DNA from: Hemileia vastatrix
Lineage: Eukaryota > Basidiomycota > Pucciniomycetes > Pucciniales > Zaghouaniaceae
Direction of reading: 5' to 3'
DNA length: 64,000 nt
Assembly: GCA_030280995.1 (NCBI GenBank)
Contig: JASXTE010000001.1
Coordinates: 901,001-965,000, forward strand
Shown here: positions 1 to 64,000 of the stretch, in pieces
Layout of the letters: every line of letters begins with the position of its first letter
How positions within the stretch are numbered: the stretch's first letter is position 1
The notes under the pieces: model-generated
The model's database searches: none
Seen by the model: the letters and a program-made list of their open reading frames with translations, nothing else
What the model was told of the DNA's origin: nothing
Translations under genes and position numbers: made by a program

Positions 1-196
1 TTAAATTTTGTGATATTTCTCCTTAAATCAACTTTGATCATAAAGTTTTTGAGCTCCACAATTTATCCTTCCTCTTTGTTTTATTTTATTGAATACTTTC
101 TTAATCTAATTGTTTATGAACCCTAGTAGCTCTTACTTTCCTCATGGAAACCTGCCCACAAACACATGAACACTTAATAGAATTTTTAATGAGACT

Positions 197-1234
197 TTGC
201 CTCCATTCAATTCTCACTTTTGTAGATCTATACACAATTTTTGTTGTTCACTTTTGGATATGTCACCAGAATCAAATGGATGGAAACAAAACCCTACTGA
301 AGAGCAATTAGACAGATTTTCATCATTCAACATGAATTCTTGCAACATTGCCTTTGAACTACCTCATCCAGAATCAAATTCAGCTGTTTTGGAAAAGTTT
401 CCACCAATTTTCTGTGAATCTTTTATTGACCACCTTCGCATGTGCGGTTTCCCAGGGTCAACTTTTGCTTGGAACCTAGACTGGTTTGACAAATGGAACC
501 AGGTCTTTGCAAATATTCTCATTAAACACTGGGACAATGCCTTAAAAACCAATAATTTGATTGCATATCCGATTGACTCAACTCAAATAAGCCTCTCAAA
601 TCAAATGAGAGTTCTTCACCGTTGGTTTTTAGGTCATTCTGATAAATTATAACTTGGGAAGGATTCTTATAGCTCTCATGAAATAATCAAAGTGAGAAAG
701 CATAAATATAGAATAAAAAAAAGTATGAAAATCCCCTTTTTTCAATTATTTTCATTCATGACCTTTATTTCAAATAAAAAAGATTATTAGAATTCAGTTA
801 ACCAAACTAAACTTCTTAAAAAACTTCCACGTTGTGAAACTTATCACAACCTTTTCACAAACATCAAGTGTTGTCCAGACACCGAAATTGATAATGATGG
901 ATTGTTAAGACATATCTTAATGAAATGGAGGTCTGAAGAGTTTTCTAAAGTTGAACAATATCTTGACCAACAACACTTTGATATTTGAGATACTTAGACC
1001 TACTCTGGAAGTGTGCTAAAGGTCTTGGCCTTGTACAAAAGAATCAGTTTGGTTTCAACATTATCACCTAATTTTAATCCTTCTCATGTCCCCCGGGGTT
1101 TGCCAAATGACTGTTATTCTCCCTTATATCTTGCATCTCTAAATCCTCAACAACTCAGACTTTTAACTCCTCAAAATACCGTAGATTTTCCTGCTCTCCT
1201 TGAATTTCTTGCTTCCTCTAACGTGGGTGATTGA
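197..1234 (+). pseudogene. Broken unrecognised protein gene
   Basis: Three open stretches on the plus strand appear to belong to one decayed gene. The first (197-652) reads to ...HRWFLGHSDKL; the second (about 799-987) contains LLKKLPRCETYHNLF and ends QQHFDI; the third (1013-1234) contains VPRGLPNDCYSPLYL and ends FLASSNVGD. They lie in different frames and are separated by stops. The amino-acid composition (many W, C, P, H at conserved-looking spacing) resembles a family of long hypothetical proteins that I associate with rust-fungal transposons, but I cannot name it. The 3' end converges with the SNF2 remnant on the other strand. No start codon can be chosen with confidence. It could also be chance open frames in AT-rich DNA. 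Confidence 0.4.
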
Positions 1235-1366
1235 AAAACTCCCTTAATAATAGGTTTGCACACTCATACTCATCATTTCCACTGTTTGGGACACTTAGCC
1301 TTGCAAACAAAAACATAATTTTAACAATTACTATTATCATTAAAATTTATAGAATTTAAATTTGGC

Positions 1367-3644
1367 TTACATTGTTAGCTCCATTTTTTTCCTTTGAATC
1401 TTATACATACTGAATTCTATACTTTCATGTACAAAATAATTCAAAACATTTACTTCATTTTGCTGCCCCATTCTATACAGCCAATCAACAGCCTTCTGCT
1501 CAACTACTGGATTCCAATTTGTCTCCTATTTCATCATTGTACATATAAAAAATTTAATATATTTGTTCTTAATATGAAATATAAGACATTGAGCTCACCA
1601 TTATATATACATTTTGAGCACACCTGAGATCTATACCCACTCCTGCAGCCTGAATCGTTCCAACCAAAACTTGGCAATTTTTCTTAAAATGGAATTCATG
1701 CATATTTTTGTCTTGCTTTGTCCTGCTGAGTTCACCCATAAGCTGGGTATACCTAGTATTGTGGTCATCTAGAGCCATTTTTATTCTATTTTGAAATATT
1801 AGAAAATTGTTTTTAATAAGCCAACACAATTTTGTAAAACAATTCATTATAGAATCACTTAAATCTGCAAAAAGTCTGCAAAGTTGGAGAATATAACAGC
1901 TTTCAGAAAATTTAACCCCTTTCACCAGACAAAAAGTTTTTCAAGTGGCCTATAAGATGAAAATTTTTTGTGGAATGCTGCCAGGTGAAATCAAAAGTTG
2001 GAGTTCCATCAAGATTTTTGTAGATTGGATGGTTGCAGAATTTTCTTAAAATCATCAGCTCTCTAAGAAACTTGGATGAGTCCCAAGGGAGGTCAGTGCT
2101 TCTGGAGGGCCCATATCTCTCAGTGAATTCTTCTTGAAGCACATCAAGTTTAGACCTCCATGGATCTGCTAATTGAACCAATATCCCTGTTTGAATCTTT
2201 TTTGGAAGAGACAAAATATCATCCTTTGTTCTACATAGGCTTATGACTTTCATTAAGTGATTGATTGATTTAATAGAATTAGCCTTTCCTCTTTGCAAAC
2301 CTGGAAAAAGGAAATTCTTCCATAACCAGTCTTCTTGCCACTTTTTGATTCTAAGAGAAAATATGAGACTTTGAAGGTCAGTGGGCCTTTTCTGAAGTGG
2401 AGTTCCAGTCAAGCATAGTTGGCGTTGGGATTCCAACTCAAATATTGTTTGAGCCCTCTGCAAGTAAGGATTTTTAATGTAACTAAAGAATATTTATAAA
2501 AATTGATTTTAAAAATTAAGTTTTAAGTTTTAGATATAGAAATGGGCACTAAATGAGCTTCATCTAAAACAACTCTATACCAAAAGAGTTTTTGAGTCAC
2601 TGGTATCTTTTTTTGGCTTTGATTTTTTGACATTGTTGGGCTAGCTGTTTCATAGGTCCATAAAACAATAGCAGTGTCCTGTAGCTCATTGACTTTAGTA
2701 TTTTGACAATCTTTCCCATAAAGAACTTTGAAAGGAAGAGAATTATCTTAAAAGTGCACACTTATTTCATTGATCCAATTCGATAGTGTTGCCAGGGGGT
2801 ATATAATCAGTGTGACTGAACTCCAATTAATACCTTCTTGATTTTCCAAGACCTGGAATTGTCTTGCTTCACTTTGAGTTGCACTAATAAGAGAAAGAGT
2901 TGACAGCGTCTTTCCCAAACCCATATCATCAGCAAGTATTGACCTGTTTCATTCAGGGGTTTATTGATTGTTAGGAAACTGATCTTCATAGTCATTGAAT
3001 CCAGCTCTAAGCCAATGGTTGTCCTGGTGCCTCCACATGATATCCAACTTTTCCTTTAACATTCGTTCATTGTCAATCATAAAATTTATTGCTTGAAGTT
3101 GATTTGTTTTGAGAACTGTTTTAATTCCTCGGATAAGTTGATCAGCTTTCCAATCTTGAGTACTCTGAGATATTTGGAAAGAGCCTTCAAAAATTACATG
3201 CGGGATATTAAAAAAGATAGTGGAGTCGTAGTTCAGGATCGGACATAAATCGATTTGAGCAGAAAAAAATGCTTCTTTAGCAAGACTGATTAGTGTACTT
3301 GAAGAAAAGAGGCATCCCCAAAGTTGATACTGATTACCAAAAACTGGAACCAAGTAAGCATGAAAATAGAAAGGCTTCATAGGATTCAAGGCACTTCTTT
3401 GGTTTAAATGGTGAGATCCAGACCCAATGTCACCCAATAGTGGTCCAATGTGCTGACTCTGCACTTGAGAAAGATTACCAACAAGGGTTGGTTTTCTTTC
3501 TTCGAATAGTCCAAAAATATGAACATTCAAATGGCCTTGCTGTAAAATCGTGGGGGTTGGTGAGTTTTGAAATCTTGAAATTACATTCATATAAATTTGA
3601 TCAATCGTTATTGAGAACTGTCCAACACATCTGAGACTTGACAT
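1367..3644 (-). pseudogene. SNF2-family helicase (RAD5/ULS1-like), decayed
   Basis: Reading the minus strand gives the SNF2 ATPase motifs in order: QLQAINFM (Q motif, ~3090), ILADDMGLGKT (Walker A, ~2930), TLIIYPLATLSNW (Ia), LDEAH (II, ~2560), CLTGTPLQK (III, ~2420), TIQAAGVGIDL (V, ~1640) and YRMGQ (VI, ~1465). Three intron-like gaps fit: 2458-2549, about 1782-1866, and 1526-1598 (GTGAGC donor, TAG acceptor); each rejoins motif text in frame. Defects: a frame change near 2960, an in-frame TAA at 2748-2750, a frame change near 1918, and W in place of the first arginine of motif VI (DWLYRMGQ). The end near 1367 may be another splice donor (GTAAGC). Such proteins move along DNA and remodel chromatin; this copy is presumably dead. 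Because introns are kept, it is not a processed copy. Confidence 0.85.
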
Positions 3645-4560
3645 ATTAAGTAAGAATAGTATCTGAAGATAGTGGTTGTTAAAAGATGAATTGAAGCAAA
3701 AAATGAATAATCAGTTTTGAATAAAACGACAAAATAACTTTTTAGCATATGCTATGCTAAGCTCATCATTCTTTCACATGTATTATTATTATCTTTTTAA
3801 TAAATATTCGAAGTAAATCAATGATAACTGAAATGAATAATATGGCTTAAAAATAAATTTTGAACCTATAGAGTAAATTTGGGTTTGTGGAAGAAGAAAA
3901 ATTTTCTTAACAAAAATGTGCTTTATTGTTACATTATAATCAAAAAATAGAATAATTTCACTCTTATTACAAATATTTATGTTTCTGTCTAATAGTAAAA
4001 TGCTTTAGATGGCAGTTCAAAATCCGAATTTAAACTACTACTTTAAACAATGTCTTGATACTAACATAAATTTGTAAGCATTTGGACAGACACTCATGGT
4101 GATCTCAATAATAATAAAATTGATTTGAATTGTATGTTTTATCAAATATCTATGTAGTCTAATGTAACAATTGAGATACTACAGTTTAACCTTCTGTTAC
4201 CAACTTGGTAAGAAAATATCTGTAGATATTCTTAGACCAAATATCAAATTTTGCTTTCCACAAGATGGGAAAGTGAATATTATGATATGTTAAGTGATAT
4301 GTTCAAGCATTGCTCAATATGTGCTCAGCTGAAGATCAAAGTAATCACCAAGCTCCAAGAGACCTGTGATTGAGTTAGGTTGAACCTAGGTCTAACTGAT
4401 TACCAAATCATTTTCCAATTGATTTAAATCTGGGTTCACAATGAATTCCCAACAGCTTTCCAACAGTTTTCCAACCACTTCCCAACATTTTTAAATGAGG
4501 GATATTGCTAGCAATACCCCCCCAAATTTTCTGTGGTGTATATATCTACTAATTATTATT
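3645..4560. other. AT-rich spacer, no gene seen
   Basis: No coding signal on either strand. Near the right end (4500-4545) there is a palindrome around TTGCTAGCAA followed by a run of C and TGTGGTGTA. This resembles the right end of the small element at 9268-9520, so the spacer may end in a MITE of that kind; its left end was not found. Confidence 0.4.
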
Positions 4561-4605
4561 TTTCTCTCTATTTAGTGAATTATTAATTTCTTTTTCTATT
4601 AAATG

Positions 4606-6108
4606 TCAGGAAGAAGTGGCCTCCAGCGGTTGGTCCGGATGATGTTGGTGTTTTTGCTTTTTATTGGGATTGGAGGAAGAACTGAGTTCTTTATGGTGTA
4701 GGCAGCTGGAAAGAGTATATGGATTGTAATGGTCAGGAACTGGATTAGAAGGTAATTTTTTGGTAGAAGTAGAAGAGGCTGGGATGGAGTGTTGGAAGGT
4801 GTGCTTGATTATTCTAGACATCTTCCAGTGGTCATCATGAAGTTGTTTCCTCAGATTCTTCTCAAATTCATTCAATGGATCATGAAGAGCAAAGGCTTTA
4901 AGAATTTTTGAACACATCATACTTAGGTGATGCTTCATATTGGCATAATCCAGTGTCAATGTGATTTGTAGAGGTTGGCCAATCCCACTTTCAGTTTCAG
5001 GAGGTGGGGTTCCAACTAAACAAAAAAATTGGATCAGTAATTATTTTCTGTTGAAGAAATTGGATTTATTAATTTGGTACTTACAGATTGGAAGCTCATC
5101 AAATTTGTAAGCATCCGGAATCTGGACTGTGAAGGATGTTGAATGAATGTAGTAGGAGGATCAACCAGATGGAGGTAGGAAATTTCATGGTCATCCTCTA
5201 AATGGTGTTGAGAATATGAACTAGAAGAAGGACATTCCTTTGGCCTTGTTTGAGCAGCAGGGCTGCTGTTGTTGTTTTTGATATTTTTGTTTGGCTCATT
5301 TTGGTTGGATACCGGTGGTAGAGTACCAGGTTGGTTGTAGGATGGAGTAGGAGAAGGTGACCTGGAAGCTGATTGGGATCTTCTAGATGAAGATCTGGAA
5401 GAAATTGAATTTCCAGATGAGTAATTGGTTAGCAGAGGAGAGGTGTAGTTAATTCATCTTGTTTGAGAGGGAGATTTTTGTCTGGGAGCAGTGTTTGGTG
5501 CTCTGGTGTCTTCTTGAGGTCCTCTGGCAGGTCTTCTAGAAGTTTTGGAATTTTTGGCATTTTCTGATGAAGAAATTGTTGTGCGCATTGCTCTGGGAGC
5601 ACTAGGAGGTTGATGGGTGGTGTTATTGGTGTTTGCCGGCAGAATTTGGTTGTTTTCCAGCTAATTTTGAAGGTTTTGAGCCTAATTTTTGCTTTCTAGA
5701 AAGGTGGGTGGGCTGCCTGGAAGTAGTCTAGAAGCTTGGGAGCTGAATTTGCTGAGATAAAGGCTATTTATTGAGATGATTAGGCAGGTCTTTTGGAGAG
5801 TGATTTGGGGATGGAGCTGAAGATAAAGAAGAGGAAGCAGGACCAAGTTCTGGGGACCTGGTAGGAGATCTAGAGATGTATTTGTGTGAAGGTGAAGGTG
5901 GAAGTATAGGATAATTGGGGTCTCTGTCACACTTTTTCTTTTTGGAGTTGCAAGAATAATCACAGGCCCTGTTGTAGAGTTTGGCTTGAGGAGTTGGAAG
6001 AGTGAAAGTGCAAGGTCTGCACATGTTGATACAATCTTTGCAAGCATAGACCTTGGGAGAAGTGAAACAAGGAAGGTCTGATGGGTCAAAATCTGGAGAT
6101 CCAGACAT
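4606..6108 (-). pseudogene. Antisense gene Y of element E, Zn2Cys6-like
   Basis: On the strand opposite to E. The ATG chosen is at 6106-6108 (MSGSPDFDPSD). Residues ~20-65 hold the pattern C-x2-C-x6-C-x15-C-x3-C-x6-C (ACKDC...RPC...NRACDYSC...KKKKC), close to a Gal4-type Zn2Cys6 DNA-binding cluster with its basic stretch before the last Cys. A long Ser/Pro-rich region follows, with at least one frame break between 5764 and 5440. A canonical intron at 5016-5084 (GTAAGT...TTTAG) joins ...YKFDELPI to FGTPPPETE in frame. The last exon is helical and charged (MKHHLSMMCSKILKAF), ending in Ser/His-rich tail at 4606. The cysteine block aligns with gene Y of element B (49451), including NRAC and K-K-x-K-C. 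A role as a DNA-binding regulator is inferred only. Confidence 0.6.
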
Positions 6109-6257
6109 GATCTGTGATGAGATAACAATGAATAGAAAAGAGATAAAAGGAATTTTTTTATCAGTGATGGGTAGATAGTGAAGAGAAAGTGGATGTTCAG
6201 TAGGTTGTTTGCAGAGTATTGTGCATGGAACTGGCTCTGTCCTTTTATGCAAAGTGT

Positions 6258-6725
6258 GGAAAGTCCGTCAAGACTTTAAACTGAACACTGTGGAAAGTCC
6301 ATCAAGACTTTAAACTGAACACTGTGTTCAGTCCATCAAGACTTAAAACTGAAAAATGCTATAGTCCCCCAAGACTATAAACTGAGGATGGTGTGATGGT
6401 TGAGTCCTTCAGGACTATAAACTGATAATGTGATGTTGGTGGATTCTGGCAGAGGGCATCCAAAGGGGGAGTCTCTGAATTTAGATAAGGCAAGTGTGGG
6501 GGTAACTGATGAGCTGGGTGCTCTGTAGAACAGTTACCCCATAATTTTAGTTTATTTCTTTGGTCTTTAATGGTTTTATCTCTGGTTCTGTCTTTATGAT
6601 TCTGTTTTTGACTCCCCCAAGACTATAAACTGAGGGTTTTGAGTCCCGAAAGACTATAAAATGAGGGCTGTTAGTCCCCAAAGACTTTAAACTGAGGATA
6701 AGTCCCCCAAGATGGTAAACTGAGG
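6258..6725 (+). repeat. Cluster of nine hairpin-TAAACT motifs (element E)
   Basis: Copies begin near 6261, 6296, 6330, 6363, 6402, 6610, 6641, 6672 and 6700. Each reads approximately AGTC-CnnCAA-GACT-wTAAACTGA: the two 4-base blocks can pair and leave a loop of about six bases, and TAAACTGA follows. The spacing is irregular (33-40 bp, with one gap of about 200 bp). The cluster lies directly upstream of antisense gene Y, between it and gene X, and reads on the sense strand of the element. The clusters in B at 48889-49355 occupy the same position. Confidence 0.85.
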
Positions 6726-6801
6726 AATTTATTATGATTTGCTACATTCAGGAAGTCTGGAGAGTGGTCAAGAATTTCATTTCTTAGTCAAAAAAGTTCA
6801 A

Positions 6802-7467
6802 TCAAGAGTCAAGTGGCAGAAGAGAATCAAGAGATGAAACAAAGCGTTCAGCATTAGTATTGAACTGGCGCATGAGGTGTTTCATTTTCTCAAGGTCCTG
6901 TGGTTTTCTAGCAGGAGTGGATTGGAAGTAGATTAGTAGAAGGTGTTTTTGTTCATAGGAGTGTTGTTGTAACTTGGCCTTAATGGTGGGCAAGTGGTTA
7001 GGTGTTGGTGGTTCAATGGATCCCACATTGTCATCATCACTGTCAGAAGATGGAGGAACTGAGAAGTCATCAGTTTTAAAAGTAGAAGGAAGGAATAAAA
7101 GTTTTTTCTATCAGATGGACCAAGCATGGTGGAAGTGGTTGCTGTAGTGGTATTGGCACTTTTCTTTGAAGGGTGTAGTTTGTTGACTAATCTGGGTATC
7201 AGGATGGATGGCCTGGATCTTTTGGTACTGGTGGAAAATGGACCAGGTTGAGGTGGAGGTGATGCTTTTGAAGATGATAATCTACCAGGTTTGGAGCAAG
7301 TCTACTTTCTGGATTGGAAGACATCACAGCAGGTTCTGTATGGATGAGCTGGTGGTGTGATGGTGCAGATTAGATTGTTGTCAATGCAGTATTGGAAAGG
7401 GCCCATGTCAAAGGCAGATTTTGAAAGAAATCTGAACATGGTGGATGTGATGAAGGAGAATGTGGAC
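6802..7467 (-). pseudogene. Antisense gene X of element E, decayed
   Basis: Reading left from about 7467 the frame gives a cysteine block QYC-x6-C-x11-CC, then a TAG, then TCSKPGR (7330-7400). This is a damaged version of the C-x2-C-x6-C-x12-C-x2-C-x6-C block of gene X in element B. A basic Ser/Pro region follows (STKRSRPSILIP), then a frame change near 7080, an acidic run (SDSDDDN) and a C-terminal part LLIYFQSTPARKPQDLEKMK (6802-6960). That C-terminal part matches MLAYFQETPANNHEDLMKRR of gene X in B (48178-48240). The last match is the best evidence that X is a conserved protein of these elements. Function unknown. Confidence 0.55.
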
Positions 7468-7473
7468 ATTATT

Positions 7474-7487
7474 AATTGGAGGGAGGA
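7474..7487 (+). other. Polypurine tract of element E
   Basis: AATTGGAGGGAGGA lies immediately before TGTGG, the first bases of the LTR. The same GGAGGGAGGA/AGAGGGAGGA run precedes the 3' LTRs of A, B and D, where it is expected to prime plus-strand DNA synthesis. Confidence 0.75.
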
Positions 7488-8574
7488 TGTGGCCTTTCAA
7501 CATTGGCAGAGGCCTTTGTTGGTCTGTTTGGCACTGTTTTTTTATGCCTTAATTGGCATCAGTCAAATAATTACTTTTTAAGTTGTTTTTATTCAGTGAA
7601 TATTGGGACTATGAGTATGTGGGTACTACTATTGGATAGCCCTAGATTTTATCTATATTTTATGTCTTGATGACATTTTTCATATTCTAAGTTTTAAGGG
7701 GTCCTTTCCTCATTTTTCATTTCTAAAAGATAGCTGTTTACTTTTGTTTTTTGTGTTTTACAGGCTAACCTTAAGTATTAGGGTTAAGTGCTTAGTATTA
7801 TTAAGTAGAGCTAATTTGGCTCTTTTTTTTATGTCCCAATGTTTTCATAGGTTAATTTTGTGCTTCAAGGGTTTTAGTAGTTGTGGTAGATTTTACTAAG
7901 TATTTTGGGCTTTATTGGAGGTTTTTGGTGGTTATCTGGCTTTAGGGAGGTCTGGCCGCTTCTAGGAGGGTGGCCCACCCGCCTTGGTTATAGAAGGCTG
8001 GGAAGTGTTTCTAGTGGGTTTTTACTCAATTTGGCTATCAAAAGCGCCAAATTCCATGCTGTGCATGGATTTTTTAGAAGGCTGTCTGTGTGTACATACT
8101 GAAGAAGACAGTTTGGGGCAACTTTTATTATCATACAAACATCCAGAAGTGATATCATTGTTTCTCACTTGGTTTTCACTGTTTTTTGGCCACAATTAGC
8201 TGTGTTTGTTACAAGGTTAGTTCTTAATTTAACTCAACTTTGGAAACTGGTTTCTCTGGTGTAGCTTTGCAACCTGCATCAAGTATTATTGATGTTTTAT
8301 GTGCAATAAGTGCACATTGTTTTGGTTTTCTGGTGTGGATCTTTCTGCATTTCATGTTTCTGGTTCTTTGGTTCTCAGTGGTCTTCTATTGGCTACTGTC
8401 TTGACTTGTAAAGCAGTCAAGAAGTGTGTTGGAAGGGATATAGTAACAGTCTCTAATTTGCTGTAGCAAATAAAACTCACCTGGTATTTCTCAAAGGGAC
8501 AGGTTTTTTTCTCTCCAGTTTTACTCCAATTCCCTTGGTCAAGGCCTATAGCTAGTACTAAAGGATTTTCTGCA
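7488..8574 (+). mobile_element. 3' LTR of element E (C/E family)
   Basis: Starts TGTGGCCTTTC and ends TTTTCTGCA, about 1087 bp. It matches, in inverted orientation, 62229-63262 (LTR of C) over its whole length and, directly, 14514-14894 (fragment). Shared landmarks are a text around GGCCACAATT near 8190, a stretch around CTTGACT...AGCAGTCAAGAA near 8400, and CAAGGCCTATAGCTAGTACT near 8540. No reading frame in it is supported. Confidence 0.8.
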
Positions 8575-9003
8575 TTGGTAGAAGGTTTAGGTGATGAGTG
8601 GGAAGTGGGAATTTGCCACCAAATGAGAAGATGGGGTGTAAAGATAGAAAAAAATGTTATCTTTTTGCCACAAAAATTAAGTATCATAAAGTGAGGAGAC
8701 ACGTAAAGATGAGAAAAAAAATGTTATGTGTTTGCCACTAAAATTAAGTATCATAGAGTGATGAGATAAATAAGGATGGCATCCGCAATTATATGACATG
8801 TGACTTGCTTACAAATCAATCATGGATGTGATGAGTTTGGGATCTGGAATTAGCAATGGAAATTGGGGTATAAGAGGCAGGATAATGCATTATCATGGAT
8901 TTCTTATACACTAGCCCTGGGGATAGCAGATAAGAATCTTCCACAATTAATAATTTCTGATCCCATGGAAAAAATTGTGATCCCTAATTGTGGATCCTTG
9001 AAC

Positions 9004-9247
9004 ATTGATACCCCTTAATATAACTACATATTTCACTGAATATGAGGTTTATGCATACATAAGAGCTTATGTATGTCTATAATTACTTAATATCACTTGA
9101 GATAAGTATATTATGTCTCCATTAACACCTGAATAAGTATTATAAGGTTATACATAAGGTATTTAAACTACTATAAGCTATATAGTTTGTTAATAATTAT
9201 ATATATTAGCATTATAACCAAATATATAAGTATTAAGGGGTATCAAT
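9004..9247. mobile_element. MITE with perfect 16-bp terminal inverted repeats
   Basis: ATTGATACCCCTTAAT at 9004-9019 is exactly complementary to 9232-9247. The 244-bp interior is AT-rich and without a frame. A related interior (ATAACTACATATTT.ACTGAATATGAG, TTATGCATACATA) recurs at 14163-14420. The same terminal text GATACCCCnTATTA is found at 13791, 16366 and 16559. Confidence 0.8.
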
Positions 9248-9267
9248 TTTCAGGTATATACAATTAG

Positions 9268-9520
9268 CACTACACAATATAGGGGGTGGACTTGCTAGCA
9301 AGTCCCCAACCTGAACTCAGATGGAACTCACAATGAACTCATATTAAACCCATACTGAACTCTACTTGAACACCCACCTAAAACTCTTCTGCTGAGTGGT
9401 GTTCATCCCTGATTTTATGGTTCCTTTGTCAATAGCTCAATGTGTGTTCAATATGGGGTGAGTTTGGGTCCAAGGTTGTGGACTTGCTAGCAAGTCCACC
9501 CCCCATATTGTGTGGTGTAG
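9268..9520. mobile_element. MITE with ~45-bp terminal inverted repeats
   Basis: The left end (ACACAATAT, GGGGGTGG, then the 18-bp palindrome GGACTTGCTAGCAAGTCC, then AACCT) is inverted at the right end (9474-9520). Each terminus therefore contains the same palindrome. The interior of about 160 bp has no coding potential. Confidence 0.8.
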
Positions 9521-9959
9521 GGATCAGGAATTTTTTTTCCCAGGATCAGACATTATTAATTGTGGAAGATTTATATCCACTAGATCCAGGGCTAGTGGAT
9601 AAGTAATCCACAATAATGAATTATCCTGCCTCTTATACCCCAATTTCCTTTCCTTATTTCTAATCCCAAACTCATCACATCCATGATTGATTTGTAAGAA
9701 AGTCACATGACATATAATTGTGGATTCCATATATATGTATCTCATCACTCTATGATACTTAATTTTGGTGGCCAACACACAACATTTTTTCTCATCTTTA
9801 TGTGTCTCTTCACTCTATGATACTTAATTTTTGTGGCAAACAAATAACATTTTTTTCTATCTTTACACCCCATCTTCTCATTTGGTGGCAAATCTCCACT
9901 TCCCACTCATCACCTAAAACTTCTACTAACAACCTTTTCTACTGAAAATAATGAAGAAC

Positions 9960-10987
9960 CTCTCTAATAGGAAGTAACTTCACACAGCTATGAATGCTAT
10001 CACTTTAGTTTTGGCCTCTGACTCTGGGTTGGAAGACACTTTTTTGTTTTTTTTCTGTTTTTTTTCTGTTTTTTTTTGTATCTAAATTTTTTTTGTAAGT
10101 GGTTATTTTTTATTTCAATGGTAAAATTAACCTTTTTTTTCTCTCCCTCTTTACTTTCTTTTTTAGCTCCATCACCCTACTCTTCATCCCTCCTTGGCAT
10201 GGTCATTATCCCTTTCCCCTATTTCACTTTTTTTGGCTCCATGTCATTAAAACACATACATTGCACATTCTTTATGCATTTCACTTACTTGATATTCAAT
10301 TTCTCCCAAATTCCAACATTAATCTTTCTCACTCTATTTTTCCTACTTTTCAATCAAGGTAAGTTTCATCTCCTTTTTTTCATGCCTATATGATATCTCA
10401 TTCCTTCTATGAAAATTACATACTTAAATATATGTATAACTCCTTTTGGATAACAGTGAGCTTATTAAACTCCTCTTGTTCTCATCTCCATTACCACCTT
10501 TCAAGTTTTTGTAAAATTTTGAAAATCAGGCTTGGAATTAGGGTTAGGTTTATTCAAAGCTAGTTCTCTTTTAGCCAAAGAGTCTTCTAAAGCTTAAATT
10601 ACATTTCCCACAAACAGATTTGAATTTGGTTCAGTGGTTGCTGAGATATTGACTGCTAAAGTTGAGCCTTTTTTTCCCAATTTAAATTTTTTTATTTTAT
10701 GTTTTTATGTAAAAAATTAGGGTTTTACAAATTTAAATCACATTTACTTTAACTGAAGATTATCCTGAAGCCTATATTTTATTTATTATAAAAAGATTTT
10801 AATTTGGTTCATTGGTTGCTGAGATATTGACATTTAAAGTTGAGCTGTTTTTTTCCAAATATCACATAATTTATTTTGTGTTTTTATATTGCATAATTAG
10901 AGAATAAGGCTTCTGAAACTCTTATCTGATGATTATCTAGGATTTAAACTCCCAAATATTAGGATCACTTAATTATTTCTTGGCCAA
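9960..10987. other. T-rich spacer with a direct repeat
   Basis: 10030-10400 is pyrimidine-rich; its open frames are made of F, L, S and P and look like composition artefacts. Two direct copies of about 50 bp (AATTTGGTTCAnTGGTTGCT, then GAGATATTGAC) lie at 10618-10668 and 10797-10847, about 180 bp apart. No gene is supported. Confidence 0.5.
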
Positions 10988-11335
10988 TTGCTTGAAAAAA
11001 TTACATTCTGTTTTCATAACAAGATTTATACCAATAAGAATGATTCCAATTATCTTACTTTGGAGATTTTCTCTTATATTAATCCTATTACTGGACAACC
11101 TACGCCTTTCCCAGATAAAATAAAATGTCAAGGGTTATACTTTCTGGATCACAACTGTATAATCAATTTTGGATTGGGAGCTGGAATCATTGAAACTATT
11201 TGGAACTCTTCTAAGGATAATCACCAAACAACAAAAGCTTCCCCTGATTTGGAATCTTGTCACGACTTTACTCATTTTGGCTGCTCCTTCCAAATTAGTC
11301 AAAAACTAATCCAACAAATCAATAAGGTAAAATAA
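10988..11335 (+). pseudogene. Possible exon of an unrecognised protein
   Basis: A 115-codon open frame with protein-like composition: YINPITGQPTPFPDKIKCQG, then LYFLDHNCIINFGLGAGIIE, and a C-terminal part with HDFTHFGCSFQISQ. The frame is open upstream of the first ATG, so a spliced or truncated gene is possible. No domain was recognised. The surrounding sequence is AT-rich and holds no second exon that I can join to it. A chance frame cannot be excluded. Confidence 0.3.
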
Positions 11336-12291
11336 GATGGTAAATTTAACAGATATAAAAAAAATTATGTAGATCAAAAAAGTATGGGGATCAGTAGAGT
11401 CATCAACTTTTTTTTTCATAAATTTTTAATAAATAACTCTTATATTTCAAATTACTAAAATAAAGTAATGGGCCAACAACCCTGTGTTGTATAAATAGGA
11501 ATCATGACAACATTTATTTGTTTCATGAGTTTCCTTGGCCTACACTTGTGGAAAGTCCCAAACAATTGTTTCTAGATTTTATCCACATTTTGGCTAGAAG
11601 AATTTTCATCACTTTATAACTAGGGATAATGATATATATTAGCTGTTTATATATTAATTTATGTAATTATATTAAATTTTGGTGATTCCAACCCCTTACT
11701 TCAATAAAATGCAGGGGAGGGTATTGCCAAATTTTCAAATCTGACATGTTAAATTGATGACTTAGAAAAATTTTGGTGATAGCAACCCCTTGCATCAATA
11801 AAATGCAGGGGAGGATATTGCCAATTTTTTTAAAACAGATATAGAGTTTTGTTGACTTAACTTTATTTAGAAAAGTAAATTTAATGATTTGAATCTAAAG
11901 AAGAAAAAATGTATGAGTTTTTCAAATTTTTGCAAAAAAAAAAATCATCTAGAATCAAGACCTCTAAAAAGTTGGCACATATGAAGTTATCACCAAAAAG
12001 TAATAACTCAAAATTTATTTAACCAAACAAACAAATAATCTAAAATGTTGCAATAAAATGTTTCACATCTCAGTGAGGAGTCTGTGCCGAGGATTTATTA
12101 TTAGATTTAATGCATTCTATCAAGAAAACTTTCTAAACAAAATAAAAAAAATAGTTATCAAACATTTTCATTAAGCGTTCAATTTCCTCAATATATTAAT
12201 TAGCTTTAACACATTCTCTTAAGAAATCTTTCTTTTTTGAACCATCTTCAATTTGATACTTGAGTTTCATTTGATCCAATAGGAAATTTTA
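11336..12291. other. AT-rich spacer with two mini-foldbacks
   Basis: Nothing coding. It contains two near-identical ~60-bp units at 11676-11737 and 11771-11829, listed separately. The rest, to 12291, is A/T-rich with no recognisable element. Confidence 0.5.
11676..11829. repeat. Two tandem ~60-bp foldback units
   Basis: Each unit reads TTTTGGTGAT..CAACCCCT, then CAATAAAATGCAGGGG, then AGG.TATTGCCAA. CCCC(T)TGCAT pairs with ATGCAGGGG across a seven-base loop, and the outer TTGGTGATAGCAA partly pairs with ATATTGCCAA. The units are 95 bp apart. They look like very short foldback elements or the ends of a deleted one. Confidence 0.6.
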
Positions 12292-13503
12292 CTCTAGAGC
12301 CTTCTTCCCTTTCTTTATCTCGAATCTCTTCACCTGAAAGTCATGTGCCCTCTCATTCCTCTTTTAAAAAAGCTCTAATTTCTTCTCCTCCAAGTCTTGT
12401 GCTCTCCCATCCCTCAATAAAGAAAGCTCAAATATCTTCTTCTCCAATTCCTGTGCCCTATCATCCCTTTGTAAAGAGAGCTCATATTGTTTCTTTTGAA
12501 AGTTGAGACTATCTCTTGCAAATTCAACTTTACCTAGAGTGAAAGGGAATATTAACAAAAGAAAAGAAAAGCTCACTTAATTATTAAGAGGTATTCTATC
12601 ACTTACCAGATTCACATTTCTCCAGAAAATTTTCAATGGAAGAAAAAGTGGTTTGGGAAAAACTATCTCTGTTTTGCTTTTATGACTGTTAAAATTCAAA
12701 GTAGTTGATGGTCTTTTTTTTTTGGAGGTAAAAATTTCATCTTCATCATTGAAGCTAGCTTCAGACTCACTTGCTTGAGGATCCTTGGTTTTTTCATTAG
12801 CCTTTTTAGAAATAAAGAAAATAAAATACAACTAGACAGGAAATAAAAACTTACTTGAGTGGCATCACATTGGTTTATATCACCATAATGATCTATTGGA
12901 AAGCTATCTAGATTTGTTGAATTTAGAACAGGGAAGGCTTGAGTGGAGGAAGAGGATGGTAAAAGATTTGTTTCAACATTATGTTTGGAGATAGCATCTT
13001 CACCATCCAACCTTTTTTCAGGATTAACATCAGCTCTCTCTCCAAAAATAGCATCCATCTCTTTAAATTATGGACATAGAGATTCAATTTTATCATCTAT
13101 GGATTTTATGCCCTTATTGATATTGATGTCAGTAATACCAAAACCAGTAGAAAATGAAACTGGCTTTGCCTTCTTGTATTTGGCTTGGTAATGCTTGAAA
13201 CATTCAGACATCTGTTTAGGAATAAAAATCAATCCTTCCCTTTGTCTTGTTTTGTAATTCATTGGCCATTAGAAGATAGCCATTGAATTTTGATGCAGGG
13301 GGCCCTTCTACTTTAGTTGTATTCTCAGTACCAAAACAAGAATCATAATTAGTTTTTATTTTCAGCCAGTTGATAAGTATGAGATGATCATCTTTTTTTA
13401 GTTGAACAGTCCTTGATTTCATAGCTGAGCAGGGGAAAGAGGGAGTAATGGGATTTGATGAACAACTGGGGGAAGCCTGCCTTTGAGAAGATCTAAAAGG
13501 CAT
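12292..13503 (-). pseudogene. Rust-expanded family protein gene, broken
   Basis: Start ATG at 13501-13503 (MPFRSSQRQAS). A W-containing N-terminal part (LINWLKIKTNYDSCFG) is followed by KMNGYLLMA-like text (KFNGYLLMANELQNKT), a frame change near 13255, MSECFKHYQAKYKKA, STGFGITDININKGIKSIDD, LCP, an in-frame TAA (near 13067), then FKEMDAIFGERADVN. This order is typical, as I recall it, of a large family of rust-fungal proteins with a Myb/SANT-like N-terminus. Two introns fit: one of about 53 nt near 12800-12855 (GTAAGT donor) and one of about 80 nt near 12540-12615 (GTAAGTGATAG...CTCTAG). The last exon is a coiled coil with the repeat LSLQRDDRAQELEKKIFE. The frameshifts and stop make it a pseudogene. 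Confidence 0.7.
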
Positions 13504-14354
13504 GTTGAGATATTTGAAGATGAAAAGGAGAAGAAAAAAATATATGAGATGGGGAGTGGTTCTGAGCAGGTAGAATGAATAGACAGGATGGGAGTGCACA
13601 GCAAGGCAGGAAGCCTGGGATATCTGGAGAGTTGTCCAAGATGTGGTTATGAAAAATTGAGGATAAAAATGTCAGATTGAGGTGAAAATCGACATGTAAA
13701 AGGTCTAATAACCCCATTATTAGCAAAAATAATTGCAGAAGATAATTGGGGTATAATGATTTTTATCTGCAATTAAATTAATTGCGGATCAGTCAACATT
13801 GATACCCCCTATTATAACCTTAACTTTAACTTATAAGCTTAATGAAATTTAGGTTATCTTATTTTAAACATAAGAACTACTCAGTCCTGGGGATACCTAG
13901 GCTGACACTTAGGCTGACATGAACTGTCCAAGCCCCCAACAACATCCCCAAGTATCCACATTAACCCAGTAATCATATCCCAACCCATAAATCTGTGAAA
14001 ATCCATTTAAAGGAAGCAGTTTAAGTTGTCCAAACTGGATATATGTGCCTGAAAAAGGTGTATATGCTTATGTAGGCATTGTGAGTCCATTGAATACGTC
14101 CATATTACCTAAAATAAGCTGAAAAATAAAGCCTATAGGCTATTTAGAGGGTTTAACCCACATATAGACCTATATATACATAATATAACTACATATTTTA
14201 CTGAATATGAGATTTATGCATACATATAGGCTTATTTATGTCTATAGTTACTTAATATAACTTAAAATAAGTGTAATATGACTACATTAGCACCTTAATA
14301 AGTATTATGGGGCTATGGATAAGCTATTTAAATTCAAACAAGCCATATAATAGT

Positions 14355-14396
<42 letters not shown>

Positions 14397-14513
14397 CATA
14401 ATAACCATATATATAAGTATTATAACCATAATTTTAACTTATAAGCTTAGTTCAATTAAGGTTATCTTAGTTTAAACATAAGAAATACTCTGTTCTGGGG
14501 ATACCTAGGCTGA
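13504..14513. repeat. Spacer with repeat copies and an (AT)n run
   Basis: 13808-13910 and 14418-14513 are direct copies (AACTTATAAGCTTA, GGTTATCTTA, GGGGATACCTAGGCTGACA). 14163-14420 resembles the interior of the MITE at 9004-9247. 14358-14394 is an (AT)n microsatellite. 13791 carries the MITE-type terminus ATTGATACCCCCTATTA. There is no coding evidence; the nearest candidate element would run from 13791 rightwards but no matching right end was settled. Confidence 0.55.
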
Positions 14514-14894
14514 CAGGTTTCTGGCCACAATTGACTGTGTTTGTTGCAAGGTGAGTTCTTCATTTAAATCAACTCTTGTAACCATTTTCTCTGGTGTAGA
14601 TTTGCAACCTGCATCAAGTATTATTGCTGTTTTCTGTGCAACAAGTGTACTGTATCTCTGGTTTCTGGTGTGGATTTTCTCTGCATTTCAGGTTTTGGTT
14701 CTTTGGTTCTCAGTGGTCTGCTAGTGGCAACTGTCTTGACTTTTTAAGCAGTCAAGAAGTTGTTAGAAGGTGCATTGTAACAGTCTCTTATTTGCTGTAG
14801 AAAATTAACCTCACCTGGTATTTCTCAAAGGCACAGGGGTTTTTCTCCAACTCTCTTGGTCAAGGCCTATAGCTAGTACTATAGGGTTGTCTAT
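14514..14894 (+). mobile_element. LTR fragment of the C/E family
   Basis: Matches the second half of the LTR of element E (about 8185-8574), from GGCCACAATTGACTGTGTTTG to CTATAGCTAGTACTATAGGG. It lacks the left ~700 bp. It is followed within 30 bp by a fragment of the A/D-family LTR. Confidence 0.8.
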
Positions 14895-14922
14895 AATGGG
14901 TGTACATAGCCAGAAGTAGTGT

Positions 14923-15240
14923 TGTAGAGTTATTTTATTGCTACAGTAAGGATAATATTAGAGAGATTGCTTCAAGAGGGAGTGACTGAGGATACTAGTG
15001 CTTACTGAGAGTAGATCTACCTAATCAGAAGATTACTTATTTTTTAAAATATATTGTCCAATTTCTTTGTTTCTTTTCTATATCTCTTACTCTTACTTCT
15101 CTCACAACACTTACATATTGTTATCCTGTCTTTAAAGTATTAGATTGGCAGGCACTTCCTTTTAGATTATTTAGAAAGGATAACCAACCCATCTTGGATT
15201 GTGTCTATAGCTTAGTATTATAGAACTCTCTTATGCTACA
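14923..15240 (+). mobile_element. LTR fragment of the A/D family
   Basis: Matches the last ~310 bp of the A and D LTRs: TAGAGTTATTTTATTGCTA, GCTTCAAGAGGGAGT, TTGGCAGGCACTTC, AACCAACCCATCTT, ending in CTCTC...CTACA. It is a 5'-truncated solo fragment. The dead Tc1 transposase begins right after it. Confidence 0.8.
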
Positions 15241-15955
15241 AGGTTGAGGGTTGTTTGCTTCTAAAGAGGGTATGAGGGACCTGCAGTACACTTCTATCAT
15301 TGTTTTAGACGTTTGATGTTGTAAAGAGAGCATCACAAGGGGGACTTCGGTAGTGTTGACAAAGCCCCCTAAGCCATAATAGATGCTAGGCTGCTTTGGA
15401 AAGTGGGTTGTAGACATTCACAGAGATATTTTTCAGATTTAGGGCACCAGACATATTTTTTTGTGAAACTTTGCCAAGTTCAAAAGAGGACTTGTCAGTT
15501 CAAATCACCTTTTGCCAATCACCGGCAGTCCAGTGGAGGTGCTGGCAAGAAAAAGCAAGGCAATTGTTGCAATGAATAAGGCCCACAAATGGTTTTTTAG
15601 CTGCAGTTCTCTTCCAAAGTCCCAAATCATGAGCACACTTATGGATTATATGGGGAGATATGTTTTTAGTGAGTAGGGCAGATATTTGAGAAGTTTTGGT
15701 GTCTCAGCTTGTCTTGAGGACCAGCGCTAATTGCCTCAGATCATGGGCAGTCATCTTGCATGAGGATCCACTACAATGTGCAGTCTGGATGGTACCCCGG
15801 GCTGAATATCTTTCAAGGACTGAACAAACTGTGGAACGTGGGAGGGAGAGATGGCGGGAAATAAGGGACTTGTTGTAGCCCCCGATCCACATGCCAACAA
15901 TGATATTTTTCATTTCCTCAGTTAGGTGTTGCTTTGTGGTACTCAAAGTGGGCAT
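15241..15955 (-). pseudogene. Tc1/mariner transposase, decayed
   Basis: The minus-strand ATG is at 15953-15955. Residues ~10-75 (LTEEMKNIIVGMWIGGYNKS, then LISRHLSLPRSTVCSVLERY) form a helix-turn-helix of Tc1 type. After a frame change near 15700 the catalytic region is readable: AKKPFVGLIH, HLHWTAGDWQKVI, then a stop where W is usual, then TDKSSFELG (family text W-S-D-E-S-x-F), and later PSIYYGLGGF (family: MVWGCF) and VPLVMLSL. The first catalytic acid is retained (TD), the neighbouring E is K, and the W codon has become TGA. The 3' end is cut at the LTR fragment. It is non-functional. Confidence 0.8.
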
Positions 15956-16090
15956 TGTGAAAGGAAAGTGATGATCTTATTTAATGAGCTTTAAAAGAAT
16001 GACTTGAAATGGTGGTGGTATTGAGCAAAGAAAAGTGACAGTGGAAAGAAAAAATATGGGGTGGCGAAAACTTGTTGCCGGGCACTGTAC

Positions 16091-16268
16091 TTACACCACA
16101 AGAAAGTCGACGTTTTATATTACATGTCACCCAAATGTTTCACCTGTCAGTTGCAATTTCCTTCATTTTTCACCAAAAAAGATGAAAAATAACCAAAATA
16201 TCAACCAACATGTGAAACGGTTGGGTGGCGTATAGCATAAAACGTCGTCGACTTTCTTGTGGTGTTAC
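16091..16268. mobile_element. MITE with ~55-bp terminal inverted repeats
   Basis: The left end (ACACCACAAGAAAGTCGACG, then TTTTAT...TGTCACCCAA.TGTTTCAC) is inverted at the right end (GTGAAACGGTTGGGTGGCG ... CGTCGACTTTCTTGTGGTGT). The element is about 178 bp and noncoding. The right copy has a duplicated CGTCGT relative to the left. Its higher GC and CpG content stand out from the AT-rich surroundings. Confidence 0.8.
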
Positions 16269-16362
16269 ACGAGAAACATTATACTAACGTTCCAGAAAAT
16301 TCGGGTGACGATACCCAATGCATAGTGAACTACCCTGGTGAAATTGCCTATGTAACATCAGC

Positions 16363-16571
16363 TATTAGGGGGTATCAAAGTTAGAAATTTGTAATTATTT
16401 AAAAAGGTATTTCAAAACACAAAAAGAAAGCCACAAACGTGAAATTAATTCTCAGTAAAAAGGTGCTTTGGGGGAACAATATGGAATATTATAAAAAAAC
16501 AATCATGGTTGATTTGGTGGAAAAAAGAGGTATTTTGAAATGGAAGATTTCTAATACTGATACCCGCTATT
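16363..16571. mobile_element. MITE with GATACCC termini next to the membrane-protein gene
   Basis: TATTAGGGGGTATCAAAGTTAGAAAT at the left is inverted at the right as ATTTCTAATACTGATACCCGCTATTA (two mismatched positions). GGTATTTCAAAA near 16410 also pairs with TATTTTGAAAT near 16532. The right end touches the ATG at 16572. Confidence 0.65.
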
Positions 16572-18882
16572 ATGTCTGTTGTGTTAGTTGCTACAGATGC
16601 GGCATGGGGTAGCTCTCCGGTTGATTCCAAGACTGCGAAAGAAGCTCTGTCCACAAGTATATCTTGCAGATTAATTCCGACCTCAAGTCCAAACAGCAAG
16701 TATCACTTTGAAGTAAACCACTCAAATTTCAATGAAAACCAATTATTCTGATTTTCATCATTGCATCACTATGCCCTCTTTCCACTCCTCTTCTTGGATA
16801 TTTATTAAGATTCAATCAAGCTGTGCTATTGACGCAATTATCTTATCTTATTACATTTGCCTGGATATATAGATCATCCTAGACTCACAGTTTTGTAAAC
16901 TTATCTTAACTAGTTGGCTCCAGTGCCTTTTGACATTTTACCTTTTTTTCTATTTTTTCATACTCAGTTGCAAACGCAAAACATTAATCTTCTAGTCCTA
17001 CAGGTTATACACCCAGTCACAGCCTGATCAGATGTCTTCCTTTGTTGAGTATGAGAATGCCATCACTATAATCAGCCTGGCCGGAAAACTCGTAGCTGTG
17101 GCTCTCACATTTACTGTCCTTGGTCTGTTGCCCCTCTCAATGTATGATGTTTGCGCTCGACTGCGTGCTGGCATAGTATCTGCATTTCGCAACTCTCTTT
17201 TTGTGATGTTGTTTATGCAAGAATATCTCAAGGGGTTGTTAATGATTATATTTACCATTGCCTTACTGGTACTTCCATTTCTCCCTTCAATACACACCCG
17301 ACTATTCCCCTTGAATTATTATGAGCATCAGGCTCTGCTCCGCCGAGAGGTAAATTGGATGAAGTTTCCACATACTAAAGAGAACATCTACACTCCCGAA
17401 GTCCCTCTGGTTAGGAGTGCAATGCACAATACACCTCGTGGTGTAACTGATGTGCAATTAGGTAGGTCATCCCACAAATATTCGAAACAACTAACATGCC
17501 TAATGCAAGGTCCTCAAGATGATCAATTGATCGCAAACTGTTCAGGGGTGTACATCTCCGAGAGTCTTAATCAACTTCAGAGCAACGACAACATTACTTA
17601 CTCATCTTTCTTAACTACAAAGCGCAAATCAGAAAAATTGATATCTTCAAGACCAACATGGGATGTGATGGTGGTTATGCAAAAATTGTACGTCGAGGAT
17701 GGCTCTGGATTTAAAATGTCACCCTGGAAGGCATACGTGCCAGACTATTTTTTCGTGGAAGACTTGCTCTATAACAAGACGGCAACTTTACAGTATGTCA
17801 ATGCCCTAGCAATGCCTAATTCGTCGTTTCTCGTCGCAGGAACAATTTCCAACGACATTGTTTCTTATCGCTTAGACAGTGACCGAAATTCCGGAAATGA
17901 TATTATTCGGAATATTGCTGGTTTGAAAATACCAAGAAAATATCTTTACTACGATTATGATGCTGGGAGACAATTTGATGAATTTTACCGTATTTCCATG
18001 GAAAAAGTAGTTAAGAATGCAGATTTCGATACAACATACCTTTTTGAGTACGTTTCTACAGACAAGGGCACATATGTCAGTTTCAAGACTCAGATATTTC
18101 CTTATAACGTGTCAGTTTCTGGTCAAAAGATCTCTGGCATCATGGCCCAATTTTTGCGAATTACGTTGGATATCATACCAGTAAAAATTAACCGTACAGC
18201 GCCTTGGCACTCTATCAGAGAGAATAATAGGATAATTATTGCTCAAAAAGCCCAGTTAGCGGTACTACCAGATGAAATCTTCAGCTTTTTCTTGAATGAT
18301 CAAACGTTTAGGGTTGCAACCTATAAATTAGCTCGCGCGGTTGAGCTGACACTGGATCAAAATGGCTTAAAAGCTGAGCTCTGGCTGTACATCAGAACAA
18401 TTTTGCGGGGTTACTACCACAGCGAACTTGCTTACATCTACATCCTCATAATTATCTCAGTTGCCCTCATCATCTATGGATTTTCGTTGCCAGCAACAAA
18501 GACGAACTCGCTAGTAGAGAATATGTACGTGTCGGCCAATAAAGATTCTCAAGACTGTTCTCATAAGAAGAAGACACTCAGAGATAGGATCATCCGACCT
18601 GAAAGTATTTTTGAAAACAGAATCAAGTGTTTCAAATCTGACGACAAAAATCAGGTAGAAATTATTGTGAGATCAGAAAGATTTAGGTTGGCACTGTTAC
18701 CGGAAGATTCTCTGGCTGTTGGTTCTTCTGGCAAGGGATTCGCGCATTTCTTGGCTACCAACATGTCCCCGAAGAAGAATCATTTTCGTAATAAGACCTT
18801 TCAGCGATCCTCAAGTCTTGGAAATGAGGATTTCATTCTACCTGTCACAACTCTTAAGACCTACTCAAGAACGACAATATGA
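16572..18882 (+). CDS. Orphan membrane glycoprotein, two exons
   Basis: The main exon is open from 17032 to 18882 (616 codons from its first ATG). An upstream exon 16572-16699 (MSVVLVATDAAWGSS...) can be joined through an intron 16700-17003 (GTATCA donor, CTACAG acceptor) in frame, adding 52 residues; this join is inferred. Numbered from the ATG at 17032, hydrophobic segments lie at ~10-36, ~66-86 and ~467-485. Six N-glycosylation sequons (N169, N187, N248, N263, N359, N387) all lie between the second and third, so that part probably faces the lumen or outside. The tail is basic and Ser/Lys-rich. Codons and GC are more balanced than in the neighbouring repeats. I recognise no family. It is the only clearly intact non-transposon gene in the window. 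Confidence 0.75.
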
Positions 18883-20092
18883 CTCATGTGCTCTTTAATT
18901 AATCCTGCTCCGCTACAAGAGCCAATTTTTTTTTGATTTTTTAAAAATAGACAGTAAGTGCAAATAATTTGAGCAGTCCTAATTGAAAAAAAAAAACAAA
19001 TTAATAAAAAAACTGCTTACTGATGTAGTTTCATTTGTGAGAAACCCCAGTTGCATGGTAACACAGCTTCCCTGGCCCTTCGTTATTTATTTGGTTAATT
19101 ATTCATATCTTATATCTCATGAACAGTATTTTGTTAACTCTAGCTATCACGGCCATAGTTGTTACATGCTTACATAATATCGTAATCATCTTGTTTGTAT
19201 GATATTATTTTCATCACTCCTATAGCAATATGTCCTTAGGGACAGACAAAATTCAACGTAAAATCAATTCATGAATGGCACTCAATATTTGATATTAAAC
19301 TGGCTCATTGGTAATAGTTTATGGAAAAATTGATGTAGTCCTCTTTTTCTACCTCCTTTTATAATTTTATCTACAATTAGAGTACATATCATGATAGATT
19401 GTGCTATAGGGATAGGTCCGAGCTAATATTTTTTGGTAGTATATGATGTTTAAGAGGCAAAACAGCCTCGATAGACTTACCAAGCTAATGAGGTTGATAT
19501 AAAAGTAATCAATAACCTGATGATTTTGATGGGATATATTGGAAAGTGAAATGGAGCTAAAATAAAAGAAAATTAAATGGCATAAATCATTACCTCTGAG
19601 ACAGGTAGACTACAAAAGAGAAAATATAAATTGGCTGAAAATTTTTTCTAGGTACATTACAAGAATCAAGTCTAGCTAAAAAAATCTATTGCTAGCCAAA
19701 AAATGGAAGAAACAATAATTTTTCATTTTTTGATATACACATACAACATTTAAGAGCATGCGGTGGATATGTAAATTTCAAAAGATAAATCTTGGTGAAA
19801 AACAGTTTTAATTGGTATAAAAGTTAATAAATACTGTTTGTAATAGAATAAACCTGGAAAAAAGCAAAACTAGCTTCACCAGAAAATAAAAGTGTCAGAA
19901 TTCAAAAAAAAAATACTTCCTAACTCAACATGGATACCCGAGTTTGTTCACCTTCTACAATCATATATATGTATTTAACTCTTAAACGAGACATTACCAT
20001 ATTGATAGCTGATAGGTTAGATGTGCATTAGGTTAGTAATAGTGATAGTGTTACATAGTGTTGAATAGAAGCTATGCTGTTACTTTTCCACA
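18883..20092. other. AT-rich spacer, nothing recognised
   Basis: Downstream of the membrane-protein gene. No coding frame, repeat partner or terminal inverted repeat was noticed. The first ~150 bp may be the 3' UTR. Confidence 0.5.
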
Positions 20093-20486
20093 TTGATTTT
20101 CCTATCACCATTACATTAAAATCAATCACTTGTTTATTTCCATTGCACTATCCGCTATCCGATATTTTGTTTCGCTACGTTACACTTGCGCCTAGGTATT
20201 CTTCACCTGATTCTTCTTCTTTTTTCTTGTCTAATCATTCTTATTTATAGGTTGGCTCCACTGAGTTTTGCCAACTAGCAGCAATTTTTGTAACTGACAA
20301 AAATCTACATTTATATTTAAAAGGTTGGATACTATTTGATAATCATGTTCACATTTGCTCTTTTGTTCATGCTTTATGTTAATTGATTTTCCTATCACCA
20401 TTACATTAAAATTAATCACTTGTTTATTTCCATTGCGCTATCTGCTATCCGATATTTTGTTTCACTATGTTACACTCGCGCCTAGG
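20093..20486. repeat. 104-bp direct repeat flanking a spacer
   Basis: 20093-20196 and 20383-20486 are near-identical (ATTGATTTTCCTATCACC, TCACTTGTTTATTTCCATTG, CCGATATTTTGTTTC, GCGCCTAGG). Both are followed by GGTTGGCT-type hairpin units, so a ~290-bp unit appears duplicated at the broken end of element C. Confidence 0.75.
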
Positions 20487-20612
20487 TTGGCTACACTGAG
20501 TTTTGCCAACTGGCAGCGATTTTTGTAACTGAAAAAAATTGACATTTATATTTAAAAGGTTGGCTCCACTGAGTTTCGCCAACCAGCAGCAATTTTTGTA
20601 ACTGACAAAAAT
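20249..20612 (-). repeat. Three hairpin units at the broken end of element C
   Basis: Units near 20249, 20485 and 20558 read on the plus strand GGTTGGCTCCACTGAGTTT, then yGCCAAC. GGTTGGC pairs with GCCAACC over a loop of about 13 bases; in the second unit the left arm has a base change. Each is followed by AGCAGCAATTTTTGTAACTG. They replace the part of gag that should follow here. Confidence 0.7.
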
Positions 20613-22047
20613 TGACAATGTCCAATGCTCCAAAACTAGGGGGGCCCATATCTGCCATACCCTTCTGCATTTTATACAGCTCCTCTTTGATGTAATTCTT
20701 CCTAGCTGCACTCAGCATAGGATCCACCTTTGAAGCCTTAGGCTTTGGTTGAGCCTGAGCACTGCTCTTTGGCCTTCCCACCTTTCCTGCTTCCACATCA
20801 TAAACACCAGCCAAGCATTTCCCACTTGAATTTCCACCACAAGAATACAACTCCAAACCACCAAAGTTAGCCTCCTTTCCCTTTCCCTTGCCATCCTCTC
20901 CACCTTTACCAGAAGAAGAAGCCCCATTAGGTAACTCTTCAAACCTTGGCCTCCTTGAGTTGACATTATGCCTCCTCCTCACCAAGTCCACTGGAGCCTG
21001 ACCATAATTAGGCTTCACAAAAGAACCATATGGAAACTTGAACACTTTCCCATCAAATTCCACCTTCCCTTCAGACACATCCCTATTCAGTGCCCAAAAA
21101 TATTTGGACTTGTGGCCCTTCCTGCTGTAATAAGAGCAGACCCAAGGATCACTCCTACCAGCCCTCCTTTCAAAATCTCTAGGCTGAGAAGTAGCCTTAT
21201 TGGCTTTCTGAGCCTCCTGAAAAAAAATATGCAGCTGTTTTGTCAGATTAGCCAACTGCTCCACATTGGGATCAACCTCATTAGACTTCTCAGGAGCCTT
21301 TCCATTGTTCACAATTTCCTGTTTCCTAGATTCCTCCACAACTTCAGCAAAAGCTTCACTGACCTTGCTAACCTACTTTGTGCTAGCTTCTTGGCAAGAA
21401 TCCACTTTCAACAGTTTCAGATGACCCTCCACAAACTCCTTCACCACAGAAAGAGCAGGAAACTTCTGATTCCCATTAGGAAGAATCTTCATCTTATTCT
21501 TCCTTGCCATTTTTTTCAGCACATCAATTCTGACATTCCTGGACAGAGCAGACCAGAAAATATCCCTTGCAGAGTCAGTACTCTCCAAATCCTGCATATC
21601 CACCAAATAATCCACCACTGGCTCCAACTGAGACAGAAACTTCATATAAGTATGGAGGTTGTCCACACCTCCATAAGATTGCCATTCACTTGCAATCATA
21701 TTGACATCAACCATAGAGTACCTGGATCCCCACCTGTCTGTCATCTTCAGACACAAATTTTTCCAATCTTTCCTCCTGTAACCCTCCATAGAGGCCACTT
21801 CCTTCACCAGAGCCCTGTCACCAATATAGAAGATGGCTTGCTTCACCATGTCCAAGTGAGAAGCACCATCCACATTCCAAGCAGCCTCAAACAGCTCCAG
21901 AAACAGCCTCACATCCTCCCCCATAAACATAGGCCCCTTCCAGGACTTGATCCTGACAGAAGGCCTAACAGAAACAGGAGGATTATCATCCTCAGCAGCA
22001 CCAACAGTGCCACTACCACCACTAAAGAAAGAGGGTCCAGAAGCCAT
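20613..22047 (-). pseudogene. gag: gag of element C (truncated)
   Basis: The start chosen is the ATG at 22045-22047 (MASGPSFFSGG), by comparison with gag of element B. The text follows B's gag: SVRIKSWKGPMF, DGASHLDMVKQAIFYIGDRA, IDVLKKMARKNKMKILPNG, LANLTKQLHIFFQEAQKANK, LYKMQKGMADMGPPSFG. There is one in-frame TAG at 21373-21375 where B has Tyr. The zinc knuckle is destroyed: CSYYSRKGHKSKY instead of C-x2-C-x4-H-x4-C. The frame is continuous except for the TAG, but it stops matching at about 20613, where hairpin repeats begin. Gag would form the virus-like particle shell; this copy cannot. Confidence 0.85.
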
Positions 22048-22140
22048 GGTCCGATAGATTCCAGATAACCAATCTCCAACCACAGAAGAGAGTGAAAAGT
22101 AACAGAAAGTCCAAAAAGCTAACAAATCCTCTCCCCACGT

Positions 22141-23399
22141 TGTGGTATGGGCATTGCAGGTAACTTATCTTTTGGACCAATCAGCTGTGTATCCCAGGAA
22201 GAACAAAGGGGAATCATAGCGCCATTATAAATATGTAATTATGGTTTTAAAAGAACAAAGGGAAATAGAAGTGCGGAAGAGGCTTTAGAGTCTGTGTGCT
22301 TAGATTTTGCAGCAGGATGTGCCGCATAAAGGAATTATCAACTTAGGAGTGCAAAAACTGAACATTATGGATTTGGATTTTCCAATAATTGTGTGTTATG
22401 CATTAAGGAAGGAATTATGGCTCAAGGAAGGCCTCAAGTACATAGTATACTGCACTGCTGCTAATGTAGTAAATTACTTAAATGGGTGATGTAAGTTGCA
22501 GAGGCTAACTAGTTAAGTCAATTTTCAGAACTATGGACTTAGTAATGAAACAAGGAGAATGGGGACTTGATCACAAAACTACCCAAGAGTCAAAGAGACT
22601 AGGATCAGTGCTGAAAGGTGACAACGTGGGAAGTAGCGCTGAAACAATGCAAAGGTACAGTCATAAGTGTGCATGTGGAACATGAGTGAAACAATTAAAA
22701 ACTAGTTTTAGTAAGCTTAGGGTATTTTTAGGCCCTGTAGTTGTTACAAGCAGTGTATTTAGTTTACTAATGAATTAGTTAGTGTTTTACTAATGTGGTG
22801 CTAGAAACAGGACTGGAGATCCACTAGGGAACTGTGTCTGGAGCATTGAAAAATATAAGAAGGAAAGGCTATCTTATAGAAGAGTAGTGAAATAGGAAGA
22901 TTATTATTGAGATCAGTCATTTGATTACGGACATTAAAGCTTCATATTATATACTTTTGAAATATATTGTGATATATAGTGATTTTGTCTATTTTGTCTA
23001 TTTTGTGATTACTCTGATAACAAATTCGTGAGTCTGTGTGTATTTCATATAGTTTAGTGAAAAGGCACAACACAGAGAGAATATATAGATTTATTAGGAT
23101 AAACTATAAGTAGAGTTATTTTATTGCTAAAATAAGGCATATTCAAAGAGAGTGCTTCAAGAGGGAGTAGCTGTGGATATTATCACCTATTAAGAATAGA
23201 AATATCCAGATAGTAATATATGTTTTTCCTTATCTTTTAACTCATCTCTCAACTCATAAAATATCTAGTCAGATACTAGTATTACACATTATTGTGCTCT
23301 TTAAAATAAGATTGGCAGGCACTTCTTTTTAGAAATTGAAAAGAAGAACCAACCCATCTTGCATTTTGTCTACTTATTAGTACTTTAGAACTCTCTACA
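22141..23399 (+). mobile_element. 5' LTR of element A
   Basis: Begins TGTGGTATGGGC and ends CTCTCTACA. The partner LTR is 60944-62210. The sequence after it, ATTGGTGTCAGAAGAGTGGC, is the probable primer-binding region. The 1259-bp LTR shares all blocks with the D LTRs but differs at many sites and has a distinct middle part. Confidence 0.9.
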
Positions 23400-23640
23400 A
23401 TTGGTGTCAGAAGAGTGGCATAATTGTAACTAGTGCTCGGATTAGATTGTTTGGTTTTTAAAGTTTTGTCAAGCAGGAATAATCAAGCCAGCACTTCAGT
23501 GGAAGAGTCGTAGGGTCTACAACAAGTGGATCAATAGCCGTTATCAGAGGATAGCGTAGGACTGTATCTTGGACATAGTTGGGTTAAATTATCAAGTGTG
23601 TGTTTGTTTTTGGATTTTTTTTGATTCTTTTATTTTGAAG

Positions 23641-24644
23641 ATGGAACCTACTGCAACTACATCTCAGGGATGTCAGGAGAGGGTTCAATTTTTCAATACA
23701 ACAGCATTGTTGCCGCAGAGGGTAACTATGATTATCAGGTGTAAAGATGAAAGCTTGCGTTTTTCAGGCATTAATACCAAGAAGTTCTTACGTAGGTTTG
23801 AGCAAGCAGCTAAAGTTCATGGAGAGACAGAATATGATATGGTGCTCCAAGTATTGTTCTTTGTATCAAATGAGTGCAAGGACAATCTGGAAGATCTAAA
23901 GGGTCACAAAGAGTGTGATTGGTCAGAACTAAAGGAAAATATGCTTAAGAGATGGCCAAAGATTACTGAAGAAACTAGGTACACAATTAAGGATCTAGAT
24001 GTCTTGGCTATGAAGGCCTAAGTTGGAGGGGGTGTTTGAGACCCTAAAGAATTTAAAGGTTTCAATGAAGAGTTTGATTGAATGGTCAAGTATTTGGTCA
24101 GTAATGAAGATTTTAGTGATAATAATGCATCTTTACCTTGGTTTTGTGAAGCATTAGTGCTAGAAGTGAAAGACTGGGCAAAGAGGCGCTTAGATAACAA
24201 AGGGAAATTAGTCAAGAAGAGGGATGGTAATTATAAGTACCCTGAATTAGAGGAAGTAGAGACAGAAGCTGAAGCGGAAATGAATTTGTGTCAAGTTGAG
24301 CTCTTCGCAGTTAGAGTCACTTTGGATAATAAGGAAGTGGAAAAGGATGCATCTGATGTTTGATTGTCTCAGGTGTTGTCCCTAAAGCTAAAGTTTTAAC
24401 TAAAGAGCAGCCAGATTCTGCTATGGCCAGGATTGAAGAATTGGGGAAGAAAATAAGTGAAGCAGCAAAAGCAAAGGAGGTGTTTAGGCCCAAGAGTTCT
24501 TCCCAACCTTTGGGCTTTGCTACAATGGTATGCTACTATTGTAATAAAGAAGGGCATACTAGGATGAGGTGTAATGTGTTCAAAAGGATAAAGAGGAGAG
24601 GGTATTTTACAAAGATGGAACTATGCTTATGTTGGAAAAAATGA
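23641..24644 (+). pseudogene. gag: gag of element A
   Basis: ATG at 23641 (MEPTATTSQGC). Capsid-like text FLRRFEQAAKVHGETEYDMV and LKENMLKRWPKITEETRY, a first TAA near 24019, TGA at 24037-24039 and 24079-24081, then VKYLVSNEDFSD..., a TGA with a frame change near 24360, and an intact zinc knuckle CYYCNKEGHTRMRC (C-x2-C-x4-H-x4-C) near 24530. Two of the TGA codons sit at the same places in element D. The gene cannot give full-length Gag without readthrough. Confidence 0.8.
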
Positions 24645-24802
24645 CTAAGCTTTTTAAACACAAGGATGGAGGGATGTGAGCCATAATCATTGATTATATT
24701 AATAAGAAGTCTATGGAAGGCAATTTGAGCAAGGGCAAAGAGCCTGAAGCTAAAGAAAAAGGCAAGGGTGCAAAATCAGTAAATTTTTAAGTTACTTGTG
24801 CA

Positions 24803-25942
24803 GTGTTGTATTTTAAAGTAAAAGAAGGAGTGGTTGAAGTGCCACTTATTGCAGCGTGTCTGGAGATTTTTGCAGCAAAACACAAGAAAATGGCCCAACC
24901 AAAAATTAGTAGGCCAAGAAGAGCTGGTGATAGGTATGCCAATCCTGAGGATATGGAGGAAGTAGGGTATACTACTAGAGAAAATACACCTGCACCTATG
25001 GAAGATGTTGAAATGGAAGGTATGGAAACTGGTGGGTATGGTGTGGATCATCAGGAAGAAGAACAACCTTTGACAATGGAGTAGCCAAAGGTAGTACAGA
25101 AAAGGGCAGTACCTGCTGAAGGAATTCCAGGAGCAAGGCATAATACTCCAAAGAACCCACCTGGAAGAGCAAAAGCTGGTGCAAAGGCAACACAACCTAA
25201 ATGGAAAACGAATCACCCAGTTCACTCAATTTTCCTAAGGCAGCTAAGGATTTAGTTGTTCAGTGTTTAAAAACTATAGTTTCAGTCCCATCGGGAATGC
25301 TGACAGCAGTAGTGCCAGACGTAGCAAACGGAATTGTGAATAAGTGCAGGAAGAAAAGGATTGATAATTGTGCTGAATTTGATGTAGGGGAGAATTCATT
25401 TCAGCCAGTTGTTGGATTGCCTAGGGCACCACATTATGAAGGTCCCTTAGGGTATTTGACAATTACTGTAAATGGTAAACAGATTAGAGCGTTAGTGGAT
25501 ACAGGTTCACAAATCAATGTGGTTTCAGCGGATGATGCTGTGGAGCTAGGTCTTCCTGTAAAGACAGTTATGGCACTCTTGCAGGAATGGTGGAGGTAGT
25601 TTGCCTGTTATAGATGTAGCAGAGTATGTATGCACTAGAGTTATGGGAGGAACAAGAGATATTCATTTTTATGTTACAATTGGTGTAGTTAAACCAGTTT
25701 TAGGCACACCATTTTTAATGGATTATTCTGAAACTATTTATTATTGTTTTAATAAGACTATTGGAATAAGGATAATGGGTGATGATGTTATTCCAGTAAC
25801 AGCAGTCTCAGTAGTGCCTAAGGATGGTGGCTGGAAAACTAAGTACTCTGGAGCTGCGAGATTGGAGAAAGAAAGAGAGATTTATGAGGTCTCAGAGGAT
25901 GAAATGCGGCGACCGCCAGGAAGATTCCAACATTTTCATTAG
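24803..25942 (+). pseudogene. Linker and aspartic protease of element A
   Basis: After a Lys/Glu/Pro-rich linker (ISRPRRAGDRYANPEDMEEV), the retropepsin fold is readable from about 25430: GPLGYLTITVNGKQIRALVD, with active site DTGSQINVV, then ELGLPVK, a frame change near 25590, and PVLGTPFLMDYSETIYYCFN. The equivalent region of D is uninterrupted. Stops at 25082 and at the end of the frame (25940) separate it from the pol frame, which lies one base back, as in B. Confidence 0.8.
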
Positions 25943-28658
25943 GGGCTGGCATTTTAGGTTTTACTATCTCCCAGAATGAGAGGAACCGGGATAGTGACCA
26001 GTCAGTCCAACAAGAGGGGATACATAAAGTGGTACTTCATAGGTGTCTTGGGAATACTACTGTAGAATTTATTAGACCTAGGATTTTTGACTTCATTGAT
26101 TATGGATTTTGTTATACTTATATTAAAAAGAAAAGGCAAAAACAGTATTTAGGTACAACCCATAGTTATGTTAGAAAGGGTTTGATTTTAAGTAATGAAG
26201 GAAGCAGCAAGCGCTGTTTTGCATCAAAGTATAAACCAGTAGCTGTCAAGGTTGAACCAGTAAATGTACAAATGCCATATTTGAATCCTCCTTTCCAGAG
26301 TCTGGCGCTGTCTAGAAATTGTTATGATACTCCTTTAACAAAGTTTCCGCCTAAATTTACACCTACTAGTAGAATCACAATGGAAAGGCTTCAGATGGTT
26401 AATTTTGGACCAGAGGATTGGTTATCTCAGGAAGAGAAGAAGTTTTTTCATGTTATGGATCTTAGGGAGAAGGCTATTGCGTTTTCTGAAGAGGAAAGAG
26501 GTTTGTTGAAACACTCTTAAGTTGAACCTTATATTGTTCCAGTTATACCTCATGCGCCATGGCAGAAGAAGGCTTTTCAAATACCAGCAGCTGTAAGAGA
26601 GGAGTTTATGGAATTAATTAGGGAAAGGTTAAGGTCTGGCTTTTATGAACAGTATATGTCTAGATATTCAAGTCCAGTGTTTTGTGTTTTTAAGCACTGT
26701 GGTAAACTGAGGGTTGTTCATGATCTTAGGGAGATGAACAAGGTTATGGTAAAAGACGCAGGAATTCCACTAACTCCAGAGGAGTTTGTAGATTAATTTG
26801 TGGGGCGCGCATGTTATGGATTAGGTGATATACTGGGAGTATATGATGAGCATGAACTGGATGAATCATCCAGGCCCATGACTATGTCTGAAACGCCACT
26901 GGGACATTTAAGGCTGACAAGGTTACCGCATGGCGCAACAAATTCTGTGGCGGTATACCAAGCGTAGATGATGTGGATACTGCAGGACAAAATTCCAGAG
27001 CATGTGGGAATTTTCATTGATGATTGCGGTATAAAAGGACCAGCCAGTGACTATTATGGGGAAGTTTTAGAGGAGAATCCATATATTAGAAGGTTTGTTT
27101 GGGAATATGCAATTACCTTGGAAAGAGTGTTATTTAAGATAGAGGAGGCAGGATTAACAATCTCTAATTCAAATTTTGCTTGGTGTGTTCCAGTGCTAGA
27201 TATAGTGGGACATGTGGTATGCAAGGAAGAGAGTACCATTGCTGAAAAGCAGAAGAATAAGGTGCTTAAATGGCCAAGACCAAGTTATACTACGGAAGTT
27301 AGAGGGTTTTTGGCATCTGTACATATGTAAGAATGTTTATTTGAGATTTTAATTTGCTGTCTTCACCTTTAAGGCGCTTAACAAGGAAAGATTTTGCATG
27401 GGATTGGACGGAGGAATGTGAAGAGTCATTATAGTTATTAAAGAGGATTGTAGGAAAAGATATCCTTTTGAAAAGATTGGAATATGGACCAGGCGCTGGG
27501 AAAATTACTCTAGCGGTGGATTCTAGTGTGTCTTCAGCAGGCGCAGTTTTGATGCAGGAGGATGAGAAAGGTAATTAAAGACCTGTCCTTTATGAATCTA
27601 AGACTTTTACTAAAGTGGAGTCTAGGTACTCTTAGTCTAAGCTGGAGTTACGCAGAGTAGCAAAAATACATAAGAAGCTACAGTGGATGCTTTGGGGGCA
27701 ACATTTTGAGTTGCAGGTTGATGTGCTATCATTGGTGCAATTGATTATTAGCCCAAGTTTACCAGATGTGCCCATGACAAGATGTGTGGCACAGATTAAT
27801 TTATTTTCTTTTGAATTAGTGCATAAGCTGGGGAAGTCCTTCACAATTCCAGATTCGTTATCCAGAAGGCTGTTGTGTGAAGAAGACTCAAAAGCTGAGG
27901 AATTTGAAGAAGATAAAATATGGGTAAGCAGGATAGATTATTGTTATGAAGGATTTGATAGAGGGGTCTGCTAAGACGATAAACTAGGTAATTATGACAC
28001 AAAGGATGTTTGTAGCAAAGGTAGTCTGCAACTGGATTTAGAGAACACTGAAGTTAATGTAGGGACAAGGAGTGCACTAGATGTGACAGCGGAAGAGTCA
28101 GATGATGAAGACCACTCAAGGGGAAGTCAAGATAATAATACTTTTTCAGAGAATGGAGAGTATTCTGATGATAATGCGCCTGCTGATGAGGAAGCTGAAT
28201 CGCTAAGGTTATATCTGGAAGATAATAGTCAACTGGAGTTTTGTGATGAAAAGGTTTGGCACAATATCAAGAAGCGTGCTAAAAGTTATTTTATTAAAGA
28301 TAGAAAGTTATGGAGGAATAAGTCTTTGTTTCCTCAGTAAGTCATTCAAACTAGGGAAAGAAAGGAGAAAAAACTCAGGGAGTTTCATGAGAATTTAGGT
28401 CATAGAGTTCAAGATGAGACATATCACAGAGTCAGGAAAAGATTCTGGTGGCCCAATATGAAGAAAAAGGTAAGGGATTGGGTTAAATCTTGTCTGGAAT
28501 GTCAGTGCAGAAGTTACAGGAAGCCAAAAGAGAAAGTTAGAGCAACGGGCAAAGATACTGTTTTGGTATGATCAGCTTAGAAATAGTTCATATAAAAGAA
28601 GGGCGCTTTAAATACTTGGTAGTAGCTGAGTATGATCTATCAGGATGGGTCGAAGCGG
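25943..28658 (+). pseudogene. pol: Reverse transcriptase, RNase H and integrase N-terminus of element A
   Basis: In order: a linker (DRNSDQSV... at ~25985), RT from ~26265 with SPVFCVFKHCGKLRVVHDLR, GDILGVYDE, FIDDCGIKGP (the YxDD-equivalent, ~27015), ISNSNFAWCVPVLDIVGHVV, RGFLASV; RNase H with LAVDSSVSSAG and LWGQHFELQVDVLSLVQ; an acidic linker with one hairpin motif (27966-27987); and the integrase zinc-binding region up to LSGWVEAV. Stops include TAA at 26518, TAA near 26794 and TAG at 26965-26967, the last shared with D. The integrase is cut at 28658 by element D and continues at 43474. Confidence 0.85.
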
Positions 28659-29770
28659 TGTGGTACCGGCCTCGCAGGTAGTTTGATTTTGGACCAATCA
28701 GCTCGCATAGTCCAGGAAGAACAAAGGGGATTCATAGTGCAGTAGGTAGTGCTAAGCTATAATACATATTTGTGTGTTTCAAGAACCAAGGGAAATAGAA
28801 GCGCAGAAGAGGATTCAGGTTCTGTGCGCCCAGATTTTGCAGCAGGATGCGCCGCACAATGGAGAATTGTGTGTTATTAATTTAGGACTGCAAGCGCTGA
28901 ACAATATGGATTTGGATTTTCCAATAATCTTGTGTTATGCACTAAGGAAGGAATTATGGCTCAAGGAAAGACTCAAGTGTGAAGTATACTGCACCACGGC
29001 TAGTGTGGTAACTTACTGAAACAGGTAATATAGGAGGTTAACTAGTTAAAAGTCAAAGCAACTAGGATCAGCGTTAGAAGGAGTCAAACTTTGAAGTAGC
29101 GCTGAAACAAAACAAAGTTACAGTCAGGAGCGCGCATGTCAAGTATGAGTGAAACAAGTTAATACTAGTGTTAGTAAGGATAGGTTATGTTTTAGGCGCT
29201 GTAGTTGTTACAAGAGGTGTAAGTAGTTTACTAATAGATTAGTTATTGTTTTACTAATGTGGTTCTAGAGTCAGCGCTGGAGATCCACTAGGGAACTGTG
29301 TTTTGAGCGCTGGAAAAATATAAAAGGGGAATTGCATCTAGTAATAAAGGGAGAAAAAATTGATAAAAAGTTAGTTAACATACGAGTAGTTAATAATTGT
29401 GGAGTCAAGTATAAGATATTAGATTTTCTGTGATTAATTGTTTGAGAATATATAGATTCAGTAGGATTAACCATTATTAGAGTTTTTTTATTGCTATAAT
29501 AAGGCATATTCAAAGAGAGCGCTTCAAAAGGGAGTAGCTGTGTATATTAGCACTTGTTAAGAATATAAATATCCAGATAGTAATACTTGTTTTTCCCAAT
29601 CTTTTAAACTCATTTCTCAACTTATAAACTTTCTAATAACATATTAGTGTTACACATTATTGCACTGTCTTTAAAAATAAGAGTGGCAGTCACTTCTTTT
29701 TAGAAATTGAAAATAAGAACCAACCCATCTTTCATTGTTTTTACTGCTTAGTAATTTAGAACTCTCTACA
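28659..29770 (+). mobile_element. 5' LTR of element D
   Basis: TGTGGTACCGGC to CTCTCTACA, 1112 bp. Its partner 42364-43473 is 1110 bp and differs at scattered single bases. ATTGGTGTCTC follows, at the place of A's primer-site text. It is preceded by GCGG, which recurs after the 3' LTR. Confidence 0.9.
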
Positions 29771-30015
29771 ATTGGTGTCTCAACAGTGGCTTAATTGTAC
29801 CTAGTGTTTTGATTAGATTGTTTGGTTTTTAGGGTTTTTCAAGAGGATGTGATCAAGCCGGCGCTTCAGCGGAATAGTCGTAGGGTCTACAACAAGTGGA
29901 TCAATAGCCCTTATCAGGGGATAGAATAGGGTTGTATTGTGAATATAGTCGGGTTTATTTACTAAGTGCGTGTTTCTTATTTTTGTGATCTCTGTTTCGA
30001 TTTCATATTTCGGAA

Positions 30016-31029
30016 ATGGATCCTACTGCAACTACATCTAAGGGATGTCAGCAGAAGGTTAAAACGCCTCATTTGACGGTAACTACAATAATTAGATGTA
30101 AAGATGAAAGTTTTTGTTTTGTGGGTATTAATACCAAGAAGTTCTTATGAAGGTTTAAACAAGCAGCGGAAGTGCATGGAGCAACCAAGTATGATATGGT
30201 GTGTCAAGTGCTTTTCTTTGTCTCTAATGAGTGCAAAGACAATTTAGAGGATTTAAAGGGGCATGAAGAGCGCAATTGGTAAGCGCTAAAAGAACAAATG
30301 CTCAAGAGATGGCCAAAGGTTACCGAGGAAAGTAAGTATACCATAAAAGATCTGGATGTCTTGGTAAAAAGGGTCAAAGCTAAAGGGGGTGTTTGAGACC
30401 CTAGGGAATTTAAAAACTTTAGAGTGGATTTTGATTGAATAATGGAATATTTAGTCAGTAAGGAAGATTTTAGTGATTCTAATGCGTCTTTAACTTCGTT
30501 TTGTGAAGCACTAGCACCAGAAGTTGAAGACTGGGTGAAGAGGCGCTTGGATAACAAAGGAAAGCTAGTCAAGAAGAGGGACGGTAATTATAAGTACCCT
30601 GGATTAGAAGAAGTGGAAATGGAAGCGGAAGCGGAAATGAGGTTGCACCAAGTTGAGCGTCATGCAGCTAGAGTTGCTTTGGATAATGAGGAGATGGACA
30701 AAGATGCGTCTGGCGTGCAATTGCCTCCTCAGATGTTGTCTCCTAAAGTTAAAGTTTTCACTAAGGAGCCGGATTCAGTTATGGCGAGGATTGACGAGCT
30801 GGAGAAGAAAATAAATGAAGAGGCAAAGGAGAAAGAAGTGTTTAGGCCCAAGAGTTCTCCTCAACCATTGTGCTTTGCTACTATGGTATGTTACTATTGT
30901 AATAAGCAGGGAAATACTTGGATGAGGTGTAATGCGCTTCAAAAGAATAAAGAGGAGAGGGTAGTTTACGAGGACGGAACTACGCTTATGTTGGAAGATG
31001 GGACTAAGCTTGTCAAAGACAAGAATTGA
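30016..31029 (+). pseudogene. gag: gag of element D
   Basis: ATG at 30016 (MDPTATTSKGC). It aligns with A's gag throughout. Stops: TGA after KFL (near 30148), TAA after NW (near 30281), TGA at 30394-30396 and TGA at 30436-30438; the last two coincide with stops in A. The final part is open from 30442 to 31029. The zinc knuckle reads CYYCNKQGNTWMRC, so the conserved His is Asn. Gag function is doubtful. Confidence 0.8.
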
Positions 31030-31544
31030 GGGATGCGAGCCATGGTCATCAATTGTATTAATAAAAATCTATGGAGGGCAGGTCAAGTAAGGGCAAGGAG
31101 CCTGAAGCTAAAGAGAAAGGCAAGGATGCGAAGTCTGTCAATTTTGCAGTAACTTGCAGAGTGTTGGATTTTAAAGTAAAAGAAGGAGCAGTTTCAGCTC
31201 CACTTACTGCAGCGCGTTTATAGATGTTGGCAGCAAAGCACAAGAAAATGGCCCCACCTACAATTAGTAGGCCGAGAAGAGCTGGAGCTAGGTATGCGAA
31301 TCCAGAGGATATGGAGGAAGTAGGGTATAATACTAGAGAGCATACACCTGCGCCTATTTAGGATGTTGAAATGAATGGCGTGGATCATCAGGTAGAAGAT
31401 CAAACAATGATGATGGAGGAGTCAGAGTTAGTGCAGCAAAGAGTGGTACCTACTGAAGGAATGCCAGAAACAAGGGGCAATACTCCAAAGAATCCACCCA
31501 GAAAAGCAAAGGCTGTTGCAAAGGTGACTCAACCTTAATGGAGG
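31030..31544 (+). pseudogene. gag-protease linker of element D
   Basis: Corresponds to 24660-25200 of A. Lys/Glu/Pro-rich text (ISRPRRAGARYANPEDMEEV) with stops at ~31222, ~31360 and 31537. No domain is recognised in it; it is a low-complexity spacer between the nucleocapsid and protease. Confidence 0.55.
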
Positions 31545-32285
31545 ATGCAGCACCTGGTTCACTCTGATTTTTTTAAGGCAGCTGAAGATTTAGTTGTGCA
31601 ATTTTCGAAGACTAAAGTTTCTGTTCCGTTGGGGGTGCTGACAGCAGTAGCGCCGGATGTAGCAAATGGAATTGTGGATAAGTGCAGGAAGCAAAGAGTT
31701 ACTCATTGCGCTGAGTTTGATGTTGGAGAGCAGTCATTTCAGCCAGTCGTTGGATTACCTAGTGCACCACATTATACAGGACCCTTAGGGTATTTAACAA
31801 TTACTGTAAATTGTAATCAAATTAGAGTGTTAGTGGATACAGGTTCACAAATCAATGTGGTGTCAGTAGATGATGCTGTGGAGTTAGGTCTTCCTGTTAA
31901 AGATGGTGAGGGTACTTTTTCAGGAATTGGTGGAGGCAGTTTCCCTGTTATAAGTGTAGCAGAGTGTGTACGCACTAGAGTTGTGGGAGTGACGAGGGAT
32001 ATACATTTTTATGTTCCAATGGGTGTAGTTAAACCAGTTTTAGTCACACCATTTTTAATGGATTATTCTGCAACAATCGATTATTTTTTTAATAAGACTA
32101 TTGGAATAAGGATTATGGGTAATGATGGTATTCCAGTAACAGCAGTCTTAGTAGCGCCTAAGGATGGGGGCTGGAAAACTAAGTACTCTGGAGCTGCGCG
32201 ATTAGAGAAAGAGAGAGAGTTTTATGTGGAAGTCTCAGATGTTGAGATAGGGCGACCACCAGGAAGGCACCAACATATTCATTAG
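31545..32285 (+). pseudogene. Aspartic protease region of element D
   Basis: An uninterrupted 246-codon frame. Residues ~80-190 form the retropepsin: GPLGYLTITVNCNQIRVLVD, DTGSQINVVS (active Asp), ELGLPVKDGEGTFSGIGGG, PVLVTPFLMDYSATIDYFFN. The protease would cut the Gag-Pol polyprotein. The frame ends with TAG at 32283; the next pol text (GVTISQDERNPNS, from ~32297) continues one base back, so a -1 shift at the protease-RT boundary is needed, as in B. No clear slippery heptamer was found here. Confidence 0.75.
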
Positions 32286-32296
32286 GGAATGGCATT

Positions 32297-34740
32297 TTGG
32301 GTGTTACTATCTCCCAGGATGAGAGGAACCCGAATAGTGACCAGTCAGTCCAACAAGAAGGGATACGTAAAGAGATACTTCATAGGTGTCTTGGGAATAC
32401 TACAGTAGAGTGTATTATACCTAAGCTTTTTAATTTCCTTGATTATGGATTTTGTTATACTTATATTAAAAAGAAAAGACAAAAAGGGATTCAGGTGTAA
32501 CCTGTAGTTATATTAGAAAGGGTTTGATTTTACGTAAGAAGCAGCAAGCGCTGTTTAGCATCTAAGAATAAACCAATAGCTGTCAAGGTTATACCAGAAA
32601 ATGTACCGATGCCGGATTTGAATCCTCCTTTTCAGAGGCTGAAACTGTCTAGGAATCCTTATGATACTCCTTTAACAAAGTTTCCACCTGAATTTGTGCC
32701 TACTAGTAAAATCATGATGGAGAGGCTTCAGATGGTTAATTTTGGACCAAAGTATTGGTTGTTTCAGGAAGAAAAGAAGTTGTTGTTACATGTTATGGTT
32801 CTCAGAGAAAAGGCTTTTGCGTTTTCTGAAGAAGAAAGTGGTTTGTTGAAACACTCTTATGGTAAACCTTATATTGTTCCAGTTATACCTCATGTGCCGT
32901 GGCAAAAGAAGGCTTTTCCAATATTAGCAGCTATATGAGAAGAGTATGCAGAATTAATTAGGGGAAGTTTAAGGTCTGGCTTGTATGAACAGTCTATGTC
33001 TAATTATTCAAGTCCAGTGCTTTGTGTTGTTAAACATAATGGCAAATAAAGGGTTGTTCATGATCTTAGGGAGATGAACAAGGTTACGGTAAAGGATGTA
33101 GGAATGCCACCAATGCCAGAGGAGTTTTTGGATTCTTTTACGGGACGTGCATGTTATGGATTAGGTGATATTATGGGAGGATACGATGAGCGCAACTTGG
33201 ATGAATCATCCAGGCCCATGACTATGTCTGAAATGCCACTGGGACGTTTAAGGCTGACAAGGTTACTGCATGGCACAACAAATTATGTGGCGGTATACCA
33301 AGCGTAGATGATGTGGATACTGTAGGACAAAATTCCAGAGCATGTGGGAATTTTCATTGATGATTGCGGTATAAAAGGACCAGCCAGTGACTATTATGGG
33401 GAAGGTTTAGAGGAGAATCCATATATTAGAAGGTTTGTTTGGGAATATTCGATTACCTTGGACAGAGTGTTATTTAAGATAGAGGAGGCAGGATTAACAA
33501 TCTCTAGTTCCAATTTTGCTTGTTTTGTTCCAGCGCTAGATATAGTGGGACATGTGGTATGCAAGGAAGGGAGGATCATTGCAGAAAAACAGAAGAATAA
33601 GGTGCTTACATGGCTGAGGCCAAGAAATACTACGGAAGTTAGAGGATTTTTAGGCATTTGTAAATATGTAAGAATGTTTATTTGTGATTTTGCTTTGTTG
33701 TCTTCACCTTTAAGGCGCTTAAAGAGAAAAGATTTTGTATGGTATTGGACAGAGGAATGTGATGAGTCATTTGAGTTGTTGAAAAGGATTGTAGGAAAAG
33801 ATATTCTTTTCAATAAATTGTATTATGGACCAGGCGCTGGGAAAATTACTCTAGCAGTGGATTCTAGTGTGTCCGCAGTGGGCACAGTTTTGATGCAGGA
33901 GGATGAGTAAGGTAATGATAAACCTGTCTTTATGAATCTAAGACTTTTACTAGTGTAGAGTCTAGGTACTCTCAGTCTAAGCTTAAGTTATGCGGAGTAT
34001 CAAAGATTCTTAAGAAGCTACAATGGATGCTTTGGGGGCAGCATTTTGAGTTGCAGGTTAATGCACTATTGTTGGTGCAAATGATTAGTAGCCCGAGTTT
34101 ACCAGATGCGCCCATGACAAGGTGGGTGGTGCAGATTAATTTATTTTCTTTTGATTTAGTCCATAATCCAGAAAAGACATTCATTATGCCAGATTCATTA
34201 TCTGGAAGACCGCCGTGTGAAGAAGACTTGGAAGCCAAAGAATTTGAAGAAGATAAGAGATCGGTAAATGGCATAGATTATTGTTATGAAAGATTTGGCA
34301 AAGTTGTCCGCAATGACAAGAAAATAGTAGGCAAGGTTGTCCGCAATGATAATAAACTAGTTGGGTGGAATGTCCGTAATGATATAAAACTAGTAGTTGA
34401 AGATGCGAAGGATGTTTGTAGCAAAGGTAGTCTGCAACTGGATTTAGGGAACGCTGAAGCTAAAGTAGCGACAAGGAGTGCTCTAGGCAAGGCAGTGGAA
34501 GAGTCAGATGACAAAGATGATTCAAGGGGAAGTCAAGATAGTAGTACTCATCCCAAAGAAGGGGAATATTCTGAAGACGACGCATCTACTGATGAGGGAG
34601 TAGAGTTGTTAAGGTTATATCTGGAAGGTAGTAGTCAACCAGATTTTTGCGATAAAAAGGTTTGGTGCAATATTGAAAAGCGCGCTAAAAAATATGGGAA
34701 GTTTTGGAAAGATCAAGCTTTGTTTCCTCAGTTTTTTGTT
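32297..34740 (+). pseudogene. pol: Reverse transcriptase and RNase H of element D
   Basis: RT starts near 32609 (LNPPFQRLKLSRNPYDTPLT) and includes SSPVLCVVKHNGK, a TAA at 33048 within the GKLRVV motif, MGGYDERNLDESSRP, TAG at 33305-33307 and 33323, FIDDCGIKGP (~33352), ALDIVGHVVCKEG, TTEVRGFLGICKYVRMFI. RNase H: LAVDSSVSAVG, TAA near 33907, a frame change, LWGQHFELQV. Then LVHNPEKTFIMPDSLSGRPP, an acidic linker, and three tandem ~13-residue units around VRNDNKL (34306-34393) that carry the hairpin motif in DNA. Not translatable as one protein. Confidence 0.85.
34306..34393 (+). repeat. Three hairpin motifs inside the pol linker of D (copy 1)
   Basis: Units at 34306, 34339 and 34372 read GTCCGCAATGAyAA.AAACTAG. 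They encode VRNDKKI, VRNDNKL and VRNDIKL. The stem GTC/GA[C/T] and the trailing AAACTAG match the non-coding clusters of E and B. The first unit has lost TAAACT in favour of GAAAATAG. Confidence 0.75.
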
Positions 34741-34799
34741 CAAACTAGGAAAAAAAAGTAGAAGTTACCCAGGTAGTTACATGAGAATTTAGGAAATAG

Positions 34800-36012
34800 A
34801 GGTCAAGACAAGATGTATCGCAGAGTTAGGGAAAGATTCTGGTGGCCCAATATGAAGAATGAAGTAAGAGATTGGGTCAAATCTTGTCCTGAATGTCAGA
34901 GTAGGAGTTACAGAAAGCCAAAAGAGAAAGGTAGAGCAACAGGCAAAGATACTGTTTTTGGTAGGGTCAGTTTAGATTCAGTTCATATAAAAGAAGGATA
35001 CTTTAAATACTTGGTAGTATCCAGGGATGATCTATCAGGATGGGTAAAAGCAGCGCCGTTGGTAAATCTTAAGGAGAGTAATGTTGCTGAATTCTTGAAG
35101 AAAGAATGGGTTTATAGGTACAGGGTAATGAAGATGGTGACCGTAGATGGTGGTGCTGAATTTTCTGGAGAGTTCCAAGAAGTAGTCAAAGGTATTGGCT
35201 CAAGGCTACAAGTCTCAACACCATATTATCCTGAAGCAGAGGGGATGGTAGAAAGAGGGCATCAAGTTATAAATGATACACTAGTTAAATTATGTGGGAA
35301 TAATGGGGAAAAGTGGAAGAACTACTTGCCATTAGTTTTGTTTGCAGACAGCATTTCAGTTAAAAGGACAAAAGGGTTATCACCATATGAAATTATTTTT
35401 GGTCAAAGAGCAGTATTACCTATTGATCTAGAGGCTGGATCTTTTCTAGGATGTGACTGGGATCAAGTGCGCTCAACTGAAGATTTAATTCTAGCAAGGG
35501 TAGTGCATCTTGAAAGAAAAGATGAGTTTGTGGAGAACTCATATGATGGAATGATGCAAATCCAGGACAAGTCAGTTAAATATTGGGATGAGCGGTTAAC
35601 ACATAGGTTAAGGAAGCCATTGAACCCAGGAGATTTGGTTTTTGTTTATAATAGAAGTTTAGAAAGCCAATGGTGGAAGATGTTTGCTGACAGATGGAGC
35701 GGTCCTTATAGGATAAGAAAGCAGATAACTGGGGGGTCTTACTTACTGGGGGAACTGGATGGTACTGAATGGAAGCGGCATGTGGAGGCAGATCAGATCA
35801 AAAGATTCTACCCACAGGGTCTTCCAGTGATACAAGATAACCTCTGGAATGACCTCTGGGAAGAGGCTAAACTATACATGTTCTTTCATTTTTTTATAGT
35901 ATTTTATGTTACCTCCAGGAAGAGGTTAAACAAAAAAGTTATGTTAAGCTTTGTTTTTCTAAGAGGACTCACACGAGGCTTTGACACAGTTGTGACAGAT
36001 AGAGGGTGCTAA
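34800..36012 (+). pseudogene. Integrase of element D (copy 1)
   Basis: Open from 34813 to 36012. The zinc-binding region is preceded by a TAG at 34758 and another at 34773; HENLGNRG has N where B has H in LHEDLGHRG, then CPECQ. Core: VSLDSVH (first catalytic Asp), VTVDGGAEF (second Asp), GMVERGHQ (Glu), giving the D,D(35)E set. The C-terminal part (VFVYNRSLESQWWKMFADRW, SGPYRIRKQITGGSYLL) is the usual Ty3 integrase tail; no chromodomain is visible. After ...RFYPQGLPV two hairpin motifs follow (35851-35873, 35911-35933). The catalytic residues are present, so the domain itself looks intact. Confidence 0.8.
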
Positions 36013-36511
36013 CTGAAAGTTAGGTGAACTATGGCTGAGCAGGAAGCTGGCATAAGCGCATAAGCGCATAGATGAAGGCAAAGAGGAAAATGAAATCTTA
36101 TATTTTTATCATTCAACAGGACATGAGGAGATTGGAAATTGGATTAAAGGAGGCACATACCATGTAAACGCAAAAAACGCTGGGAATTTAGCTAATGATT
36201 TAACTAACCAGGAGTGGAATAACGATATATAGATGGGGAGCTCTACAGTTTGATTCTTATTTACATTGTGTTTTTTTATTTCAGTAAAGTTGATAAAGTT
36301 TTATGATTTTTTTTAGGGTTTAGAGTCTTTTAAAGAAAGTAGAGGAGCAAAGTTAGGCGCTCTAAATTCAGAAGACAAGTAGTATGGAAGACAGGTGTAG
36401 AAGAATAGCGCCGTGTCTAAAAATGATTATTTAAAGGAATAGCAAGAAAAAAATGAAGACTATTTACAGGGATAATGGACAGACAAGGCTCATATGTAGA
36501 GCGCTAGTGGA
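36013..36511. other. Post-integrase spacer of D (copy 1)
   Basis: Lies between the integrase and the antisense gene Y. It resembles 39572-39844 and 44286-44920. Contains AAGCGCATAAGCGCATA (near 36051), a short tandem repeat. No frame is supported. Confidence 0.5.
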
Positions 36512-37325
36512 CTATTCAGTATTGGGGTGAAAGCTATTAGGATATCCTTTCCAGTCTTCAGGGATTACAAAATGACAAGGATCGGCAGGGAATCCAAGAA
36601 TAGTTGATGAGCTGATTTTGTTCATTAGTTGACCTATCATTTTTATATGGGTGTAGCATGTTTCAAGTTCAGCGTCAGAAAAAGCTGGTGCATTATAATA
36701 GGATAGAGACGTAGTGTGATATATAAGATGGAGTCTGGAAAACATTTGCATGGAATGAACCAAAGGTAAAGGAATAGGAACCCATCCCAGGGAGATGGAT
36801 TCATTGAAGCCTGAAAAAGAGTCAACGGGTAAGGGAAGTGTAAGTATAATGAAGGGTACTTACTTGCTAATATGTTTTGTGGGCACGCTGATGGCGAAGA
36901 AATGGTAATCGCATCAGGAGCAGCTGTAGTGGAGCCTGAGCGCATAGAAGCATTAGATCTTGGAGTGGAAGAAGATGCAGTGCTAGGCTGGATAGATATT
37001 TTGCGCCTGGGAAAAGTAGGAAGCGATGGCAACTCATAAGGAACGTTATTATTGGTGGAAGAGTTGAGGCTAGCAGGACTAGTGGTTGTAATTATGAGGG
37101 CGCTACTGGTAGAACTAGGAAGAAAGCGAATATAGCCAGTAGGCTGAGTTGTATTATGGTTCAGAGAGATATTTCAAGTTTTGTGGTATCTAAAGCAGTT
37201 GTCACAGGCAGGTCTAAAGGAGGCATGCCCCCAAGGTCTTGAAAATGTACAATGAAAGTTGTGGCGTTTACAAAATGAGAACACTTGATCTTTGGGAACT
37301 GTACGATATTTAGTAATGATGTTTG
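36512..37325 (-). pseudogene. Antisense gene Y of element D, copy 1
   Basis: Same gene as at 39845-40692. The start codon has become ATT/ACT (no ATG near 37320), the cysteine block reads FSFCK-x6-C...RPACDNCFRYHKT with TGA where the last Cys is expected, and the rest is open. The intron 36811-36863 is kept (GTAAGTAC donor, TTTTTCAG acceptor). The second exon ends EDWKGYPNSFHPNTE. Compared with copy 2 it is clearly degraded in the N-terminal exon only. Confidence 0.75.
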
Positions 37326-37797
37326 GATGAAGGTAATTTGGGTTTTTAGATAGGCTATTTATAGGTTAATAATGGCATTATGGAAGAGACATCAGTTGCG
37401 CAATAGCTGACTTGAATTCTGAATGGTTTCTAAGAAGGATATGAGGAATTTTCATCAAAGAAGAAAAAAAATAAGGGACCTACGGAAAGGCAAATCCGTT
37501 GCAGTCAGAGAAAGACATACGTTGCGATGATCTGAAGATTTCAAGGGAACACATGCATATATGACGCAGGGGATGTATTTGCTGCTATAGGGAGTAGCGC
37601 CAATCTCAAATTTATTTTGTGTTTATTGTTTAACCTTTCATAATCACTTAGTAGTAAGGTGCGCTGTTTAGAAAAAGGATGATATTTTTTTTGGGGCAAC
37701 TCATCTCGCAGATGTTGGGTTCTCACAAGTGACTTGGGTTCAAACAGAATTAAGAAGAAAAAAGGAAAAAAAACTATTATTATTACATTTTTTTTAC

Positions 37798-39571
37798 TTG
37801 ATTTAGTCCATAAGCCAGGAAAAACGTTCATTATGCCAGATTCATTATCTAGAAGACCGCTGTGTGAAGAAGACTTGGAAGACGAAGAATTTGAAGAAGA
37901 TAAGAGATGGGTAAACAGCATAGATTATTGTTATGAAAGATTTGGCAAGGTTGTCAGCAATGACGATAAACTAGTAGGCAAGGTTGTCCGCAATGATAAT
38001 AAACTAGTTGGGTGGAATGTCCATAATGACATAAAACTAGATGTTGAAGATGCGAAGGATGTTTGTAGCAAAGGTAGTCTGCAACTGGATTTAGGGAACG
38101 CTGAAGCTAACGTAGCGACAAGGAGTGCTCTAGCCAAGGCAGTGGAAGACTCAGATGACAAAGATGATTCAAGGGGAAGTCAAGATAGTAGTACTCATCC
38201 CAAAGAGGGGGAGTATTCTGAAGACAACACATCTACTGATGAGGGAGTAGAGTTGTTAAGGTTATATCTGGAAGGTAGCAGTCAACCAGATTTTTGCGAT
38301 AAAAAGGTTTGGTGCAATATTGAAAAGCGCGCTAAAAAATATGGGAAGTTTTGGAAAGATCAAGCTTTATTTCCTCAGTTGGTTGTTCAAACTAGGAAAA
38401 GAAAGGAGAAGTTACTCAGGGAGTTACATGAGAATTTAGGACATAGAGGTCAAGACAAGACGTATTGCAGAGTTAGGGAAAGAATCTGGTGGCCCAATAT
38501 GAAGAATGAAGTAAGAGATTGGGTCAAATCTTGTCCTGAATGTCAGCGTAGGAGTTACATAAAGCCAAAAGAGAAAGGTAGAGCGACAGGCGAAGATACT
38601 GTTTTTGTTAGGGTCAGCCTGGATGCATTCCATATAAAAGAAGGACACTTTAAATACTTTGTAATAGCCAGGGATGATCTATCAGGATGGGTAAAAGCAG
38701 TGCCGCCGGTAAATCTTAAGACGAGAAATGTAGCTGAATTCTTGAAAAAAGAATGGGTTTATAGGTATTGGGTAATGAAGATGGTGACCATAGATGGTGG
38801 CACTGAATTTGCTGGATAATTCCAAGAAGTAGTCAAAGGTATTGGCACAAGGCTAAGAGTTGTAAAACCATTTTATCCTGAAGCAGAGGGGATGGTAGAA
38901 AGAGGGCATCAAGTTATTAAGGATGCGCTAGTTAAATTATGCGGGAATAATGGGCAAAGTGGAAGAGCTAATTGCCATTAGTTTTGTTTGCAGACAGAAT
39001 TTCAGTTTAAAGGACAACAGGGTTTTCCCCATATGAACTTATGTTTGGTCAAAGGGCGGTATTACCTATTGATCTAGAGGCTGGATCTTTTCTAGGATGT
39101 GACTGGGATCAAGTGCACTCGACTGAAGATTTAATTCTAGCGAGGGTAGCGCAGCTTGAAAGAAAAGATGAGTTTGTAGAGAAGGCATATGATAGAATGA
39201 TGCGAATCCGGGACAAGTCATTTAAATATTGGGATGAGCGTTTAGGTAATAGGTTAAAGAAGCCATTTAACCCAGGAGATTTGGTTTTGGTTTATAATAG
39301 AAGTTCAGAAAGCCAATGGGGGAAGATGTTTGCTGACAGATGGAACGGTCCTTATAGGATAAGAAAGCACATAACTGGGGGGTCTTACTTACTGGAGGAA
39401 CTTAATGGTACTGAATGGAAGCGGTGTGTGGAGGCAGATCACATCAAAAGATTCTACCCAAGGGGTGTTCCAGTGATACAAGTTGACCTCCAGAATGACC
39501 TCCGGGAAGATGTTAAACTAACAAGTTATGTTAAGCTTTGTTTTTATAAGAGGACTCACAGGAGGCTTTGA
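37798..39571 (+). pseudogene. Linker and integrase of element D, copy 2
   Basis: Repeats RNase H end, acidic linker and integrase. It is open from the junction to TAA at 38817, which falls right after the second catalytic Asp (TIDGGTEFAG). After that a frame change near 38960 (a deletion in GQSGRANCH...) precedes an open stretch from 39041 (FGQRAVLPIDLEAG) to 39571. HENLGHRG and CPECQ (zinc ligands) are intact here, unlike copy 1. Three hairpin motifs lie at 37952, 37986 and 38019, and one at 39497. Confidence 0.8.
37952..38040 (+). repeat. Three hairpin motifs in the pol linker of D (copy 2)
   Basis: The first unit GTCAGCAATGACGATAAACTAG has a perfect GTC/GAC stem; the second is GTCCGCAATGATAATAAACTAG; the third GTCCATAATGACATAAAACTAG. 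They encode SNDDKL, RNDNKL and HNDIKL. Confidence 0.75.
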
Positions 39572-39844
39572 CACAGCTATGATGGATAGAGGGCACTAAC
39601 TGGAAGTTAGGTGCACTATCGCTGAACAGGAAACTGGCATAAGCGCTCAGATGAGGGCGCAGAGGAAAATGAAATCTTATATTCTCATTGTTTGAGGTAA
39701 CATGATGAGATAGGCAATTGGATCAAAGGAGGCACATACCATCTAAATGCAAAAGAGGCTTGGAATTTAGCTAATGAGTTAAATAACCAGGATTGGAATA
39801 ATGATTTATAGATGGGGCGCTCTACAGTTTGATTCTTATTTACA

Positions 39845-40692
39845 TCATGTATTTTTGTGTCTCAGTAAAGGCGGTAAAGTTTTATGATTTTTTTTTTTAG
39901 GGTGAAAGCTATTAGGATATCCTTTCCAGTCTTCAGGCATGAGGAAATGACGAGGATTGGCAGGGAATCCAAGAATAGATGATGAGCTGATTTCGCTCAT
40001 TAGTTGACCTATCATTTTTATATGGGTGTAGCATGTTTCAAGTTCAGCGTCAGAAAAAGCTGGTGCATTATAATAGGATAGAGACATAGTGTGAAATATA
40101 AGATGGAGTCTGGAAAACATTTGCATGGAATGAACCAAAGGTAAAGGAATTGGAACCCATCCCAGGGAGATGGATTCATTGAAGCCTGAAAAAGAGTCAG
40201 CAGGTTAGGGAAGTGTAAGTATAATGAAGGGTACTTACTTGCTAATATGTTTTGTGGGCGCCCTGATGGGGAAGAAATGGTAATCGCGTCAGGAGCAGCT
40301 GTAGTGGAGCCTGAGCGCATAGAAGCATTAGAGCTCGGAGTGGAAGAAGGTGCAGTGCTAGGCTGGATAGATATTTTGCGCCTGGGAAAAGTAGGAATCA
40401 ATGGAAACTCATAAGGAATGTTATTATTGGTGGAAGAGTTGGGGCTAGTGGGACTAGTGGTTGTAATTATGGGGGCACTACTGGTAGAACTAGGAGGAAA
40501 GCAAATATAGCCAGTAGGCTGAGTTGTATTATGTTTCAGAGAGATATTGAAAGTTTTGAGGTATCTAAAGCAGTTTTCAAAGGCAGGTCTAAAGGAGGCA
40601 TACCCCCAAGGTCTAGAAAATGTACAATGAAAGTTGCGGCATTTACAAAATGAGCACGCTTGATCTTTGTGAACTGTACAATATTGAGTCAT
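39845..40692 (-). CDS. Antisense gene Y of element D, copy 2 (intact)
   Basis: Two exons on the strand opposite to pol. ATG at 40690-40692 (MTQYCTVHKDQACSFCK). Exon 1, 40239-40692; intron 40186-40238 (53 nt, GTAAGTAC donor, CTAAC branch-like text, CAG acceptor); exon 2 to the stop at 39845. The spliced frame is open: ...QNILA-SFNESISLGWVPIPLPL...EDWKGYPNSFHP. The N-terminal pattern is C-x2-C-x6-C-x17-C (ACSFCKCRNFHC...NCFRY); the last Cys is Phe here but Cys in A. It is Zn2Cys6-like with the middle Cys of the second half missing. Ser/Thr/Pro-rich middle, helical C-terminus with conserved W. It lies between integrase and gene X. Being spliced on this strand, it must have its own transcription. 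Function unknown; a DNA- or RNA-binding role is inferred. Confidence 0.7.
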
Positions 40693-41235
40693 GTTGTTTG
40701 GATGAAGGTAATCCAGGTTATTAGATGGGCTATTTATAGGTTAATAATGGCATTATGGATGAGACATCAGTTGTGAAATAACTGACATGGGTGCTGAATG
40801 GTTTTTAAGAAGGATATGAAGAATTTTCATCAAAGAAAAAAACAATAAGGGACCTAAGGAAAGGCGAATCCGTTGCAGTCAAGGGAAAGTCATACGTTGG
40901 GAAGATCTGAAGATTTCAAGGGAATTCATGCATATATGACGCAGGGGATGTATTTGCTGCTATAGGTAGTAGCACCAATCTCAGATTAACTTTGTGTTTT
41001 TGTTTCACCTTTCATAGGCACTTGGTAGTAAGGTGAGCTGTTTGGAAATAGGATGATATTTTTAAGGGCAACTCATCTCGCAGATGTTAAGTTTTCACAA
41101 GGGACTTGGGGTCAAGCAGAATTAAGAAGAAAAAAAAGAAATATAAAAAAAATTATTATTATTGCGTTTTTTTACAAAGCTATGTACAATTTATTAGAAA
41201 TAAATAAGGAAGATTTTTTTTAGTATTCTGTGTCA
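40693..41235. other. Region upstream of antisense gene Y (D copy 2)
   Basis: Between gene X and gene Y; it should contain the promoter of Y. Noncoding. It contains the text ACGCAGGGGATGTATTTGCT near 40940, also present at 37563 and, changed, in A near 45960. No hairpin motif is found here, unlike B and E. Confidence 0.45.
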
Positions 41236-42238
41236 TCATAGATTGGGACACAGAAGGCCCAATTGTAAACAGCCTCTTGAATGTTTTGTTGCAAGGTGTT
41301 CATTATCTTTTTTTTGTTTGTTATACTCGGCACAAGTATAAACCGGGACCGCCTCAATAAATTCTTCGACAGCACCTATCATATTGTTCATATGACGCAT
41401 GGTTGCATTGTATGGTGCGCAGGCAATGTGCTCTGCAAATTCCCATTTTTGAGCCATAGTGGGCTCTTCCTCATTGTTGTTAGGGAGGATTTTGGCTGGC
41501 CAATCATCTAGGATGATTGCATCAAAAACTGGCTGAAGAGCAGTCCAGTCAGGAGTTGGTGAGCGTGGAGTAAACTCTGGGATAGGGTCGGTATCCCAGA
41601 CAGGATCTTCTTCCAAGGCTGGAAGGAACAGAGGAGCATTAGGAGGCAGAGGCAATGCAGCGTAAGGAATTTCTGATGCATTCTAAGAAAAGAAAGAGAG
41701 TATGTTAGTGTTAAAAGAGATAGAAGAAGGCAAAATATAACTTACTGTACTCTCCTCTGAAAAGAGAGAGTTGGGAATAGAGGCGACGCTACTAGGTGTA
41801 AGTGCGCGGTGACCAACCTTGACTCGCTTGTTGCCAGGTGGGGTTGAAGAAGTGGGTGCAGGGCGCTTGATGGTCATCTGACTCATCATATTGGAGGTAG
41901 AAGTGTTGGGATCCAGGCCTGCAACAGTGGGAAGCCTATCATAACTACACTTCTTTTTGTTTTTTTACAGTAATTGCACAACTAAAGAAGAAAGAAATAG
42001 AAGATTAGTAGTGGCAAGAAAGGAAGAAAGAGAAGTGAAGAAAACTTACACTAAAGAAAGTATTGTCATGGTGGGCTTTTGAGAAGTGGCAGGGAGTCAT
42101 TCCATTCTCAATGCAGTGGGTGCATCTTGTCCCACCCATCAGCGTAGTTACTGGCGTCGCAGGTGGAGCAGCAGCAGGCTGGGTGCGCACAAACTGCCGG
42201 ATTGTGTCCACGACGTTGGTGGTATTTCTAGTGTTCAT
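41236..42238 (-). pseudogene. Antisense gene X of element D
   Basis: Three exons on the strand opposite to pol. ATG at 42236-42238 (MNTRNTTNVVDTIRQF); exon 1 has RCTHCIENGMTPCHF; intron 1, 41982-42051 (GTAAGT...TTTAG); exon 2 carries a lysine-rich second half of the cysteine block (in A: KSCKKKCSYD), but an A-run puts KKKCSYDRLPTVAG out of frame here; intron 2, 41683-41745 (GTAAGT...CTTAG); exon 3 NASEIPYAALPLPPN...DDWPAKIL...EHIACAPYNATMRHMNN...PVYTCAEYN. A second shift near another A-run changes the last ~30 residues relative to A. Nuclear DNA-binding is an inference from the cysteine/basic block. Exon 3 is strongly conserved with A. Confidence 0.65.
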
Positions 42239-42352
42239 TGAAGGAAATAAATTTAAGAAAGAACAAGGATTTGTAGTAAGTAAGTTAGAAGATGGAGGAA
42301 GAAAACGCTGCAAGACGCAGGATATTTATAGGCTCCTGGGGATAGTCCCAAG

Positions 42353-42363
42353 TAGAGGGAGGA
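42353..42363 (+). other. Polypurine tract of element D
   Basis: AGAGGGAGGA immediately before the 3' LTR (TGTAGTATG). Confidence 0.7.
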
Positions 42364-43473
42364 TGTAGTATGCACCTCGCAGGTAGTTTGATTTTGGACC
42401 AATCAGCTTGCATAGTCCAGGAAGAACAAAGGGGATTCATAGCGCAGTAGGTAGTGCTAAACTATAATATGTATATGTGTGTTTCAAGAACAAAGGGAAA
42501 TAGAAGCGCGGAAGAGGATTCAGGGTCTGTGCGCTCGGATTTTGCAGCAGGATGCGCCACACAATGGGGAATTGTGTGTTATTGATTTAGGACTGCAAGC
42601 GCTGAGCAATATGGATTTGGATTTCCCAATAATCTTGTGTTACACACTAAGGAAGGAATTATGGCTCAAGGAAAGACTCAAGTGTGAAGTATACTACACC
42701 CTGGCTAGTGTGGTAACTTACTGAAACAGGTGATATAGGAGGTCAACTAGTTAAAAGTCAAAGCAACTAGGATCAGCGTCAGAAGGAGTCAAACTTGGAA
42801 GTAGCTCTGAAACAAAACAAAGGTACAGTCAAGAGCGCGCATGTCAAGTATGAGTGAAACAAGTTAATACTAGTGATAGAAAGGATAGGGTATGTTTTAG
42901 GCACTGTAGTTGTTACAAGTGGTGTACGTAGTTTAATAATAGATTAGTTATTGTTTTACTAATGTAGCGCTTGAGTCAGCGCTGGAGATCCACTAGGGAA
43001 CTATGTTTTAAGCGCTGGAAAAATATAAAAAGGGTATGGCATCTAGTAATAAAAGGGGAGAACAATTGACAAATAGTTAGTTAACATACAAGTAGTTAAT
43101 AATTGTGGAGTCAAGTATAAGATATTTGATTTTCTGCAATCAATTGTTGGAGAATATATACATTCAGTAGGATTGACTATTATTAGAGTTATTTTATTGC
43201 TATAATAAGGCATATTCACAGAGAGCGCTTCAAGAGGGAGTATCTGTGGATGTTAGCACTTCTTAAGAATAGAAATATCCAGATAGTAATACTTGTTTTT
43301 CCAATCTTTTAAACTCATTTCTCAACTTATAAACTTTCTAATAACATATTAGTGTTACACATTATTGCACTGTCTTTAAAAATAAGAGTGGCAGGCAATT
43401 CTTTTTAGAAATTGAAAAGAAGGACCAACCCATCTTGCATTGTGTTTACTGTTTAGTACTTTAGAACTCTCTA
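42364..43473 (+). mobile_element. 3' LTR of element D
   Basis: TGTAGTATGCACC to CTCTCTACA, 1110 bp, partner of 28659-29770. GCGG follows at 43474. Confidence 0.9.
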
Positions 43474-44285
43474 CAGCGGTGCCATTTGTAAACCTTAAGG
43501 CAAGTCATGTAGCTGAACTCTTAAAGAGAGAATGGATTTATAGGTATGGGGTAATGAAAATGGTAACCATGGATGTAGGTGCTGAATTTGCTGGAGAATT
43601 ACAAGATGTAGTCAAAGATATAGGGGCTAAGCTACCAGCTGCAACACCTTATTATCCTGAAGCAGAAGGAATGGTAGAAAGAGGGCATCAAGTTATAAAG
43701 GATGCACTGGTTAAGTTATGTGGAAATAATGGTGCGAAGTGGAAGAACTATTTGCCATTAGTTTTGTTTGCAGATAGGATTTCAGTTGAAAGGACAACTG
43801 GGTTTTCAACATATGAACTTATGTTTGGTCAAAGGGCGGTATTACCTATTGATCTAGAGGCTGGATCTTTTCTAGGATGTGACTGGGATTAAGTGCGCTT
43901 GACTAAAGATTTAATTCTAGCAAGGGTAGGGCAGCTTGAAAGAAAAGATGAGTTTGTGGAGAAGGCATATGATAGAATGATGCAAATCTGGGACAAGTCA
44001 GTTAAATATTGGGATGAGCATTTAGGTCATAGGTTAAAGAAGCCATTGAACCCAGGAGATTTGGTTTTGGTTTATAATAGAAGTTTAAAAATCCAATGGG
44101 GGAAGATGTTTTCTGACAGATGGAATGGTCCTTATAGGATAAGAAAGCGCATAATGGGGGGGTCTTACTTACTAGAGAAACTGGATGGTACTGAATGGAA
44201 GCGGCGTGTGGCGGCAGATCAGATCAAAAGATTCTACCCAAGGGGTGTTCCAGTGATACAAGTTGACCTCCAGAATGAGAAATAA
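43474..44285 (+). pseudogene. Integrase of element A, C-terminal part
   Basis: Continues exactly from 28658: A-V-P-F-V-N-L-K-A. VTMDVGAEF holds the second catalytic Asp, with V for the usual G after it, and GMVERGHQ the Glu. TAA at 43890 follows FLGCDWD (Q expected). The rest is open to ...RFYPRGVPVIQVDLQNEK at 44285. A hairpin motif lies at 44296-44318. It was cut by element D. Confidence 0.85.
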
Positions 44286-44925
44286 CTACCAGAATGACCT
44301 CCAGGAAGAGGTTAAACTAACAAGTTAAGTTAAGCTTTGTTTTTCTAAGAGGACTCACAGGAGGCTTTGACACAGCTGTGATGGATAGAGGGTGCTAACT
44401 GGAAGTTATGTGCACTATGGCTGAACAGGAAACTGGCATAAGCGCTCAGATGAGGGCGCAGAGGAAAATGAAATCTTATATTTTCATTGTTTGAGGGAAC
44501 ATGATGAGATAGGCAATTGGATTAAAGTAGGCGCATACCATCTAAACGCAAAAGACACTGGGAATTTAGCTAATGAGTTAAATAACCAGGAGTGGAATAA
44601 CGATTTATAGATGGGGTGCGCTACATTTCAATAACTTATTTACATCATTTATTTTAGTGTTGCAGTAAAGGTGGTAAAATTTTAATGTTTGAAGTTTATT
44701 CTATGATGTTTTTTACTGGGTCTATAGTCTTTTAAAGAAAGTAGAGGGAGAAAAGTTAGACTCTCCATAATTTAAAAGGCAACTAACATTGAAGACAGGC
44801 GTAAAAGAATAGCGCAGTGTCTAGGATGTTTATTTAAAGGCTTAGCAGAAATAAAGACTATGTACAGAGATGTTGGAAAAAGAAGGCTTATAGAGAAAGG
44901 GCTAGTGGATTATTTAGTTTTGTGG
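44286..44925. other. Post-integrase spacer of element A
   Basis: Homologous to 36013-36511 of D. One hairpin motif at 44296-44318 (GACCTCCAGGAAGAGG then TTAAACT). No gene. Confidence 0.5.
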
Positions 44926-45722
44926 TTAAAACTATTAGGATATCCTTTCCATTCTTCAGGCATGACAAAGCAACAAAGATTGGCGGGGAATCTAAGAATA
45001 ATCAAAGAACTGATTTCATTCATTAGCTGAACTATCATTTCTATGTGGCTATACAAGCTTTGAGCTCAGCCTCAGAAAAGGCTGGTGCATGATTAAAGGA
45101 TAGAGACATAGTGTCGTATATAAGGCCAAGTCTGGTAAACATTTTCATGGAATGTACAAAATTTCGTAGAATAGGAACCCATCCCAGTGAGATGGATTCA
45201 CTGAAGCCTACAAGTTAGATCAGGAGTCAGTATATAGTGAAGGCATAAGTATAGTGAAAGGAACTTACTTGCTAACAAGTTATGGGGGAGCGCTGATGGC
45301 GAGGAGACTGTAACCATGTCTGGAGTAGCTGTAGAGGCGTCTGAATGCATAGAAGCAATGGAGCTTGTGGAAGAAGAAAGCGCAGCGCTAGGCTGAATGG
45401 ATATTTTTCACCTGAAACAAGCGGGAAGTGATGATGATTTGTAAGTGACATCAGTAATGTGAGAAGAAGTAACGCTGGTAGGACTAGTAGTGATTATGAT
45501 AGGAGTGCTACTGGTGGAACTAGGTGGGAAACAAATGTAGCCAGTAGGCTGAGGAGTATTTTGATTTATGGAGGTGTTACAAGTCTTATGATATCTGAAA
45601 CAGTTATTGTAGGCAGGTCTAAAGGAGGCATACCCCCAAGGTCTAGAAAAGGTGCAATGGAAATTGTGACTTTTGCAGAAAGAGCATGCTTGATCTCTGG
45701 GAGTGGTGTGGTATTGAGTCAT
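44926..45722 (-). pseudogene. Antisense gene Y of element A
   Basis: ATG at 45720-45722 (MTQYHTTPRDQ). Cysteine block C-x2-C-x6-C-x17-C-x6-C (ACSFCKSHNFHC...NNCFRYHKTC), complete for five Cys. TGA at 45408-45410 (CFR*KIS; D has Arg) interrupts exon 1. Intron 45208-45268 (GTAAGTTCC donor, TTGTAG acceptor) joins LLA to SFSESISLGWVP. Exon 2 is open to KACIAT and stops where D continues, so it is truncated. Homologous to 39845-40692. Confidence 0.7.
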
Positions 45723-46224
45723 GATACTAAGATGATGGAAATGTTGATTATTAGATGGGCTATTTATAAGCTATGAATGGCATTACAGAAATGGTGTCAG
45801 TTGCGCAATGTCTGACTTGAGCACTGAATGGTCTCTAAGGAACATGTGAAGGATTCTCATCATAGAAAAAGGAACCCAAGAAAAAGTGGAATCTGTTGCA
45901 GTCATAGGAAGGTCATATTGCAAAGATCTGAAGATTTCAAGGGAACTCATGCGTATATAATTCAGAGGATGTATTTTCTGCTTTAGGGAGTAGCGCTGAT
46001 CTTAAGTTTTGTTTTTTTGTTTTGTTTTCTGTCATTTATCTTTCAGAGGCACTTAGTAAAAAAGGGTGCGCTGGCAAGTTTGGAAGCAGGATTTCATTTG
46101 GGGGGAAACTCATCATGTAGGGCTCACACAATGAATTTAAATGCAAATATAAAAAAAAGGAAATGTTTATTACTTTTACAGGCTATGTAGACAATAATTA
46201 ATATTAAAAAGAAAAGTTTTTTTT
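45723..46224. other. Region upstream of antisense gene Y in element A
   Basis: Corresponds to 40693-41235 of D. Noncoding; no motif recognised. Confidence 0.4.
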
Positions 46225-46376
46225 TTAGTATTCTGTGTCATCAAAAATTGGGATGCAGAAAGCCCAGTCATTAACAGCTTCTTGCATGTTTTGTTGCAAG
46301 GTGGATATGAGCTGAGTTTGTTGGTTATACTTGGTGCAAGTATAGACCGGGGCTGCCTCCAGAAATAGCTTGACGG

Positions 46377-47482
46377 TATGGTAAGGTAAACTCTTACAGT
46401 CGCCTTGCTGTAAGCAGAATCCGGAGGAGATATGTGGATTTAGTGTAAAACCCCGTCCTTCCAATAAAAATAACAAAATGGGAATTCTAAATCACTAAGC
46501 TAACCAATCTACTTGGATCTGATTGATGAAAATAATGAAACTCTAAAATAATTAACGCTTATTGAGATTTAAAGAAAGTGGCTGTTGAGAAAGAAATACT
46601 GATTACAACAATTAAGGTGTACCAGTGAAAGATCTGAAAAGATTGACTTTTATGTTTTTATAATATTTGAGTTTTTATGAGACAGCAATAATCAAGTCCC
46701 AGTGGTGAAGACCTTTCTAAAGATACCCTATATGAAGTGTGATTTAAATTGTTGAATTGTATTTCTAAAATGTTATGTAAAAATAATAAATGTTATAAGG
46801 GTATTATAACTTATTTAATTTGTTGAGTAATAAAAAATGAGACTGTGGTGGTTAAAGATTAAGCTGTATGTTGTATCCCCCTCTCAATTTCGAGTTTGAG
46901 AAGCGCTTAAGTATTCCTAGTCACGTGCCTAAGTTTTCCCCTCCAGAGCTCTTCCAGAGTCAATCCGGAGCCGGAACAGAGTCCGTACGGAGTCAAAGCG
47001 GAGTCCGTCCGGACTTCCGGACTCAATTAGAACCTTAAAACTATAATAAAAAATCTAGAAAAATTACACATAATAGAGCTACTTCCCGGTTACATACCAA
47101 ACTAATTTTCGTAGTCTGCGCAGCTCTAATTACCCCGTGAAAATTTATCAAAGTTAAGTAATTTTTGAAAACGTAAATATTTCTATAAAACTTTAAAATT
47201 CATTTAAAAATATAAGAAAAATAGTAAAAATTCTGGGAAAATTTCCCAAGGTTCTTGAGTGACTTGACTTGATACTTATAGATTTTTCAAACCGTAAAAA
47301 TAAGTTTTCTCCGTAAAATAAATTGTATTTGTGTAGGCATTTGCTCGTGACCAATTTCTTCATATTTTAAACTCCAATAAATTAAATAAAACCCTTTTAT
47401 AAAAAATAATAACACCAATCTTGCATGCCGTAATAACTCCATTTACGTACTTAGGTGCCATACTAAACTTTAGGCTACCACA
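46377..47482 (-). mobile_element. 3' LTR of element B
   Basis: 1106 bp, the same length as 58819-59924. On the minus strand it runs TGTGGTAGCC to CCTTACCATA. It is flanked by ACGG at 46373-46376. Near its 3' end CTTACAG and CTGTAAG (46393-46414) can form a 7-bp stem. Confidence 0.95.
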
Positions 47483-47496
47483 TCCTCCCTCCAATC
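47483..47496 (-). other. Polypurine tract of element B
   Basis: On the minus strand ATTGGAGGGAGGA ends directly at the LTR start TGTGG. Nearly the same sequence is found in E. Confidence 0.75.
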
Positions 47497-47605
47497 GAGA
47501 ATGTCCCCATTCTTAAAACTTTGCATAAGTGGTCGAACACAATATTCATCTTTAACCTTCAACCACCATCTTCTTTAATCAACTATAAAATTCATCTTCA
47601 TCAAT

Positions 47606-48297
47606 ATGTCTTCCAAAGAACTTGTCGCTCCATGTGAACTCTGCGCTTGATACCAGGTACCTTGTTTAATGTCCAACCCTAATCTTCTTGGCAGGACAGC
47701 TTGCGACTTATGCCATGTGAAAAAAGTCAAATGTAACCGGCCAATAGTTCCTTCTAAAACAAACGTATATTTAGGACCAGCAGCTCTCCCTGATCCCTCA
47801 ACTTCTAAAAAGCGATCCAAAATTCCTGTCTTCTTAAAACTAATAAGATCAAAAACAGCTTCAAAAGTTCAATCTTCATCAGCGGATCCCGGCCTAATTT
47901 TGCCTTCACAAGATCCTAATCCTATAACGCCAGTACCCCCAACTAACTTTGCTGAGACTATGTTTCCTGGCTCTAAATGTAAGACCCTATTTATCTTACT
48001 AAAAAAACTTTTAATCAAAATTGACTAAAACTATGACTTAATAACATATTTGAACTTCTAGCTGTCAAAATAACCAACACTGATGATGTTGGTAGAGTGA
48101 AGACGGACTATATCAATCATTATCCAAATTTTCATTGCTATCTTTTTCTTGACTTTACTAATGAGTTGAAACGAAAAATGCTGGCCTATTTTCAAGAAAC
48201 TCCAGCTAATAACCATGAAGACCTCATGAAAAGAAGAATTTTAATGCAAAGCTTTGATAATGATGTTGAACAATTTCAAAGAAATTATCTTTTCTAA
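47606..48297 (+). pseudogene. Antisense gene X of element B, Zn2Cys6 pattern
   Basis: On the strand opposite to pol of B. ATG at 47606 (MSSKELVAPCELC). Pattern C-x2-C-x6-C-x12-C-x2-C-x6-C: APCELCA*YQVPC...TACDLCHVKKVKC, i.e. the complete spacing of a Gal4-type Zn2Cys6 domain, with one TGA (47645) in the first loop; starting at the in-frame ATG 47669 would keep only the second half. A Ser/Pro/Lys-rich region follows. Intron 47979-48061 (83 nt, GTAAGA...CTTCTAG) joins FPGSK to SVKITNTDDVG in frame. Exon 2 ends LKRKMLAYFQETPANNHEDL...NYLF. The latter matches gene X of E. It starts ~120 bp inside the 3' LTR boundary. Such domains bind DNA as dimers in fungal regulators; a role here is inferred. 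Confidence 0.7.
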
Positions 48298-48880
48298 CAG
48301 TATAACTTGATAAAATTTTGTTTTTGCTTGGTCTTCTTAAACTTTCAACATAGATGATGTTTTCTTTCTTCTCTGGCTTGATATAACATAAAATAAAATA
48401 AAATAAATCTTGTGATGATTCCACTACTGAGAGCAAGGTTTGAATCCCTTCAGACTCCCATATACCAGTCTTCCTTCTTGTCACAGCATTGAGAGAGTGG
48501 ATCTTCCTATGAGCCGAATACTCCTGATTCCAACCTCATAGGGCCCCCCACTGAGCCGAATTCTATGATTCCAATCTCGCCATAAGGTCCTCCAAGCTTC
48601 ACACCAAAAAAAAATGGCCTAACTATGAGGCACTAAAAAAAATCATTCCCTAAAATCCAACTACCATCCTAACTTCTGATTCCTTCATCACAATTTTCAA
48701 ACTTTGCTATACAGCAAACCCATAAAATACTTTTGCCAGGCTTCCAATAATAATATTAACTTTAGACCATGTTAAAGCGCCACAAATTTCACCTAATTAA
48801 CCATTATGCTTTTCTTAGCATCATCACCACCTAAAATTTTAACCTCCTAAAGCTATCAGCACCCAATTCCAGAAATAATT
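48298..48880. other. Spacer between antisense genes X and Y of B
   Basis: Noncoding. Contains a partial repeat of GAGCCGAAT...CTGATTCCAA (48510-48580). A weaker part is AT-rich. Just downstream starts the hairpin cluster. Confidence 0.45.
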
Positions 48881-48888
48881 AAATAACC

Positions 48889-49355
48889 AGTTTAGAGTCT
48901 TAGTGGACAGTGATAAATTAAAAGATTGAATTGAGTTATCCAAACAAGATTGACATTCCAGTTTAAAGTCTTGGTGGACCAAACATATAATCGATTGCCA
49001 GTTTATGGTCTTGGTGGACCAAAGATCGTTTAAGTGCATAAATATCTTGATATATTCCTAAGTAAGGCCTAGGCTTGACCAAAGATTGAATAAATTTGAT
49101 AATCCAGTTTAATGTCATAGTGGACCAAACATTTGATCGACAAGTAATCCAGTATCAGGCCATAGTGGTCCAATGAATGTTGAATTATCCTGCAGATATT
49201 AATTTTCCAGTTTAAAGTCATAGTGGACTAAAACAATGAATGAACTACCAGTTTAAAGTCATGGTGGACCAAACATTTGATCGATAAGAAATCCAGTTTA
49301 AGGTCATGGTGGACCCAACAGCTTGATAACAGTCCAGTTTAAGGTCTTGGTGGAC
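48889..49355 (-). repeat. Cluster of nine hairpin motifs upstream of gene Y (B)
   Basis: Plus-strand copies of CCAGTTTA.rGTCwTrGTGGACC begin near 48892, 48958, 49000, 49102, 49147 (degenerate), 49209, 49249, 49291 and 49333. On the minus strand, the sense strand of B, each reads GTCCACCAwGAC..TAAACTGG, with GTC/GAC stems. The cluster ends about 95 bp before the ATG of gene Y. Element E has its cluster in the same place. Confidence 0.9.
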
Positions 49356-49450
49356 CTAACAACTTCTCTATCCTTGAACCCAGATTTTGCTACCAGCTTT
49401 CTTCATCCTAGTTTCAAGTTTTTCTTCTTCAAAAAATATCTCCTAACAAG

Positions 49451-50464
49451 ATGAAACCTTCTGACTTCATTGCTTCAGCTGATCAATCTTGCAAATACTG
49501 TGCCTTCACCCATAGGGAATGTATCTTCTCTTTTAACTGGCAAAAGCACACTTATAACAGGGCCTGTTTATCCTGCTATGAGAAGAAAAGAAAATGTTCT
49601 GGCTTGAACTGTGGTTCTTTCCCCATCACTGCTACTAGCTTCTCTGCCTTCTGCAAACCTCTTCCTTCTTCTTCACCTTCTACTCCACCCCCTATTCCAT
49701 CAACCTCAAAAGATCCCATCCCTTTTTCTCCATCAGCCTATTTAAATCTTTCTCCATCACCTAATCCTCTGGGTCCTTCTCTCCAATCTAGACTTGCTAC
49801 TACTCCCCCAAGAACTCTTGCTGCTCCCAGGGCCATGCTTCAACCTTCTAACAATTCTTCTCCTTCTTCCAACATCTTGAAGCACAAAAGGTCCTATAAT
49901 AGCCAGCAGTCTTCATCTTCTCTTGTTTCATCCAAAAGGCCCAGAACATCTACTTCAAACACCAAATCCAACACCAGTCCTCCTCATCTATCAAAAATAA
50001 AAAATCCTTTTCTAAACATAAAAAATCCCACTCCATTACCAAGTAAGCCATTTATCTATGATCATGATAGTGTTGACACAGGTTAGTTGTCTCTTTTTAT
50101 TTTCTTAATCTTCAGGTTTTAATTTGCTGATATTTTAATTTGATAAGCGCCCACCGGTTCTCCACTTTCATATTCAGCTTATGAACTACCAGAACCTAAT
50201 CCAAGCTTCCCTAGAGTTCCAATTCACCTAGTGTCTGAAAAGCTTTTTGCTAATTTTAATAACCTTATCGCTTATTTCCAACGATACCCGCCCTCTGATA
50301 GATCAGAATCTTGGAGGAGAGAGAAACTGTTAAGAGACCTTTTCAAAATAGCCAACTGGCTTCAACACTATCGTGACCGTGAAATAAGATTCAAATCCCA
50401 GGAAATCAATCAAGGTCCTTCTAAATTTTCTAATTTCGATTCTTCAAAAGATAACAACCCTTGA
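49451..50464 (+). CDS. Antisense gene Y of element B, Zn2Cys6 domain
   Basis: On the strand opposite to pol. ATG at 49451 (MKPSDFIASADQ). Residues 14-54 give C-x2-C-x6-C-x14-C-x2-C-x6-C (SCKYC...REC...NRACLSC...KRKC), the exact spacing of a fungal Zn2Cys6 binuclear cluster, with basic residues before the last Cys. A Ser/Pro-rich region follows, with basic patches (KHKRSYNS, SKRPRTSTS) that could be nuclear localisation signals. Intron 50082-50147 (66 nt, GTTAGT...ATAAG) joins HDSVDTA to PTGSPLSYS in frame. Exon 2 is helical and charged (NFNNLIAYFQRYPPSDRSES, WRREKLLRDLFKIANWL) and ends at 50464. No stop or frameshift: the gene is intact. It lacks the fungal-specific middle homology domain usual in large Zn2Cys6 regulators. 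Confidence 0.8.
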
Positions 50465-51181
50465 TGGTGTTCTTCCTGGTATGTAGCTTTCTTGAATAAT
50501 GTTTGAAAAATAAAATATAAACATCTAAACTACCTAAAACTAAAATACCTTTTATTTTTTTATTTATTTATTTATTTATTTTTTATTTTTTTTTATTTAT
50601 TTTATTTTATTTTATTTTTATTTTATTTTATTTTTTTTTATATTTATTATTATTATTTTTTTTTATTTTATATTTTTAGTTATTTTATTATTATTTTTTA
50701 CCATTTAAAATAAATTTTTTTTTTTTTTTTTAATTTTAAAAAAAGATAGTTTTGAAATAAAAGTTAAAATTTAATTTTTAAAGAAAGATAAACGAATGTG
50801 AAAAGAAAATAAAAAAAAAGTAATAAAATTTTTTTTAAAAATAAAATTTTAAAAGATGCCCCCCGGCCATTTGATGAGCCGTACCCTCGACATCATACCC
50901 ACATCCAAGTGCAACTTGATGTGGTTACACAATTTTGAGAAATTGAAAAGAAAAGAAAATAAATGAAAGTTTTTAGAAGATGATTTTTATAATGATGATC
51001 ACTGGGTGGGCTCCCTCCAATATATAAAAATGATTAGAGACCACCAGTGAGCATCACCTTTACAATAATTCATAATATATATTAAAGAAAAGAAATCACA
51101 ATCTATCATAAAAAAATCAAAAACAAAATTAAATAAAAAAATCTTGAATCCGGCATTGAGAGCGGTGTCTCTTGATTTGTT
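50465..51181. other. T/A low-complexity tract between gene Y and pol of B
   Basis: 50540-50740 is almost only T and A with TTTA runs (poly-A/TAAA on the sense strand of B). Further on it is A-rich. No gene. Confidence 0.6.
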
Positions 51182-51806
51182 CCAGTTTATAGTCTTAGTG
51201 GACTTCCTATAATTAAAAGACAAAGCCAGGATTCAACTAGAAACAGGGAAAATTTTGGAAACGAACATTATGGGGTAATTGTGTATAGAGCAGCCAGCCC
51301 ATCAATTACCCCCACACTTGCCAATATTAAATTAAGAAGGTTCCCCTGTGAACACTTCTTCCAATAAATTTTAAAAATTTTCCAACACTATCTTCACCCA
51401 TATTTTAAGAATTTTAAGTTTTTTTTGAAAATTTCAAAGAATGGCTTCTTGAATTTCGTTATGTTTCATCACAGTTTCGTTGCCCATATGCAGTGTAACG
51501 ATAGTAAAGTATTTTTGATAAAAATAAGAAGATAGTTTATACTCGTTGCGGAGGAATCCATAAAATTTCGTAGATATCATAGTTTATCCTCGTTGCGGAG
51601 GTATAAATTTAATAAAAGTCATTAAAATTGTAGTTTATCCTCATTTCGGAGTTCAATAAAATTTGATAAATGTCATTAAAATTGTAGTTTATCCTCATTT
51701 CGGAGTTATCCATATAATTTCATAAATGTCATAGTTTATCCTCATTGTGGAGGAATAAATTTAATAAAAGTCATTAAAATTGTAGTTTATCCTCATTTCG
51801 GAGTTA
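51182..51806 (-). repeat. Seven hairpin motifs downstream of pol of B
   Basis: One copy at 51182 (CCAGTTTATAGTCTTAGTGG), then six near 51534, 51582, 51631, 51686, 51729 and 51782 of the form TAGTTTATCCTCaTTkCGGAG. On the minus strand these read CTCCgmAATGAGGATAAACTA, with CCTC/GAGG-type stems instead of GTC/GAC. Several share flanks (TAAAAGTCATTAAAATTG), so the group grew by local duplication. Confidence 0.85.
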
Positions 51807-53438
51807 GACTTCGGCACTCCTGGTGCCTCTAGGATAGAACCGTTTCACTTGATCCGCTGCTACCCTCTTCTTTAATACTACTCCATCCAACTCTTCTAGC
51901 ACATATGAACCGCCGGAAACTTGCTCCTTGATTTTATACGGTCCATTCCACCTATCTGAAAACATCTTTCCCCACTGACTTTCCAAACTCCTATTATACA
52001 CCAGGACCATATCTCCTGGGTTCAAAGGTTTCCTTAATCGATGTGCCAACCGCTCATCCCAATATCTGACTGATTGATTTCGGATCTTCATCATCCGCAA
52101 ATATGCCTTTTCTAAATATTCTTCTTTCTTTTCTAGCTGCATCATTCTTGCACACAATAATTCTTCAGTAGTTTTGACCGTGTCCCAGTCAACTCCAAGA
52201 TATGATTCAGCTTCTAAATCAACCGGTAAAACTGCTTTCTGTCCAAAAACAAGTTCATAAGGTGAAAATCCGGTCGTCCTTTTGGCAGTGATTCGATCAG
52301 CAAATAAAACTAAAGGTAAATAGTGCCTCCACTTTTCGGCACTTGTCCCACACATTTTAACTAAAGCATCCTTAATAACTTGATGCCCTCTTTCCACCAT
52401 GCCTTCAGCTTCAGGATAATATGGGGTTGCTACCCTAACCTTTGATCCAACTTTCAATACGGCCTCTTTAAACTCTGTCCCAAATTCAGGACCTCCATCT
52501 ACCATTACCAACTTCATCACCCCATACCTATATACCCAATTATTCAAAAAAAATTCTGCCACATTTTTGGCAGTTAAATTAATAAGAGGCGCTGCCTCTA
52601 CCCAACCAGATAAATCATCTCTGGCCACAATTAAATATTTATACCGTCCCTCTTTTATATGAACGGCATCTAAACTAACTCTTCCAAAGAGCGTATATTC
52701 ACCGGTCGCGCGTCCAGGTTCTTTTGGCCTTAAATAACTTCGTGTTTGACATTCTTCGCATGACTGAACCCACTGTTTAACAGCCATCTTCATGCCAGGC
52801 CACCAAAATCGATCAGAAATTCTTCTAAACGTTTCTCCAACGCCTCTATGCCCGAGATCTTCATGCAGTGATTTCAAAACTAATTCTTGCCCCTTCTCTT
52901 GAGTTATAACTACTTGAGGATTTGGATACCTTCTCCTCATTAAACGTCGACCAGATAGGTAAAACGTAGATGACTTCCTCTTGATAGCCACCCATTCATT
53001 GTCTTCACAATCTTCTGGCCTCTCTAAAGTCAACAAATATTTGACTAACAAAAAATAAAAACCAGTCTGACCCCAGACTTCATCTTGAAAATCAATTAAT
53101 ATAACATCAATAGGGACTTCTCTATCACCAATATCACCTGCGCATGAATGAGCCAATAATCGTTGACCCCTAAATTAATTTTTAATCGAGCTATGTTGAC
53201 GTTGTTCTTCTAAACCTTTGGATCCTTCGTAAACCGTATTCGAAAATACCTCTTTCTCTTTATCCACCTTTTTATATAAATTCTCTAATTCTCCAACATA
53301 TACACCATTCCTTAATTTACTACTATCCCACACTACCAATCCATCTTCCTCTACATACACCACATCTTCTTCTACCTCCTTTCTACCGAATTTATCTACA
53401 CCTTTTCCAACACCTTTATTAACATAAAAAGTATTTTC

Positions 53439-53517
53439 CAGTTTATCCTCTTGGTGGAGGTCATCATCATCATAATCTAAACACAATAGTCCTGCCAGTT
53501 TAACCTCATGGGGGAGG
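53439..53517 (-). repeat. Two hairpin motifs in the RNase H-integrase linker of B
   Basis: At 53439-53460 and 53496-53517. Minus strand: CCTCCACCAAGAGGATAAACTG and CCTCCCCCATGAGGTTAAACTG. They encode LHQEDKL and LPHEVKL. Same place in pol as the VRNDNKL units of D. Confidence 0.85.
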
Positions 53518-55496
53518 TATGGAAAGTCTTCAGCTCCTTTAGTGCTGGCTTTGATAATAGGTATATCTTCATCGAACTCTTCTGAGTCTGAATCTTCTTC
53601 AGTGGGTGGTCTCCTTGATAAACCATCTGGCATAGTAAAAGTCTTACCAGGCTTATGAACTAAATCAAACGAAAAATGTTGAATAAAAGCTACCCATCTT
53701 GTCATGGGTGCGTTCGGTAAACTTGGGGAATTAATCATCTGGATTAACGATTTCGCATCCACTTGCAACTCAAAATGTTGCCCCCACAAAATATGCTGAA
53801 GTTTCTTCAATATTTTCGCCACACCACATAATTCCAATTTTGGTTGAGAATATCTTGATTCGACCTCAGTAAATACTACAGATTCATACCTAACTGGCCT
53901 GATGTAATCAGCTTTATCCATCTGAGACAAAACCGCCCCAGCTGCAACCTGACTTGAATCAACTGCTAAATAAATTCTACCAGCATCTTTTCCATAATCC
54001 AACTTGTGCAGGACTAAATCCTTCCCCACAACCTCCTTCAACTTCACAAACGCCTTCTCACACTCTTCATCCCACTCCCAGTCTGCATCCTTTCTCGTTA
54101 ACCGTCTCAATGGAGCTGCCAATGAAGAAAAGTCCTTGATAAACATTCTAACATATACGCAAACGCCTAAAAACCCTCTAACTTCGGTTGTATTCTTGGG
54201 TCTTGGCCAGGACTGAATTTTGTTAACTTTCTTCTTGGACATAATCCTACCCTCTCTACATACCACATGGCCTAATATTTCTAAGGCTGGCACACAACAT
54301 GAAAATTTTGAGCCTGAAATAGTTAACCCAGCCTCTTCAATTCGAAACAAGATTCTTTCTAATGTAATTGCAAACTCCCAAATGAATTTGCGTATCCCGG
54401 GATTCTCTTCCAACACCTGGTTATCATAGTCGGTTGTTGGTCCCTTAATTCCTCCATCATCTATAAAGATTCCAGCATATTGTGGAATTTCGTCTTGAAG
54501 GATCCAAGCCATCTGAGCTTGATAAACTGCAACCGAATTTGTTGCTCCTTGAGGTAATCTTGTTAACTGTAAACGTCCAAGTGGTGTATCAAATGTAGTG
54601 AGAGGCCTTGAGTCCGGATGTAACTCTCTCTCATCATATCCACCCATAATATCTCCCAAACCATAACACACTCTCCCTGCAAACGCTTCAACAAACTCCT
54701 CAGCACTAGGCGGTATCCCAGCATCCTTTATTGTAACCCTATTTAATTCCCTAAGATCATGAACAACTCTAAGCTTGCCATTCGGTTTCTTGATACAAAA
54801 TACCGGACTAGAATAACTTGATGTTGATTGCTCATACAGTCCAGTGCGTATCCGTTCTCTGAAAACTTCAATATAGGCTTCTTTTAATGCAGCCGGAATA
54901 GGAATCGTTTTCTGCTGCCACGGTTCATGACATACCACAGGAATCTTGTAAGGCTCCCCATAGGAATGCTTCAACACACCCCTCTCCTCTTCTACAAAAG
55001 CAATGGCCTTTTCTCGCTTGACCATCACATCCAACAACAACTTCTTCTCTTCTCCAGACAACCAACCATCAGGTCCAAAATTAACAACACCCAGTCTCTC
55101 AAAAGTGATTCTTGACGTCTCAGAAAATTCAGGCGGATTCTTTACCAAGGGACTTTCATGAGGATCTCTTGATAACCTTGGTCTTCTCAAAGGTGGATTT
55201 AATTCAGCAGGTAGCAGTTCATTAATAGGTCAAACTTTATTTGCTACTTTCTTATATTTGGCTGCGTCCACATCTAAATTAACTTGAGGTAAAACATTTT
55301 CTTTTGTATCGCCATTAAAACTTTCATCAAATGAATCTTCTTCATCGCCAGAATCAGAATAAGAAAAATTAGAAAAATATTTTATTTCATTTTTAAATTT
55401 TACCCTTTTCTCCTTTCCCTCGTCTAATTTATAAACAGATTTTCCAACACCTTTGCTTCCCTTATCCAACAGTAAATCACCCGTGAAGAAAGTTGG

Positions 55497-55773
55497 CAGT
55501 TTAACCTCTTGCTGGAGGACCGGAATTGAATTTTCACAAAAATTATTTTTTTGTGTTTTAATTATACTGAGATTTTTTATTGGATTTTGATGTGATTTTT
55601 GCAGTTTACCCTCTTGCTGGAGGTCCAAAATAGAAGGAGATACTTGCAGTTTAACCTCTTGCTGGAGGCCCGGAATAACATTTTCACATAAATTATTTTT
55701 TTGTGTTTTAATTATACTGAGATTTTTAATTTGGTTTTGATAAGTTTTTCGCAGTTTACCCTCTTGCTGGAGG
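55497..55773 (-). repeat. Four hairpin motifs in the protease-RT linker of B
   Basis: At 55497-55518, 55602-55623, 55647-55668 and 55752-55773. Minus strand: CCTCCAGCAAGAGGkTAAACTG, with CCTC pairing with GAGG. They encode LQQEGKL or LQQEVKL. The units form two pairs about 150 bp apart with the shared flank NPIKNLSIIKTQKNN, so a ~150-bp segment was duplicated. Confidence 0.9.
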
Positions 55774-56029
55774 TCATAAAACATACCCTTCCAATTTTTA
55801 TCCAACCTAATTTGGCCCATTTTGCCTTTTTCACCGTTTTTAAATTTAATAGAAAAACCGGGTAAATCCAATAAACATATAGAAAAGTCCATAACGTATT
55901 TGCACTCCAAAGTAATATTAACAGAAAATAATTGAGAATCCACTTGAATTATCTCCAAGTGAGCTGACCTATTGCAATCCGGGATCTCATCCTGAGGAGA
56001 GATTACAACATTAGAGTGATCAGCCCTTG

Positions 56030-56042
56030 CTACCCCAAAAAA
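56030..56042 (-). promoter_or_regulatory. Probable -1 frameshift site between gag-protease and pol (B)
   Basis: In the gag frame the last codons are CCT CAT TTT TTG GGG TAG. T TTT TTG (56036-56042) is a canonical X XXY YYZ slippery heptamer. A -1 slip there leads into pol as ...FF-GVARAD. Pol lies exactly one base back from gag. No downstream structure was worked out. Confidence 0.65.
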
Positions 56043-58642
56043 TGAGGGCATCCATCCCTTTCCAACAAACATAATTCACCAGAAGCCGTCCGTTTTATAT
56101 GCCGCTTCTTGGTGCAAACACAACACTGGCACAGAGTAGTAATCCCTGGCCGTGTTTCCCAACCTTCATCTCCAGGAGGCGCTAACCGCATATGTAACCT
56201 CCGCATATCTTCACCAGTGATCTCCAAACTAATCCCCATGCCAGCTTGATACCCTATCCTGGCCTCAAAATCCATCAAAAAAGGACCACCAAGAACAGTT
56301 TTGACTGCTCCTCTGGCCACATAAAAGTGAACCTTACCAACAGATCCACCAATGCCTAACCTGACATGCTCAGCTGTACCTATCAGCTCTGTTGCATGCC
56401 CTCCAATACCTCTGAGGTTTCCCCCAGTTCCACTTTTAATTGGCAAGCCTATACTCGTTGCTTGCTCCAATGAAATTAAATTAATTTGAGACCCTGAATC
56501 GACCAAGGCCTTTACTTCTTTACCATTAAGAGTTACCACCAGGTAACCCAGGGGAGCGGAAAAATGCGTATCTAAATCTTCCCCAAACTTTTCAGCATTT
56601 TCACAAATATATTCCACCTCTCCAGTGGAAACCCGACGCCTCGTCAAATGCTTCTTTTGCTTTTCAGCAAGCGCCGGACTAATCGTAAATAACTCCCCCA
56701 AAGATAAGGGAATCTGCAGTTGATTCACCCTATTCAAAACTGCGTCCATCGCATTAGCTTGACCAGAAACTACTGGCCGCTCATACTGGACGTTTGATTT
56801 AACAACCTTGGCCCTGGGTACCTCTTGAGGTCCAACCGAGCCATCTTCACCCCCCATTATAACATCTTCACTTTCTATAACCCTAACTCCGTCACCAGCT
56901 TCTTGCACTAATCCTGATCCATCGCTAGTCCTTCTTACACCCTCCATTGGGATGGGACCGCTAAAACTTGGTCTGGGTAGAGACGCCAACGGTACGTCCT
57001 CCTCAGAATCCGAATCATCCTCTGGCATAGGCTCACCATTTAAATCAAACTTGCCATAACTAGGGGGCCCCATATCAGCAATCCCCTTCTGCATTTTATA
57101 TAATTCGTCCTTAGAGTAAGGGTTCAATTTGTTGGCGGCAGTTTGAGCACTAGAATTCTTGTCCTTAGAGTAAGGGTTCACTTTGTTATTGGCCTTGCCA
57201 GGATTAGCCCTCAATTGGCTCTGAATGCTACTTTTTGCCTTAGTAGCAGCTGCTCTTCTAGCAGCATTAACATCGTATTCGCCAGCCATACAGCTACCCT
57301 CCACCTGGGCAACCGTTGCCAGCTCTAAACCACCAAAAGAAGTAGAAAATGTGGCTTTACTGACCTCTTTCTCTTTACCCTTGTCAGCTTTTCCACCATT
57401 ACCATTACCATTTTTGCCACCCTTGGCATTAACATCTTCATCTGTCACCTCTTCAAATCTGGCTCTCCTTTCAGCCGTTAAACTTCTTCTGACCAAATCA
57501 GAAGGAGACTGTCCATCACTGGGCTTGATGAACGAACCATCAGGAAATTTATAAACTTTACCGTCAAATAAAACTTTCCCAGCATCCATATCCTTATCAA
57601 GAGCAAAACAAACTGTTGCTCTGTGCCCCCTCCTATTACAACAGGAGCACACCTTTGGCTCATCATAGCCACCTCTATAACTATTACTACCACCATTACC
57701 ACCATTTCTCCCATTGCCTGGGAAGCGGTTTCCATTATTATTGCCATTATAATTTCGACGTTCATAACCTCTGGACTGATAAGAAGTCGACGTCGACGAA
57801 GAAGCGATTGGGGCCTTATTGGCCTTCTGGGTTTCTTGAACAAATATTTTTAACTGTTTAGTTAAATCAGCCAGGTGATCGACCATCTTATTATCTACAT
57901 TGCCCTCAACTTTAGCAGCAGGTAATCCCATTTGAGCCTTCTTGGCCTCCTGGGCTTTGACCATAATATCTTTATTTTCGGCCAAAACTTCGCTAACCTT
58001 GCTAACATATTGAGTGCATGACTCTTGATATTTGTCCAACGCCAATAACTTTAGATGGGCTTGAATGTTGTCCTTGATAACCTCCAGAGCCGGCAGTTTC
58101 TGCTCACCATTAGGCAGTTCCTTCATCAAATCTTTTCTTGAAAGATCCTTCAAGACGTCCATTCGAATATCCCTACTGCATGCTGTCCAAAACAAATCTT
58201 TTGCTTGGTTCTCATGCACTAACTCGTCCACCAGTATGAGATATTCCACCACTTCATCAAACTGAACACAGAGCTTTTTGAAGTCAGCCATAGAAGAAAC
58301 TCCACCTTTTTCTTGCCAGTCTCCAACAATTTTATTGAGGTCCATCATAGTAAACCTAACACCCCATCTATCAACCATAGCTTTAGAAAGCTTAACCCAA
58401 TCCTTGTCCTTGAATGCCTGCATAGCAATAACCTCTTTTTCCACCTCCCTATCAGCAATAAAAAATCTAACTTGCTTCACCATGTCCACATGGGAAGCAC
58501 CATCAACAGCAGCAGCAGCTTCATACCTGCTAATGAACCATTTAACCTCCTCCCCATCAAACTTTGGGCCATCCCAAGAAACAATTCTAACTGAGGGAGT
58601 AAGAGGGTTAGAAGATCCAGAAGCAACAGCAGAAGAAGACAT
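56030..58642 (-). CDS. gag: gag-protease of element B
   Basis: 870 codons, open. Start ATG at 58640-58642 (MSSSAVASGSS). Capsid-like N-terminal half (SVRIVSWDGPKFDGEEVKWF, IRMDVLKDLSRKDLMKELPN), Asn/Gly-rich stretch, zinc knuckle CSCCNRRGHRATVC (C-x2-C-x4-H-x4-C, residue ~335) for RNA binding, and a C-terminal aspartic protease with active site LVDSGSQINLIS (~residue 715) and TVLGGPFLMDFEARIGY. The placing of protease in the gag frame is usual for several Ty3 lineages. The stop TAG is at 56030-56032, overlapping the pol frame by 43 bases. It resembles gag of element C in text and order. Confidence 0.9.
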   Translation of the reverse strand: MSSSAVASGSSNPLTPSVRIVSWDGPKFDGEEVKWFISRYEAAAAVDGASHVDMVKQVRFFIADREVEKEVIAMQAFKDKDWVKLSKAMVDRWGVRFTMMDLNKIVGDWQEKGGVSSMADFKKLCVQFDEVVEYLILVDELVHENQAKDLFWTACSRDIRMDVLKDLSRKDLMKELPNGEQKLPALEVIKDNIQAHLKLLALDKYQESCTQYVSKVSEVLAENKDIMVKAQEAKKAQMGLPAAKVEGNVDNKMVDHLADLTKQLKIFVQETQKANKAPIASSSTSTSYQSRGYERRNYNGNNNGNRFPGNGRNGGNGGSNSYRGGYDEPKVCSCCNRRGHRATVCFALDKDMDAGKVLFDGKVYKFPDGSFIKPSDGQSPSDLVRRSLTAERRARFEEVTDEDVNAKGGKNGNGNGGKADKGKEKEVSKATFSTSFGGLELATVAQVEGSCMAGEYDVNAARRAAATKAKSSIQSQLRANPGKANNKVNPYSKDKNSSAQTAANKLNPYSKDELYKMQKGIADMGPPSYGKFDLNGEPMPEDDSDSEEDVPLASLPRPSFSGPIPMEGVRRTSDGSGLVQEAGDGVRVIESEDVIMGGEDGSVGPQEVPRAKVVKSNVQYERPVVSGQANAMDAVLNRVNQLQIPLSLGELFTISPALAEKQKKHLTRRRVSTGEVEYICENAEKFGEDLDTHFSAPLGYLVVTLNGKEVKALVDSGSQINLISLEQATSIGLPIKSGTGGNLRGIGGHATELIGTAEHVRLGIGGSVGKVHFYVARGAVKTVLGGPFLMDFEARIGYQAGMGISLEITGEDMRRLHMRLAPPGDEGWETRPGITTLCQCCVCTKKRHIKRTASGELCLLERDGCPHFLG

Positions 58643-58800
58643 CCCAATAAGTAATGAAAAGCGTTAACAAGCGATAAAATAACAAGCCTCTTGCAGGCCA
58701 ATAACAAAAATCCAATTAGAGTTCCAGAAAATAAGCCTCTTGCGGGCTAATAACGTTCTTGATCCAAGTAAGTCTTTAAAGAAAGCTAGAGAAATCGAAC
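58643..58800 (-). other. Leader of element B with two AGCC...GGCT repeats
   Basis: Plus-strand units AAGCCTCTTGCGGGCTAATAAC (58731-58753) and CAAGCCTCTTGCAGGCCAATAAC (58681-58703). On the sense strand AGCC and GGCT flank CGCAAGA, and the core GCAAGAGG equals that of the LQQEGKL motif, but TAAACT is missing. Possibly a divergent copy of the hairpin motif in the RNA leader. Confidence 0.5.
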
Positions 58801-58818
58801 CCCACGTTGGGCGCCAAC
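58800..58818 (-). other. Primer-binding site of element B
   Basis: On the minus strand directly after the 5' LTR: GTTGGCGCCCAACGTGGG. The form TGGCGCC.. fits the 3' end of a tRNA (ending CCA). The tRNA was not identified. C has TGGGGCCCAACGTGGGG at the same place. Confidence 0.7.
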
Positions 58819-59924
58819 TATGGTAAGGTAAACTCTTACAGTTGCCTTGCTGTAAGCAGAATCCGGAGGAGATATGTGGATTTAGTGGAAAACCCCGTCC
58901 TTCCAATAAAAATAACAAAATGGGAATTCTAAATCACTAAGCTAACCAATCTACTTGGATCTGATTGATGAAAATAATGAAACTCTAAAATAATTAACGC
59001 TTATTGAGATTTAAAGAAAGTGGCTGTTGAGAAAGAAATACTGATTACAACAATTAAGGTGTACCAGTGAAAGATCTGAAAAGATTGACTTTTATGTTTT
59101 TATAATAATTGAGTTTTTATGAGACAGCAATAATCAAGTCCCAGTGGTGAAGACCTTTCTGAAGATACCCTATATGAAGTGTGATTTAAATTGTTGAATT
59201 GTATTTCTAAAATGTTATGTAAAAATAATAAATGTTATAAGGGTATTATAACTTATTTAATTTGTTGAGTAATAAAAAATGAGACTGTGGTGGTTAAAGA
59301 TTAAGCTGTATGTTGTATCTCCCTCTCAATTTCGAGTTTGAGAAGCGCTTAAGTATTCCTAGTCACGTGCCTAAGTTTTCCCCTCCAGAGCTCTTCCAGA
59401 GTCAATCCGGAGCCGGAACAGAGTCCGTACGGAGTCAAAGCGGAGTCCGTCCGGACTTCCGGACTCAATTAGAACCTTAAAACTATAATAAAAAATCTAG
59501 AAAAATTACACATAATAGAGCTACTTCCCCTTTACATACCAAACTAATTTTCGTAGTCTGCGCAGCTCTAATTACCCCGTGAAAACTCATCAAAGTAAAG
59601 TAATTTTTGAAAACGTAAATATTTCTATAAAACTTTAAAATTCATTTAAAAATATAAGAAAAATAGTAAAAATTCTGGGAAAATTTCCCAAGGTTCTTGA
59701 GTGACTTGACTTAATACTTATAAATTTTTCAAACCGTAAAAATAAGTTTTCTCCATAAAATAAATTGTATTTGTGTAGGCATTCGCTTGTGACCAATTTC
59801 TTCATATTTTAAACTCCAATAAATTAAATAAAACCCTTTTATAAAAAATAATAACACCAATCTTGCATGCTGTAATAACTCCATTTACGTACTTAGGTGC
59901 CATACTAAACTTTAGGCTACCACA
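58819..59924 (-). mobile_element. 5' LTR of element B
   Basis: 1106 bp, partner of 46377-47482. Followed on the plus strand by ACGG (59925-59928), the target duplication. Confidence 0.95.
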
Positions 59925-60930
59925 ACGGCAGTGAACATATTGTTCATTAAACGCATGGTCGCCTCAAATGGTGCACAGGCAATTTGCTCTGCAAATTTCC
60001 AGTTATGAGCCATGGCGGGCTCTTCTTCCTTGTCAAATGAAGGGGAATCAGTGGGCCAGTCATCCAGGACAACCGCATTATTAGTTGGCTGTATACCACT
60101 CTAATTGGGAGTTGCTGGTCAAGGCATGCATTCTGGAGGAGCGGCAGCATCCCAGGGAGGATCTTCTTCTAAACCAGGAAGGAAAAGTGAATTGTTTGGT
60201 GGAGGAGACGTCTCAGCATTAGGAGTTGATGGCGCATCCTAAGAAAGAAAGAATAGTATTAGTTTTAGGTCAAAAGAAGAAGAAATTAAAAAAGGAACTT
60301 ACAGTATGAATACTTTCCTCTGAAAAGAGCAATCTAGGAACAAAAGCAACACTACTAGGAGTAGGTGCTCAGAAATCAACCCTGGCACATTTGTTGACTG
60401 GAAGAGTAGCTAGTTCAGGTGCAGGACGTTTGATGGTCATCTGACTCATCATATCCAAGGTGGAGGAATCTGGGTTTATACACGCAACAGTGGGTGGTCC
60501 ATCATAGCTACACTTCTTCTTGCAACTTTTGCGAAAATTGAACAACTAAAAGGATGAAAGAAATGGATGTTAGTAATGATAGGATAATAGAAAAAAGGAA
60601 GACTCATGTTAAAATAAGTGTTGCCACGGTGGGATTTTGAAAGTGGCAGGAGGTGATCCCGTTTTCAATGCAGCGGGTGCATCTTGTCCTACCCATCAGC
60701 GTAGTAAGTGGCGTCATGGGAGGAGCAGCAGGGGGCTGCGTTTGCACAAATTGTCAAATGGCATCCACAACGTTGGCGGTATTTTCAGTATTAATTGTGG
60801 TATTTCTTGTATTCATTATTAAAAAAGTTAAGATAAAATAAAAAGTTATAAAAAATTAGAATAAGAGGAAGATGGAGGAAGAATATGCTGCGAGGCGGGG
60901 GGTATTTCTAGGCTCCTGGGGACAGTCGCA

Positions 60931-60943
60931 AGTAGAGGGAGGA
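60931..60943 (+). other. Polypurine tract of element A
   Basis: AGTAGAGGGAGGA directly before the LTR start TGTGGTATG. Confidence 0.7.
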
Positions 60944-62210
60944 TGTGGTATGCGCATTGCAGGTAACTTATCTTTTGAACCAATCAGCTTGTGTCTCCCA
61001 GGAAGAAAAAAGGGGAATCATAGTGCAGAAGATAGTGCTATTATAAATATATAATTATGGTTTTAAAAGAACAAAGGGAAAGAGAGGCGCAGAAGTGGAT
61101 TTAGGGTCTGTGCACTTGGATTTTGTAGTGGGATGTGTCACATAAAGGAATTATCAACTTAGGAGTGCAAGGGCTGAACATTATGGATTTAGATTTTCCA
61201 ATAATTGTGTTTTATGAATTAAGGAAGGAATTATGGCTCAAGGAAGGCCTCAAGTACATAGTATACTGCACTGCGGCTAATGTGGTAACTTACTGAAATG
61301 GGTGATGTAAGTTGCAGAGGCTAACTAGTTAAGTCAATTGTCAGAGCTAGGGACTTAGTAATGAAACAAGGAGAATGGGGACTCAATCACAAAATTACCC
61401 AAGTATCAAAGAGACTAGGATCAGCACTGAAAGGTGACAACTCAGGAAGTAGCGCTGAAACAATGCAAAGGTACAGTCATAAGTGTGCACGTGGAACATG
61501 AGTGAAACAATTAAATACTAGTTTTAGTAAGCTTAGGATATGTTTAGGCACTGTAGTTGTTACAAGCGGTGTATTTACTTTACTAATGAATTAGTGGATG
61601 TTTTACTAATGTGGTGCTAGAAACAGGACTGGAGATCCACTAGGGAGCTGTGTCTTGAGCACTGAAATATATAAGAAGGAAAGGCTATCTTATAGAAGAG
61701 TAGTGAGGTAGAAAGATTATTATTGAGATCAGTCATTTGATTACAAACATTAGAGCTTCATATTATATACTTTCAAAATATATTGTGATATATAGTGATT
61801 TTGTCTATTTTGTGATTACTCTGATAAAAAGTTTGTGTGTCTGTGTGTGTATTTCATATATTTTAGTGAAAAGGCGCAACACAGAGGGAATATATAGATT
61901 TAGTAGGATAAACTATTATTAGAGTTATTTTATTGCTATAATAAGGCATATTCAAAGAGAGCGCTTCAAGAGGGAGTAGCTGTGAATATTAGCGCATATT
62001 AAGAATAGAAATATCCAGATAGTAATATTTGTTTTTCCTTATCTTTTAACTCATCTCTCAACTCATAAACTATCTAGTCAGATACTAGTATTACACATTA
62101 TTGTGCTGTCTTTAAAATAAGAGTGGCAGGCGCTTCTTTTTAGAAATTGAAAAGAGGAACCAACCCATCTTTCATTGTGTCTACTGCTTAGTACTTTATA
62201 ACTCTCTACA
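60944..62210 (+). mobile_element. 3' LTR of element A
   Basis: 1267 bp, partner of 22141-23399. Begins TGTGGTATGCGC, ends CTCTCTACA. ACAT follows, against ACGT before the 5' LTR. Confidence 0.9.
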
Positions 62211-62228
62211 ACATTGGGCCCCAGAAAT

Positions 62229-63262
62229 GTAGACAATCCTATAGTACTTGCTTTAGGTCTTGACCAAGGGAATTGGAGTAAAACTGGAGAGAAAACCCCC
62301 TTTCCCTTTGAGAAATACCAGGTGAGATTTTTTTTCTACAACAAATTAGAGACTGTTACTATACCCCTTCCAACACACTTCTTGACTGCTTAACAAGTCA
62401 AGAAAGTAACCTAGATTGACCACAGAGCAAAGAGAACCTGAAATGAAGAAAGATCCACACCAGAAAAGCAAAACACTGTGCACTTGTTGCACAGAAAACA
62501 GCAATAATACTTGATGCAGGTTTCAAAGCTACACCAGAGAAACCAGTTGCCAAAGTTGAGTTAACTGAAGAACTAACCTTGCAACAAACACAACCAATTG
62601 TGGCCAAAAAAAACAGTGAAAAATGAGAGAGAAAAAATGATATAATTACCAGATGGTTGTATGATAATTAAGGTTTCCCCAAACTGTCTTATTCAGTATG
62701 TACACACAGACCACCATCTAAAAATCCATGCACAGCAACTAATTTGGCACTTTTGACAGCCAAATTGAATAAAAACCCTCTAGAAACGCTCTCCAGCCTT
62801 CTATTTCCAAGGCAGGTGGACCTCCCTGAAGCCAGAAAACCACCAAAAACCTCCAATAAAGCCCAAAATACTTAGAAAAATCCACCACAACTACTTAAAC
62901 CCTGAAAACACAAAGTTAAGCTATGACAACATTGAGACATAAAATATAGAGCCATATTAGCTCTACTTAATGGTACTAAGCACTTTACCCTAAGAATTAA
63001 GGTTAGCCTGCAAAACACAAGAAACAAAATTAAGCAGCTATCTTTTAGAAATGAAAAGTGAGTAAATGACCCCTTAAAACTTGGAATATGAAAAATATCA
63101 ACAAGACATCAAATATAGAGAGAAACCTGGGCTAATCAATGGTAGTACCCACATACCCATAGTCCCATTATTCACTGAATAAAAAAAAATAACCCCTAAT
63201 TCTTCAACGCATGTCAATTAAGACATTCAAAAACAGGCCTCTTCCAATGTTGGAAGACCACA
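62229..63262 (-). mobile_element. 5' LTR of element C
   Basis: On the minus strand from TGTGGTCTTCC to TTGTCTACA, 1034 bp. Inverted copy of the LTR of E (7488-8574). The primer-site half (62211-62224) lies next to it and is continued at 22140, beyond element A. Confidence 0.85.
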
Positions 63263-64000
63263 ACGTTTTCCTTTCTCAGTCCATGCAGTCACTTTTCCTC
63301 AATCTATCACAACCACTGACCACCATCAATATTCTAAAATAAAAAATAAAATAAAAAATCTTTTTTCCCCCCTACTCTTTTGTTTTGTTTTGTTTTTTTT
63401 TTAAAAAAAAAAACCTAGCAACAAGAATTCCTACCTTGTATTGGTTTTTTTTTTTTTTTAATTTTAATTTTTTCTTCTTTCTTTCTTTCTTTCTGTGTAG
63501 CCAGAATCATGAGTATCAAACTTTCCAAAATCCCACTCTTTGTAAGAATTTGGGACAGTGTTAGGGGATTTATACTGTAACACAACACTATACTTTTTTT
63601 TTGATCATTGTCATGTGATTCATTCATTCAATTATATTACTATATGCAAAATCTTGTTTTTAGACTATTTCTTACCATTTGAGAATGTAAAAAAAAAGAA
63701 AAAATTCTTTTGATTCAACATATATATATATATATCACTTCAATGCTACTTGTAAAATTATCATTTCCCATAGATCTTAAGTCCATAGAATTGATATGAA
63801 AATATGAGTGTTGGGTGTATTAGGTGGTCAACCTTTTGATTGATTTCATTTTTCTTTATCTTGAAATCAAGATGATGGGTTTTTTATATCAGTTCCAATA
63901 GCAATAAGTGAATAGAAGATCAGTGATGAATTTCACAAAAGAGGCTGCTCAGTATGATTAAAAGGGGAATGTAATAGGGATGTGATAATGATCATTACCA
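63263..64000. other. AT-rich flank, no gene seen
   Basis: Contains a (CTTT)n run near 63477 and a (TA)n run near 63720. No frame or repeat partner is supported. Confidence 0.5.

What the first reader, a model, noticed from the sequence alone, without database searches (positions are those of the whole stretch)
46225..60816. Paired, spliced antisense genes with Zn2Cys6-like domains in three Ty3 element families
Seen: elements A/D, B and E each carry two genes (X and Y) between pol and the 3' LTR on the strand opposite to gag-pol. Each begins with a cysteine block; B-X (C-x2-C-x6-C-x12-C-x2-C-x6-C) and B-Y (x14) have exact Gal4-type spacing, while E-Y and A/D-Y are close variants. Canonical GT-AG introns (53-83 nt) on the antisense strand rejoin frames in B-X, B-Y, D-Y, D-X, A-Y and E-Y. 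Conserved C-terminal text (LAYFQETPANN / LIYFQSTPARK) links X of B and E. An intron on the antisense strand survives retrotransposition of the sense RNA, so these genes must be transcribed on their own. Known: Zn2Cys6 is a fungal DNA-binding domain; antisense ORFs exist in some plant gypsy elements. Inference: the element encodes its own regulator pair, perhaps controlling the LTR or the host response.
Basis: partly seen in the sequence, partly recalled or inferred. Interest (0 to 1): 0.92.

Follow-up and report, generated by a model that had tools for sequence, protein, structure and literature searches.

The report
Antisense regulator-like gene pair in retrotransposons
Several families of Ty3-type jumping genes in a rust fungus carry two extra, spliced genes on the opposite strand; both look like DNA-binding regulators, are kept by natural selection, and may let the element control its own activity.

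Summary
Confirmed and extended. Two genes (X, then Y) lie on the strand opposite gag-pol, beside the 3' LTR, in Ty3 families of this 748-Mb rust genome: E (46377-59924), OUT/IN2 (nested, 22141-62211) and F (a fragment near 4.6-8.6 kb; its pol is not in the window). They are not chance ORFs: matches filled all 150 scored places in each of six genome searches, and between diverged copies pN/pS is 0.16-0.48 in the predicted frames, 0.80-2.08 in the other frames of that strand. In OUT/IN2-Y selection follows the spliced frame, not the unspliced ORF. The block is not ordinary Zn2Cys6: the basic triad, normally first, comes second, and no piece tested reaches Pfam's cut-off. A 20-bp motif with a GTC-N6-GAC dyad forms arrays between X and Y in E and F. 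E copies lacking X and Y keep the array and multiplied after one shared deletion. Best reading: an element-encoded pair of DNA-binding regulators acting in trans; regulation and target are inferred. Nearest parallel: plant Retand/Grande antisense ORFs.

The parts
46377..59924 (-). Element E (Ty3), gag-pol on minus; LTRs 46377-47482 and 58819-59924 (98.6% identical)
   Evidence: protease, RT-RNaseH and integrase domains in ORFs 51804-58642
47606..47978 (+). E-X exon 1, swapped Zn2Cys6-like block; in-frame TGA at 47648-47650, private to this copy among the 9 aligned
   Evidence: the piece after the stop in 150 of 150 scored places, 147 without stops
47979..48061 (+). E-X intron (GT-AG), 83 nt here, 83-91 nt in copies
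   Evidence: 9 of 9 copies
48062..48297 (+). E-X exon 2, C-terminal motif LAYFQETPANN
   Evidence: 35% identity to F-X over 68 aa
48888..49355 (+). Array of 8 motif units CAGTTTANNGTCNTNNNGGAC between X and Y; a ninth unit at 51183
   Evidence: 19 matches in the window to the 20-bp core with up to 3 mismatches, 0.02 expected
49451..50081 (+). E-Y exon 1, C-x2-C-x6-C-x14-C-x2-C-x6-C, open
   Evidence: 150 of 150 scored places at 98-100% identity without stops
50082..50147 (+). E-Y intron, 65-69 nt in copies
   Evidence: GT-AG in 32 of 33 copies, one GC-AG
50148..50464 (+). E-Y exon 2
   Evidence: pN/pS of variants shared by two or more of 33 copies 0.25
22141..62211 (+). Element OUT (LTRs 22141-23400 and 60944-62211, 90.8%), hosting IN2 and E as nested insertions
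44908..45722 (-). OUT-Y (decayed: a stop in exon 1, a one-base gap in exon 2)
   Evidence: pN/pS 0.29 (exon 1) and 0.39 (exon 2, spliced frame) against IN2b
59936..60816 (-). OUT-X (broken: stops, altered donor, split by insertion of E)
28659..43475 (+). Element IN2 (LTR alignment 28670-29770 with 42375-43475, 93.1%; start 28659 read from the sequence), inserted in OUT; tandem duplication 34135-37785 / 37782-41161
39848..40692 (-). IN2-Y copy b; intron 40238-40186
   Evidence: 3302 candidates, 150 of 150 scored at 75-100% over most or all of the query
36522..37317 (-). IN2-Y copy a (tandem duplicate, decayed)
   Evidence: 93.7% to copy b; exon-1 pN/pS 1.34 against it
41239..42237 (-). IN2-X, three exons (two GT-AG introns); frameshift in an A run of exon 2
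   Evidence: pN/pS 0.31, 0.33 and 0.48 in exons 1-3 against OUT; C-terminal exon in 150 of 150 scored places at 65-100%
4609..6108 (-). F-Y (exon 1, intron of 69 nt, exon 2); decayed copy
   Evidence: 150 of 150 scored places at 79-100%
6263..6722 (-). F motif array, 9 units, between F-X and F-Y
6805..7439 (-). F-X (stop and lost Cys in this copy), beside the F LTR at about 7.5-8.6 kb; start read from the sequence
   Evidence: C-terminal piece in 150 of 150 scored places at 75-100%

Best explanation
Ty3 elements of this rust genome carry a pair of antisense, intron-bearing accessory genes. Shown: X and Y are coding genes under purifying selection, with introns supported by conservation and by selection, in the order 3' LTR - X - Y in every case read with both. 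Inferred: each makes a small nuclear protein whose N-terminal cysteine cluster (two C-x2-C-x6-C triads, the basic one second) binds DNA and whose conserved C-terminus mediates pairing or activation; in E and F the target is the repeated CAGTTTANNGTCNTNNNGGAC site between X and Y. They would set antisense and/or gag-pol transcription and act in trans, so copies that lost X and Y but kept the sites still spread as parasites of intact copies.
For: Coding and selection: F-Y exon 1 pN/pS 0.16 and exon 2 0.19 for pairs with dS>0.3 (other frames of that strand 1.25-2.08 over all pairs); OUT/IN2 Y 0.29 and 0.39, X 0.31, 0.33, 0.48; third-position excess p from 4.8e-6 to 9.6e-9 for three F-Y exon 1 pairs. 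Splicing: splice ends kept, and length changes confined to the introns but for one exon deletion in E-Y and one insertion in E-X; exon-2 selection follows the spliced frame. Domain: the first 15-16 positions of Zn_clus match the second triad in 9 of 10 block-bearing X or Y pieces of E and F; Leu3 and AlcR halves match in swapped order; PPR1's first half matches E-X's second triad at E=0.0076. Sites. Trans action: 5 of 14 E copies share one X deletion and also lack Y, while 14 of 14 keep at least 8 motif units.
Against: No X or Y piece scanned reaches the Zn_clus gathering score (best 18.9 of 21; one match as low as 8.9); one F-Y piece (L068) and the OUT/IN2 pieces scanned have no Zn_clus match. 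The first triad of one F-Y copy, searched alone, matched C2H2 fingers of PRDM9, no zinc cluster. Structure prediction failed (pLDDT 43). The array was not found in OUT/IN2 nor in the LTRs read, so a target common to all families is lacking. Y-less copies keep and mostly have longer arrays, which fits a cis site but also a neutral repeat. Among young E copies pN/pS is 0.74 (X) and 0.56 (Y). Spread of X/Y-less copies also fits X and Y being dispensable. No RNA data.
Confidence: 0.6

Rival explanations
1. X and Y are real antisense proteins, but their cysteine clusters bind RNA or the element's nucleic acid, as a nucleocapsid-like chaperone, packaging or Env-like accessory, rather than regulate transcription.
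For: The cluster scores below the Zn_clus cut-off. The proteins have Ser/Pro-rich middles (by eye). X- and Y-less copies multiply, as with any helper function.
Against: Weak but one-sided resemblance to fungal DNA-binding clusters (PPR1, Leu3, AlcR, Lac9). Separate antisense transcription suits a regulator better than a virion part (inference).
Confidence: 0.2
2. X and Y counter host silencing (small RNA, methylation), with the DNA-binding part used only for targeting.
For: High copy number of the families shows success in this genome. Selection is present.
Against: No direct evidence; no domain tied to silencing appeared in the Pfam scans.
Confidence: 0.12
3. The antisense RNA, not the protein, is the functional product.
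For: Antisense RNA of plant elements has been suggested to act this way (PMC7264820, passages read).
Against: Codon-level selection in specific frames and across introns.
Confidence: 0.04
4. Chance ORFs or ORF shadows of another coding strand.
For: The window's own copies carry stops and frameshifts. The three frames of the opposite strand were not computed.
Against: Matches in 150 of 150 scored places in each of six searches, and pN/pS well under 1 between diverged copies only in the predicted frame among the three of that strand.
Confidence: 0.01

Closest known systems
Antisense additional ORFs (aORF-3R) of plant Ty3 elements: Grande gene23, RIRE2, Retand (PMC7264820 and PMC11963269, passages read)
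   Same: Antisense ORF(s) between pol and 3' LTR, conserved across copies, tandem repeats in the same region (Retand), suspected DNA binding and regulatory role, derivatives lacking parts.
   Different: Here a fungus; two genes per element; spliced, with introns supported by selection; a Zn2Cys6-like cluster rather than TRP28 (PF04195), which appeared in none of the Pfam scans of X/Y pieces. The words 'intron', 'zinc', 'transcription factor' and 'fung' do not occur in the main text of PMC11963269, nor 'intron', 'zinc', 'fungi' and 'transcription factor' in PMC7264820.
HTLV-1 HBZ (details recalled; antisense HTLV genes are mentioned in the passages of PMC11963269)
   Same: Antisense, spliced, DNA-binding-type regulator at the 3' end of an LTR element.
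   Different: HBZ is a bZIP protein of a retrovirus (recalled); no homology implied; here two genes.
Fungal Zn2Cys6 factors (Leu3, PPR1, AlcR, Lac9; Gal4 recalled)
   Same: Two C-x2-C-x6-C triads, basic residues in one triad.
   Different: Triads in swapped order, loop of 12-15 residues, below the Pfam cut-off, carried by a retrotransposon.

Membership tests
Zn2Cys6 (PF00172) | C-x2-C-x6-C, loop, C-x2-C-x6-C | tested here: met
   E-Y (x14 loop); 5 of 8 fetched F-Y pieces by eye (x15 loop); E-X with x12, but across a stop in the window copy. Not met in single copies of OUT-Y, IN2-Y and IN2-X in the window
Zn2Cys6 (PF00172) | Basic half first, the other half second | tested here: not met
   Profile positions 1-15/16 fall on the second triad in 9 of 10 X/Y pieces of E and F; Leu3 and AlcR halves align swapped, at weak E-values
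Zn2Cys6 (PF00172) | Score over Pfam's gathering cut-off (21 bits) | tested here: not met
   Best 18.9 bits, 17.2; in the genome 13 places are reported, all over the cut-off, none an X or Y copy listed or 100 (150 of 3258 candidates scored)
Plant aORF-3R / Retand | Antisense ORF between pol and 3' LTR | tested here: met
   E, IN2, OUT; for F pol is not in the window
Plant aORF-3R / Retand | TRP28 domain PF04195 | tested here: not met
   Not listed for X/Y pieces at E<=10; HMMER's filters drop most weak matches
Ty3/Metaviridae | Protease - RT-RNaseH - integrase order between LTRs | tested here: met
   for E; RT relatives in Austropuccinia and Puccinia
HBZ-type antisense regulator | Antisense transcript starting in the 3' LTR | not testable with these tools
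   No RNA data

The most novel reading that the evidence does not exclude
A lineage of fungal Ty3 elements encodes its own two-gene transcriptional circuit in antisense: paired regulators with a half-swapped binuclear zinc cluster bind a conserved dyad array lying between their genes, and deletion derivatives that keep only the sites parasitise the circuit.
Probability: 0.3. Interest if true: 0.88.

Novelty: new variant of a known kind. Interest (0 to 1): 0.76.

Why it matters
Antisense accessory genes of plant LTR elements have no settled function; here the encoded proteins have a recognisable, selected, DNA-binding-like block, splicing that means they must be made from their own transcripts, and a candidate target array in the same element. 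That makes the question of what such ORFs do testable, and would show retrotransposons running their own regulatory circuit. Annotation by Pfam's cut-off would miss the genes.

Tried and rejected
Chance-ORF and antisense-RNA readings were rejected on frame-specific selection. That the 224-aa unspliced IN2-Y ORF is the product was rejected because selection follows the spliced frame. A bromodomain match in F-X (E=0.007, below the cut-off) was not seen in E-X exon 2 and is treated as chance. X-Y paralogy by a shared C-terminal motif rests on one comparison at E=1e-4: left open. AlphaFold2 on four Y pieces gave pLDDT 43, unusable; no fold search was made. Protein searches with E-Y and an F-type Y found nothing at E<=10 (816 and 7806 candidates), although the same database holds rust pol proteins; the word-based search is insensitive, so absence elsewhere is not shown. 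Viral contigs gave nothing. Literature searches whose listings showed no report of such genes in fungi; a swapped zinc cluster. These are open-access papers only, and the lists were cut at 12-15 rows. PMC3248453 and PMC3411680 were searched for passages only. One search stopped with an error after a wrong cut of one copy; one search replaced it.
Full report
Setting. The window lies in a 747.6-Mb genome of 791 contigs. The nearest relatives of the E reverse transcriptase that bear a fungal name are proteins of Austropuccinia psidii (57-68% identity), Puccinia striiformis (51-73%) and P. coronata (70%, partial cover); unnamed ones reach 75%, and one filed under a bacterial MAG has 71%. The host is therefore taken to be a rust fungus; the species is not identified. 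The window holds nested Ty3 elements: OUT (22141-62211), into which IN2 (about 28659-43475) and E (46377-59924) inserted, E having landed inside OUT's X gene. A fragment of a third family, F, lies at about 4.6-8.6 kb; no pol matching E or IN2 was found in 1-20 kb.

Anatomy. In E, reading away from the 3' LTR on the plus strand (gag-pol is on minus): X exon 1 47606-47978, intron 47979-48061, exon 2 48062-48297; motif array 48888-49355; Y exon 1 49451-50081, intron 50082-50147, exon 2 50148-50464. IN2 and OUT have X with three exons and Y with two, on minus, with gag-pol on plus. F has the same order, LTR - X - array - Y. TATA-like boxes are visible by eye upstream of IN2-X, IN2-Y, OUT-Y and F-Y; they were not tested.

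State of the window copies. E-X has an in-frame TGA at 47648-47650, inside the cysteine block. The 8 other copies aligned do not have it, but one of them has another stop, two lack the ATG and one has a 270-nt insertion. IN2-X has a frameshift in an A run; OUT-X has stops and is split; F-X has a stop and a lost Cys; F-Y has an extra residue in its second triad. OUT-Y, IN2b-Y and IN2a-Y each lack one or more Cys, but between them all six positions are occupied, with a loop of 14; OUT-Y also has a stop and a one-base gap. Copies with open reading frames exist in the genome.

Abundance and pairing. Six protein searches of the whole genome each filled the 150 scored places. E-Y exon 1: 98-100% identity, 150 of 150 without stops. 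E-X piece: 94% or more, 147 of 150 without stops. F-Y: 79-100%, 124 of 150 without stops by my count. F-X C-terminus: 75-100%. IN2-Y: 75-100%. IN2-X C-terminal exon: 65-100%, 91 of 150 without stops by my count. The scored rows are the best of 1708 to 8282 candidates, so they favour well-kept copies and say nothing of the rest. Comparing the X and Y lists by eye, I found 12 X-Y pairs about 1 kb apart on one strand for F and 12 pairs 1.76-2.06 kb apart for E; this was not an exhaustive count.

Selection. F-Y N-terminal pieces from 9 copies (window plus 8 of the 9 fetched; L069 gave no open piece): pN/pS 0.16 over 20 pairs with dS>0.3 and 0.22 over all 36 pairs; exon-2 core from 6 of 10 copies: 0.19 over 12 pairs, 0.21 over all; the two other frames of that strand 1.25-2.08 over all pairs. 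Single close pairs reach about 1 (1.10 for window F against L061). IN2b against OUT: Y exon 1 0.29 (other frames 1.14-1.47); Y exon 2 0.39 in the spliced frame against 1.21 and 0.94; X exons 0.31, 0.33, 0.48, other frames 0.80-1.68. Third-position excess has p<0.05 in 9 of the 10 tests (1.6e-2 to 9.6e-9); Y exon 2 of IN2/OUT has p=0.058. Results that do not show constraint: the tandem duplicate IN2a against IN2b has 1.34 in exon 1 and 0.82 in exon 2, as expected of decay after duplication; young E copies give 0.74 for X (9 copies) and 0.56 for Y (4 copies), mostly from single-copy variants. For 33 E-Y copies (29 of them picked by protein score on exon 1), shared variants in exon 2 give 0.25 and single-copy ones 0.66. 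Frames of the opposite strand were not computed.

Splicing. E-X: GT-AG in 9 of 9 copies, length 83-91 nt. E-Y: GT-AG in 32 of 33 (one GC-AG), 65-69 nt; exon 1 has no gap in 33 of 33 and exon 2 a deletion in one. F-Y: the donor GTAAGTACCA is present in 8 of 10 and a TTTAG acceptor was found by pattern in 6 of those 8. IN2- and OUT-Y introns differ by 8 nt, and the selected frame continues only across the splice. No RNA was available.

The cysteine block. Pfam Zn_clus matches only with its first 15-16 positions, and these fall on the second triad: E-X, E-Y and 7 of 8 F-Y pieces (L068 none; OUT/IN2 pieces scanned none). All scores are below the cut-off of 21 (8.9 to 18.9). phmmer aligns both halves of Leu3 and of AlcR to Y in swapped order (E 4.7 and 1.2, weak singly), PPR1's first half to E-X's second triad (E=0.0076) and Lac9's first half to the second triad of an F-Y copy (E=9.3). 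The first triad of that copy alone found only C2H2 fingers of PRDM9 (E=7.6e-4). I read this as a permuted or half-swapped binuclear cluster; structure prediction was uninformative. E-Y and F-Y blocks are 42% identical over 45 aa, E=2e-8; E-Y and OUT-Y 28% over 39 aa, E=3e-4; OUT-Y and F-Y are not significantly alike (E=0.073); E-values are for single comparisons.

The array. CAGTTTANNGTCNTNNNGGAC (one mismatch allowed) occurs 9 times in E and 9 times in F and nowhere else in the window; the 20-bp core with up to 3 mismatches gives 19 matches against 0.02 expected. Eight of the E units and all nine F units lie between X and Y, all in Y's orientation; a GTC-N6-GAC dyad is present in 16 of the 18 units by eye. 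Among the E copies read, 14 of 14 keep 8 or more units. No array was found in OUT/IN2 or in the LTRs read.

Copy classes. Of the 40 LTR places listed I fetched stretches beside 22; 13 of these held the X/Y side. With the window that is 14: X+Y+ 4, X+Y- 5, X-Y- 5. The five X-less copies share one deletion junction and several substitutions, so that deletion happened once and then multiplied. That fits X and Y acting in trans while the array is needed in cis; it also fits X and Y being dispensable.

Verdict. Real, selected, spliced antisense gene pair: near certain. DNA-binding regulators: likely (about 0.65). Array as target: plausible (about 0.3). It works like the antisense regulators proposed for Retand and Grande elements and known from HTLV (recalled), but it is not shown to be a member of either, and it is not filed under PF00172 because half order and cut-off were tested and not met.

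Noticed in passing
window 1912-2463 (-): ORF with an SNF2-related domain (Pfam 5.3e-16), a piece of a helicase-like gene beside the F fragment.
   Followed up: no
window 20617-22014 (-): Gag-like stretch 42% identical to E gag: a piece of a further related element next to the OUT LTR.
   Followed up: no
window 34135-37785 and 37782-41161: Tandem duplication inside IN2 covering integrase and Y, about 92% identical.
   Followed up: partly
L011, L012, L017, L018, L024: E-family sublineage with one shared X deletion and no Y that has multiplied.
   Followed up: partly
whole genome G000: Only 13 places are reported for the ordinary Zn_clus family (150 of 3258 candidates scored), 12 of them on contigs on which none of the listed element copies lie; these might be contaminants.
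   Followed up: no
window 55496-55775: A 150-bp repeat in E between the protease and RT ORFs contains a diverged form of the array motif (4 mismatches).
   Followed up: no
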